Positions 1 through 41,584 of a stretch of DNA of 41,584 bases are shown here, in pieces. The translations under genes and the position numbers were made by a program. Numbering within the stretch: position 1 is the stretch's first letter; each line of letters begins with the position of its first letter. The notes under the pieces are model-generated. The model did no database searches. It was not told the origin of the DNA and saw nothing but the letters and a program-made list of their open reading frames with translations. The stretch covers positions 1 to 41,584 of the forward strand of contig JAFMJH010000006.1 in assembly GCA_017853555.1 (NCBI GenBank), in the 5' to 3' direction. Source of the DNA: Steroidobacteraceae bacterium (lineage in GTDB: Bacteria > Pseudomonadota > Gammaproteobacteria > Steroidobacterales > Steroidobacteraceae).

Positions 1-2
1 TG

Positions 3-818
3 GTGAGTACGGTCATCGTCGCGCAGACGAGCGCGACCACCACGGTCACGCCGCTGCCCGCCATCGAAGCCGATCTCGATCGATTCCTGATCGCCTACCA
101 AAACGATGGCTTGCGATTGTTCGCCTTGATGGTGAGACCCAAAAAAGCGACGGGACCGCTCCCGGTCGTCATCGCCAATCACGGCTTCCATCCGAATCCG
201 CCCCGCTACGGTTTCGTCGACGACGATCGCAACGAACGGCCGGGCAAGTACTACGGCGCCGTGCCGATCGCGTTTGCCCGCCATGGCTATGCCGTCGTGA
301 TGGCCGACTATCGCGGCCACAACACTTCGCAGGGCCTGGAATTCACTCGCATGCCTGCGGCGCCCGATCTCTATGCCTCGGACGTACACGCGCTCTTCAA
401 AACATTGAAGGCCATCGAGGGGCTACGCCGAGATTGCTGGTACGCATGGGGACACTCGATGGGCGCACACGTGTCATTGCGGCTGATGCTCGCGGAGCCC
501 GAGATCCAAGCCGTGTCGCTTTGGTCGCTGGCCACGCCGCTAGCCGATTGGACTGGCGCCCTGCGCGCCGCAAAGCAGCGACCTGCCATCATCGTTCGTC
601 ACGCCACGGCCGACCCGGTGGCGCCGGTCGCCGCCTCGCGAAAACTCGCCGAGTCCTTGCTCGCAGCGGGCTATCGGACCGAGACGGCTTTCGAAGATTC
701 GCCATTGCATTTTTTCGAACAGGCGCTGTTCGACCGGTCGATCGACGACGACGTGCGGTATTTCAACCAGCACGGCACGGCCGCCTGCGCGGCGCACGCC
801 GTACCGCGTCCGCGATAA
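3..818 (+). CDS. alpha/beta hydrolase (dienelactone hydrolase/acyl-peptidase-like), probably 5'-truncated by the window edge
   Basis: Serine hydrolase of the alpha/beta fold; the substrate cannot be told from sequence. The nucleophile elbow is G-H-S-M-G with Ser at about residue 152 (counting from the GTG at base 3). The acid is probably Asp204 in A-D-P-V-A-P, and the base His236 in S-P-L-H-F-F. An oxyanion-type H-G-F motif lies near residue 60. The first readable residues look like the end of a signal peptide followed by V-A-Q-T-S, so the true start is probably upstream of base 1 and the GTG at base 3 is not trusted. The gene ends just before a strong hairpin terminator and converges on the TonB receptor gene. 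Family assignment is confident; calling it a peptidase rather than an esterase would be a guess. Confidence 0.8.
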   Translation: MSTVIVAQTSATTTVTPLPAIEADLDRFLIAYQNDGLRLFALMVRPKKATGPLPVVIANHGFHPNPPRYGFVDDDRNERPGKYYGAVPIAFARHGYAVVMADYRGHNTSQGLEFTRMPAAPDLYASDVHALFKTLKAIEGLRRDCWYAWGHSMGAHVSLRLMLAEPEIQAVSLWSLATPLADWTGALRAAKQRPAIIVRHATADPVAPVAASRKLAESLLAAGYRTETAFEDSPLHFFEQALFDRSIDDDVRYFNQHGTAACAAHAVPRPR

Positions 819-841
819 CGCAGCTTTGGAGCGCAACAAAG

Positions 842-869
842 AAAAGGCCCGCCTTGCGGCGGGCCTTTT
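842..869. terminator. bidirectional rho-independent terminator
   Basis: A perfect 12-bp stem (AAAAGGCCCGCC, loop TTGC, GGCGGGCCTTTT) lies between two convergent stop codons, at 818 on the plus strand and 897 on the minus strand. The A-tract on one side and T-tract on the other allow termination in both directions. Confidence 0.93.
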
Positions 870-896
870 GCATTCCCCTTGAAACGGGGACGGATC

Positions 897-3800
897 TTAG
901 AAGCGGTAGCTCAGCGAGCCGAACGCACGACGTCCGAGCACGTCGTAGTTGCTGATCGCAACCGAGTTGCCGATGCGGTTGGCACCGGAACCGGTGGAGA
1001 CCAGCGGCGGCTCCTTGTCGAACACGTTCTGGATGCCGAGGATCACTTCCCACTTGTCGGCACGGTAACGTACCGAGGTGTTGTGCTGGCGATGCAGATG
1101 CGTCGACTGCTCGTAGAGCGCCGAGACGCAATACGCCGCCTGCGAAGCGGCAACGCCCACGCAGTTCGGCAGACCGACGCCGCCGAACACGGCGCCACCG
1201 AAGCGACCGTCGTTCGAGGTCGGCGAGTAGACGTCGACCGACCAGTTGAACGTCCACGGACCACGCTCGGCGCGCAGGTCGAGGTTGGCCACCCACTTGT
1301 TGTTGTAGATGAAACCACGCTCGCTCTGCGACGGCTGCGTGCGGAACAACTGACGCGAGTCGACGTTGAAGTACGTCACCAAGGCGTTGGCGACGAAGCG
1401 CGTGCGACCCATGCGCTTGTCGAAGCGAACCGTCCAGTCCGTGCCCTCGACGATCTGGTTCGAGATGTTCACGTACGAGTTCTTCACTTCGAGAATGTTG
1501 CGGAAGCGAACGGAGCTCGGGCTCGTGTCACGCGTGAACAAGGTGCAGAACGGATCGTTCGGATAGTTCTCCGAGGTGTAGCACGCGTTCACGATGCTGC
1601 TGGCGCCGAACTGCGCAACCTGGTTCTGCACTTCAATGCGCCACCAGTCGACCGCCGCGCTCATCGGCAGCGATTCCGGCGTCCAGACGATACCGATCGT
1701 GCTGTTGTTCGACGTTTCGGCATCGAGCACGCCGCGGCCACCGCCGGCGATGATGGTCGCCGACGAGCTGTTCACCGCCGCGTAGTCACCCGGGATACCG
1801 GCCGCCGCGCAGTTCTTCTGAATTTGCGGGTTCGAGCTCTGCGCCCAGTTGATGCAGGGATCGACCGACAACTGCGCCGAGAACGAGGTCTGGTTCGCGA
1901 GGAACAGTTCGTACAAGGCCGGAGCGCGGAAGGACGTGCCCTTCGCAGCACGCAGACGGATGGTGTCGAACATCTGCCAGTTCAGACCCGCCTTGTAGGT
2001 GGTGTCCGAGCCGTAGCTGTCGTAGTCGGTCCAGCGGAACGAGCCGTTGAAGGACAAACGCTTGAGCAGCGGCAGATCGGCAAGCAAGGGCACTTCGAGT
2101 TCGGTGAAGGCTTCCTTCACCGTGTCGGAGCCCTTGGTACGGCCCGCGGCCGTCAAACCCCAGCCGTTGCTGTTGATCGCTTGCGGACCCGGGATGTCGT
2201 CGATCGAGTCCTTGCGCTGCTCCACGCCGAACACGCCGCTCAATGCGCCGGCCGGCAGATCGTAGATCTTGCCGGTGATCGACGCACCGAAGGTGGTCTG
2301 GTCGTAGCTCGTGCGACCGAAGTCACGCGCGAACAGGAAGTTGCGCTCGGCTTCGGTGAAGCCGTAGAAGCCCTTCGCGATCACGTCCGGGCGCGTCCAA
2401 CCGACGTTGACGCACGTGCCGTTCGAAATCGTGATGAGCGACTGCACGCAGTTGCCCGCCTGGGTGCTCGCCACGACGCGATCGTTGTAGAACGAGTCCT
2501 GGCCGTATTCCGAGCGCGACTGCGTGCGTTGCACGAATGCGTCGTAGGTCCAGTCCTGCAAAAAGCCCGAGGTGATGTCGCCCGTGATGCCGACGACACC
2601 GCGCTGGAAGCGCACGTCCTGCTCGCCGCTCAAGGGCGCGAACAGAATCGGCTGCACCGCCACGCCGAAGGTGTTGCCGGCATTGGTCGCCGCCACGAGC
2701 GGGAACAACTGACGGAAGCTCGTCTGCGAAGACTCGCGACGGTTCCAGAGGTATTCGCCGTAGACCTTGGCCGAATCGGCGATCTCGTAAGTGCCTTCCG
2801 CGAACACCGAGTTGCGGCGCACCGGAGAGACGAACGTACGGTCGCCGAACAACGGGTTGTCCTGCGGCACCGCGGCACGCAGCGTCCTGTACGCGGCGAG
2901 GTTCGCCGCTTGCGTGGAGCCCGGACGCAGCGAAATGACGGTCGCGATCGAGCCACCGACGCGCTGGTAACCGGCGAGATCGCGGCCGAGCAAACCACCA
3001 CCGGCGACGGCGGCGGCATTCGGCACATAGTCGGCACCGGCGTTGACGCCACCCTGCAAACGCACGACACCGGTGAAGATGTTGTAGCACTTGGACTGGC
3101 CGGTCACCGGGTCGATGATGTCGAGCGGCTGACCGGACGTCGCGGCGTTCAGCGACGACGGGCTGGTCGTGCTCGTGACGTTGATGAGGCGATCTTGCGC
3201 GCAGTTCAGGTAGTCACGCTGACGCACGAGCAAGGGATCACGATTGTAGAACTCGTAGGAGATCGAGACGTTGCCGCGCTCGAAGCGCTTGCCCCAGGAA
3301 GCGGCGGCCAACTGCGTCTCGCCACCACCCGCATTCACCGAGTTGCCCGAGAGGTTCAAGCGACCTTCGTCGAGATTCTTGTTGGTGATGAGGTTGATGA
3401 CGCCCGCGATCGCGTCCGAGCCGTACACCGACGAGGCACCGTCCTTCAAAATTTCGGTGCGCTGCACGATCGAAGTCGGGATGACGTTCAAGTCGGCGGC
3501 CGCGAGCTGACCGCGCGAGCCGGCCGGCGAGAGGCGACGCCCGTTCAACAACACGAGCGTGCGCGAGGAACCGATGCCGCGCAGTGCGACGGTGTTCGCA
3601 CCCGGACCGTTCTCGGTCACGAAGCCCGTGGTCTGATCGTTGATCTGCTGCGAACCGGCAGCGAGCGTGTTGGTCTGCAGAATCTGCGTCGTCGACAGCA
3701 TGCCCTCGAGGGTCGTGTCTTCGCTGTTGATGATGACGACCGGCGACGTCGAGGTGAACTCGGTGCGCTTGATGCGCGAGCCGGTTACGGTCACCTGCTG

Positions 3801-3929
3801 CAGTTCGTCTTTGGCGGCCTCGCTCTTCTTGGCGGTGCCCTGTTCCTGCTCTTGCGCATACGCCGCAGCCTGCGTGAGCAAGGCAGCGACCAACGCGGAG
3901 ACCAATCCGACGTGTTTGTTGCGGATCAT
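897..3929 (-). CDS. TonB-dependent outer-membrane receptor
   Basis: A 1010-residue TonB-dependent transporter for active uptake across the outer membrane. It has a Sec signal peptide (residues 1 to about 25, ending A-Y-A-Q), a TonB-box-like Q-Q-V-T-V-T-G segment near residue 47, and a plug domain over roughly residues 55-170 with typical R-G-I-G and L-N-G-R-R motifs. The rest is a large beta-barrel ending in the aromatic Y-R-F expected for BAM-dependent insertion. The ligand is not readable. Receptors of this large type in Xanthomonas-, Caulobacter- and Sphingomonas-like bacteria often take up peptides or glycans rather than siderophores, and the divergent secreted S9 peptidase fits peptide use. 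The start is the ATG at 3929, directly before the signal peptide. Long antisense open frames here are GC-rich shadows. Confidence 0.95.
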   Translation of the reverse strand: MIRNKHVGLVSALVAALLTQAAAYAQEQEQGTAKKSEAAKDELQQVTVTGSRIKRTEFTSTSPVVIINSEDTTLEGMLSTTQILQTNTLAAGSQQINDQTTGFVTENGPGANTVALRGIGSSRTLVLLNGRRLSPAGSRGQLAAADLNVIPTSIVQRTEILKDGASSVYGSDAIAGVINLITNKNLDEGRLNLSGNSVNAGGGETQLAAASWGKRFERGNVSISYEFYNRDPLLVRQRDYLNCAQDRLINVTSTTSPSSLNAATSGQPLDIIDPVTGQSKCYNIFTGVVRLQGGVNAGADYVPNAAAVAGGGLLGRDLAGYQRVGGSIATVISLRPGSTQAANLAAYRTLRAAVPQDNPLFGDRTFVSPVRRNSVFAEGTYEIADSAKVYGEYLWNRRESSQTSFRQLFPLVAATNAGNTFGVAVQPILFAPLSGEQDVRFQRGVVGITGDITSGFLQDWTYDAFVQRTQSRSEYGQDSFYNDRVVASTQAGNCVQSLITISNGTCVNVGWTRPDVIAKGFYGFTEAERNFLFARDFGRTSYDQTTFGASITGKIYDLPAGALSGVFGVEQRKDSIDDIPGPQAINSNGWGLTAAGRTKGSDTVKEAFTELEVPLLADLPLLKRLSFNGSFRWTDYDSYGSDTTYKAGLNWQMFDTIRLRAAKGTSFRAPALYELFLANQTSFSAQLSVDPCINWAQSSNPQIQKNCAAAGIPGDYAAVNSSSATIIAGGGRGVLDAETSNNSTIGIVWTPESLPMSAAVDWWRIEVQNQVAQFGASSIVNACYTSENYPNDPFCTLFTRDTSPSSVRFRNILEVKNSYVNISNQIVEGTDWTVRFDKRMGRTRFVANALVTYFNVDSRQLFRTQPSQSERGFIYNNKWVANLDLRAERGPWTFNWSVDVYSPTSNDGRFGGAVFGGVGLPNCVGVAASQAAYCVSALYEQSTHLHRQHNTSVRYRADKWEVILGIQNVFDKEPPLVSTGSGANRIGNSVAISNYDVLGRRAFGSLSYRF

Positions 3930-4170
3930 GAAAAACCTTCCCTGATGCTGTTGGTTGGCGGTTGAACGGAGCGACGTTGCGACCCAGTTTCAACCTAGCC
4001 CACAAGTATCCGACACGTGGGTGCAACAATTCAACCTTCGGCAGAGTTGCCGCAATCGCCCCGCCCGTTGTAAAAATACAACGCCTCCCGGCGACGTCAC
4101 TAGCGCATCGACAGGACATCGTTGTAGCGTTTGCCCTTCCGACTCAAGTTCATTTTCAGGAATCGAACGA
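3930..4170. promoter_or_regulatory. divergent promoter region of TonB receptor and S9 peptidase, with inverted repeat at 4066-4083
   Basis: This 241-bp gap separates two divergent genes and holds no convincing gene. It contains a perfect inverted repeat, CGTTGTA-AAAA-TACAACG at 4066-4083, and a third copy of the half-site CGTTGTA at 4120-4126. A looser CCCAC...GTGGG inverted repeat lies at about 3999-4021. The arrangement resembles a regulator-binding region serving both genes, but I cannot assign a regulator and did not find clear -35/-10 pairs. Confidence 0.4.
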
Positions 4171-6132
4171 ATGCAATCCTATTGGCGCGCACTGCTCTCG
4201 GTTGTCGGCATGGTCGTGACGTCCGGCGCCGGGGCGGGACCTCTGCCGGTCGAGGCGTTCGGAACCACGCCCGTGATCGACAACGCGACCTTGTCAGCCG
4301 ATGGTCGTTATCTCGCTTCGTCGGTCGCGGGCGACCAAGTTTCGCTCGTCATCCTCGATCGCAGCGTCAAAAAAATCACGCAGCGGGTGAACTTCGATCA
4401 GAAATTGAAGTTGCGTGGCATGGGCTTCATCGATGATCGGGTCCTGATCGCGCAATTCACGACCACGTTCGCCGATCAGGGCGATACGGAGTCGAAGGCC
4501 GAGCTGCCGGCGTGGTTTGCCATCGACGCGACGACGGGTGCTTCGCGCCAGCTGCTCGAGGCGAAAACCAACAACCGCTTGCTGCCATCGAGCGGCAGCC
4601 TGCTCTCGCGGCACGGCGCCGCGCCGGGCGAACTGCTGATGTCGGCACGACTGCTCGCGAACGCGGCCGCGGGCGCGATGGCCGACTCGGCCTCGAGTTC
4701 GGTGCTCAGCGTGAATCCGCTCACCGGTGCCTGGCGCGTCGTCGAAAAGGGCAATCCGCTCACGCGCGAATGGTTCGTGGACCAGGACGGCGCGATCGTC
4801 GGTCGCGGCGAGTTCTACGCCAAAGATCAAAAGACCACGCTGCGCGTCAAAGAAGGTGACGATTACCGCGCGTTCTACGAATTCACCGATCCGGATCTGC
4901 GGGTGATCGGCTTGGCGGCCGACCGCAAAGCGGTGCTCGCCATCGGCGCGCGCGACCGACCGCGCGTCGCGTTGTGGCGCATTCCCTTCGACGGTTCGGG
5001 TCCGCAGTTGTTGTATGAAGACGAGCGCCATGACGTCGAAGGCGTGGTGCGCGATGCGAACGATCGCAGCTTGCAGGGCGTGCGACTCGGCGGTCTCGAC
5101 CAGGCGGTGCATTGGCTCGACGATGCCGCCGCAGCGCGCGTGCGCGCACTCGAAGCCGCCCTGCCCGGTCGGCACATCGAAATTTTCGGCTACACGCGCG
5201 ACAACAAGCAGGTGCTCGCCTTCGCAGGCAGTCGCAATCATCCCGGCGCCTATTATCTCGTCGACTTCTCGACCAACCGCGCCGAAGTCGTCGGCCAGGA
5301 ATACCCGCCGCTCGCCAAAGCCGCGCTCGGCACCGTGCGCTCGATTATCTATCGCGCGCGCGACGGTTACGAAATCCCCGCCTATCTGACTTTGCCGCCG
5401 GGTGGCGAATCCAAAAATCTGCCGCTCGTCGTGCTGCCGCATGGCGGGCCGCGCGCACGCGACTCCGGCACCAGTTTCGATTGGTGGTCGCAGTTCATCG
5501 CATCCCGCGGTTACGCCGTGTTGCAACCACAATTTCGCGGCTCGACGGGCTTCGGACAAAAACACGAACTCGCGGGCTATCGGCAGTGGGGACAACTGAT
5601 GCAGCACGACGTCACCGACGGCGTGAAGTATCTGATCGAAAACGGCACGGCGGATGCGAGCCGCGTGTGCATCGTCGGGGCGAGCTACGGCGGCTATGCC
5701 GCCCTCGCCGGTGCGACCTTTACGCCGGAGCTTTACCGTTGCGCCGTGAGCGTGGCGGGCGTGTCGGATCTGGTCGAGATGTTGCGCTGGGTCGAAGGCC
5801 GCGGCGGCGTCGACAATCCGGCGGTTCGATTCTGGCGCAAACACATCGGCGTCGCCTCGGATCCGAACGTCATCGCCTACTCACCGGTCCGCGCGGCCGA
5901 GCGCATCAAAAGCCACGTGATGATGATGCACGGCGAGGACGACACGGTCGTCCCCTACATGCAGACGGAATTCATGGTGACGGCGATGAAACGCGCCAAC
6001 GTGAAGCACGACTTGGTGAAACTCAAATCCGAGGATCACTGGCTGTCGCGCAGTCCGAGCCGCATCGAGATGCTCGCGCAACTCGAGCAATTCCTTGAGG
6101 CGAATCTCGGCAGCGCTGCGCCGGCGCGCTGA
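4171..6132 (+). CDS. secreted S9 family peptidase (prolyl oligopeptidase/acylaminoacyl-peptidase type)
   Basis: A serine peptidase that cleaves short peptides, probably in the periplasm. The 653-residue protein has a signal peptide (residues 1 to about 24, A-G-A-G), an N-terminal beta-propeller region (about 30-370) and a C-terminal alpha/beta-hydrolase domain. The triad is readable: Ser505 in G-A-S-Y-G-G-Y, Asp591 in H-G-E-D-D-T-V-V-P, and His623 in E-D-H-W. I chose the ATG at 4171 because the signal peptide begins there; in-frame codons further upstream run through the divergent promoter region and look non-coding. Divergence from the TonB receptor suggests joint control and a role in using imported peptides. 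Specificity (prolyl, acyl-aminoacyl or dipeptidyl) cannot be decided. Confidence 0.93.
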   Translation: MQSYWRALLSVVGMVVTSGAGAGPLPVEAFGTTPVIDNATLSADGRYLASSVAGDQVSLVILDRSVKKITQRVNFDQKLKLRGMGFIDDRVLIAQFTTTFADQGDTESKAELPAWFAIDATTGASRQLLEAKTNNRLLPSSGSLLSRHGAAPGELLMSARLLANAAAGAMADSASSSVLSVNPLTGAWRVVEKGNPLTREWFVDQDGAIVGRGEFYAKDQKTTLRVKEGDDYRAFYEFTDPDLRVIGLAADRKAVLAIGARDRPRVALWRIPFDGSGPQLLYEDERHDVEGVVRDANDRSLQGVRLGGLDQAVHWLDDAAAARVRALEAALPGRHIEIFGYTRDNKQVLAFAGSRNHPGAYYLVDFSTNRAEVVGQEYPPLAKAALGTVRSIIYRARDGYEIPAYLTLPPGGESKNLPLVVLPHGGPRARDSGTSFDWWSQFIASRGYAVLQPQFRGSTGFGQKHELAGYRQWGQLMQHDVTDGVKYLIENGTADASRVCIVGASYGGYAALAGATFTPELYRCAVSVAGVSDLVEMLRWVEGRGGVDNPAVRFWRKHIGVASDPNVIAYSPVRAAERIKSHVMMMHGEDDTVVPYMQTEFMVTAMKRANVKHDLVKLKSEDHWLSRSPSRIEMLAQLEQFLEANLGSAAPAR

Positions 6133-6135
6133 CGC

Positions 6136-6804
6136 TCAGAGCGCGCCCGAGAACACGGCGCGTACGTACTCGGGCGCGACCGTGCGGCAGTAGTGCGTGC
6201 CGCGAAAGCGCTCGGGCATCAGCTTCCAGCGCCAGTCGTCCCACAGCGCAAGCTGCGCTTTGGCGCGCAGATGCGGCGCGCCGTCGGCGCCGACGTACGC
6301 GAACTCGAACGGCTTGATGAATTCTTTGCCCATGAAGCCGACGTCGTCGGCATCGAGCATGATGCGGTGCGGCGCCCACTTGGCCGCACGACGTTCATCC
6401 GCGGACATCGCCGCCCACACGCCCTGCACCGTGCGTCGATTGATTTCGCGGCAAGTGTAGTCATCGCCCCGGGCGTTGCCCGCACCGAAGTGGGCGTTGA
6501 TGTGATCGGCCGACTTGGTCTTGCAGGCGATGAGCACGGGAATGCCCCGACCCCCGTCGCGACGCTCGACGAACTGCTGCGTCTCGAGCGGGTCGATCTG
6601 CGGCTTGCTCTTCACGAATGCGTCGAACGTCGGCTGCACGGTGTTTTTGGCCACCAGCGTCGTGCCCGCGAGTACTTGCTGAATGTCGCGGCAATAGGCA
6701 TCGGAGGTGACGAGCGGAACGGTGCCGCGCGCCATATCCGCCGCCGCGATCGTGCCGATGCCGTACAGCAAAAGCGCACCCAGAGAAGCCACGACTCGAA
6801 TCAT
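6136..6804 (-). CDS. secreted protein of unknown function with four cysteines
   Basis: I do not recognise this 222-residue protein. It starts with an apparent signal peptide (M-I-R-V-V-A-S-L-G-A..., ending near A-A-A-D). The mature part has exactly four Cys (in D-A-Y-C, I-A-C-K, Y-T-C-R and H-Y-C-R), suggesting two disulfides in the periplasm. The ATG at 6804 is preferred because a GGGAG ribosome-binding site lies upstream of it; an ATG at 6819 is an alternative, and longer starts would run back into the upstream gene. It follows the Rieske oxygenase by 31 bases on the same strand, so it is probably the last gene of the TetR-headed operon. The end is four bases from the stop of the convergent S9 peptidase. 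Confidence 0.7.
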   Translation of the reverse strand: MIRVVASLGALLLYGIGTIAAADMARGTVPLVTSDAYCRDIQQVLAGTTLVAKNTVQPTFDAFVKSKPQIDPLETQQFVERRDGGRGIPVLIACKTKSADHINAHFGAGNARGDDYTCREINRRTVQGVWAAMSADERRAAKWAPHRIMLDADDVGFMGKEFIKPFEFAYVGADGAPHLRAKAQLALWDDWRWKLMPERFRGTHYCRTVAPEYVRAVFSGAL

Positions 6805-6835
6805 CGGCAACGCTCCCATCTTTGATCGTGCCACC

Positions 6836-7933
6836 TTAACCGCAACGCGGTGCGACGTCGAACACCCAGCTCTGGGCCTCACGCCGCGCCGGCGACGGGA
6901 TCATCGTCAAGCGCCGCCCGTCCGACTCGGCGGCATCGCGCACCGTATCGAGTCGCCAACCCTGCTCCTGCCAACGCTGCAGGTTGCGCCGATAATGCAG
7001 TTGGATCGCATCGGCCTTCACCGACAGATCGCCCACCGACCCCTCGGCCGGCAACGGCGGTTCGATCGCCTCGACGATCGCGCGATCTTCGAGCACGACC
7101 GAGGCATTGCGACGGTCGCTGATGCCATCGAAGAACGAGCTCGTGAAGAAGTTGCGTGCATTGACGAGATAGGACCGGGTGCTGCCCGCATCGACCGGCG
7201 TTTCGAACACGTATTGGTAACTCGCCATGCGCGCATCGATGTGTATGCGCGTGATGAACGACGCGGGACCGTGATAGTGCGTGCCGGCACGCGGTTTGGC
7301 CGTCTCGTTGCGCAAATGGCGCAGCAAACCTTTGCTCGGTCGCTCGAAGGTCAGATCGGCGCCGGCGCCCCAGGCGTGTTCGACGATGTCGTAATCGGGA
7401 ATGCGAAAATTTGGATTGCGGCCTTTGCTGCCGAAGAAATGGACGAACTCGGCATGCGCGAAGTCGAGCGCGTTCTCGACCAAGCGCCGATAGTTGGCCC
7501 GGATGTCGAACACCGCGTTCGTGCAACGCCAGGCGGGATCGTCCCATTCCGGGATCGGCATGATGGGCGGCCGCTCGGACTCCGGCAAATCACCCAGAAA
7601 CGCGAACACGAGTCCGTAACGCTCGAGGGTCGGATACGCATCGACCCGCGCGCGTCCGCCGGGCGCGGGCTGATCCGGACCGTTCGACGGGATGCGTTGG
7701 CAGAGCCCCGCACCATCGAACTCCCAACCGTGATACGGACAGGCGACGTGATCGCCGCGCACCGAGCCCTGCGCGAGCGAACCGAAGCGGTGCACGCAAA
7801 CGTTCGAGAGACAATGCGCCACGCCCTTCGAATCGCGGAACAACACGAAGTGCCGCCCCAACATGCGGACTTTGAGCGGCTGCGTGCCGAGTTCGCGCGA
7901 CAAAGCCGCCGCATACCAGAAATTGACGTACAT
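6836..7933 (-). CDS. Rieske non-heme iron oxygenase, alpha-subunit type (VanA/phthalate-oxygenase-like)
   Basis: The oxygenase component of a Rieske mono/dioxygenase or O/N-demethylase. The 365-residue protein has an N-terminal Rieske domain with C46-x-H48 (C-V-H-R) and C65-x2-H68 (C-P-Y-H-G-W). A C-terminal catalytic domain carries the mononuclear iron facial triad N-A-L-D-F-A-H-x4-H (Asp157, His160, His165). No reductase or ferredoxin gene is nearby, so electrons must come from elsewhere. The ATG at 7933 begins the conserved N-terminus and overlaps the stop of the upstream gene by one base (TGATG), indicating translational coupling. The protein is clearly paralogous to the Rieske protein at 23415-24539. 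Substrate unknown; the family acts on aromatic acids, sterols and methylated amines. Confidence 0.93.
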   Translation of the reverse strand: MYVNFWYAAALSRELGTQPLKVRMLGRHFVLFRDSKGVAHCLSNVCVHRFGSLAQGSVRGDHVACPYHGWEFDGAGLCQRIPSNGPDQPAPGGRARVDAYPTLERYGLVFAFLGDLPESERPPIMPIPEWDDPAWRCTNAVFDIRANYRRLVENALDFAHAEFVHFFGSKGRNPNFRIPDYDIVEHAWGAGADLTFERPSKGLLRHLRNETAKPRAGTHYHGPASFITRIHIDARMASYQYVFETPVDAGSTRSYLVNARNFFTSSFFDGISDRRNASVVLEDRAIVEAIEPPLPAEGSVGDLSVKADAIQLHYRRNLQRWQEQGWRLDTVRDAAESDGRRLTMIPSPARREAQSWVFDVAPRCG

Positions 7934-8901
7934 CAGCCTGGATACTCCGCGATGCCCGCGAGGGAACGCCGCGGGGAAACGTGATCGGTTTGCACCTGCG
8001 CGACGACCTTGCCGGATGCGATGTCGAATTTGCAGGCGATGCCGGTGAAGATGTTCGAGCTGAGCGCATGGCGCTGATCGGCGCATACGGTGATCTGTGC
8101 GAAGCCGTAGCCGAACTGCGACAGATCGATGGTTTGCATGACGCGCCCGTCCTCGGCATAGCGCTCGACGTGATCGCCGCGCGTGACGAGCAAAGTACCA
8201 TCAGTGAGGTATGCCAGCGCGATGAACCAGCGTCGATCGTACAGATCGTCGCCGGGAATCACCGCCAGATCCGGCAGCTGGCGCCGCGCCTCGAGGTCGT
8301 AACGCATCAGGCGTTTGCCGGTCTCGGTGGTGTACGCCATGACGCGCTCCGCGGGATGCAGCGACAGGTGCGTGACGCCTTTGAACCCCGACAGCTCGCG
8401 GGCGTGCTCGACCTCGTACTCTTCCTGCAGCGCAAAGTTTCGGTCGAACTTCACGATGCGTCCGAAACCGATGTGATCCGACCCCGGCACGAATTGCATG
8501 TGCGAGCCGCGATAGGGCTGGGTGCCGATCAGCGTCTCGCCGAAATAGACGCTGCCGTCGCGGGCAAACACGGCGGCGCCGAATGCACGATGCGCGAACT
8601 TGTGCATCGGCATCTGGCGACCGAACCGATCGATGCGGATCACCGCCTGGGTGTGGATGTCGAAGCCCCACAAAGTCTGCTGACGATCAAAATTCAGCCC
8701 CATGATCAGGTGTCGGTGACCCGTGGTCCACAACACGCCTTTGGGTTTGAGATCCGCGTCGAATTGCAAAATGCGACCGAGGCCGGCGTGATCGTCGGTC
8801 GGATCATTGAGATACGTGCAGCCGAGAAACACGTCGCCGCGCGCGAACGGCTGCATCGTATTTTCGAGCACGTACCGATAATCGACGACCTGCAAACTCA
8901 T
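7933..8901 (-). CDS. cytosolic beta-propeller-like protein (SMP-30/WD-like), function unknown
   Basis: A 322-residue protein without signal peptide, built of repeated short beta-strand-like units. These include recurring G-R-I-x-x-F-D patterns (L-G-R-I-L-Q-F-D near residue 45 and F-G-R-I-V-K-F-D near residue 150) and a late C-K-F-D-I-A-S-G-K-V segment, which suggest a six- or seven-bladed propeller. I see no confident catalytic motif; distant relation to gluconolactonase/SMP-30 lactonases is possible. The stop overlaps the start of the Rieske oxygenase and its ATG overlaps the stop of the DUF420 gene (ATGA), so it is made with both. A lactonase acting on a ring-opened product, or a scaffold, are guesses. 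Confidence 0.75.
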   Translation of the reverse strand: MSLQVVDYRYVLENTMQPFARGDVFLGCTYLNDPTDDHAGLGRILQFDADLKPKGVLWTTGHRHLIMGLNFDRQQTLWGFDIHTQAVIRIDRFGRQMPMHKFAHRAFGAAVFARDGSVYFGETLIGTQPYRGSHMQFVPGSDHIGFGRIVKFDRNFALQEEYEVEHARELSGFKGVTHLSLHPAERVMAYTTETGKRLMRYDLEARRQLPDLAVIPGDDLYDRRWFIALAYLTDGTLLVTRGDHVERYAEDGRVMQTIDLSQFGYGFAQITVCADQRHALSSNIFTGIACKFDIASGKVVAQVQTDHVSPRRSLAGIAEYPG

Positions 8902-9371
8902 AGCGCGAAGCCGTAAACGTACACGGGCAGCGAAGTGACGCCGGTGACCAACATCCAGATCATGCCGATGCGGCCCCAGCGTTTGTGCGTGGCGCTGAAC
9001 GCACCGGGTATCGGCGGGCTCGGAAACTTGCGCAAGGAGGCGACGATCAGCCCCGCCCAGATGAAGATCGTGGTGATCGCGAAGAAGGTATGGAAATAGA
9101 TCCAGAAGTCGAGCGTTGCCGTGCCGGCATAACTGCTCGCGCTGGTGGCGGCGAAAATGCCGCCCTGCATGCGCAAGTTGAATTCGAACAAACCGACCAC
9201 CGCGGCGAGCAACACGGCCAACCCGACCTGCAGCAACTTGTGGCGCGCATAGTCACCGCGCCGCGCGAGCGACCAGTTGTAGAGCACGATCGGCACCACC
9301 GCCAGCAAGGCGACGATGACGATATCCATCAACAAATCGGCGCGCGTACCGAGAAAACCCTGCGGAAACAT
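8898..9371 (-). CDS. DUF420-family integral membrane protein
   Basis: A 157-residue membrane protein with about four to five transmembrane helices. It matches the DUF420 (YozB-like) pattern: R-H-K-L-L after the first helix, F-H-T-F-F-A in the middle, and T-H-K-R-W-G-R-I-G-M-I-W before the last helix. These conserved histidines at membrane faces could bind heme or metal, but no function is established for the family. The ATG at 9371 follows an AGGGGG-like ribosome-binding site and lies 10 bases after the TetR gene; the 3' end overlaps the next gene by 4 bases. The family name has no link to coenzyme F420. In this operon a role in electron supply to the Rieske enzyme or in substrate handling is possible but unproven. 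Confidence 0.8.
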   Translation of the reverse strand: MFPQGFLGTRADLLMDIVIVALLAVVPIVLYNWSLARRGDYARHKLLQVGLAVLLAAVVGLFEFNLRMQGGIFAATSASSYAGTATLDFWIYFHTFFAITTIFIWAGLIVASLRKFPSPPIPGAFSATHKRWGRIGMIWMLVTGVTSLPVYVYGFAL

Positions 9372-9381
9372 CGAAGACCCC

Positions 9382-10059
9382 CTATTTCGTTTTTTGCTTT
9401 TGAACCTGCGCCGCCTGTGCACGCAGGCCGGCGAGCGAGAACACGGTGATGTCGGCCGCCAACTCACGCACCGCCTGCGCGTTGGCGAACACGGGTGAAC
9501 CCGCACGCTGCAAGACATCACCCATGAACATGAAATAAACGCACTGCGACAACACGCTGCGTACGCCGCGTTCGACACACGCGTCGTCGACGTCGACGCC
9601 CTGCACTTCGCGCACGAGTTCGCGCAGCTCGCGCCGCTCCGTGCCGTCGACGTCGAGTCCGGCGGCATCGAACGCGCCGCTGGGGTTCACCACTTCGAGC
9701 GCGGCCAGACGCGGCAGCTGCGAATGGGTCGAGACGAACAAGGTGAGCAGACGCAAGACGAGCGCTTCGAGCCGCACCGCCACGGCGGACTTCGCTGCGG
9801 GCTTCGGCAGATGCGCCGTGAAGGACGCCGCACGCGCAAGTTCGCGCTGCATCACCGCCCTGTAGAGCCCGAGCTTGCCGCCGAAGTAATAGTTGACGGA
9901 GTTCAGGTTCGTGCCGGCGCGCTGCACGATGGCGCGGACGGCCGTGCCTTCGTAGCCGGAGACGGCGAACAAGGCGACCGCGGCGTCAAGGATGCGCTCG
10001 CGGGCTGCCTCGGGCGAGACAGCATCGAGCGCCACGGAGGGAACGGCGTTGGCGGGCAT
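9382..10059 (-). CDS. TetR/AcrR-family transcriptional regulator, probably autoregulated operon repressor
   Basis: A 225-residue DNA-binding regulator. Residues about 18-65 form a TetR helix-turn-helix: A-R-E-R-I-L-D-A-A-V-A-L-F, then G-T-A-V-R-A-I, then N-S-V-N-Y-Y-F-G-G-K. The C-terminal part is a ligand-binding/dimerisation domain resembling CerR-type regulators. I chose the ATG at 10059 (M-P-A-N-A-V); a longer in-frame start at 10095 would place the operator palindrome inside the coding region. The gene heads a tight leftward operon with the DUF420, propeller and Rieske genes. The promoter directly in front contains a perfect TAAACGATCGTTTA palindrome, so self-repression relieved by the pathway substrate is the simplest model. 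Confidence 0.9.
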   Translation of the reverse strand: MPANAVPSVALDAVSPEAARERILDAAVALFAVSGYEGTAVRAIVQRAGTNLNSVNYYFGGKLGLYRAVMQRELARAASFTAHLPKPAAKSAVAVRLEALVLRLLTLFVSTHSQLPRLAALEVVNPSGAFDAAGLDVDGTERRELRELVREVQGVDVDDACVERGVRSVLSQCVYFMFMGDVLQRAGSPVFANAQAVRELAADITVFSLAGLRAQAAQVQKQKTK

Positions 10060-10095
10060 GTAAACGAGCGTAATAAACGATCGTTTACATTGCAA
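10060..10095 (-). promoter_or_regulatory. TetR operon promoter with palindromic operator
   Basis: Reading leftward, a -35-like TTGCAA (10095-10090) and a -10-like TACGCT (10072-10067) are separated by 17 bases. The perfect 14-bp palindrome TAAACGATCGTTTA (10074-10087) fills that spacer. A further half-site GTAAACGA lies at 10060-10067, next to the ATG at 10059. The palindrome has the size and symmetry of a TetR-family operator, so bound repressor would block RNA polymerase. No Shine-Dalgarno is visible before the ATG, and the predicted transcription start is at or within a base or two of it, so the message may be leaderless. Confidence 0.7.
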
Positions 10096-10101
10096 GCGGA
10101 G

Positions 10102-11757
10102 CTATACGCCTGCCCGCTCCGGGCGCCGGCAGCGGCCGAATACGTCGAGTTCGGGCCTATGGGCCTGCGTTGTCACGTCGAGCAGACCGAGCACCGAGTG
10201 GAACCAATGATCCTGCGAGATCGGTTGGCGGCGATTGGCGAGCAGACAGGCGTTGTCGACGCCGAGACGTCGCGCGAAGCCCTCGCCCTGCCAGAACACC
10301 ATGGGGACCCGAGTCTGCAACTCGGGCGCGATCGCGTAGGGCAAGGCGTGCAGGAACACGCCGTTCTCGCCCAACGATTCACCGTGGTCGGACACGTACC
10401 AGAGCGCCGCATCGAGTTTCGGCGCGCGCTCGGCGAGCATCGCGATGGTGCGCGCGAGCACATGGTCGGTGTAAAGCAAAGTGTTGTCGTAGGCGTTGAC
10501 GATCTCGGCGACGCTGCACTTCGAAAAGTCGACTTGCTTGCACGCCGGGGTGAAACGCTCGAACGCCGGCGGATAGCGCAGGTGGTAGCCGGGTCCGTGG
10601 CTGCCGATCAGATGCAGGATGATGACTTTGTGCGGCGCGGGCGCATCGAGTTCGACCGCGAGGTCACGCAGCAGGATTTCGTCGAAGCAGGGTTGGCCGG
10701 GCCGACACAGCGCAGGATCGGGCTTCGCGTCGGGCCGACGCTCGCCGATGTTGCGGCAGACGCCCTTGCAATCGGAATTGTTGCCGTACCAGGACACGGC
10801 GAAGCCGGCGCGCTGCAAGGCATCGAGCAGGTTGTCGCGCGCACTCGCGCGAGCGGATGAAAAATCGGCGCGACCCAGATCGGAAAACATGCAGGGCACG
10901 GAGATCGCCGTCGAGGTGCCGCAGGAGCTGACGTCGGTGAAATACACGAGACCCGGCACCTGCGCGAGTTGCGGCATCGTCGCGCGTGCATAACCACCCA
11001 GCTGCGCATTGGCCGCACGCGCCGTCTCGCCGACCACGAGCACCACCGCCGTCGGGCGTTGTGCGCCCTCGCCCGTCCAGCGCGACCCGCGCTTGGCATC
11101 GGCGGCGATCGCCTCGTACGGCAGCTTCGGTCGCGACACTTCCATCGCGTAGCTGCCGACGCCGCTCAGATAATTGAAGGGCACGAGCAGATGCCGCAAT
11201 TCGCGATGATTGCGCAACAGCGAGGCCTGATCCTGATAGAACACCGCCGCGATCACGCCGATGCCCGCGAGCGTCGCGGCGAGAACGCCTGCCTTGTGCA
11301 GCAACTCGCGCTGCCAGCTGATCTTGGCGAGCGGCACGCGCCACACCACGAGCGCCGGCACCATGCCCATCAAAAAGATGTAGCCCAGCAATTTGAGCGT
11401 CAAAAGTTCCGCCGACTCGGCCGGATCGGTCTCGAACACGTTGCGGATCATCACTTTGTCGATGAACACGCCGTAGGTGTCGATGAAATAGGTGGCGAGC
11501 GCGCCGAGCAGAAGGATGATGATCAGCGCCGGCTTGACGACGGGACGGATCGCGAACGGCGTGAGAAACAAATTCACGGCGAGAAACGCGAGCAGCGCCA
11601 CCGAGCCGTGGAACAAAAGATCGTGCAGGGACGCGATCGGTCGAACTTCCTGCACGCGCGCCCAAAATGGCAGATTCATCGCGAACAGGCACCAGAGCGC
11701 GACGCAAGCAGTCAGCGCGGTCGCCGAGAGCTGCGGCCAGAGTCCGTCGCGCTTCAT
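10102..11757 (-). CDS. eptA: lipid A phosphoethanolamine transferase (EptA/MCR-like)
   Basis: An inner-membrane enzyme that moves phosphoethanolamine from phosphatidylethanolamine to lipid A (or another envelope glycan), lowering negative charge and sensitivity to cationic peptides. The 551-residue protein has about five N-terminal transmembrane helices (to about residue 200) and a periplasmic sulfatase-fold domain. The nucleophile region S-S-C-G-T-S-T-A-x-S-V-P-C-M-F has its threonines at 281 and 283. Metal-binding S-D-H-G-E-S-L-G-E and H-L-I-G-S-H-G are also present. Its start overlaps the stop of the upstream cation diffusion facilitator by 4 bases (ATGA). The exact acceptor (lipid A, Kdo, heptose) cannot be told, so the symbol is provisional. 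Confidence 0.88.
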   Translation of the reverse strand: MKRDGLWPQLSATALTACVALWCLFAMNLPFWARVQEVRPIASLHDLLFHGSVALLAFLAVNLFLTPFAIRPVVKPALIIILLLGALATYFIDTYGVFIDKVMIRNVFETDPAESAELLTLKLLGYIFLMGMVPALVVWRVPLAKISWQRELLHKAGVLAATLAGIGVIAAVFYQDQASLLRNHRELRHLLVPFNYLSGVGSYAMEVSRPKLPYEAIAADAKRGSRWTGEGAQRPTAVVLVVGETARAANAQLGGYARATMPQLAQVPGLVYFTDVSSCGTSTAISVPCMFSDLGRADFSSARASARDNLLDALQRAGFAVSWYGNNSDCKGVCRNIGERRPDAKPDPALCRPGQPCFDEILLRDLAVELDAPAPHKVIILHLIGSHGPGYHLRYPPAFERFTPACKQVDFSKCSVAEIVNAYDNTLLYTDHVLARTIAMLAERAPKLDAALWYVSDHGESLGENGVFLHALPYAIAPELQTRVPMVFWQGEGFARRLGVDNACLLANRRQPISQDHWFHSVLGLLDVTTQAHRPELDVFGRCRRPERAGV

Positions 11758-12701
11758 CGACCGCCCGTGTCGTGATCGCGGTCGGGACGATGGTACGGAT
11801 CGACGTGCGCCATCAAGTTCAGCACCCGATGCCGTTGCATCACGCGCTCGCGCGCCGTGACGGCGATGTCGTGACCTTGTTCGACGTTGATGGACGGGTC
11901 GACCTCGAGATGCGCGTCGACCACGATCAGATCACCCATCTTGCGGGTGCGCATGTCGTGCACGGCGAGCACGCCGGGCGTCTCGCGCAAGGTTTTCAGA
12001 ATGGCGGCGACCTCTTCGTCGTCGGCGGCGCGGTCCATCAGATCGTGCAACGCATCCCAACCGAAGCTGAAGCCCATCTTGCCGACCATGAGACCCACGA
12101 CCAGTGCCGCGAGCGGGTCGAGCAACGGGTAGCCCGCGATGTTGCCGATGATGCCGATCGCGACCACAAGCGATGAGGCCGCATCGGAGCGCGCGTGCCA
12201 GGCGTTGGCGACCAGCATGCTCGATTTGACGTGCTGCGCGATGCGCAGCATGTAGCGGAACAACAATTCTTTGGCGACCAAGGCCGCGATCGCGACCCAG
12301 AGCGCGGCGTAGTGCACCGTCGGGATCGACGCCGGATCTTGCAGTTTGCGAAACGCCGACTCGAGCATGCCGACGCCGACCAGCAGCAACAGCAAACCGA
12401 GAATCAGCGAGGCGGCCGTCTCGAAGCGGTGGTGGCCGTACGGATGTTCGGCATCGGCGTCGCTGCGACTGTGCCGGTTGGCGAGCAACACCACGAAATC
12501 CGAAACGAGATCGGAGAGCGAATGGATGCCGTCGGCGATCAAAGCCTGCGAGCGCGTGAAGATTCCGGCCGTGATCTGCACGGAGGTGAGCACGACGTTG
12601 ACGAGCACGCTGACCCAGGTGCTGCGCGAGGCGGCGCGAGCCCGCTCGGCCGGGCTGACCACGGTATCGTCCGGATCGTCGTGATTGTCGTGAAAATCCA
12701 T
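11754..12701 (-). CDS. cation diffusion facilitator family divalent-metal exporter (FieF-like)
   Basis: A proton-coupled exporter of divalent cations such as Zn(II), Fe(II) or Mn(II). The 315-residue protein has six predicted transmembrane helices. Both H/D-x3-D metal sites are visible: A-D-G-I-H-S-L-S-D in helix 2 and H-A-R-S-D in helix 5. A cytosolic C-terminal domain contains V-D-A-H-L-E-V-D, the metal-sensing CDF dimerisation region. The N-terminus (H-D-N-H-D-D-P-D-D) is rich in His and Asp. It is coupled to the phosphoethanolamine transferase by an ATGA overlap and is divergent, 53 bases apart, from a second CDF gene. Metal specificity is not readable. Confidence 0.9.
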   Translation of the reverse strand: MDFHDNHDDPDDTVVSPAERARAASRSTWVSVLVNVVLTSVQITAGIFTRSQALIADGIHSLSDLVSDFVVLLANRHSRSDADAEHPYGHHRFETAASLILGLLLLLVGVGMLESAFRKLQDPASIPTVHYAALWVAIAALVAKELLFRYMLRIAQHVKSSMLVANAWHARSDAASSLVVAIGIIGNIAGYPLLDPLAALVVGLMVGKMGFSFGWDALHDLMDRAADDEEVAAILKTLRETPGVLAVHDMRTRKMGDLIVVDAHLEVDPSINVEQGHDIAVTARERVMQRHRVLNLMAHVDPYHRPDRDHDTGGR

Positions 12702-12754
12702 GCCGCGCGAGTATATCGGGACACCCGGCGCGGCGGCACGATAAGCTTGGCGGC

Positions 12755-13687
12755 ATGACGATGCCGCCCCGACCCGCCGCCCACGACCATCGCTTCGGCG
12801 CCGACAACAGCGCCGCCGAACGGGGTACGCGACTTGTCATGTGGATCACCGCGGTCACCATGGTGATCGAGATCGTCGCCGGCTGGTGGTTCAATTCCAT
12901 GGCGCTGCTGGCGGACGGCTGGCACATGAGTTCGCACGCGCTCGCCATCGGCCTGAGCGCGTACGCCTATGCAGCCGCACGCCGCGAGGCCGACGATCAC
13001 CGCTATGCCTTCGGCACCTGGAAGATCGAAGTCCTGGGCGGCTTCGCAAGCGCCGTCCTGCTGCTGGGCGTGGCCGCACTGATGGTCGGCGGCTCGATCG
13101 AACGTCTCTTCCGTCCGGCGGCGATCCGTTACGAGGAGGCGATCGCCATCGCCGTGCTCGGTCTGATCGTCAACGTTGCCTGCGCCGTGGTGCTCGCGCG
13201 CGCCCACGATCACGATCACGATCATCATCACGATCATCACGAACACCATGATCACGAGTCGCATCACGATTTGAATTTGCGCGCCGCGTATTTGCACGTC
13301 GTCGCCGATGCGGCCACGTCGGTGCTGGCGATCGCGGCACTGGTCGGCGGACTCTTGTTCGGCTGGGCGTGGCTCGACCCGGTGATGGGCATCGTCGGCG
13401 CCGTCCTCGTGGCGACCTGGGCCCGCGGCTTGATCCGATCGACGAGCAGCGTCTTGCTCGATCGCGAAATGGATCATCCGATCGTCGCGCAGCTGCACCG
13501 GACCTTCGATGCGGACCCGCGCACCGAACTGACGGACCTGCACGTCTGGCGGGTCGGTCGCCGCGCCTATGCCTGCGCGCTCGCCCTGCGCACGGACGAC
13601 CGCGGCGTCACGCCCGAGGCACTGCGCGCACGCCTCGCGGCGTACCCCGAAATCGTGCATTCGACCATCGAAGTCGAACATCGTTGA
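12755..13687 (+). CDS. CDF family Co/Ni/Zn exporter with His-rich loop (DmeF/CzcD-like)
   Basis: A second proton-coupled metal exporter, 310 residues. Helix 2 has L-A-D-G-W-H-M-S-S-H and helix 5 has H-V-V-A-D-A-A-T-S, the two metal sites. Between helices 4 and 5 (residues 151-172, bases about 13205-13270) is a loop of His/Asp/Glu, a pattern seen in DmeF and CzcD proteins, where such loops bind or sense metal. The C-terminal domain has L-H-V-W-R-V-G. The ATG at 12755 is used; an ATG two codons later is possible. Homology to the divergent CDF neighbour is distant, so this looks like two subfamilies rather than a recent duplication. Cobalt or nickel is the likeliest cargo from the subfamily pattern. 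Confidence 0.9.
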   Translation: MTMPPRPAAHDHRFGADNSAAERGTRLVMWITAVTMVIEIVAGWWFNSMALLADGWHMSSHALAIGLSAYAYAAARREADDHRYAFGTWKIEVLGGFASAVLLLGVAALMVGGSIERLFRPAAIRYEEAIAIAVLGLIVNVACAVVLARAHDHDHDHHHDHHEHHDHESHHDLNLRAAYLHVVADAATSVLAIAALVGGLLFGWAWLDPVMGIVGAVLVATWARGLIRSTSSVLLDREMDHPIVAQLHRTFDADPRTELTDLHVWRVGRRAYACALALRTDDRGVTPEALRARLAAYPEIVHSTIEVEHR

Positions 13688-13752
13688 GAGTCGCGCGGGG
13701 TTTGGCTACCCTGCCGACCGCCCGACAAAGACCCGAAGACCCGGAGTTTCGC

Positions 13753-14778
13753 ATGCAAGTCGACATCATTCTCGAGCCGGACCTGACGCCGACCCAAGTG
13801 GCGGAACTCGGCCGCAAAGCGGAGTCCTACGGAATCCGGGCCGTGTGGTCATCCAACTATTTTGCGCACTGGGATTGCTTCATGTCGCTCGTGCCGCTCG
13901 CGCAGTCGACCTCCAGAATTTTGATGGGGCCGCTCGCGGTCAGCCCCTTCGAGATGCACCCGCTCAAAATCGCCAACAGCCTGCTGTCGCTCAACGAACT
14001 GTCGAACGGACGCGCGGTGATCGCGGTCGGCGCCGGTGAAGGCAACATCGACGCGATGCGCATCCAGCGCCCCGAGAAGATCGTGCGCGCTACCCGCGAA
14101 GGCATCGAAATCGTCCGCATGGCCGGTCGTGGTCAACTCGCGCAAGGATTCAAGGGCGAAGATTTCGGCATCAACCTGCCCTGCACTTATCCGTGGCTGA
14201 AGTCGCCGACGCAACCTTTGGTCTACGGCACGGCCTATCGCGAGCAAATGTTGCGCATGGAAGCGCGGGTCGCGGACGGCGTGTTCATCGGCTGCACGCC
14301 GCCGGAAGTGATGGCCCAGGCGATGGAGCAAGTCAAAGAAGGCGCGGCGAAACGCACGGCGGACATGGGACCGCTGCACACCAACACGTTCTGGGCCTGG
14401 CATTTGAAGCGCAATCGCGCCGAGGGCTATCGCGAATCACGACGTGAACTCGCGTGGCGCGCGATCAAACTGCAGAAAGAGATGCTGTTGCAGTGCCTGA
14501 ACGAGGACGAAGCGAATCTCGTACGCGCCAATTACGAGAAGTTCGTCGCCGCCTGGTTCGATCGCTCGGGCAACATCCAGGGCGTCCCCGAAGCCATCCC
14601 CAACCGCTTGTGCGAATACTTCACCTCGACCGGTGGCCTCGAGGATCTCGATCGCGAGATCGAGCGCTTCCGGATGTTCGGCCGCGCCGGTCTCACCGAA
14701 GTCGCGCTACGCCTGCACGATCAGCCGATGGAAGCACTCGAAATCATCGGCGAGCACGTGTTGCCTAAACTGCGCTGA
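13753..14778 (+). CDS. LLM class oxidoreductase (luciferase-like, F420- or FMN-dependent)
   Basis: A 341-residue TIM-barrel oxidoreductase of the bacterial luciferase/F420-reductase superfamily. It starts with M-Q-V-D-I-I-L-E-P and has S-S-N-Y-F-A-H-W-D after strand 2, G-P-L-A-V-S-P-F-E-M-H-P, and A-V-G-A-G-E-G-N, all typical of the Mer/F420-dependent dehydrogenase branch. The ATG at 13753 is preferred because the in-frame codons upstream are shadows of the CDF gene. The gene converges on the F420 gene train and overlaps the 3' end of the CofCGH gene by 14 bases. Its position makes F420 the likely cofactor, but members that use FMN also exist. Reaction and substrate are unknown. Confidence 0.88.
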   Translation: MQVDIILEPDLTPTQVAELGRKAESYGIRAVWSSNYFAHWDCFMSLVPLAQSTSRILMGPLAVSPFEMHPLKIANSLLSLNELSNGRAVIAVGAGEGNIDAMRIQRPEKIVRATREGIEIVRMAGRGQLAQGFKGEDFGINLPCTYPWLKSPTQPLVYGTAYREQMLRMEARVADGVFIGCTPPEVMAQAMEQVKEGAAKRTADMGPLHTNTFWAWHLKRNRAEGYRESRRELAWRAIKLQKEMLLQCLNEDEANLVRANYEKFVAAWFDRSGNIQGVPEAIPNRLCEYFTSTGGLEDLDREIERFRMFGRAGLTEVALRLHDQPMEALEIIGEHVLPKLR

Positions 14779-17692
14779 GCGCCGCACGCTGCACGACGCC
14801 GCCGTCGCGCAGCACGCTGCCATACAAGGTGCTGCGCTCGCGCGGGGTACGCCCGACCGAGCGGATCGCGGCGATCATCGCATCGGCATCCATTTGCTGA
14901 CCGTTGACCCCGCCCGCTGCGCGCGTGATCGATTCGTTCATGAGCACGCCGCCGAGATCGTTCGCGCCGGCATCGAGCACCGCGAGCGCGCCGTCGCGCC
15001 CCATCTTCACCCACGAAACCTGCACGTTCGGAATCAGACGACCGAAGGTGAGACGCGCCACCGCATGCATCAGCACGGCCTCGCGGAAACTCGGCCCGTT
15101 GCGCGCCAGCCCGCGACGCCATATCGGCGCTTCCATGTGCACGAACGGCAGCGGCACGAATTCCGTGAAGCCGCCCGTCTCGCGCTGCAAGTTGCGGATC
15201 GCGAGCAGATGACGCGCCCAATGCACCGGCGACTCGAGGTGTCCGAACATGATGGTCGACGTACTGCGCAGGCCGATCTCGTGCGCGTGCCGCATCACGT
15301 CCAGCCATTCGGCGGAATCGAGTTTGTCGGGACACAAGTGCGCGCGGACGTCGTCGCAAAGAATTTCGGCGGCCGTACCGGGCAACGTACGCAAGCCGGC
15401 GGCCGCGAGTTCACGCAGATAGTCGCGCACCGACATGCCCAGCGTTTCGGCACCGTGGCGGATCTCGAGCGGCGAGAACGCATGCACGTGCATGTCGGGC
15501 ACGGCCTCGACCACGGCACGCACGATGCCGAGGTAGGTATGGCCCGTGTATTTGGGATGAATGCCGCCTTGCAGACACACTTCCGTGGCACCGCGTTCGG
15601 CGGCCTCACGAACTCGCGCCGCGATCTCGGCAAGGTCGAGATCGTACCCGGGGCCGCGCAACGCGCGCGCGCTGCGACCTTTGGCGAAGGCGCAAAATCC
15701 GCAGGAGTACGTGCAGACGTTGGTGTAGTTGATGTTGCGATTGACGACGTAAGTGACGGCATCGCCGACTTGGTCGCGACGCAGCGCGTCGGCCGCACGC
15801 AGCACGGCATGATAGTCAGCGCCGTCGGCCGCGAACAACGTCACGAGGTCGCGCTCGACGGGTTCGTGCTGCGCCTGCAAACGCTCGAGCACGGCGGCGA
15901 CGCGCGGCGACGGCTTGCCTGCGGCGCGCTTCGCGAGACCGAGTTCACGCGCCGGCGGCGGCGTACCCGCCCCTGCGACCCAGCCATCGGCAAGCAGATA
16001 TCCCGACGCATCGACGCGCCGCCTCACGGCCGTGCGCAGCGCAGGGTCTAGCCAGCGCTGCGGCTCGGCGGCATACGCGGGCACGATCGCCAATCTTTGC
16101 ACGAGCACGCGACCGGCGAGCTCCGTCTCGCGCTCGAGTTTTTGCAACTCGGGCCACGGCGCCTCGGGGTTCACGTGATCGGGCGTCACGGGCGACACGC
16201 CGCCCCAGTCGTTCACGCCCGCCTGCACGAGCGCCGTCAAAGAACCCGCACTCAAATTCGGCGGCGCCTGGATAGACATGTTCGCACCGAAAATCAGCCG
16301 CGCCATCGCGATCGTCCATTGCAATTCTTCGAGCGACGGCTCGACGGAGTCGGCCATGCGGGTGCCGGGCTTGGCGCGGAAGTTCTGGACGATGATTTCC
16401 TGGATGTGGCCGTAGCGTTCGTGCAGATCGCGAATCGCGAGCAGCGTTTCGATTCGTTCGCGTCGCGTCTCGCCGATGCCGATCAAAAGTCCGGTGGTGA
16501 ACGGGACGGCCATCTCGCCCGCGGCACGCAAGGTCGCAAGCCGCGCCGTCGGGTGTTTGTCCGGCGAACGGTGATGCGGCCCGCCCTTCGCGCACAAACG
16601 CTCGGCCGCGCTCTCGAGCATGATGCCCATCGAAGCGGACACCGGTCGCAATTTGGCCAGATCCGTCGCCGTCATCACGCCCGGATTCAGATGCGGCAAC
16701 AAGCCCGTCTGTTCGAACACCAAGCGCGCGCAGTGCGCGAGATAGTCGAGCGTGCTGGCGAAACCGAGCTCGGCGAGTTCGACGCGCGCGGCCGCATAGC
16801 GTCGCTCGGGCTGATCGCCCAAGGTGAACAGCGCTTCGTGACACCCGGCGCGCACGCCCTCGGTCGCGATCGCGAGCACTTCTTCAGGGCGCAAATAGAC
16901 TTTCGCGCCCTTCGGCAACGGCGCCGCAAAGGTGCAGTAGTGACAAACGTCGCGACAGGCTTTGGTGAGCGGAATGAATACTTTGCGCGAATAACCGACG
17001 CGCATGCCGAACCCGGCGAGCGTCATCGCGGCGGCGCGCGCGAGCAACGCCGGCAAATCGTTTTCCTCGGCGAGCAGCAGCGCCTGCTCGGCCGGCATCG
17101 GCTCGCCCTCCAGATCTTCGGGCACGTCGACGTCGTGCGCGAGGCCTGCGACCTCGATCCGCAAGGCGTGCAGACCCGCGCGATGGGCGGCGGCCAAATG
17201 CGCCGCGGCGCTGCCGGCCCCGAATTGCGGCACGAGTGCATTCGGCAGCCGCAACCACAAGGCATTCGTACCGGTGCCGTGACGATCGGGCACCACCGCA
17301 AGATCGGCGGCGGAGGCGCGCTCGACGAGCGCGTCGATCTCGGCGGACGACACCTGTGGCACATCGGCTGGCACGACGAGCATCGCGTCGAAACGCGGCG
17401 CGCAGTGTTGCGCCGCGCATTGCACCGCCGCATTCAAACCCGTGCCGTGATCGTGCAAACGTTCGACGTTCGCCGGCAGTGCGAGCGCGTGGTCGGGCGA
17501 CACCACGATGACGTGATCGATGCGCTGCGCGCCGGCGAGCGCGCCGAGCACGCGCCGCAACATGCTCTCGACGAGATGCACGCGTCGCACCGGCGACATC
17601 ACGCCGGCGAGACGGGACTTGCCTTCGCCGAGCGTACGCACCGGCACGACTGCGACGACCTTGCTCACCCGCGTATCGCGCAATGCGTTCAC
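14765..17692 (-). CDS. triple-domain coenzyme F420 biosynthesis fusion CofC-CofG-CofH (phospholactate guanylyltransferase + FO synthase)
   Basis: A 975-residue fusion of three F420 enzymes. Residues 1 to about 195 are CofC/FbiD, the GTP-dependent guanylyltransferase that activates a phospho-acid: V-P-V-R-T-L-G-E-G-K-S-R-L, G-L-N-A-A-V, V-P-A-D-V-P, P-D-R-H-G-T-G-T-N-A-L, D-V-D-V-P-E-D-L. Residues about 200-560 are CofG, a radical-SAM enzyme with its 4Fe-4S motif at Cys246, Cys250 and Cys253. Residues about 590-975 are CofH, with a second radical-SAM motif at Cys660, Cys664 and Cys667. CofG and CofH together make FO from tyrosine and the flavin precursor amino-ribitylamino-uracil. CofG-CofH fusion is the known FbiC form; CofC joined in front with almost no linker is unusual. 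The GTG start at 17692 overlaps the cofD stop (GTGA). Confidence 0.95.
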   Translation of the reverse strand: MNALRDTRVSKVVAVVPVRTLGEGKSRLAGVMSPVRRVHLVESMLRRVLGALAGAQRIDHVIVVSPDHALALPANVERLHDHGTGLNAAVQCAAQHCAPRFDAMLVVPADVPQVSSAEIDALVERASAADLAVVPDRHGTGTNALWLRLPNALVPQFGAGSAAAHLAAAHRAGLHALRIEVAGLAHDVDVPEDLEGEPMPAEQALLLAEENDLPALLARAAAMTLAGFGMRVGYSRKVFIPLTKACRDVCHYCTFAAPLPKGAKVYLRPEEVLAIATEGVRAGCHEALFTLGDQPERRYAAARVELAELGFASTLDYLAHCARLVFEQTGLLPHLNPGVMTATDLAKLRPVSASMGIMLESAAERLCAKGGPHHRSPDKHPTARLATLRAAGEMAVPFTTGLLIGIGETRRERIETLLAIRDLHERYGHIQEIIVQNFRAKPGTRMADSVEPSLEELQWTIAMARLIFGANMSIQAPPNLSAGSLTALVQAGVNDWGGVSPVTPDHVNPEAPWPELQKLERETELAGRVLVQRLAIVPAYAAEPQRWLDPALRTAVRRRVDASGYLLADGWVAGAGTPPPARELGLAKRAAGKPSPRVAAVLERLQAQHEPVERDLVTLFAADGADYHAVLRAADALRRDQVGDAVTYVVNRNINYTNVCTYSCGFCAFAKGRSARALRGPGYDLDLAEIAARVREAAERGATEVCLQGGIHPKYTGHTYLGIVRAVVEAVPDMHVHAFSPLEIRHGAETLGMSVRDYLRELAAAGLRTLPGTAAEILCDDVRAHLCPDKLDSAEWLDVMRHAHEIGLRSTSTIMFGHLESPVHWARHLLAIRNLQRETGGFTEFVPLPFVHMEAPIWRRGLARNGPSFREAVLMHAVARLTFGRLIPNVQVSWVKMGRDGALAVLDAGANDLGGVLMNESITRAAGGVNGQQMDADAMIAAIRSVGRTPRERSTLYGSVLRDGGVVQRAALSAV

Positions 17693-18666
17693 GATGCGCG
17701 CCGTCCGGAAGGCGCCGCCGCGGCGCGCAAGCGCGCGGCCAATTCGAGCGACGCGTCGGCCACGCGCTCGCGATCTTCGAGCGATTGCATCAGCGTCTGC
17801 GTCGCGGTGAATTCGATGCCGAGCGCGCGTGCGGCCGACTCGTCGACGCGATCTACCACGTAGCCATCGACCAATGATCCGTAATGACGCACGACGGTCG
17901 CGAGATCGGCTTGCACGCCTAGCTCACCCATGATTTTCGCCGTGGGTCCCTTCACCGCCCGCCCCCCGATCAACGGTGACACTGCGATCAGCGGCACTCG
18001 CGCGGCACGCAGCGCGGCGCGCAGGCCGGGCACGGCGAGTATCGGGTCGATGCTCAAATACGGATTCGAGGGACAGAGCACGATGGCTTGCAGGTCCGGT
18101 GAGCGCAGCAAGGTCTCGAGCTCGGCGGTCGGTCGCGCTTGCGATGCGCCGCGAAACTCGAGCGCGCGCACGGCCGGCTCGCAGCGCAAGCGGACGAAGT
18201 AATGCTGGAATTCGAGTTGCCCGGCGTCGGTGTCGAGCAAGGTCGCCACCGGCGTGTCACTCATCGGCAAAATGGTGGTGTCGACTCCGAAGCGACGCGC
18301 GAAATCGGCGGTGATGTGCGTCAATCGTTCGCCGGCGGCAAGGCGGCGCGTGCGCTCGACGTGCACCACAAGGTCGCGATCACCGAGTGCAAACCAGTCC
18401 GGCGCACCCTGCCGACGTGCCTCGGCCATGAAGCCGAACGTTTCATCGGCTCGACCCCAGCCTTGCGCCGGGTGCACGACGCCGGCGAGCGTGTAGAGGA
18501 CAGTGTCGAGATCGGGACAAATGCAAAGTCCGAGATGCGTGAAATCGTCACCCGTGTTCACGAGCACGGCGAGCTCACCCGCCCCGAGTACACGCGACAA
18601 ACCGAGCGCGAGCTTCGCGCCGCCCACGCCGCCGGAGATCGCCAGCACCTTCGCCTGCGCCTTCAC
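17689..18666 (-). CDS. cofD: CofD/FbiA, 2-phospholactate (or phospho-acid) transferase of F420 biosynthesis
   Basis: Joins the GDP-activated phospho-acid made by CofC to FO, giving F420-0 or a variant. The 325-residue length is normal for the family. It begins K-A-Q-A-K-V-L-A-I-S-G-G-V-G-G-A-K-L, the family's glycine-rich N-terminus. Further family motifs are N-T-G-D-D-F, P-D-L-D-T-V-L-Y-T-L-A-G, C-P-S-N-P-Y-L-S-I-D-P-I, and P-L-I-G-G-R-A-V-K-G-P-T. The start is a GTG at 18666 whose last bases form the TGA of cofE (GTGA); longer frames upstream run through cofE and are shadows. Co-translation with CofE and the CofCGH fusion is expected. Identity is near certain; the exact acid moiety transferred is open. 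Confidence 0.96.
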   Translation of the reverse strand: MKAQAKVLAISGGVGGAKLALGLSRVLGAGELAVLVNTGDDFTHLGLCICPDLDTVLYTLAGVVHPAQGWGRADETFGFMAEARRQGAPDWFALGDRDLVVHVERTRRLAAGERLTHITADFARRFGVDTTILPMSDTPVATLLDTDAGQLEFQHYFVRLRCEPAVRALEFRGASQARPTAELETLLRSPDLQAIVLCPSNPYLSIDPILAVPGLRAALRAARVPLIAVSPLIGGRAVKGPTAKIMGELGVQADLATVVRHYGSLVDGYVVDRVDESAARALGIEFTATQTLMQSLEDRERVADASLELAARLRAAAAPSGRRAS

Positions 18667-19421
18667 CCGAAGAGGTCCTCGTTCAACGGTCGCAACAGAG
18701 CTCGACCATCGGTGAGCGGCGCCGAAAAGTCCAGCCCTCGCGCGATCACCACCGGCGTGCCTTGTGCGCCCTCGCCCATCACGAGGCCTGCGCCGGCGGC
18801 AACCGCATCGGCGAGCGCCACTTGCGTGGTCTGCATCACCCGTCCTTCCCGATCGGTTGCGCCACGCAGATCGACGAGCGCAGGAAGTCCCGCCACCCCG
18901 AGCGCCACGTTCACCACGCCCTGACGCCACGGTCGCCCGAAGCTGTCGCTGATGATCACGGGCACGCCGCCTAGCGCCTGCGAGAGTTGCGCGGCGGACG
19001 CGTCGCAATCGATCGGGAGCAACAACACCCGTCCGGCACCGTCGGGTTCGGCGCCCGGTACGTTCGAGCGATCGATGCCGGCGTTGGCCATGACGTAGCC
19101 GCAGCGATGCCGCGTGATGAGGATATTCGGCACCGCGCGCAAAACCGCACTCGATTCGTCGAGTACGACCTGCACGAAGCGCGGATCTTTGCGCACCCGC
19201 GCGGCGAGTTCGCGCGCTTCGGCTCCAGCCTCTACGCCGGCGAGATCGACGTAACGATTGTCGGCTTTGGAAACGGCTTTCTGCGCGACGACCAACGCGT
19301 CACCCGGTGCCAACTCGATTGCCGCCCTGCGCAAGGCGTCGCGGATCAGCGCGGCCAGATCACTGCCCGGAGTGATCTCGGGCAGACCGGGCACGGCCGC
19401 GAACGCGAGCGAGCGCGACAC
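18663..19421 (-). CDS. cofE: CofE, coenzyme F420-0:L-glutamate ligase
   Basis: Adds gamma-linked glutamate residues to F420-0 using GTP. The 252-residue protein covers only the CofE domain: P-G-L-P-E-I-T-P-G-S-D-L at the start, V-V-A-Q-K-A-V-S-K-A-D, N-A-G-I-D-R-S-N-V, L-P-I-D-C-D-A-S-A, and S-D-S-F-G-R-P-W-R-Q-G-V-V-N-V-A-L-G. It lacks the C-terminal nitroreductase-like domain found in mycobacterial FbiB, which reduces dehydro-F420. That absence argues against the phosphoenolpyruvate route. The GTG start at 19421 abuts the TGA of the reductase gene with no gap. Confidence 0.96.
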   Translation of the reverse strand: MSRSLAFAAVPGLPEITPGSDLAALIRDALRRAAIELAPGDALVVAQKAVSKADNRYVDLAGVEAGAEARELAARVRKDPRFVQVVLDESSAVLRAVPNILITRHRCGYVMANAGIDRSNVPGAEPDGAGRVLLLPIDCDASAAQLSQALGGVPVIISDSFGRPWRQGVVNVALGVAGLPALVDLRGATDREGRVMQTTQVALADAVAAGAGLVMGEGAQGTPVVIARGLDFSAPLTDGRALLRPLNEDLFG

Positions 19422-20084
19422 TCAATGCGCCGAGGGAGCTGCGCCCGTGATCTGCAGACCGGCGCCGTCGGCGGCGTAATGCTTGTTGATGAAGATCAGC
19501 ACCGACGTGAGCGCCTCGGCCGCCGCCGAGTTCGCGAGTGCGCCGGCATGCAAGCCGCGCAAGCCGCAATCTTCGACGACCTGCAGCACTTCTTCGCGCG
19601 CCGCTTTTTCGTCGCCGAACACGAGCACGTCGCAGGCGACGGCTTCGTCGGTGGCAAGTTTGTGGGCCGCGACGTTGTGGAAGGCCGAGACCACCCGCAC
19701 GCCCTCTCCGAGCGCCTGCTGCGCACGCAACGCCGCGCTTCCCTCGGGCGGCAATTGCACGCGCATGACCTTCGGCGGCACGAGCGGCACGGTGGTGTCG
19801 ACGACGATCTTGCCGCGCACCTGCGGCGCGATCTCGCGCAGCGTCGCCTCCTGATTCGCAAACGGCACGGTGACGATCACGAGCTCGCCGCGTGCGGCCG
19901 CGTCGAGATTGGTCGCCGAATCGACCGTGCGACCGAGCTCGGCACCGAGCGCGGCGGCCGTGGCGGTCGCCTTGGCGACGTCGCGCGAGCCGATGATGAC
20001 GGTACGACCGGCTTTGACGAGCCGACGGGCGATGGCAGCACCGAGTTGTCCGGTGCCGCCGATAATGGCGACGGAGGAAGTCAT
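19422..20084 (-). CDS. npdG: F420:NADP(H) oxidoreductase (Fno/NpdG-like)
   Basis: Transfers hydride between NADPH and F420, providing the reduced cofactor. The 220-residue protein has a Rossmann start (A-I-I-G-G-T-G-Q-L-G), G-S-R-D for the NADP phosphate, V-T-V-P-F-A-N-Q, D-T-T-V-P-L, and S-A-F-H-N-V-A-A-H, all matching NpdG/Fno. A general NADP-dependent oxidoreductase of this superfamily is the alternative, but its place between cofE and the rest of the train supports F420. The ATG at 20084 has no obvious ribosome-binding site. A 45-base gap separates it from the kinase gene upstream, the widest in this part of the train. Confidence 0.92.
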   Translation of the reverse strand: MTSSVAIIGGTGQLGAAIARRLVKAGRTVIIGSRDVAKATATAAALGAELGRTVDSATNLDAAARGELVIVTVPFANQEATLREIAPQVRGKIVVDTTVPLVPPKVMRVQLPPEGSAALRAQQALGEGVRVVSAFHNVAAHKLATDEAVACDVLVFGDEKAAREEVLQVVEDCGLRGLHAGALANSAAAEALTSVLIFINKHYAADGAGLQITGAAPSAH

Positions 20085-20091
20085 GGCGTCG

Positions 20092-20097
20092 ATTCTA
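20092..20097 (-). promoter_or_regulatory. possible internal -10 element before the F420:NADP oxidoreductase gene
   Basis: Reading leftward, TAGAAT matches the -10 consensus at five of six bases and ends 7 bases before the ATG at 20084, where no Shine-Dalgarno is seen. A start there would give a leaderless message for the core F420 genes. I see no good -35, so this is weak. Confidence 0.25.
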
Positions 20098-20129
20098 CCG
20101 GACGCACCGCCCGGGGCGTGGTTACGCGC

Positions 20130-21470
20130 TCAACGAATCAACACCGCGTAGAGATCTGCGACATTGGTGCCGGTCGGGCCGGTCACGAGCAGATCGTCGC
20201 TCGCCTGCAAGGCGGCATGGGCGTCGTTGTCGGCCAGCAAGGCGCTCGGGTCGATCCCGGCGCGCCGCATCCGCTGCCAGCTATCACCGTCCACGCAAGC
20301 CCCTGCGGCCGACGTCGGCCCGTCCGTGCCGTCAGTGCCCGCCGCGAACGCCCAGACGTCCGCCATGCCGTCGATACGCTGCGCCATGCGCAGCGCGAAC
20401 TCCTGGCAACGACCGCCCCGGCCCGAGCCCGTGACCCGCACCCGCGGCTCACCGGCCGCCAACACCACGACGGGTGTCTGCCCACGGCCCCGCTGTGCAC
20501 GCAGCGTCGCGATCCGGGAGAGCAAATCCTCGATATGCCGATCGAGATCGTCATAAAACGTACGGCCCAAAACCTCGACCTCGAACCCGCAGCCACGCGC
20601 CGCCTCGGCATAGGCCTGCAGCGCATCGTCGGGCGTGGCGATCACGGCGTAGGAGGCGGTGTCGAACCGCGGATCGCCGGGCTTCGGCGTTTCGGCGACT
20701 CGCCCTTCGACCCCACGCTCGATATGCGCAAGCACCGCGCGCGGCGCATCCGGCGCATAGTGCTGCAGAATCCGACTGGCCTCTGCGTACGTGCCCGGAT
20801 CGGGACGAGTCGGACCCGATGCGATCACGGCCGGGTCATCGCCTTCGACATCCGAAATCGCGAGCGTCATGCTCGCCGCCGGTGCGATCGTCACCGCAAG
20901 CCCGCCGCCTTTGAGTGCCGAGAGGTGTTTGCGCACGGCATTGAGTTCGGCAATCGATGCACCACCGCGCAACAAAAGTTCGGTCACTCGTTGCTTGTCG
21001 GCGAGCGTGATCCCGTCGACCGGTGCAACGACCAGCGCCGATGCACCGCCACTCAACAAAATCACGTGCCGATCGAGCGGTCCAGAATCCTTGGCGAACG
21101 CAAGCACGGCATTTCCCGCGGCGACACTCGAGACATCGGGAAGCGGGTGCGAAGCTTCGACGAGACGCGCGGTGGCGAGTGCTTCGACGTGCCCCGCTTT
21201 GACCACGACCAACCCGGCATCGATTTGCGACACGCGCGCCTCGAAGGCCGCCGCGAACCGCGCCGCCGCTTTGCCGATCGCGAGCAAACGCAGCCGACCC
21301 CCTGCGGCCCGATCGGGCCAAGGCAGCGCGGCACGTGCTGCGCCGCGCTCGAAGCGCAAGCCCCATGCATCGACCTGCAAGTACGACTGCAACACCTGCG
21401 CCGGTTGCACGGCACACAACGCTGCCTCGAAACAACCGCGCAACGCCGCGCGCTCGGCGTCGTGTTTCAT
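20130..21470 (-). CDS. glycerate 2-kinase family (GckA/TtuD, MOFRL) protein; candidate phospho-acid kinase for F420 synthesis
   Basis: Members phosphorylate D-glycerate at the 2-hydroxyl using ATP. The 446-residue protein has the N-terminal kinase domain (L-L-A-I-G-K-A-A near residue 60, L-L-S-G-G-A-S-A-L, N-A-V-R-K-H-L-S-A-L-K-G-G-G-L-A, S-D-V-E-G-D-D-P-A-V-I-A-S-G-P-T) and the MOFRL C-terminal domain (G-G-R-C-Q-E-F-A-L, G-T-D-G-T-D-G-P-T-S-A-A-G). The ATG at 21470 overlaps the stop of the CobW gene (ATGA), so it is translated with the train; more upstream starts lie inside that gene. Ordinary glycerate catabolism genes (tartronate semialdehyde reductase, glyoxylate carboligase) are absent nearby. 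Lactate differs from glycerate only by lacking the 3-hydroxyl, which makes a role in forming 2-phospholactate conceivable. Confidence 0.88.
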   Translation of the reverse strand: MKHDAERAALRGCFEAALCAVQPAQVLQSYLQVDAWGLRFERGAARAALPWPDRAAGGRLRLLAIGKAAARFAAAFEARVSQIDAGLVVVKAGHVEALATARLVEASHPLPDVSSVAAGNAVLAFAKDSGPLDRHVILLSGGASALVVAPVDGITLADKQRVTELLLRGGASIAELNAVRKHLSALKGGGLAVTIAPAASMTLAISDVEGDDPAVIASGPTRPDPGTYAEASRILQHYAPDAPRAVLAHIERGVEGRVAETPKPGDPRFDTASYAVIATPDDALQAYAEAARGCGFEVEVLGRTFYDDLDRHIEDLLSRIATLRAQRGRGQTPVVVLAAGEPRVRVTGSGRGGRCQEFALRMAQRIDGMADVWAFAAGTDGTDGPTSAAGACVDGDSWQRMRRAGIDPSALLADNDAHAALQASDDLLVTGPTGTNVADLYAVLIR

Positions 21471-22528
21471 GCGTCGCGCCGACAGCGACGCCAAAGATCG
21501 TCCCAGGCGGCGACGTCCCAGGCCTGATCGGCGCCGACGATCAACTCGATGCGCTGATCGCGACGCCATGCGGTCGAGACCATGGAACATTCGTCACCGA
21601 CGCGCTGCAACAGCACCCACTCGTCTTCGGCGACACGCAGCACCGCCTTCAAACGTTGGAAGTCACCGAGCGCCGGATCGAGCATACTGCGCGGCCGCTG
21701 CAAGGCGCTCGACAGCGCCTCGCGCGAGAACGCGACGCGGGGCGGAAACGTCCAACTTGCGCCCGCATAGCCGAGATGCTCGATGCTACGACGCTCGGCG
21801 TCGCCGACTTGTTCGACGTGCGCGGCGTGTTCGTGCGCAGGATGCGCTCGTGCAGCGGCATGCTGCGCCGGCCTGCGCTGCGAGGCGCGCGCCTCGGCGG
21901 CGATGCCGTGCCGGTCGCGACGGATCGCATCCCAAGCGGCATTCGGCAACTCCCCGCGCACGATGCCGCCGAACCATTTTTTGGCCGGATACAGCGCGCC
22001 CGCCAAAGATTCGAATTCACGCAGACATGAAGCATCGGCGAGATCCGTCTTCGAGAGCGCGAGCACATCGGCGATCTCCGCGGTGGCGCGCGCCGGCTCC
22101 GCGTCGGTCGCCCGCAGCAAAGGCACACGCGCCGCATCGACGAGGCCGATCACCGCTTCGAGCCGCAGCCCGCCCTGCGCCTGATGCATCAACAATTCTT
22201 CGACGATGCCGGCCGGATGTCCGATGCCCGAAGGCTCGACGATGATGCGTGCCGGCCGCTCGCGCGCCGCGACCAACTCGAGCAGGTTGCGGCGGAAATC
22301 GGCTTCTCCGACGCAGCAGATGCATCCGCCCGGCACCATGCGCACGTCGTAGGCACCGCGCGCGGCGGCGGCGACGGTCAAGGCGTCGATGCCCGCCTCA
22401 CTGAATTCGTTGAGCAACACCGCCCAGTTTTCTTCGGGCGGCTTGGTGGCGAGCAAACGCGCGATCAACGTGGTCTTGCCGCAACCGAGCGGGCCGGAGA
22501 CGACCCATGCCGGAATCGGCGAACTCAC
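21467..22528 (-). CDS. CobW/COG0523 family GTPase, putative metallochaperone
   Basis: A G3E-class GTPase that delivers metal (zinc, cobalt or iron, depending on subgroup) to target proteins. The 353-residue protein has a Walker A motif G-P-L-G-C-G-K-T-T (residues 12-20), the family's G-C-I-C-C metal site (Cys69, Cys71, Cys72), E-P-S-G-I-G-H-P, and the base-specificity motif S-K-T-D. An Ala/His-rich linker (about residues 235-262) precedes the small C-terminal CobW domain. The GTG start at 22528 overlaps the stop of the C-N hydrolase gene (GTGA). The client metalloenzyme is unknown; candidates in the same train are the iron-dependent Rieske oxygenase and the kinase. Confidence 0.9.
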   Translation of the reverse strand: MSSPIPAWVVSGPLGCGKTTLIARLLATKPPEENWAVLLNEFSEAGIDALTVAAAARGAYDVRMVPGGCICCVGEADFRRNLLELVAARERPARIIVEPSGIGHPAGIVEELLMHQAQGGLRLEAVIGLVDAARVPLLRATDAEPARATAEIADVLALSKTDLADASCLREFESLAGALYPAKKWFGGIVRGELPNAAWDAIRRDRHGIAAEARASQRRPAQHAAARAHPAHEHAAHVEQVGDAERRSIEHLGYAGASWTFPPRVAFSREALSSALQRPRSMLDPALGDFQRLKAVLRVAEDEWVLLQRVGDECSMVSTAWRRDQRIELIVGADQAWDVAAWDDLWRRCRRDA

Positions 22529-23418
22529 CTGCGCGTGCCCGCCCCGTCGTGACTGACGAGCGCGCCGTACAACTCGGGACGGCGATCACGAAACACGCCC
22601 CAGGCCGCGCGCGCCGACGCCAGCGCATCGAGATCGAACTCGGCGGTGAGAATCGCGTCGGCATCGCGCGCCGCCTCGGCCACGATGGCGCCTTGCGCAT
22701 CGGCGATGAACGAACTGCCGTAAAAAGTGATGTGCGTGCGCGCCGGGTCCTGCGGCGCTCGCTCGAGACCATAGCGGTTCGCGGCGAGCAAGGGCGTAAG
22801 GTTCGCGCCGGCATGTCCTTGCTGCACGCGCTGCCAATGATTTCGCGAATCGATCGGCGCAGCGGGCGGCGGCTCACTGCCGATCGCGGTCGGATACAAC
22901 AACAGCTCCGCGCCCATGAGCGCCATCGCCCGTGCGCATTCCGGAAACCATTGATCCCAGCAGATGCCGACACCGATGCGTCCCACGCGGGTCGCCCAGA
23001 CGCGAAAGCCCGTATCGCCCGGCGTGAAATAGTGCTTTTCCTGATAACCGGGCCCGTTCGGAATGTGCGCTTTGCGATACACGCCGAGCACCGCGCCGTC
23101 GGCATCGACGATCGCCACGCTGTTGAAAAACGCCTGCCCGGCACGCTCGAAAAAACTCACCGGCAAAACGACGCCGAGCTCGCGCGCCAGCGTGCGTCCA
23201 AGCGCAACGGACGGATCGGACTCGAGTTCGTGCGCGAGCGCGAAATGACGCGGATTCTGCTCGATGCAAAAGTACGGCGTGGCAAACAATTCCGGCAGCA
23301 ACACGAGCTTCGCGCCACCCGCGGCGGCAGCGCGCACGCTGCGCTCGGCCGCGGCGAGATTGACGGCGCGCTCCGGAGCGCAGGCGAACTGCGTGACCGC
23401 GACGACGACGGATCTCAT
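22525..23418 (-). CDS. carbon-nitrogen hydrolase, nitrilase superfamily (N-carbamoylputrescine amidase-like)
   Basis: A 297-residue cytosolic amidase of the nitrilase superfamily. The triad is complete: Glu43 (L-P-E-L-F), Lys116 (Y-R-K-A-H-I-P) and Cys153 (G-I-C-W-D-Q-W-F-P-E). The I-C-W-D-Q-W-F-P-E-x-A-R-A-M-A-L-M-G-A-E signature and overall length are those of N-carbamoylputrescine amidase (AguB). No agmatine deiminase gene accompanies it, so polyamine synthesis is only one option; an amide or carbamoyl-amine intermediate of the Rieske pathway is another. The ATG at 23418 overlaps the Rieske gene stop and the end overlaps the CobW start, both by 4 bases, so it is firmly part of the gene train. 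Confidence 0.9.
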   Translation of the reverse strand: MRSVVVAVTQFACAPERAVNLAAAERSVRAAAAGGAKLVLLPELFATPYFCIEQNPRHFALAHELESDPSVALGRTLARELGVVLPVSFFERAGQAFFNSVAIVDADGAVLGVYRKAHIPNGPGYQEKHYFTPGDTGFRVWATRVGRIGVGICWDQWFPECARAMALMGAELLLYPTAIGSEPPPAAPIDSRNHWQRVQQGHAGANLTPLLAANRYGLERAPQDPARTHITFYGSSFIADAQGAIVAEAARDADAILTAEFDLDALASARAAWGVFRDRRPELYGALVSHDGAGTRR

Positions 23419-24539
23419 GCGCGCTGGACCGTCGGCAGCACCCACCCTTCGGGGTCGCGCGCGCGTGCAGCCGACGGCAACACGCGCACGCCGTGGTCGG
23501 AATTGCCGCCGTTGCCGGCGATCCACCACCCGCGCGCCGCGAGCGCAGCGATTTTGGCGCGCAACTTCATGGGCATCGCGTCTGCGGCGATCGTCAGTTC
23601 GTCGAGCTCGCGATCAGGCACGAACGCCGGTCGGCTCGCGCACACGACGGTGGCATCCTGCTCGTACACTTTGGTGACCATCGCGGCGCGATCGGCATCG
23701 TGCTCGGGCTCGCGCTTGTAAGTGCGCGCCTGGATCCAGAACGCCATGGTGCTGTGCTCGTCGATCGGCGTATCGCAAGACAAGATGCACTGCGCGATGC
23801 CCGGCGCCATGGTTTGCAAAATCTGGATCGTGAGACCCGACATGTGAAACTGCAGTTCACTCGAGGGTCTACGCGATCCGGGCGCCGCGCGGCCGGCCTC
23901 TTCGAGCGCGGCGCGCGAGGCACCGGATTTGTTCTCGATGGCCGCGGCGGTGAAACTGTGCGCGGTCTTCGCGCCCCACTGCGACTCCTCGATGATCGCC
24001 GGCTCGACTTTCGCCGCCGCCGGGTTGCCGAACGCCGGATGCACGAAATGCACGTGCGCGGTGTCGAGCCCGTTCTCCATCACGCGCTGCCAGTTCGCCG
24101 GAAAGTGGAACTTGCCCGCGATGCAACGCCAATCGGCGGACTCGAAATACGGCGCGAAGGTGTCGGGGATGGGCGGCCGCTCGTCCGCCTTCGCGTCACC
24201 GATGAACACCCACACGAGCCCGTAGCGCAGCTCGACCGGATACGCATCCACGCGCGCACGCTTCGGCAAATTCGCCTCGTCGCCGAGCGCGGGAATGCGT
24301 ACGCACTGACCTTCGCCGTCGAATTCCCAACCGTGATAGGGACAGGCGACGCGACCGGCCTGCAACTTGCCGCGACACAAGGAACCGCCGCGATGGACGC
24401 ACACGTCCGAGAGTGCGCGGATCACGCCCTCGGCATCGCGGAACAACACGAGATCCTGCCCCAGCATGCGCACGCCGAGCGGCCGATCGCTCGGCACATC
24501 GGACTCCAAAGCCGCCACGTACCAAAGATTGAGCAACAT
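23415..24539 (-). CDS. Rieske non-heme iron oxygenase, alpha-subunit type, in the F420 gene train
   Basis: A 374-residue oxygenase component. The Rieske domain has C47-x-H49 (C-V-H-R) and C66-x2-H69 (C-P-Y-H-G-W). The catalytic domain has the iron facial triad in N-G-L-D-T-A-H-x4-H (Asp159, His162, His167). The N-terminal 80 residues are strikingly like those of the Rieske protein at 6836-7933 (shared V-R-M-L-G, V-L-F-R-D, D/N-V-C-V-H-R, A-C-P-Y-H-G-W-E-F-D-G). No reductase partner is encoded in the window. The ATG at 24539 is fixed by a strong GGGAGGT site 4 bases upstream. Substrate unknown; demethylation or hydroxylation of an aromatic or heterocyclic compound is typical of the family. Confidence 0.93.
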   Translation of the reverse strand: MLLNLWYVAALESDVPSDRPLGVRMLGQDLVLFRDAEGVIRALSDVCVHRGGSLCRGKLQAGRVACPYHGWEFDGEGQCVRIPALGDEANLPKRARVDAYPVELRYGLVWVFIGDAKADERPPIPDTFAPYFESADWRCIAGKFHFPANWQRVMENGLDTAHVHFVHPAFGNPAAAKVEPAIIEESQWGAKTAHSFTAAAIENKSGASRAALEEAGRAAPGSRRPSSELQFHMSGLTIQILQTMAPGIAQCILSCDTPIDEHSTMAFWIQARTYKREPEHDADRAAMVTKVYEQDATVVCASRPAFVPDRELDELTIAADAMPMKLRAKIAALAARGWWIAGNGGNSDHGVRVLPSAARARDPEGWVLPTVQRA

Positions 24540-24543
24540 CTCG

Positions 24544-24550
24544 ACCTCCC
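24544..24550 (-). promoter_or_regulatory. strong Shine-Dalgarno site of the Rieske oxygenase gene
   Basis: GGGAGGT lies 4 bases before the ATG at 24539. It is the best ribosome-binding site in the F420 gene train, settles the start against longer in-frame options, and suggests that this gene and those coupled to it are well translated. Confidence 0.75.
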
Positions 24551-24568
24551 GGGTGTTTGACTGCGCGC

Positions 24569-25504
24569 TCAGCGCGCGAGCGCCGCCGTGATGCGCATCG
24601 CCGTCTCGAGCGCACGCAAACCGTCTTCGCCGCTCACCAAAGGCTTGCGACCCGTGCGGATGCAATCGAGGAACGAATGGATCTCCGCGCGCAGCGCATC
24701 GGCCTGCTCGAAGCTTCGTTCGTCGATCGTCACCGGCAACTCGCCTTGCGCCGCCGGCGTCGTGCGTTTGCGGATCACGGTCAGAATACGCTGCTGCAGA
24801 TCGAGCGACAGATAGGCGTCGTCCCTGAACACGCGCATGCGGCGCTCGGTCTTGAGACTCACGCGACTCGCGGTCACGTCCGCGACGCATCCGCCTTCGA
24901 AGCGCAAACGCGCGTTGGCGATGTCCACCGCACCGGAGAACACCGGAGTACCGACGGCGTCGATCGACTCGATCGGACGCCCGACGATGCTCTGCACGAT
25001 GTCGATGTCGTGAATCATGAGATCGAGCACGACGTTCACGTCCGTACCGCGCTCTTTGAAGGGCGCAAGTCGCTGGCATTCGATGAACCGCGCGCCCGAG
25101 AGCTCCGCCTCGGCCGCGACGATGGTCGGATTGAAGCGCTCGAGATGCCCGACCTGCAGCACGCGACCGGCCGCCTGCGCGCGCGCGATGAGCTCGCGCG
25201 CCTGCTCGACGGTTTCGGTCACCGGTTTTTCGACCAGCACGTGCGCACCGGCACCCAGAAAATCGGCCGCGATCGAAAAATGCGCCGGCGTCGTCGTCAC
25301 CACGCTGACCGCATCGACCCGCCCGAGCAGTTCACGGTGATCGGCCACCGCCTGCACGCCGAGCTCGCGCGCGAGCGCGTCACGCGCTTCGGGTCGCGGA
25401 TCGACGACGGCCACCAACTCGGAGCCCGGCTCCTGCGCGTATTTTTGTGCGTGGAAACGGCCGAGGTAGCCCGCGCCGATCACTGCTGTCCGAATGCCTG
25501 CCAT
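24569..25504 (-). CDS. Gfo/Idh/MocA family NAD(P)-dependent oxidoreductase (GnnA-like)
   Basis: A 311-residue dehydrogenase with an N-terminal Rossmann fold (V-I-G-A-G-Y-L-G-R-F-H-A-Q), the E-K-P-V motif carrying the conserved Lys, and a C-terminal alpha/beta domain with L-M-I-H-D-I-D-I-V. The sequence R-L-A-P-F-x3-G-T-D-V-x-V-V-L-D-L resembles UDP-GlcNAc 3-dehydrogenases (GnnA, used for amide-linked lipid A), so a lipopolysaccharide role is a serious alternative to a role in the F420 train. It leads the train, 29 bases before the Rieske gene, and that gap plus a separate strong ribosome-binding site leaves the functional link uncertain. The ATG at 25504 directly precedes the Rossmann motif. 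Confidence 0.88.
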   Translation of the reverse strand: MAGIRTAVIGAGYLGRFHAQKYAQEPGSELVAVVDPRPEARDALARELGVQAVADHRELLGRVDAVSVVTTTPAHFSIAADFLGAGAHVLVEKPVTETVEQARELIARAQAAGRVLQVGHLERFNPTIVAAEAELSGARFIECQRLAPFKERGTDVNVVLDLMIHDIDIVQSIVGRPIESIDAVGTPVFSGAVDIANARLRFEGGCVADVTASRVSLKTERRMRVFRDDAYLSLDLQQRILTVIRKRTTPAAQGELPVTIDERSFEQADALRAEIHSFLDCIRTGRKPLVSGEDGLRALETAMRITAALAR

Positions 25505-25523
25505 CGCTTATTATGCTCCGACC
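25505..25523. promoter_or_regulatory. 19-base divergent start region with overlapping -10-like elements
   Basis: Only 19 bases separate the divergent ATGs at 25504 and 25524. Leftward, CATAAT (25515-25510) matches the -10 consensus at five of six bases; rightward, TATTAT (25509-25514) overlaps it. Each would place transcription within a few bases of its ATG, suggesting leaderless or nearly leaderless messages and mutual interference. -35 elements would lie inside the opposing genes (a weak TTGTCC is seen leftward at 25540-25535). Confidence 0.4.
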
Positions 25524-25811
25524 ATGAAATCCAAGGACAAATCCCGGGACAAACCCAAAGATCGCTCGCGCGAAATCACCCTGCTGCTGCAAGCCCTCGC
25601 AGCCGGCGCTTTCGCTCTGCCACTGCTGATCTGGGTCGCCGGACGCGTGCTGCTCGGGCCTTATGCGAACGGCGGGCCCTTCGCATTGTGGTTCGATTTC
25701 GTCGGCGAACTCTTCCGCGGCTCGTTCGCCGCCTGGATCGTGCTGCTCGCGCCCTACGTCCTGCTCAGCGCCGGCCGCTACGCCTGGCGCTCAACGCGCC
25801 GACGCGCCTGA
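25524..25811 (+). CDS. small membrane protein, two transmembrane helices
   Basis: A 95-residue protein with a highly charged N-terminus (K-S-K-D-K-S-R-D-K-P-K-D-R-S-R), a hydrophobic helix (A-L-A-A-G-A-F-A-L-P-L-L-I-W-V-A-G), a short loop with Y-A-N-G-G-P-F-A-L-W-F, and a second helix (A-A-W-I-V-L-L-A-P-Y-V-L-L). It ends in a basic tail (R-S-T-R-R-R-A). By the positive-inside rule both ends are probably cytosolic. I do not recognise the family. The ATG at 25524 is preferred over one ten codons earlier, which would overlap the divergent gene. The 3' end overlaps that of the convergent peptidase gene by 21 bases. Confidence 0.6.
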   Translation: MKSKDKSRDKPKDRSREITLLLQALAAGAFALPLLIWVAGRVLLGPYANGGPFALWFDFVGELFRGSFAAWIVLLAPYVLLSAGRYAWRSTRRRA

Positions 25812-27464
25812 CCCTGCCGCCGCCGCGCGGCTTCGGTCGCGGGCGGCGCGAAACTCGCTGTCGACACGCCAATTCGGGAAGCGTCGCTCGCGCGCGATTT
25901 GCATCCCGACCGCGAACATCAACTCGATGTTCTCCATACCGCCACGCAGATCGGAACCCGGCCGGAATTCGTCCGACGGTTTGTGATAGTCCTTGGTGAT
26001 GTATTCGGCATTGCGGGCCTTTGCCCATTCGATGCCGTGTTCGCGATCATCGAGACCCGACTCGATGTAGAGCGCGGGCACGCCGCCTTTGGCGAAGTTG
26101 AAGTGATCGGAGCGGAAGTAGAAACCCTTCTCGGGCGTCGGCTCGTCACGCAACACGCGATCCTGCAGCTTGGCCGCGCTGCGCAGATAGTCCTCGAGTT
26201 CGGAGGCGCCATTGCCCACGACCGTGACGTCGCGGGTCGGACCGCCGAAGTGGTAGGCGTCCATGTTGAGCGCCGCCACCGTATCGGCGAGCGGCAGGAC
26301 GGGGTTTGCGACGTAATACGCCGAGCCGAGCAACCCGCACTCCTCGCAAGTCAACGCCAGAAACACCACCGAGCGCTCGGGCTTTTCTTTGGCGGCCACG
26401 AAACCCTGGGCGATCGTGAGCAAACCCGAAGTGCCGGTCGCGTTGTCGACCGCACCGTTGAAGATATTGTCGCCGCTGCGCGCGAGCGTGCGACCGAGGT
26501 GATCCCAGTGCGCCATGTAGACGACGTACTCGTTCGGATATTTGCTGCCCGGCAGCATCGCCATCACGTTGGGGGAACTCGAGCGCCGAATCGCGTTGCG
26601 CAGCGCGCCACTCGCCTTCTGCTTCAGGTCGATCGCGCGAAAGCCGGGCTTGCTGGCCGCGAGCAGCAACTCGCGATAGCCGTGCCCGCTCGCCTTCAAA
26701 AGTTGCTCGGCGATCGGCAAAGTGATCCAGCCTTCGATCGCCGGACGTCCCGCATTGCCGTCGGCCGCCACCATGTCGAGCTGCGGACCCATCCAGCTGT
26801 TTTGCACCGTGTCCCACGGATAGGCCGCGGGCACCTCGTCGTGGATGATGATCGCGCCGGCGGCGCCTTGCCGCGCCGCTTCTTCGAATTTGTAGGTCCA
26901 ACGGCCGTAATAAGTCATCGCGCGACCGCGGAAGAGTTTCGGATCGTCGGTCGCGAAGCCGGGATCGTTGATGAGGATCACGGCCGTCTTGCCGTGCATG
27001 TCGACGCCCGCGTAATCGTTCCAGCCGTACTCGGGCGCGACGACGCCGTGGCCGACGAACACGAGCTCACTGTCCTCGAGCTTCACTTCCGGCACCAACC
27101 GTTTGGTCCAGGTGACCATGTCGCGTCCGTACTGCAAATCGAGCGCACCGAGCTTGAGGCTCGCATCGCTCGCCGCCGTGATCTCCACGATCGGCACCTG
27201 CTGCAAATACGACTGACCATTGGCCGGCGCGAGGCCGAGCGCTTTGAACTGCGCGACGAGATATTCGACCGTCTTGCGCTCACCCGCCGTGCCGGGCTTG
27301 CGGCCTTCGAACTCGTCCGAGGCGAGCACTTTGATGTGGCGCTCGTAGTCGGGCATCGACAACTTCGTCAATGCGCGGATCGCGGCGGGCCCCTCGGCTG
27401 CGAACGCGGCACCGGCCGCGAGCAGGGAAGCGACGACCAAGGTATAGCGACGGATCGGATTCAT
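25791..27464 (-). CDS. secreted M28 family zinc metallopeptidase with PA domain
   Basis: A periplasmic or secreted aminopeptidase-like enzyme, 557 residues. It has a signal peptide (residues 1 to about 22, A-A-F-A-A-E), a PA-type insert (about 120-290), and the M28 two-zinc catalytic domain. Ligands are readable as A-H-W-D-H-L-G, G-A-V-D-N-A-T-G, C-E-E-C-G-L-L-G, N-M-D-A-Y and D-Y-H-K-P-S-D-E. The ATG at 27464 begins the signal peptide. It lies 17 bases after a small membrane-protein gene on the same strand. Substrate specificity is unknown; together with the S9 peptidase and TonB receptor it fits a peptide-using lifestyle. Confidence 0.93.
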   Translation of the reverse strand: MNPIRRYTLVVASLLAAGAAFAAEGPAAIRALTKLSMPDYERHIKVLASDEFEGRKPGTAGERKTVEYLVAQFKALGLAPANGQSYLQQVPIVEITAASDASLKLGALDLQYGRDMVTWTKRLVPEVKLEDSELVFVGHGVVAPEYGWNDYAGVDMHGKTAVILINDPGFATDDPKLFRGRAMTYYGRWTYKFEEAARQGAAGAIIIHDEVPAAYPWDTVQNSWMGPQLDMVAADGNAGRPAIEGWITLPIAEQLLKASGHGYRELLLAASKPGFRAIDLKQKASGALRNAIRRSSSPNVMAMLPGSKYPNEYVVYMAHWDHLGRTLARSGDNIFNGAVDNATGTSGLLTIAQGFVAAKEKPERSVVFLALTCEECGLLGSAYYVANPVLPLADTVAALNMDAYHFGGPTRDVTVVGNGASELEDYLRSAAKLQDRVLRDEPTPEKGFYFRSDHFNFAKGGVPALYIESGLDDREHGIEWAKARNAEYITKDYHKPSDEFRPGSDLRGGMENIELMFAVGMQIARERRFPNWRVDSEFRAARDRSRAAAAGSGASAR

Positions 27465-27481
27465 GCGTATCTCCGTTCGTA

Positions 27482-27772
27482 TCATTCGGCCGGCCAATTG
27501 AGCCAAGCCGCCAGGGAAAGCGAGGCCGCGAGCGCGATCAGGGCGAGGCGTCGCCAGCGCAATTCGCGCAACTCGCCATAGAACGCGAGGGCGGAGAGCA
27601 CCGCGAGCGCCAAGGTACCGGCAATGGCGCGCAGCAAGGGCAAAAACTCGTCGCTGATGCGCTCGGCGTACTCCGGTACCGCCAGCAAGACGATCAGCGT
27701 GAGTATCAAGCCGGCCGCCATGGCGACGGCCGAACCCATGATCACGCCGAGAAACATGGCCAGTGGCTGCAT
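27482..27772 (-). CDS. small membrane protein, three predicted helices
   Basis: A 96-residue hydrophobic protein. Helices run at about residues 5-30 (F-L-G-V-I-M-G-S-A-V-A-M-A-A-G), 45-67 (L-L-R-A-I-A-G-T-L-A-L-A-V-L) and 74-92 (L-A-L-I-A-L-A-A-S-L). Basic residues (L-R-W-R-R-L) lie between the last two. I do not recognise a family. It is probably co-transcribed with the M28 peptidase 17 bases downstream. The ATG at 27772 is the first that gives a sensible membrane protein; open reading continues further upstream only as a shadow of prc. Confidence 0.6.
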   Translation of the reverse strand: MQPLAMFLGVIMGSAVAMAAGLILTLIVLLAVPEYAERISDEFLPLLRAIAGTLALAVLSALAFYGELRELRWRRLALIALAASLSLAAWLNWPAE

Positions 27773-27874
27773 AGGTACCCGATGCGAGGGCGCTGCGATG
27801 CACGGCACCGCACTTGAAGGTAGGCGCCCCCCGACATAGTCTGCACTCTGCAGTTTACCGGAAGCCCGAGCCTC

Positions 27875-29968
27875 ATGACCCAGTCCCTGCGCCGATCGAC
27901 CGCCTTGATGGGCCTGCCCCTGATCGCGATCTCCCTGCTCGCCCTGACGAGCTCGTCCTGGTTGCCGGCCAGCACCTCGTTGCTGCCGCCCGGCGCGCTC
28001 GCGCCCTCGGCGCGCGAGCGCATGATCGCGCGCCAAGTCGGCTCGATGCTCGAAGAGGCGCACTTCAGCAAAACCAAGATCGACGACCCGATGTCCTCGC
28101 GCATCATGGACAAATATCTCGATGCGCTCGACGGCCAGCGCAGCTATCTGCTCGCATCCGACATCGCCGAATTCGAACCGCAGCGCATGCGCTTCGACGA
28201 CATGATCCGCACCGGCGATCTCGACCCCGCCTACGGCATGTTCGCGCGCTTCCAGCAACGCAATCGCGAACGCGTGCGTTATGCCATCGGCTTGCTCGAG
28301 CGCGAGCCGGACTTCAGCAGCGAAGAAACCTTCGCCTTCGATCGTGACAAAGCGCCGTGGGCGGCAACCAGCGCCGAACTCGATGACCTCTGGCGCAAGC
28401 GCGTCAAAAACGACGCCCTGTCGCTGATGCTCGCCGGCAAGAGCTGGCCCGAGGCGCGCGAGGTGCTGCGCACCCGCTACGAGCGCGTGCTCAAGCGCGT
28501 CGACCAGATCAAACCCGAAGAAGTGTTCGAGACCGTGATGAACGCCTATGCGCGCACCTACGATCCGCACTCGAGCTATTTCTCGCCGCGCAATTCGGAG
28601 GAATACAAAATCCAGATGAGCCTCAACTACGAGGGCATCGGCGCCTCGCTGCAGCTCATCGACGATTACATCACCATCATGAACCTGATCGAAGGCGGCC
28701 CGGCCGCGGTGGCCGGCACGTTGTCGGTCAAAGATCGCATCACGGCGGTCGGCCAGGGCAGTTCGGGCCCCTTGACCGACGTGGTCGGTTGGCGCATCGA
28801 CGACGTGGTGCAATTGATCCGCGGCAAAGGCAACACGGTGGTCCGCCTGCAGATTCTGCCGGTCGGCGCCGCCCCGGGCAGCCCGGAGAAAACCCTGCAA
28901 TTCACGCGCGGCAAAGTCACGCTCGAGGCGCAGGCGGCGCGCAAAGTCATCAAGAGCGTCAAGCGCGACGGCCGCGACCTCAAAGTCGCCGTCATCAACG
29001 TGCCGGGTTTTTATTCCGACTACGACGCCGCGCGCGCCGGCGACGAAAACTATCGCAGCACCACCAACGACGTGCGGCGTCTGCTCGCCGAAGCGCGCAA
29101 AGAGAACATCAACGGACTCGTACTCGACCTGCGCGCTAACGGCGGCGGTTTCCTGCCCGAAGCGCAATCGCTCACCGGGCTATTCATCGACCAGGGACCG
29201 GTCGTGCAGGTGGCCTTCGCGAACGGCGAAAAAGAAGTGCTGGACGACACGGTCAAGGGTACGGCCTACGACGGTCCGCTCGTGGTGCTGGTCGACCGCT
29301 TCAGCGCCTCGGCGTCCGAAATCTTCGCCGGCGCGATCCAGGATTACCATCGCGGCGTCATCGTCGGACAACGCACCTTCGGCAAGGGCACGGTGCAAAA
29401 CCTGATGCCCATGTCGCGCTGGTCATCGCGCCCGGTGAACGGCCAACTCACCATCACCATCGGCAAGTTCTATCGCGTCACCGGCGAGAGTACGCAGCAT
29501 CGCGGCGTCGAACCGGACGTCACCCTGCCCTCGGCCATCGGCCTCAAAGACGTCGGCGAGAGCGCGCTCGAAGACGCGCTGCCGTGGGATCGAATCCAGG
29601 GCGCAAAGTTCGCGCCCGCGCGCGCCTACGAAACCGACCTCACGAAAATCGTCGCGGCCGAAAATCACCGTCAGGTCAAAGATGCGGACTATCGCTGGCT
29701 GGTCGAGGATGTCGGCGTCGCCACCGCCTTGCGCAACCAGAAGACCTTGTCGCTGAACCTTGAACAGCGACGCACCGAGCGCAACAAATTCGAAGCCGAA
29801 CGCCTCGCGCGCGAAAACACCCGTCGCGCGGCGCACGATCTTCCGCCGCTCAAGAGCATCGATGAAATGAAGCCGGACGACCTGCCGGACGTGCAGCTCG
29901 AGCAGGCGATCGAAATAGTCGCGGATCTGGTGACGCCCGCGCCCGCGAAAACGGCCTCAGCGAAGTGA
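27875..29968 (+). CDS. prc: Prc/CtpA-type carboxy-terminal (tail-specific) protease
   Basis: A periplasmic S41 protease that degrades proteins from the C-terminus and trims envelope proteins such as peptidoglycan enzymes. The 697-residue protein has an N-terminal signal/anchor (residues about 10-30), a Prc N-terminal helical region, a PDZ domain (about 240-330, G-I-G-A-S-L-Q), and the protease core with Ser479 in F-S-A-S-A-S-E and Lys504 in T-F-G-K-G-T-V-Q. The 25-residue Ser-Lys spacing is that of E. coli Prc. A C-terminal extension of Prc type follows. The gene is divergent from a small membrane-protein gene. A possible promoter is TTGAAG (27814-27819), 17 bases, TAGTCT. The stop overlaps the convergent DUF1249 gene by 12 bases. 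Confidence 0.95.
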   Translation: MTQSLRRSTALMGLPLIAISLLALTSSSWLPASTSLLPPGALAPSARERMIARQVGSMLEEAHFSKTKIDDPMSSRIMDKYLDALDGQRSYLLASDIAEFEPQRMRFDDMIRTGDLDPAYGMFARFQQRNRERVRYAIGLLEREPDFSSEETFAFDRDKAPWAATSAELDDLWRKRVKNDALSLMLAGKSWPEAREVLRTRYERVLKRVDQIKPEEVFETVMNAYARTYDPHSSYFSPRNSEEYKIQMSLNYEGIGASLQLIDDYITIMNLIEGGPAAVAGTLSVKDRITAVGQGSSGPLTDVVGWRIDDVVQLIRGKGNTVVRLQILPVGAAPGSPEKTLQFTRGKVTLEAQAARKVIKSVKRDGRDLKVAVINVPGFYSDYDAARAGDENYRSTTNDVRRLLAEARKENINGLVLDLRANGGGFLPEAQSLTGLFIDQGPVVQVAFANGEKEVLDDTVKGTAYDGPLVVLVDRFSASASEIFAGAIQDYHRGVIVGQRTFGKGTVQNLMPMSRWSSRPVNGQLTITIGKFYRVTGESTQHRGVEPDVTLPSAIGLKDVGESALEDALPWDRIQGAKFAPARAYETDLTKIVAAENHRQVKDADYRWLVEDVGVATALRNQKTLSLNLEQRRTERNKFEAERLARENTRRAAHDLPPLKSIDEMKPDDLPDVQLEQAIEIVADLVTPAPAKTASAK

Positions 29969-30439
29969 GTGACCGCGGTCTTTGCAGTATTCGAGCCATT
30001 TGTTGAGCATGACGTTGCGGGCCCAGCGCTGATCGAGCCCGCGCTGCACGTACTGACGCCAGCCACGCAGCAACGCGTGACCGTGTTGCGGCGCCCAGGC
30101 CAGGGCCTCGGCGACGCGCGCATCGTGATACACCCGCACCTGCATGTCGGGCGCCGTGCTGCGTGACTCGACGCGGTCTTCGATGGCGTCGAAGGCATAG
30201 GTCAATTCGAAGTCGGTGGTGAACACCGAACGCTCTGCCACCCGCAAGATGAGTTCGCAATCGCCGGCCACATGCGAGTGCCGCTCGCCCGCGAGCGTCG
30301 ACAAATCGCCGACCAGTGCCTGCAAGCGACGGTAGTTGCTCTCGTATAGCCCCATCAGCGCCGCAAAACTGCGCGGCGCCGCGCGCCAGCGCGATGGCAG
30401 CACCGAATCGTCGAGCAGAAATGCGGACCAAGCTTCCAT
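29957..30439 (-). CDS. DUF1249 family protein (YqiB-like)
   Basis: A 160-residue cytosolic protein. The pattern L-M-G-L-Y-E-S-N-Y-R-R-L-Q-A-L near residues 30-45, followed by L-I-L-R-V, F-T-T-D-F-E-L-T-Y and V-R-V-Y-H-D-A-R-V-A-E, is that of DUF1249/YqiB, widespread in Gammaproteobacteria and without an established function. A C-terminal extension (R-W-A-R-N-V-M-L-N-K-W-L-E-Y) is in place. The ATG at 30439 follows the ppsR stop by 19 bases, so the two are probably co-transcribed. Alternative upstream starts lie inside ppsR. Confidence 0.85.
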   Translation of the reverse strand: MEAWSAFLLDDSVLPSRWRAAPRSFAALMGLYESNYRRLQALVGDLSTLAGERHSHVAGDCELILRVAERSVFTTDFELTYAFDAIEDRVESRSTAPDMQVRVYHDARVAEALAWAPQHGHALLRGWRQYVQRGLDQRWARNVMLNKWLEYCKDRGHSLR

Positions 30440-30458
30440 GGGTTCAATATATCGCGAC

Positions 30459-31277
30459 TTACGGCCGCAAGCGACGCTCGATGCCGGTCGCTTCGATGAT
30501 CCGCACCGAGATCTCTTCGATCGAACACTGCGTGGTGTCGAGAAACGGCAAGCCGTTGCGCGTGAACATCGTCTCGGCGGCACGCAACTCGAACTGCACC
30601 TGCGGCACCGACGCATACCGACTGCCCGGACGACGCTCGGCGCGAATCTGCTGCAAGCGCTGCGGGGCGATGGTGAGCCCGAACAGACGCTCTTTGAACG
30701 GCTGCAACGCCGGCGGCAGCCGCGATGACTCGAGGTCTTCGTCGGTCAGCGGGTAATTCGCGGCGTAGATGCCGTACTGCATCGCCATGTATAGACAGGT
30801 CGGCGTCTTGCCCGAGCGCGACACGCCGACCAGGATCACGTCGGCTGCGCCGTAGTCGCGATTCGAGCCGTCGTCGTTGGCGAGCGCATAGTTGGTGGCA
30901 TCGATGCGCGTCGCATAGGCGGTCGAATCGGCCATGCCGTGCGCCTGCCCGGCGCGGTGACTGGAGCGCACCGCGAGCTCCTGCTCGAGCCGCCCGACGA
31001 AGGCACCGAAGAAGTCGAGGAACAAACCGTTGCACTTCTCGAGTACCGCGCGCACCTCGTCCTGGACGATCGTGCCGAACACGATGGGTCGCTCGCCGTC
31101 CTCGACTGCCGCCGCGTCGATGCGCCGCAGCGCCTCGCGCGCCTTGTCAACATCGGACACAAATGGCAAAGTCACGGCCCGAAATTGCCGCCCCTCGAAT
31201 TGCGTCATCAAACTGTGGCCCATGGTCTCGGCAGTGACGCCGGTCTGGTCCGACACGAAGAAAACCGTCCTGTTCAT
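30459..31277 (-). CDS. ppsR: PpsR, phosphoenolpyruvate synthase regulatory protein
   Basis: A bifunctional ADP-dependent kinase and phosphate-dependent phosphorylase that inactivates and reactivates PEP synthase by threonine phosphorylation. The 272-residue length is normal. It begins [16 protein letters not shown], has the P-loop [10 protein letters not shown], and ends with D-T-T-Q-C-S-I-E-E. It is divergent from its target gene ppsA, 54 bases apart, the usual gammaproteobacterial layout. Confidence 0.96.
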
Positions 31278-31331
31278 CCGCGCAGTCTTTCATCGCCGGG
31301 TCGCACAGGCAACTGTGACAAGGAAGTGACC

Positions 31332-33677
31332 GTGAACGAATTCGTCCTGCCCTTCGAACGCCTCACCATGCACGACGTCGAAGTGGTCGGCGGCAAAAAT
31401 GCCTCGATCGGCGAGATGATCGGCTCGCTCGCCAAACTCGGCGTCAAAGTTCCCGGCGGCTTCGCCACCACCGCGGCCGCCTACCGCGCCACCCTCGCCC
31501 GCGACGGGCTCGACCTCAAGATCCGCGACCTGCTCGCCACGCTCGACGTCGACGACGTGGTGCGCCTCGCCGAAGTCGGCGCGCGCATCCGCGGCTGGAT
31601 CATGGATGCGCCGCTCGCCCCAGGGCTCGAGCAAGCGGTCCTCGACGGTTATCGCGCGCTGGGCCCGGACGTCGCCGTCGCCGTGCGCTCATCGGCCACG
31701 GCCGAAGATCTGCCGGAAGCCTCGTTCGCCGGTCAGCAGGAAACCTTTTTGAACGTCAGCGGCGACGCGGCGGTGCTCGCGGCGATGCGCGCGGTCTATG
31801 CGTCGCTGTTCAACGATCGGGCCATCGCCTATCGCGTGCACCAGGGTTTTGATCATTCTTTGGTGGCGTTGTCGGTCGGCATCCAGCAAATGGTGCGCTC
31901 GGACCTCGGCACGAGCGGCGTCATGTTCACGCTCGACACCGACTCCGGGTTCCGCGACGTGGTGTTCATCACCGCTTCCTACGGTCTCGGCGAGACGGTG
32001 GTCCAGGGCGCCGTGAATCCCGACGAGTACTACCTCTACAAACCCGCCGTGCGCGCCGATCGACGCGCCGTGCTGCGTCGCAATCTCGGCGCCAAAGCCA
32101 TCAAGATGGTCTACGGCGCGCCCGGCAGCGCGGAACGCGTGCGCACCGTCGATGTCGACGAGGCCGATCGCAATCGCTATTGCCTGAACGACGCCGACTT
32201 GCGCACCCTCGCCCATCAAGCGCTCGTGATCGAAGAGCACTACGGCCGTCCGATGGATATCGAGTGGGGCAAAGACGGCTCGAGCGGCGAGATCTACATC
32301 CTGCAAGCGCGCCCCGAGACGGTACAAAGTCGCTCGGGTCGCACGATCCAACGCTACACGCTGCGCGGCAAGTCGAAAGTGCTCTCGCAAGGCCGCAGCA
32401 TCGGCCAGCGCATCGGTGCGGGGCCTGCGCGCGTGATTTCCGACGTGGCGCAGATGGCGCGCGTGCAACCGGGCGACGTGCTGATCGCCGACATGACTGA
32501 CCCCGACTGGGAGCCGGTGATGAAACGCGCCTCGGCCATCGTCACCAACCGCGGTGGACGCACCTGTCACGCCGCGATCATCGCGCGCGAACTCGGCATT
32601 CCGGCCGTGGTCGGCTGCGGTGATGCGACGCATACCATCGCCGAGGGTCGCGTCGTCACGGTCTCCTGCGCCGAAGGCGACACCGGCTACGTCTACGACG
32701 GCGCGCTCGACTTCGACCAGCAACAGATCGAACTCGACTCGCTCCCGGATTTGCCGGTCAAGATCATGATGAACGTCGGCAACCCCGACCGCGCCTTCGA
32801 TTTCGCGAGCATCCCGAATCGCGGCGTCGGGCTCGCCCGACTCGAATTCATCATCAACCGCATGATCGGCGTGCATCCGCGCGCGCTGCTCGAGTTCGAC
32901 CGCCTCGATGCGGGCCTGCGCAGTCAGATCCGCGCGCAAATGGCTGGCTACGACGATCCGGTCGGATTCTTCGTCGATCGACTCGCCGAGGGCATCGCGC
33001 AGATCGCCGCGGCCTTCGCGCCCGAACCCGTGATCGTGCGGTTGTCAGATTTCAAATCCAACGAGTACGCGAATTTGTTGGGCGGGCGCGCCTACGAGCC
33101 CCATGAAGAGAACCCCATGCTCGGCTTCCGCGGCGCGGCGCGCTACGTCGACGAGTCGTTCCGCCCCTGCTTCGAGCTCGAATGTCGCGCGCTGCGGCGC
33201 GTACGCGAGGAAATGGGCCTCACGAACGTGTGGGTCATGGTGCCGTTCGTGCGCACGCTCGAAGAAGCGCGCAAGGTCACCGAACTGCTGGCCACGAATG
33301 GCCTCGTACGCGGTCGCGACGGTTTGAAGATCGTCATGATGTGCGAGCTGCCGTCGAACGCCGTGCTCGCCGATCGCTTCCTGGAATTCTTCGACGGCAT
33401 GTCGATCGGCTCGAACGACATGACCCAACTGACGCTCGGCGTCGATCGCGACTCAGGGATCGTCGCCAAACACTTCGACGAACGCGACGAGGCGGTGAAA
33501 GTGATGCTGGGTCTTGCGATCGACGCGTGTCGTCGCGCCAACAAATACGTCGGTATCTGCGGTCAGGGGCCTTCGGACCACCCGGAGCTCGCGCAGTGGC
33601 TGATGGAGCGCGGCATCGACAGCATTTCGCTCAACCCCGACACCGTGGTCGAGACCTGGACGTCACTGGCGCGCTGA
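31332..33677 (+). CDS. ppsA: phosphoenolpyruvate synthase
   Basis: Makes PEP from pyruvate and ATP for gluconeogenesis. The 781-residue protein has the N-terminal ATP-grasp domain ([27 protein letters not shown]), the phosphohistidine domain with catalytic His413 in [13 protein letters not shown], and the C-terminal PEP/pyruvate barrel ([16 protein letters not shown]). The start is a GTG at 31332 preceded by AAGGA. It ends overlapping the convergent dehydratase gene by 15 bases. Activity is expected to be switched by PpsR; the target threonine lies in the R-G-G-R-T-C-H motif. Confidence 0.97.
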
Positions 33678-34625
33678 CAAAAACGGGCATTGCGACAGGT
33701 CGACGTTGCCGCCCGAAATCACGACACCCACGGTTTCGCCCGCTGCACCCAGGCGGCCGTCGAGCAGCGCCGCGACGGGCACGGCAGATGACGGCTCGAT
33801 CAGCAGTTTGCAATCTTCGAGCATCACGCGCATCGCCCGCACGATTGCCGCTTCGTCGACCGTGATGACGTCATCGACCGCCGCACGCAGGATCGCGTAA
33901 GGACGTTCTCCGACCGAGCCGCGCAAACCGTCGGCGATCGTCGGCGGCGACCCGACCACGCCGACCCGCACGCCACCGTGGAACGATCGGCAGGTATCGT
34001 CCGCGAGTGCAGGCTCCACGCCGACCACGCGGCAATGTGCGCCGCAGCCGCGCGCGGCGAGCGCAGTACCGGAGAGCAGCCCACCGCCCCCGACCGGCGT
34101 TGCGAGCACGTCGAGCTCCGGATGCGCCTGCAAAAATTCCAATGCGGCCGTGCCTTGGCCTGCGATCACGCGCGCATCGTCGAACGGATGCACGACTTCG
34201 GCATCGACGCGTCGCAGCACTTCGGCGAGCGCCGCTTCACGCGCCGCAAGCCCGGGCTCGCAACGCACGAGCTCGGCGCCCAAAGATTCGATCGCCGCAA
34301 GCTTCACGGGCGACGCATCCACCGGCACGACGACGAGGCAGCGCAAGCCCGCCGCCCGCGCGGCGCGCGCGAGCGCAGCACCGTGATTGCCCGACGAATG
34401 CGTGGCCACCGCCTGCAAGCCGGCACGCCTCGGCAAACCGACCGCATTCACCGCGCCACGCAACTTGAACGCCCCGCCCCATTGCAGATTCTCGCACTTG
34501 AAGAGCACGCGACGGCCGACGCGCGCATCAAAAGCCGGAAAACCGAGCACGGGCGTCGCGGCCACCTTGCCGCGCAAGCGCTGCGCAGCGGCGGTCACGT
34601 CGGCGAACTGCGGCAGATCGATCAT
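33663..34625 (-). CDS. PLP-dependent serine/threonine dehydratase or serine racemase-like enzyme
   Basis: A fold-type II pyridoxal-phosphate enzyme of 320 residues. The Schiff-base Lys is Lys54 in G-G-A-F-K-L-R-G-A. Other motifs are S-S-G-N-H-G-A-A (substrate carboxylate), G-G-G-G-L-L-S-G (phosphate cup) and E-P-S-S-A near the C-terminus. No ACT regulatory domain is present, so it is a catabolic dehydratase or racemase rather than biosynthetic IlvA. The ATG at 34625 overlaps the orn stop (ATGA); a GTG two codons earlier is possible. Dehydration of serine would yield pyruvate, the substrate of neighbouring ppsA, though they are convergent and not co-transcribed. Confidence 0.9.
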
Positions 34626-35185
34626 CGGCACCCGAACCGCAATTCGGGCAAAAACAGAGTCGCGCGGTAATGCTGCAATTCACGCACCGACTCGCGTATG
34701 TCATCGAGCGCGAGATGCGTTCCCTCTTTCGAAAACGCCGCGGCAGCCTCGGGCGCCCAGCGCTTCGCGAGTTCTTTGAGCGTGCTCACGTCGAGATTGC
34801 GATAGTGGAAAAACGCCTCCAGACGCGGCATGCCGCGCGCCAAAAAACGCCGATCCTGACAAATGCTGTTGCCGCACATCGGCGAGGCGCCGGCCGCGAC
34901 GTGTTGCGCGAGAAATTCCAAGGTGGCCGCTTCGGCCTCGGCCTCGGTGACGCGACTCGCCCGCACCCGCGCGAGCAGTCCCGACGAGCCATGCTGGCGT
35001 TGGTTCCACTCGTCCATCCGCGCGAGCGTCGCCTCGTCCTGGTGGATGGCGAACACCGGACCCTCGGCCAGCAGCTGCAGCTGCGAATCGGTGACGAGCG
35101 TCGCGATTTCGATGATGCGATCGGTGTCCGGTTTCAGCCCGGTCATCTCGAGATCGATCCAGATCAATGCGTCGCGACTCGGCAT
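34622..35185 (-). CDS. orn: oligoribonuclease
   Basis: A DEDDh 3'-5' exonuclease that clears short RNA oligomers and pGpG, essential in many Gammaproteobacteria. The 187-residue protein has the first acidic pair in W-I-D-L-E-M-T-G-L, and the typical [24 protein letters not shown] and H-x-A-L-D-D-I-R-E-S motifs that carry the remaining acidic residues and the catalytic His. It is divergent from rsgA, a common arrangement, and translationally coupled to the dehydratase gene. Confidence 0.97.
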
Positions 35186-35234
35186 GACTACCCCTGCAGG
35201 GACTCGGTCCCGACAATTCTTCGTTGAGCCGCAG

Positions 35235-35250
35235 TCTAGCAGAGGCTAGA
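35235..35250. repeat. short perfect inverted repeat in the orn-rsgA intergenic region
   Basis: TCTAGC-AGAG-GCTAGA lies between the divergent orn (start 35185) and rsgA (start 35297). Six-base arms and a four-base loop are too weak for a terminator; an operator or chance are both possible. Confidence 0.3.
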
Positions 35251-35296
35251 GTGCCCTCCCCGGCGCCGCCGGTCGACGACGGAGCGTATCGCAGAC

Positions 35297-36223
35297 TTGA
35301 GTTTCGAGGCAGATGTGATCGCCGCTTTCGGCCGGCACCTTCTGGTGCGTGATGCCCAAGGCGTGACCTACGAAGCTCGTCCGTTCGGTCGGCGCGTGCA
35401 AGCCGTGTGCGGCGATCGCGTGCGCTGCGCGCACGACCCTGCGCACGACGAAGTGCACGTGAACGAGATTTTGCCGCGTCGCAGCGTGCTCGCACGCGCC
35501 ACGGTGCGCGGCGAGGCCGAGGCCGTGGTCGCAAACGTCACGCAACTCGCCGTCGTGATCGCCCCGCTCCCCTTGCCCGATCCGTTCATCGTCGACCGGT
35601 ATTTGTGTGCCGCCGCCTCGCTCGGCATCGATGCGCTGCTGGTGCTCAACAAATCCGATCTGCTCGATGCCGATGCGCTCGCGGCAACCGAAGACCTGCT
35701 CGCCGCCTATCGCGCCGCGGGCTATCGCTGCATCACCGCCAGCGCCGCGAGCGGTGCAGCACTTGCCGATCTTCGCGCCGCACTCGATGGTCACACGAGC
35801 GTCTTCGTCGGCCAGTCGGGCGTCGGCAAGTCATCACTGATCGCGGCGCTCGTGCCTGAAGCGGCGATCGCCACCGGCGAACTCGATCGGGATGCGGAAG
35901 GTCGCCACACGACGACAAGCTCACGTCGTTACGATCTCGATGCCACCCACGCCTCGGCGCTCATCGACTCGCCCGGGGTGCGCGATTTTGCACCATCGAT
36001 CGACAGTCTCGAACCGGCCAGTCTCGGCTTCGTGGAGATCGACCGGCTTGCGCCGAGCTGCCGTTTTGCCGATTGCCGTCACCTGCGCGAACCCGGTTGC
36101 GCCGTGCTCGCGGCGGTCGAGGCCGAGACGCTCGATGCGCGACGCTACGAGAGTTATCGCCGACTGCGACGCGTGTTCAATGATTTGCAGGCGGCGCGCG
36201 GCCCGGGTCGCCGCGAACGCTGA
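35297..36223 (+). CDS. rsgA: RsgA, small ribosomal subunit biogenesis GTPase
   Basis: A circularly permuted GTPase that checks late 30S maturation. The 308-residue protein has an N-terminal OB-fold, then the G4 motif L-N-K-S-D before the P-loop G-Q-S-G-V-G-K-S-S-L and the G3 motif D-S-P-G-V-R-D-F, and a C-terminal zinc site (C-R-F-A-D-C-R-H-x5-C). The permuted order is diagnostic. The only suitable start I find is a TTG at 35297, in front of F-E-A-D-V-I-A-A-F-G-R; it is a weak codon without a clear ribosome-binding site. The end is 7 bases from the convergent recR stop. Confidence 0.95.
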   Translation: MSFEADVIAAFGRHLLVRDAQGVTYEARPFGRRVQAVCGDRVRCAHDPAHDEVHVNEILPRRSVLARATVRGEAEAVVANVTQLAVVIAPLPLPDPFIVDRYLCAAASLGIDALLVLNKSDLLDADALAATEDLLAAYRAAGYRCITASAASGAALADLRAALDGHTSVFVGQSGVGKSSLIAALVPEAAIATGELDRDAEGRHTTTSSRRYDLDATHASALIDSPGVRDFAPSIDSLEPASLGFVEIDRLAPSCRFADCRHLREPGCAVLAAVEAETLDARRYESYRRLRRVFNDLQAARGPGRRER

Positions 36224-36230
36224 AGAGCGC

Positions 36231-36830
36231 TCAACCGAGCGAATGACGTCCTGCGAGCGCGTGCGCGAGCGTGCCGCCGTCGATGTATTCGAGTTCGCCG
36301 CCGATGGGCACGCCGTGCGCGATGCGCGTCGCACGCACATTGCGATGGCGCGCAAGCTCGGACAAAAAATGCGCCGTCGCCTCGCCCTCGACCGTGGGAT
36401 TGGTGGCGAGAATCAACTCCTGCACTTCGCCGCTTGCGAGCGCGGTTTCCAGATCCGCGATGCCGAGTTGCTCCGGGCCGATGCCGTCGAGCGGTGACAG
36501 ATGCCCCATGAGCACGAAGTAGCGACCGCGGTAGCCGCCGGACTGTTCGATGGCCACCACGTCGGCCGGTGACTCGACCACGCACATGAGCGTCGCATCG
36601 CGCTGCGGCGAACTGCAAATGCTGCACACCGGCGTCTCGGTGTACATGCGACAGCGTTCGCAGCGACCGACGCGCTCGAGCGCCCCGGTCAGCGCTTCGG
36701 CGAGTTGGCGCGAGCCGTCGCGCCCCTCGTGCAGCGCGTGGAAAGCCATGCGCTGCGCCGTTTTCGGCCCGACGCCCGGCAACGTACGCAAGGCGTCGAT
36801 CAACCGCGCGAGCGCGGGCGTGTGTTTCAT
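36231..36830 (-). CDS. recR: recombination protein RecR
   Basis: With RecO and RecF it loads RecA at single-strand gaps. The 199-residue length is standard. The order is helix-hairpin-helix ([12 protein letters not shown]), zinc finger ([16 protein letters not shown]), then Toprim domain ([27 protein letters not shown]). It follows ybaB by 13 bases in the classic dnaX-ybaB-recR cluster. Confidence 0.97.
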
Positions 36831-36843
36831 CGTCGCGAGCGCC

Positions 36844-37167
36844 TCAGAACGGCAACTTCATGCCTGGCGGCAGACGCAGACCCGACATCAATTCCTGCAT
36901 GCGTTGCGCACCTTGCTGCTCGACGCGACGCACCGCATCGTTGATCGCGGCAGCCACCAGATCTTCGAGCATCTCGCGATCGTCGCCCATCACGGCCGGC
37001 TCGATCTGCACGCGCTTGACCTCGTGCTTGCCGGTCATGGTGACTTTCACCATGCCGCCGCCGGATTCACCGACGACCTCGAGACGAGCGATTTCCTCTT
37101 GCGCCTTCGCCATGTTGCGTTGCAGGGCTTCCGCCTGCTTCATCATGTTGCCGAGATTGCCAGCCAT
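36844..37167 (-). CDS. ybaB: YbaB/EbfC family nucleoid-associated protein
   Basis: A 107-residue DNA-binding dimer. It begins [12 protein letters not shown], with a helical N-terminus rich in Q and E, then [18 protein letters not shown]-x-I and [11 protein letters not shown], ending P-P-G-M-K-L-P-F, all typical. The ATG at 37167 is 11 bases after the dnaX stop. Confidence 0.96.
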
Positions 37168-37178
37168 CGCAGAATCCT

Positions 37179-38753
37179 TCAGTGGTTGGGTTTGACCGAA
37201 TCGGAGCGCAAGGTTGCGCCGAATTTTTCCTGGAACGCGCGCACCGTCGGATCGGTCTCGAGCGACTTGCGAGCCTGTTCGAGCGTCGATTCGGCTGCGC
37301 GTTCGACCGCTCGCGCCGGGCTGTCGACGGCCGCGGAAGCCAGATCGACTTCGACGCGCACGGTCTCGCCGAGGTGCCGTGACAAAGATTGCGCCAGACG
37401 CTCGAGCAAAGCCTGCGTCCGCAACAACGACTGCGCCGGATCGAGCATGAGGCGCACCAGGGCCCCTTCGCGCGCGACGAAGGTGCAGTTCGCCGCCAAC
37501 TGTCGCGCCGCGCCACCGAGATCGAGTGCCGCAACCGTCGCCGCCCAATCGCCGAGCGATGCACCCGAAGCAGCGGCGGCACGCGGCGCACTACCCGTCG
37601 CACGCGGCGCCGGTGCGGCACGTCCCGTCGCGGCGGCCGACGCGGTGCCGGCGACGATGCCCTCGCTGCCGCCGGGCTTGAAGGCGAGCATGCGCAGCAG
37701 CGTCATCTCGAACCCGGTACGCGGATCGGGTGCGTAGGCGAGATCGCGCCGACCGAGTATCGCCGTCTGGTAATAGAGCTGTACGTCCTCCGCAGGCAAC
37801 TTCGCCGCGAGCTCCGCGAGCAACTCGGGCGGATGCAACTCGTCGCCCTCGAACGCGGGCAATACCTGCTTCATCGCGACGCGAACGAGCAACGTCGCGA
37901 GGGCATCGAGCACATCGCCGTAATCGGGCGCCCATTCCTCGAGCGAGCGGACGTAATCGAGCAAACCCGCCGGGTCACCGGCGGCGAGCCACTCCGCGAG
38001 CGTCACGACCTGTTTGCGATCGACCGTCGCGAGCATGCTGCGCGCTTCGGCCTCGCCCACCTTGCCGCCGCCGAAGGCGAGCAACTGATCGAGCAGCGAC
38101 AGGCCGTCGCGCATCGAGCCATCCGCGGCCTCGGCCACGAGTCGCACCGCCGGCGCTTCGAACGCGATGCCCTCGGCCGTCAGAATGTGCTTCATGCGAT
38201 CGGCGATCAGGCCGACCGACAAGCGCTTCAGATTGAATTGCAGACACCGCGACAGCACGGTCACCGGCAGTTTCTGCGGATCCGTGGTCGCGAGCAGAAA
38301 TTTGACGTGCGGCGGCGGCTCTTCGAGCGTCTTCAGCAAGGCATTGAACGAGTGCGTCGAGAGCATGTGCACTTCGTCGATCAAATAAACTTTGTAGCGC
38401 CCGCGCGTGGGCGCGTACTGCACGTTGTCGAGCAATTCACGCGTGTCGTCGACTTTGGTGCGCGAGGCGGCATCGACCTCGATCAAATCGACGAACCGCC
38501 CCTCGTCGATCTCGCGGCAACTGGCGCAGGTGCCGCAGGGCGTCGCGGTCATGCCGGTGTCGCAGTTGAGACATTTGGCGAGGATGCGCGCGATGGTGGT
38601 TTTGCCGACGCCGCGCGTGCCGGTGAACAAGAACGCATGGTGCACGCGATTGGTGGCGAGCGCATTGGAGAGCGCCTGCAGCACGTGCTCCTGACCGGTG
38701 AGCTCCTCGAAGCGCCGGGGGCGCCATTTGCGTGCGAGTGCGGTGTAGCTCAT
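37179..38753 (-). CDS. dnaX: DNA polymerase III subunit gamma/tau
   Basis: The clamp-loader ATPase, 524 residues. It has the P-loop G-T-R-G-V-G-K-T-T, a zinc module (C-L-N-C-x8-C-G-T-C-A-S-C), Walker B D-E-V-H-M-L, the S-R-C-L-Q-F arginine-finger region, and a short C-terminal part after a Gly/Ala/Pro-rich linker at about residues 365-400. It is shorter than E. coli tau (643). I see no A-rich slippery heptamer near the linker, so a frameshifted gamma form is not evident. The gene is followed by ybaB and recR and preceded by SRP RNA and tRNA-Ser on the same strand. Confidence 0.97.
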
Positions 38754-38779
38754 CGGATCAGGTCACCGGGGAAGATGGA

Positions 38780-38872
38780 GGCGGCCCGCACCAGCTGGAC
38801 TTCGGCACCCGACATCACCGCGACCGTTGCTCCCTTCCGGGCCTGGCGGAATTGACGGCTGGTCGTCGCGAA
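38780..38872 (-). ncRNA. ffs: signal recognition particle 4.5S-type RNA
   Basis: Reading leftward, the conserved apical SRP domain is present (G-C-C-A-G-G-C-C-C-GGAA-GGGAGCA-A-C at about 38843-38823), with the GGAA tetraloop and asymmetric loop that bind Ffh. Outer arms ACCAGC (38862-38857) and GCTGGT (38795-38790) pair to close the hairpin. The location upstream of dnaX and next to a tRNA-Ser is the usual one in Gammaproteobacteria. The ends are estimates within about 5 bases. Confidence 0.88.
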
Positions 38873-38898
38873 GGAACCGATGCGGGACGCCATGGAAC

Positions 38899-38988
38899 TG
38901 GCGGAGAGAGTGGGATTCGAACCCACGAACACCTTGCGATGTTACTTGACTTCCAATCAAGCGCCTTCGACCGCTCGGCCATCTCTCC
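38899..38988 (-). tRNA. tRNA-Ser (anticodon GGA)
   Basis: Acceptor arms GGAGAGA and TCTCTCC pair perfectly, followed by discriminator G and an encoded CCA (3' end at 38899). The D-arm has GGCCGAGCGGTC. The anticodon arm CTTGA-TTGGAAG-TCAAG gives anticodon GGA, reading UCC/UCU. A long variable arm typical of class II tRNA-Ser (CATCGCAAGGTG region) precedes the T-arm GTGGGTTCGAATCCCAC. Length 90 nt including CCA. Confidence 0.97.
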
Positions 38989-39011
38989 GGATCAGCGGTG
39001 CGCGCATCATA

Positions 39012-39305
39012 TCAAGCCTGCGGTCGCTTGACCGCCGGCGGGACGTATTTGGGCGGCGCGTCGATGCAGGGCGCATCGGCGGCACGGGGGGCTTCCGGGG
39101 TGTCGAGCTTCGGGATGGGCAGCGCCGCGCGGGTGTCCGGCGCATCGCGCCCTGCCGGAACGACCAATGCCGGACGATCGACGATGCTCGCGACGTCGAT
39201 GGGCTTGGCGCAGCCGGCTTTGAAAATCGACAGGCTTTTCACGTAGCTGCAGCCGGCCAGCGGCAACAGCACCGCGCACAACGCGAGGGTACGGACAGAA
39301 CTCAT
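39012..39305 (-). CDS. short lipoprotein, BamC N-terminus-like
   Basis: A 97-residue lipoprotein with a clear lipobox (L-P-L-A-G-C, Cys at residue 19). The mature part is low in structure: D-R-P-A-L-V-V-P-A-G-R-D-A-P-D-T-R-A-A-L-P-I-P-K-L, then Pro/Ala-rich to the end. The P-P-G-x-D-A-P-style segment and the place directly after dapA (4-base ATGA overlap) resemble the unstructured N-terminal part of BamC, which binds BamD. The two folded helix-grip domains of BamC (about 340 residues in full) are absent and no decayed remnant lies downstream, where the tRNA gene follows within 25 bases. Either a naturally short BamC or an unrelated lipoprotein. Confidence 0.8.
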   Translation of the reverse strand: MSSVRTLALCAVLLPLAGCSYVKSLSIFKAGCAKPIDVASIVDRPALVVPAGRDAPDTRAALPIPKLDTPEAPRAADAPCIDAPPKYVPPAVKRPQA

Positions 39306-40189
39306 GTGGAACTCCGGAACGAGATGCCGGCGCGCGTCAGCGCCGCGAGGACGCGAGCATGACACGAAGCCGAGAGCGGCGTGAGCGGCAGCCGAATGCC
39401 GTCGTCGATGTAACCCATACGCGCCAGCGCCCATTTGACGGGGATGGGATTCGACTCGATGAACAAATCCTGGTGCAGGTCGGCGAGCGTCGCGTCGATG
39501 GACGCGGCACCGGCGGCATCGCCGGCGAGCGCCGCCGCGATCATACGGCTCATGCGCTGCGGGGCGACATTGGCCGTGACCGAGACCACCCCGCGCGCAC
39601 CTGCGAGCACCGCTTCGCGCGCCGTCGCGTCGTCACCGGAGAAGATCGCGATCCGACTCGCCACCGCGAGCAACTCGCGGATCCGCGCGAGATCACCCAC
39701 GGCTTCTTTGATCGCCGCGATGCGCGGCAGTTCGGCAAGACGCGCCACCGTCGCCGGCAACATGTCGACGGCGGTACGACCGGGGACGTTGTAGAGCATG
39801 ACCGGCACGCTCGAGGCTTCCGCCACGGCGCTGAAATGCCGGAACAGACCTTCTTGCGTCGGCTTGTTGTAGGACGGCGTGACGACGAGCAAGGCGTCGA
39901 CGCCGAGCGCACACATGGCGCGCACCCGCTCGACCGTACTCGCCGTACCGTTCTGCCCCGCCCCGGCCATCAACACCATGCGGCCGGCGATCTGCTGCCG
40001 CGCGCGCGCGATGAGTTGTGCAAGTTCGGCTTCGGTCACCGTCGGCGATTCGCCGGTCGTGCCGCCGACGATCACGCCGTTCGTGCCGCTCGCGAGGTGC
40101 CAGTCGATGAGTCGCGACCACGCGTCGAGGTCGATCGAGCCATCCGCCCGCATGGGTGTCACGATGGCGACATAACTGCCTGAGAACAT
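39302..40189 (-). CDS. dapA: 4-hydroxy-tetrahydrodipicolinate synthase
   Basis: Condenses pyruvate with aspartate semialdehyde, the first step of the diaminopimelate/lysine branch. The 295-residue barrel has Lys161 (A-A-I-K-E-A) for the Schiff base, Tyr133 and Arg138 (L-Y-N-V-P-G-R-T-A), and Thr44/Thr45 (G-G-T-T-G-E-S), numbered as in the E. coli enzyme. The ATG at 40189 begins M-F-S-G-S-Y-V-A-I-V-T-P. It is divergent from gcvR (127 bases) and coupled to the lipoprotein gene. Confidence 0.97.
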   Translation of the reverse strand: MFSGSYVAIVTPMRADGSIDLDAWSRLIDWHLASGTNGVIVGGTTGESPTVTEAELAQLIARARQQIAGRMVLMAGAGQNGTASTVERVRAMCALGVDALLVVTPSYNKPTQEGLFRHFSAVAEASSVPVMLYNVPGRTAVDMLPATVARLAELPRIAAIKEAVGDLARIRELLAVASRIAIFSGDDATAREAVLAGARGVVSVTANVAPQRMSRMIAAALAGDAAGAASIDATLADLHQDLFIESNPIPVKWALARMGYIDDGIRLPLTPLSASCHARVLAALTRAGISFRSST

Positions 40190-40316
40190 CCGGATACCGA
40201 AAAACCGCGAGAATTTCGCATGGTACGGGCAGCGACACCGCGCATGCAACCGTAGGCAGATGTTGCTGCGCACCGGGTCGCGGTGCGGCCCGCCAACCGG
40301 TACACTGCGTTGCCTA

Positions 40317-40847
40317 ATGAAACAACACCTCGCCATTTCGGCCATCGGCCCGGATCGCACCGGCCTCGTACACGATCTCACGCAGGTCATCAGCGACTGC
40401 GGCGGCAACATCAGCGAAAGCCGCATGGCGAGTCTCGGCTCCGAATTCGCGATGGTGCTGCTCGTCTCGGGCAACTGGCACTCGCTGGCCAAGCTCGAAA
40501 CCGAAATGGCGAAACTCGCCGATGCATCGGGCCTCACGCTGCACATGCGGCGCACCGAACCGCGCAGTTCGCGCACCGATCTGCTGCCCTACTCGATCGA
40601 TGCCGTCTGTCTCGATCAGACCGGCATCGTCTCGGCGATTTCGGGCTTTTGCTCGCGGCGCAGCATCGACATCGCGGAAGTCGCGACCCGCAGTTATCCG
40701 GCCGCACATACCGGGGCGCTGATGTTCTCGGTGCAAATGGTGGTCAACGTGCCGGCAAAACTGCACCTCGCCCACTTGCGCGAGGAATTCATGGAATTCT
40801 GCGACTCGATGAACCTGGACGCGATCCTCGAACCCGTAAAATCCTGA
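40317..40847 (+). CDS. gcvR: GcvR-like glycine cleavage system regulator (two ACT domains)
   Basis: A 176-residue protein made of two ACT domains: residues about 4-75 (A-I-S-A-I-G-P-D-R-T-G-L-V-H-D-L-T) and about 92-170 (D-A-V-C-L-D-Q-T-G-I-V-S-A-I-S-G-F). GcvR binds GcvA and glycine to repress gcv genes in E. coli; whether that holds here is untested. The ATG at 40317 starts the first ACT strand. Position between dapA (divergent) and bcp is the common gammaproteobacterial order. Confidence 0.92.
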   Translation: MKQHLAISAIGPDRTGLVHDLTQVISDCGGNISESRMASLGSEFAMVLLVSGNWHSLAKLETEMAKLADASGLTLHMRRTEPRSSRTDLLPYSIDAVCLDQTGIVSAISGFCSRRSIDIAEVATRSYPAAHTGALMFSVQMVVNVPAKLHLAHLREEFMEFCDSMNLDAILEPVKS

Positions 40848-40875
40848 CGCCACACTCACCGCACACGGAGCACGC

Positions 40876-41343
40876 ATGCCCCAACTTGCCGTCGGCCGCA
40901 AAGTACCGGATTTCACAGCCACCACGACCGACGGGGGCAAATGGCGGCTCAAAGATGCCGCGGGCTCGAAAGTGGTGATCTTCTTCTATCCCAAAGACAT
41001 GACCTCCGGTTGCACCGTGGAGGCGCAGCAATTTCGGGATCTGCACGCGAAGTTCAAACGTGCCGGCACGCTGGTCGTCGGCGTCTCGCGCGACTCCTGC
41101 GCCTCGCACGCCCGCTTCCGCGACAAGGAAAACCTGAACTACGAATTGCTCTCGGATGCCGATGAAGCGCTGTGCACGTCGTTCGACGTCATCCGCGAGA
41201 AGAACATGTACGGCAAGAAGGTGTTCGGCATCGAACGCAGCACCTTCCTGATCGACGCCGCCGGCAAACTTGCCCGCGAGTGGCGCAAAGTCAAAGCCGA
41301 CGGCCACGCCGCCGAAGTCCTGGCCGCGGCGCAAGCACTTTGA
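40876..41343 (+). CDS. bcp: thioredoxin-dependent peroxiredoxin, Bcp/PrxQ family
   Basis: Reduces hydroperoxides. The 155-residue protein has the peroxidatic Cys46 in F-Y-P-K-D-M-T-S-G-C-T, with Ser in place of the usual Pro in T-P-G-C-T. The E. coli-type resolving Cys five residues later is absent (C-T-V-E-A-Q). Cys75 (S-R-D-S-C-A-S-H) is a possible alternative resolving residue, or the enzyme is 1-Cys. It follows gcvR by 28 bases and overlaps the next gene by 4. Confidence 0.94.
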   Translation: MPQLAVGRKVPDFTATTTDGGKWRLKDAAGSKVVIFFYPKDMTSGCTVEAQQFRDLHAKFKRAGTLVVGVSRDSCASHARFRDKENLNYELLSDADEALCTSFDVIREKNMYGKKVFGIERSTFLIDAAGKLAREWRKVKADGHAAEVLAAAQAL

Positions 41344-41584
41344 AAAAGCGCAGGGCCGCACGCCAGCGCCGGCTGTTCGTGCTCGACACCAACGTGCTGA
41401 TGCACGACCCGGCCGCCATTTTCCGCTTCGAAGAGCACGACATTTATTTGCCCATGGTGGTGCTCGAAGAGCTCGACGCCTCCAAAAAAGGCTTGTCGGA
41501 AGCCTCGCGCAACACGCGTCAGGTCAGTCGCTTTCTCGACGAGCTGATGCAAGGAGCGACGCGCGAGCAGATCGAGAGCGGCCT
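41340..41584 (+). CDS. PIN domain-PhoH family protein, N-terminal part (cut by window end)
   Basis: The first 81 residues are visible. After a basic leader (K-K-R-R-A-A-R-Q-R-R) comes a PIN domain: L-F-V-L-D-T-N-V-L-M-H-D-P with the first catalytic Asp, then V-V-L-E-E-L-D with the conserved acidic residue. This start and the bcp neighbour match PhoH2/YlaK proteins, in which a PIN RNase is followed by a PhoH ATPase. The likely start is a TTG at 41340 overlapping the bcp stop (TTGA); no better start is seen upstream of the PIN motif. Confidence 0.85.
   Translation, partial: MKKRRAARQRRLFVLDTNVLMHDPAAIFRFEEHDIYLPMVVLEELDASKKGLSEASRNTRQVSRFLDELMQGATREQIESG

What the first reader, a model, noticed from the sequence alone, without database searches (positions are those of the whole stretch)
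14765..20084. Coenzyme F420 gene set with a CofC-CofG-CofH triple fusion in an apparent gammaproteobacterium
Seen: one 975-residue frame carries guanylyltransferase motifs (residues 1-195) and two radical-SAM CxxxCxxC sites (Cys246/250/253 and Cys660/664/667), coupled by overlapping stops and starts to CofD, CofE and an F420:NADP oxidoreductase. Known: CofG-CofH fusion (FbiC) is common in actinobacteria, CofC is usually separate, and F420 is rare in Gammaproteobacteria. Inference: a compact, self-sufficient F420 module in which joining CofC to FO synthase fixes the ratio of the two precursor branches.
Basis: partly seen in the sequence, partly recalled or inferred. Interest (0 to 1): 0.88.

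Follow-up and report, generated by a model that had tools for sequence, protein, structure and literature searches.

The report
Three-in-one F420 cofactor enzyme
A bacterium from a little-studied gammaproteobacterial genus carries an ordinary-looking set of genes for making the redox cofactor F420, except that three of the enzymes, normally two or three separate proteins, are joined into one protein, a join that evolution has made several separate times.

Summary
It sits in npdG-cofE-cofD-cofCGH, with 4-base overlaps at E/D and D/CGH. It is no sequencing error: 18 of 24 genomes of the genus, own included, carry it whole in one frame. The CofC catalytic residues checked are kept; the AlphaFold model is confident (pLDDT 88).

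New here: the fusion is not unique. Of 115 FbiC loci, 29 are fused and 64 have cofC as a separate gene just upstream. The label needs 9 changes on the tree, at least 6 forced by well-supported branches; a single origin is rejected on a 36-row subset. The window's genus has the shortest junction. None of 100 CofC sequences has the Ser/Thr that marks 3PG-F420 makers. FbiC is uncommon in the class (15 of 369) but not in this family (66 of 217). A Mer-like luciferase-family gene largely tracks the module. 'Fixes the ratio' is untested. Known pathway, new variant of architecture.

The parts
14765..17692 (-). cofCGH: CofC-CofG-CofH fusion, 975 aa, GTG start
   Evidence: domains; 18 of 24 genus genomes whole in one frame; model pLDDT 88.4, pTM 0.82
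17108..17653 (-). CofC domain, residues 14-195 (phospho-acid guanylyltransferase)
   Evidence: TIGR03552 155.7 bits; PDB 7P97 E 3.2e-19; Foldseek 7P97 TMt 0.87, rmsd 1.6; one search checked catalytic residues intact
16994..17107 (-). Junction, residues 196-233 by the family models; helical in the model; 35-37 residues between the BLAST matches in the genus
16025..16993 (-). CofG domain, residues 234-556 (radical SAM)
   Evidence: TIGR03550 499.9 bits
16934..16957 (-). CofG radical-SAM site CRDVCHYC, Cys246/250/253
   Evidence: all three Cys invariant in 47 aligned sequences
14813..15856 (-). CofH domain, residues 613-960 (radical SAM)
   Evidence: TIGR03551 533.1 bits
15692..15715 (-). CofH radical-SAM site CTYSCGFC, Cys660/664/667
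   Evidence: all three Cys invariant in 47 aligned sequences
17689..18666 (-). cofD, 325 aa, GTG start overlapping the cofE stop; its stop overlaps the cofCGH start
   Evidence: TIGR01819 290 bits; junctions
18663..19421 (-). cofE, 252 aa, free-standing ligase without the FbiB nitroreductase half
   Evidence: TIGR01916 232.7 bits; only PF01996
19422..20084 (-). npdG, NADPH:F420 oxidoreductase, 220 aa
   Evidence: TIGR01915 182.9 bits; PDB 5N2I E 1e-32
13753..14778 (+). Luciferase-family (LLM) oxidoreductase, nearest solved structures F420-dependent Mer; convergent, 3' end overlapping cofCGH by 14 bases; likely F420 user
   Evidence: PF00296; nearest PDB are Mer; below every curated cut-off listed; co-occurrence
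20130..21590 (-). DUF4147/MOFRL glycerate-2-kinase-like gene, 45 bases upstream of npdG; neighbour, probably not part of the module
   Evidence: kept in G004 without CofD or the fusion, and not beside npdG in G020

Best explanation
A trifunctional F420-biosynthesis enzyme in an otherwise standard proteobacterial F420 operon. CofH and CofG make FO from tyrosine and the riboflavin precursor 5-amino-6-ribitylaminouracil. The N-terminal CofC domain activates a C3 phospho-acid (2-phospholactate or phosphoenolpyruvate type, not 3-phosphoglycerate) with GTP. CofD joins the two into F420-0 or dehydro-F420-0, CofE adds glutamates, and NpdG reduces F420 with NADPH. The fusion came from the order cofC-fbiC by loss of the stop and shortening of the junction in an ancestor of this genus, and similar joins happened independently elsewhere. 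Shown here: architecture, intact sites, conservation, repeated origin. Inferred from family membership: the reactions. Inferred only: the direction split-to-fused, and that the LLM neighbour uses the cofactor.
For: Curated-model hits above cut-off for CofC, CofG, CofH, CofD, CofE and NpdG. Whole fused frame in 18 of 24 genus genomes; the 17 others are 66-78% identical to the window's protein. Seven CofC positions (K26, the three Mg-binding Asp, and the T147, N148 and S165 equivalents) are kept in 29 of 29 fused sequences, and the S162 equivalent is Gly in 29 of 29. Both Cys triplets invariant in 47 sequences. Model pLDDT 88.4, pTM 0.82, with the CofC part matching 7P97 and the best radical-SAM match MqnE. 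Same order npdG-cofE-cofD-cofC-fbiC in many Alpha- and Gammaproteobacteria with separate genes. The C and GH domains give the same 19-row clade (SH-aLRT 99 and 100). One fused clade rejected, p-AU 1.9e-61, on 36 chosen rows.
Against: No expression or metabolite data exist. The phospho-acid is not identified; 2-phospholactate has no known kinase (review passage), and the PEP route needs a reductase that was not recognised (the single nitroreductase match of the genome is YdjA-like). In one genus member (G022) CofG and CofH are gone and CofC is a remnant, in another (G008) the frame breaks inside CofG, and G004 has none of it, so the module is dispensable. On the CofC tree only 2 of the 9 changes are forced. 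The 'fixed ratio' idea has no support beyond the join itself.
Confidence: 0.9

Rival explanations
1. Assembly or base-calling artefact: a stop between cofC and fbiC was lost in this contig.
For: The genome is a draft of 74 contigs.
Against: The same uninterrupted frame in 17 other genomes of the genus and in G200 of another genus of the family, with junctions of 105, 108, 111 and 117 bases; also in assemblies of named isolates, L027 and L033.
Confidence: 0.01
2. The gene also makes a free CofGH (FbiC) by internal initiation at the Met199 codon, so the cell holds both fused and unfused FO synthase.
For: An in-frame ATG lies at this place in 16 of 18 genus sequences, and in the window it is preceded by GGAGG at 8 bases.
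Against: GGAGG stands there in the window only (L007 has GAAGG, the others neither); the ATG may only be the scar of the old fbiC start or a conserved Met.
Confidence: 0.1
3. The operon makes 3PG-F420, as in Mycetohabitans, rather than classical F420.
For: A glycerate-2-kinase-like gene lies next to npdG, and no dehydro-F420 reductase gene was recognised.
Against: The diagnostic Ser/Thr position is Gly in the window and in all 29 fused sequences, and 0 of 100 CofC sequences have Ser/Thr there (diagnostic from PMC8764529, passages and section 5 seen).
Confidence: 0.05
4. The neighbouring DUF4147/MOFRL kinase supplies the phospho-acid (a bacterial answer to the missing lactate kinase 'CofB').
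For: Same strand, 45 bases upstream of npdG; the same place in 16 of the 17 genus loci (window included) whose sequence reaches that far.
Against: In G020, which has the fusion, cofD, cofE and npdG, the kinase is not beside npdG although about 6 kb more were held (L128). In G004 (98% complete) the kinase and its two upstream partners are kept, while CofD, the fusion and the LLM gene were not found in the genome and no npdG or cofE match lies in the 13.9 kb held around the kinase. The kinase was not seen beside F420 genes outside the genus in the stretches held. Its identity within the genus is low (38-50%).
Confidence: 0.04

Closest known systems
FbiC (CofG-CofH fusion, PRK09234), as in Actinobacteria and Proteobacteria
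   Same: Order CofG-CofH, both radical-SAM sites, 1087 bits against a cut-off of 1018
   Different: A CofC domain precedes it in the same chain
CofC / FbiD guanylyltransferase (TIGR03552; PDB 7P97, 6BWG, 2I5E)
   Same: Fold (TMt 0.77-0.87 for chains of these three) and the catalytic residues checked
   Different: Not free-standing; joined to CofGH by a junction shorter than in the other fused loci
FbiB (CofE-FbiE fusion) of mycobacteria
   Same: Another fusion of F420-pathway enzymes (PMC8498797, passages)
   Different: Other domains joined; here CofE is free and no FbiE half is present
Mycetohabitans 3PG-F420 cluster (cofD, fbiC, cofC, cofE as separate genes; PMC11104420, passages)
   Same: Gram-negative F420 gene cluster with separate CofE
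   Different: cofC and fbiC separate there; CofC there has Ser at the 3-PG position, here Gly

Membership tests
FbiC (FO synthase) | CofG and CofH domains in one chain, each with CxxxCxxC | tested here: met
FbiC (FO synthase) | Makes FO | not testable with these tools
   needs expression and LC-MS
CofC/FbiD guanylyltransferase | TIGR03552 above cut-off; three Mg-binding Asp, Lys, Thr-Asn and Ser of the pocket | tested here: met
3-PG-activating CofC | Ser or Thr at the Mrhiz-CofC S162 position | tested here: not met
   Gly in the window and in 29 of 29 fused; 0 of 100 with Ser/Thr
PEP (mycobacterial) F420 route | FbiB C-terminal nitroreductase or free FbiE | tested here: inconclusive
   CofE lacks the half; the only PF00881 match of the genome scores 33.6 against a cut-off of 249.6 for FbiB-C; another reductase is possible and the genome is 93.8% complete
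Complete F420 operon | CofC, CofD, CofE, CofG, CofH and an F420 reductase | tested here: met
Mer (methylene-H4MPT reductase) for the LLM neighbour | TIGR03555 / PRK02271 above cut-off | tested here: not met
   84.9 against 348.7 and 118.8 against 276

The most novel reading that the evidence does not exclude
The CofC domain is a docking arm. CofC works only together with CofD, and FO leaks through membranes. Joining CofC to FO synthase would hold CofD beside the place where FO is released, so FO is captured before it escapes. Repeated independent joins of CofC to the FO side, seen in both Alpha- and Gammaproteobacteria, would then be convergent evolution of an F420 metabolon, not accidents of gene order.
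Probability: 0.2. Interest if true: 0.65.

Novelty: new variant of a known kind. Interest (0 to 1): 0.43.

Why it matters
F420 is wanted for biocatalysis but is not made by common laboratory hosts; a natural one-chain source of FO and the activated phospho-acid, in a four-gene set with its own NADPH reductase, is a compact module to try. The several independent joins offer a natural experiment: fused and unfused relatives can be compared for FO leakage and F420 yield. They also put the open question of the in vivo phospho-acid (2-phospholactate or PEP) within reach in Gram-negative bacteria whose CofE lacks the FbiB reductase half.

Tried and rejected
Glycerate-2-kinase as the phospho-acid supplier: judged unlikely, because G004 keeps it without CofD or the fusion and G020 has the F420 genes without it at that place. 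3PG-F420: judged unlikely on the diagnostic residue. Photolyase as FO user: the genome's single match is nearest to PDB 4U63 and falls well below the 8-HDF model (352.9 against 884.6), so it gives no support. F420H2 quinone-reductase family PF04075: no hit, but no control genome rang, so absence is not shown. Dehydro-F420 reductase: the only nitroreductase match is YdjA-like. The AU test on all 115 rows did not finish, so it was run on 36 rows that I chose after seeing the tree: 13 of the 29 fused (L064 left out for its long branch) and 23 of the 64 adjacent. Conserved internal start: not supported. Domain packing was not assessed (no pairwise error was returned with the model). The review's figures and Ney et al. 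2017 could not be read, so earlier notice of this fusion there cannot be excluded.

Rows dropped: one search left out identical proteins, three short ones (L113, L143, L157), the frame-broken L137, the contig-end L138, the remnant L139 and L114 (G and H not in one frame), leaving 115. The C tree further dropped 14 without C and L076 (short), leaving 100; the same 100 are counted. The one search counts (32 fused, 57 separate, 11 no C seen, of 100 loci) include the window's own copy and six duplicates. The alignment for the structure model held 47 sequences: the window, 28 other fused and 18 of the 64 adjacent.

Full report
WHAT IS THERE. The frame 14765-17692 on the minus strand is open for 975 codons from a GTG. 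Residues 14-195 match CofC (TIGR03552, 155.7 bits, cut-off 105), 234-556 match CofG (499.9, cut-off 213) and 613-960 match CofH (533, cut-off 374); the CofGH model PRK09234 scores 1087 (cut-off 1018). Upstream lie cofD, cofE and npdG, each above its cut-off. The cofE/cofD and cofD/cofCGH junctions overlap by GTGA, and npdG abuts cofE. A luciferase-family gene runs towards the fusion and overlaps its 3' end by 14 bases.

IT IS NOT AN ERROR. Of 24 genomes held for the genus (own included), 18 have the whole fusion in one frame. Of the other six, G010 has its first part at a contig end, G008 has a frame break inside CofG, G022 has a CofC remnant and no CofG or CofH match, and G004, G005 and G007 have none (G005 and G007 are 77% and 87% complete, so their absence is weak). 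The distance between the BLAST matches to CofC and CofG is 105 bases in 15 of the 18, 108 in two and 111 in one. In the AlphaFold model (pLDDT 88.4, pTM 0.82) the junction is helical. In Foldseek the CofC part matches 7P97 (rmsd 1.6) and the best radical-SAM match is MqnE. No pairwise error was returned, so how the domains pack is not known.

HOW WIDESPREAD. In 369 genomes spread over the class, 15 (own included) have an FbiC-level match (best E below 1e-100, my reading of the table). In the 217 genomes of the family, 66 have one (73 listed matches less seven that are weak, CofC only or a remnant). Of these 66, 23 have C-G-H in one match: 18 of the genus, G200 of another genus, three of genus g14 (one cut by its contig end) and G107 of g32. 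Among the 100 loci then held, own copy and six duplicates included, 32 were fused, 57 had cofC as a separate frame and 11 showed no cofC in the stretch held. The fused ones outside the window's genus are a same-family genome (L019) and records titled Pseudomaricurvus, Seongchinamella, another Halieaceae, three Rhizobiales/Hyphomicrobiales and one Rhodobacteraceae.

SEVERAL ORIGINS. On a CofGH tree of 115 non-identical loci (29 fused, 64 with cofC directly upstream, 8 with it elsewhere, 14 none in the stretch held) the fused label needs 9 changes, at least 6 forced by starred branches, against a shuffled mean of 25.8. It is a quick tree with one long row (L064). The window's clade is 19 rows, all fused, support 100. 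The tree of the CofC domain alone (100 rows, eight long ones) gives the same 19 rows at 99 and again 9 changes, though only 2 are forced. On 36 chosen rows the data reject one fused clade (p-AU 1.9e-61); the full-set test did not finish. The trees are unrooted for this purpose, so gain and loss are not told apart; I read the split state as ancestral because it is the commoner and the order cofC-fbiC is shared. Of the 64 adjacent loci, 15 have the two matches in one reading frame, where loss of stops would be enough. Outside the genus the fused junctions are 117-261 bases, in the range of the adjacent ones (167-378) or below; in the genus they are the shortest.

WHICH ACID. A crystal structure and mutants show that Ser/Thr at Mrhiz-CofC S162 goes with 3-PG use (PMC8764529; abstract, passages and section 5 seen). 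The window has Gly there, Leu at the M91 position and Thr at H145. All 29 fused sequences have Gly, and none of 100 has Ser or Thr. So 2-phospholactate or PEP is predicted. CofE has no nitroreductase half, and the genome's only nitroreductase match is YdjA-like (33.6 bits against 249.6 for the FbiB C-terminal model), so the PEP route would need another reductase. [quoted passage not shown]

THE NEIGHBOURS. The glycerate-2-kinase-like gene stands upstream of npdG in 16 of the 17 genus loci, window included, that reach that far; G020 is the exception, and four loci end too soon. In G004, 98% complete, it and its two partners are kept, while CofD, the fusion and the LLM gene were not found in the genome and no npdG or cofE match lies in the 13.9 kb held around the kinase. 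It is more likely a bystander than a part. The LLM gene is different: among 24 genus genomes CofD is found in 21 and an LLM orthologue at 77% identity or more in 20, of which G010 shows only 62 residues and G014 two pieces. All 20 have CofD. The one with CofD and no LLM orthologue, G020, has its fusion 179 bases from a contig end. The three without CofD have none. Its nearest solved structures are F420-dependent Mer, but it misses the Mer cut-offs. I propose it as the main F420 user; this is inference. The genome has two other luciferase-family matches.

WHY JOIN CofC TO FO SYNTHASE. What is in print bears on another idea: CofC acts only with CofD, its product is unstable, and FO diffuses out of cells while F420-0 does not (PMC8498797, passages, section 34). 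A CofC arm on FO synthase would bring CofD to the FO source. On the other side, the review reports that the two halves of FbiC pass their intermediate by diffusion, so proximity is not required for the chemistry, and simple loss of a stop between neighbours may be all there is. No test here separates these.

WHAT IS KNOWN. The review names CofG-CofH (FbiC) and CofE-FbiE (FbiB) fusions; I saw no CofC fusion in the passages and the two sections read. Searches of the held library for this fusion showed no paper on it by title or start of abstract among the rows listed (in only the top 20 to 30 of 28 to 112 papers were listed), on coined names, found none. The library lacks most subscription papers, including Ney et al. 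2017, so this is not proof of novelty. Verdict: real, well conserved, functionally ordinary pathway; new variant of architecture, with convergent origin as the interesting part.

Noticed in passing
L165 (G004:C31:9000-22933), compared with window 19422-23529: G004 keeps the three genes upstream of npdG but has no F420 genes at that place, and no CofD, fusion or LLM gene in the genome: the F420 module looks like a presence/absence unit within one genus.
   Followed up: partly
L139:8141-8590 (G022): A CofC remnant is left and no CofG or CofH was found, yet cofD, cofE and npdG give long matches; possible decay in progress or use of outside FO.
   Followed up: partly
G080, G083, G107, G213, G358: Several genomes hold a second FbiC locus; in G107 one copy is fused to CofC and the other is seen only in pieces at contig ends.
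   Followed up: no
window 30939-33677 (+): Phosphoenolpyruvate-synthase-like gene (PPDK_N, PEP-utilizers) 11 kb from the F420 operon; PEP is one candidate CofC substrate, but the distance makes a link speculative.
   Followed up: no
window 10102-11757 (-), 11754-12701 (-), 12755-13687 (+): Lipid A phosphoethanolamine transferase (above the general family cut-off, below the MCR cut-offs listed) overlapping one cation-diffusion facilitator gene, with a second, divergent one beside it.
   Followed up: no
window 6836-8086 (-) and 23415-25079 (-): Two Rieske oxygenases with VanA-type C-terminal domains on either side of the F420 region; the second ORF as listed probably has an over-long N-terminus.
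   Followed up: no
L150 (G218, contig of 3467246 bases): A single-contig genome of the same family whose length I recall as near that of Steroidobacter denitrificans; the family may be Steroidobacteraceae (recalled, not tested).
   Followed up: no
window 17096-17098 (Met199 codon): In-frame ATG preceded by GGAGG at 8 bases inside the fusion; the ATG is in 16 of 18 genus sequences, the GGAGG only in the window.
   Followed up: partly
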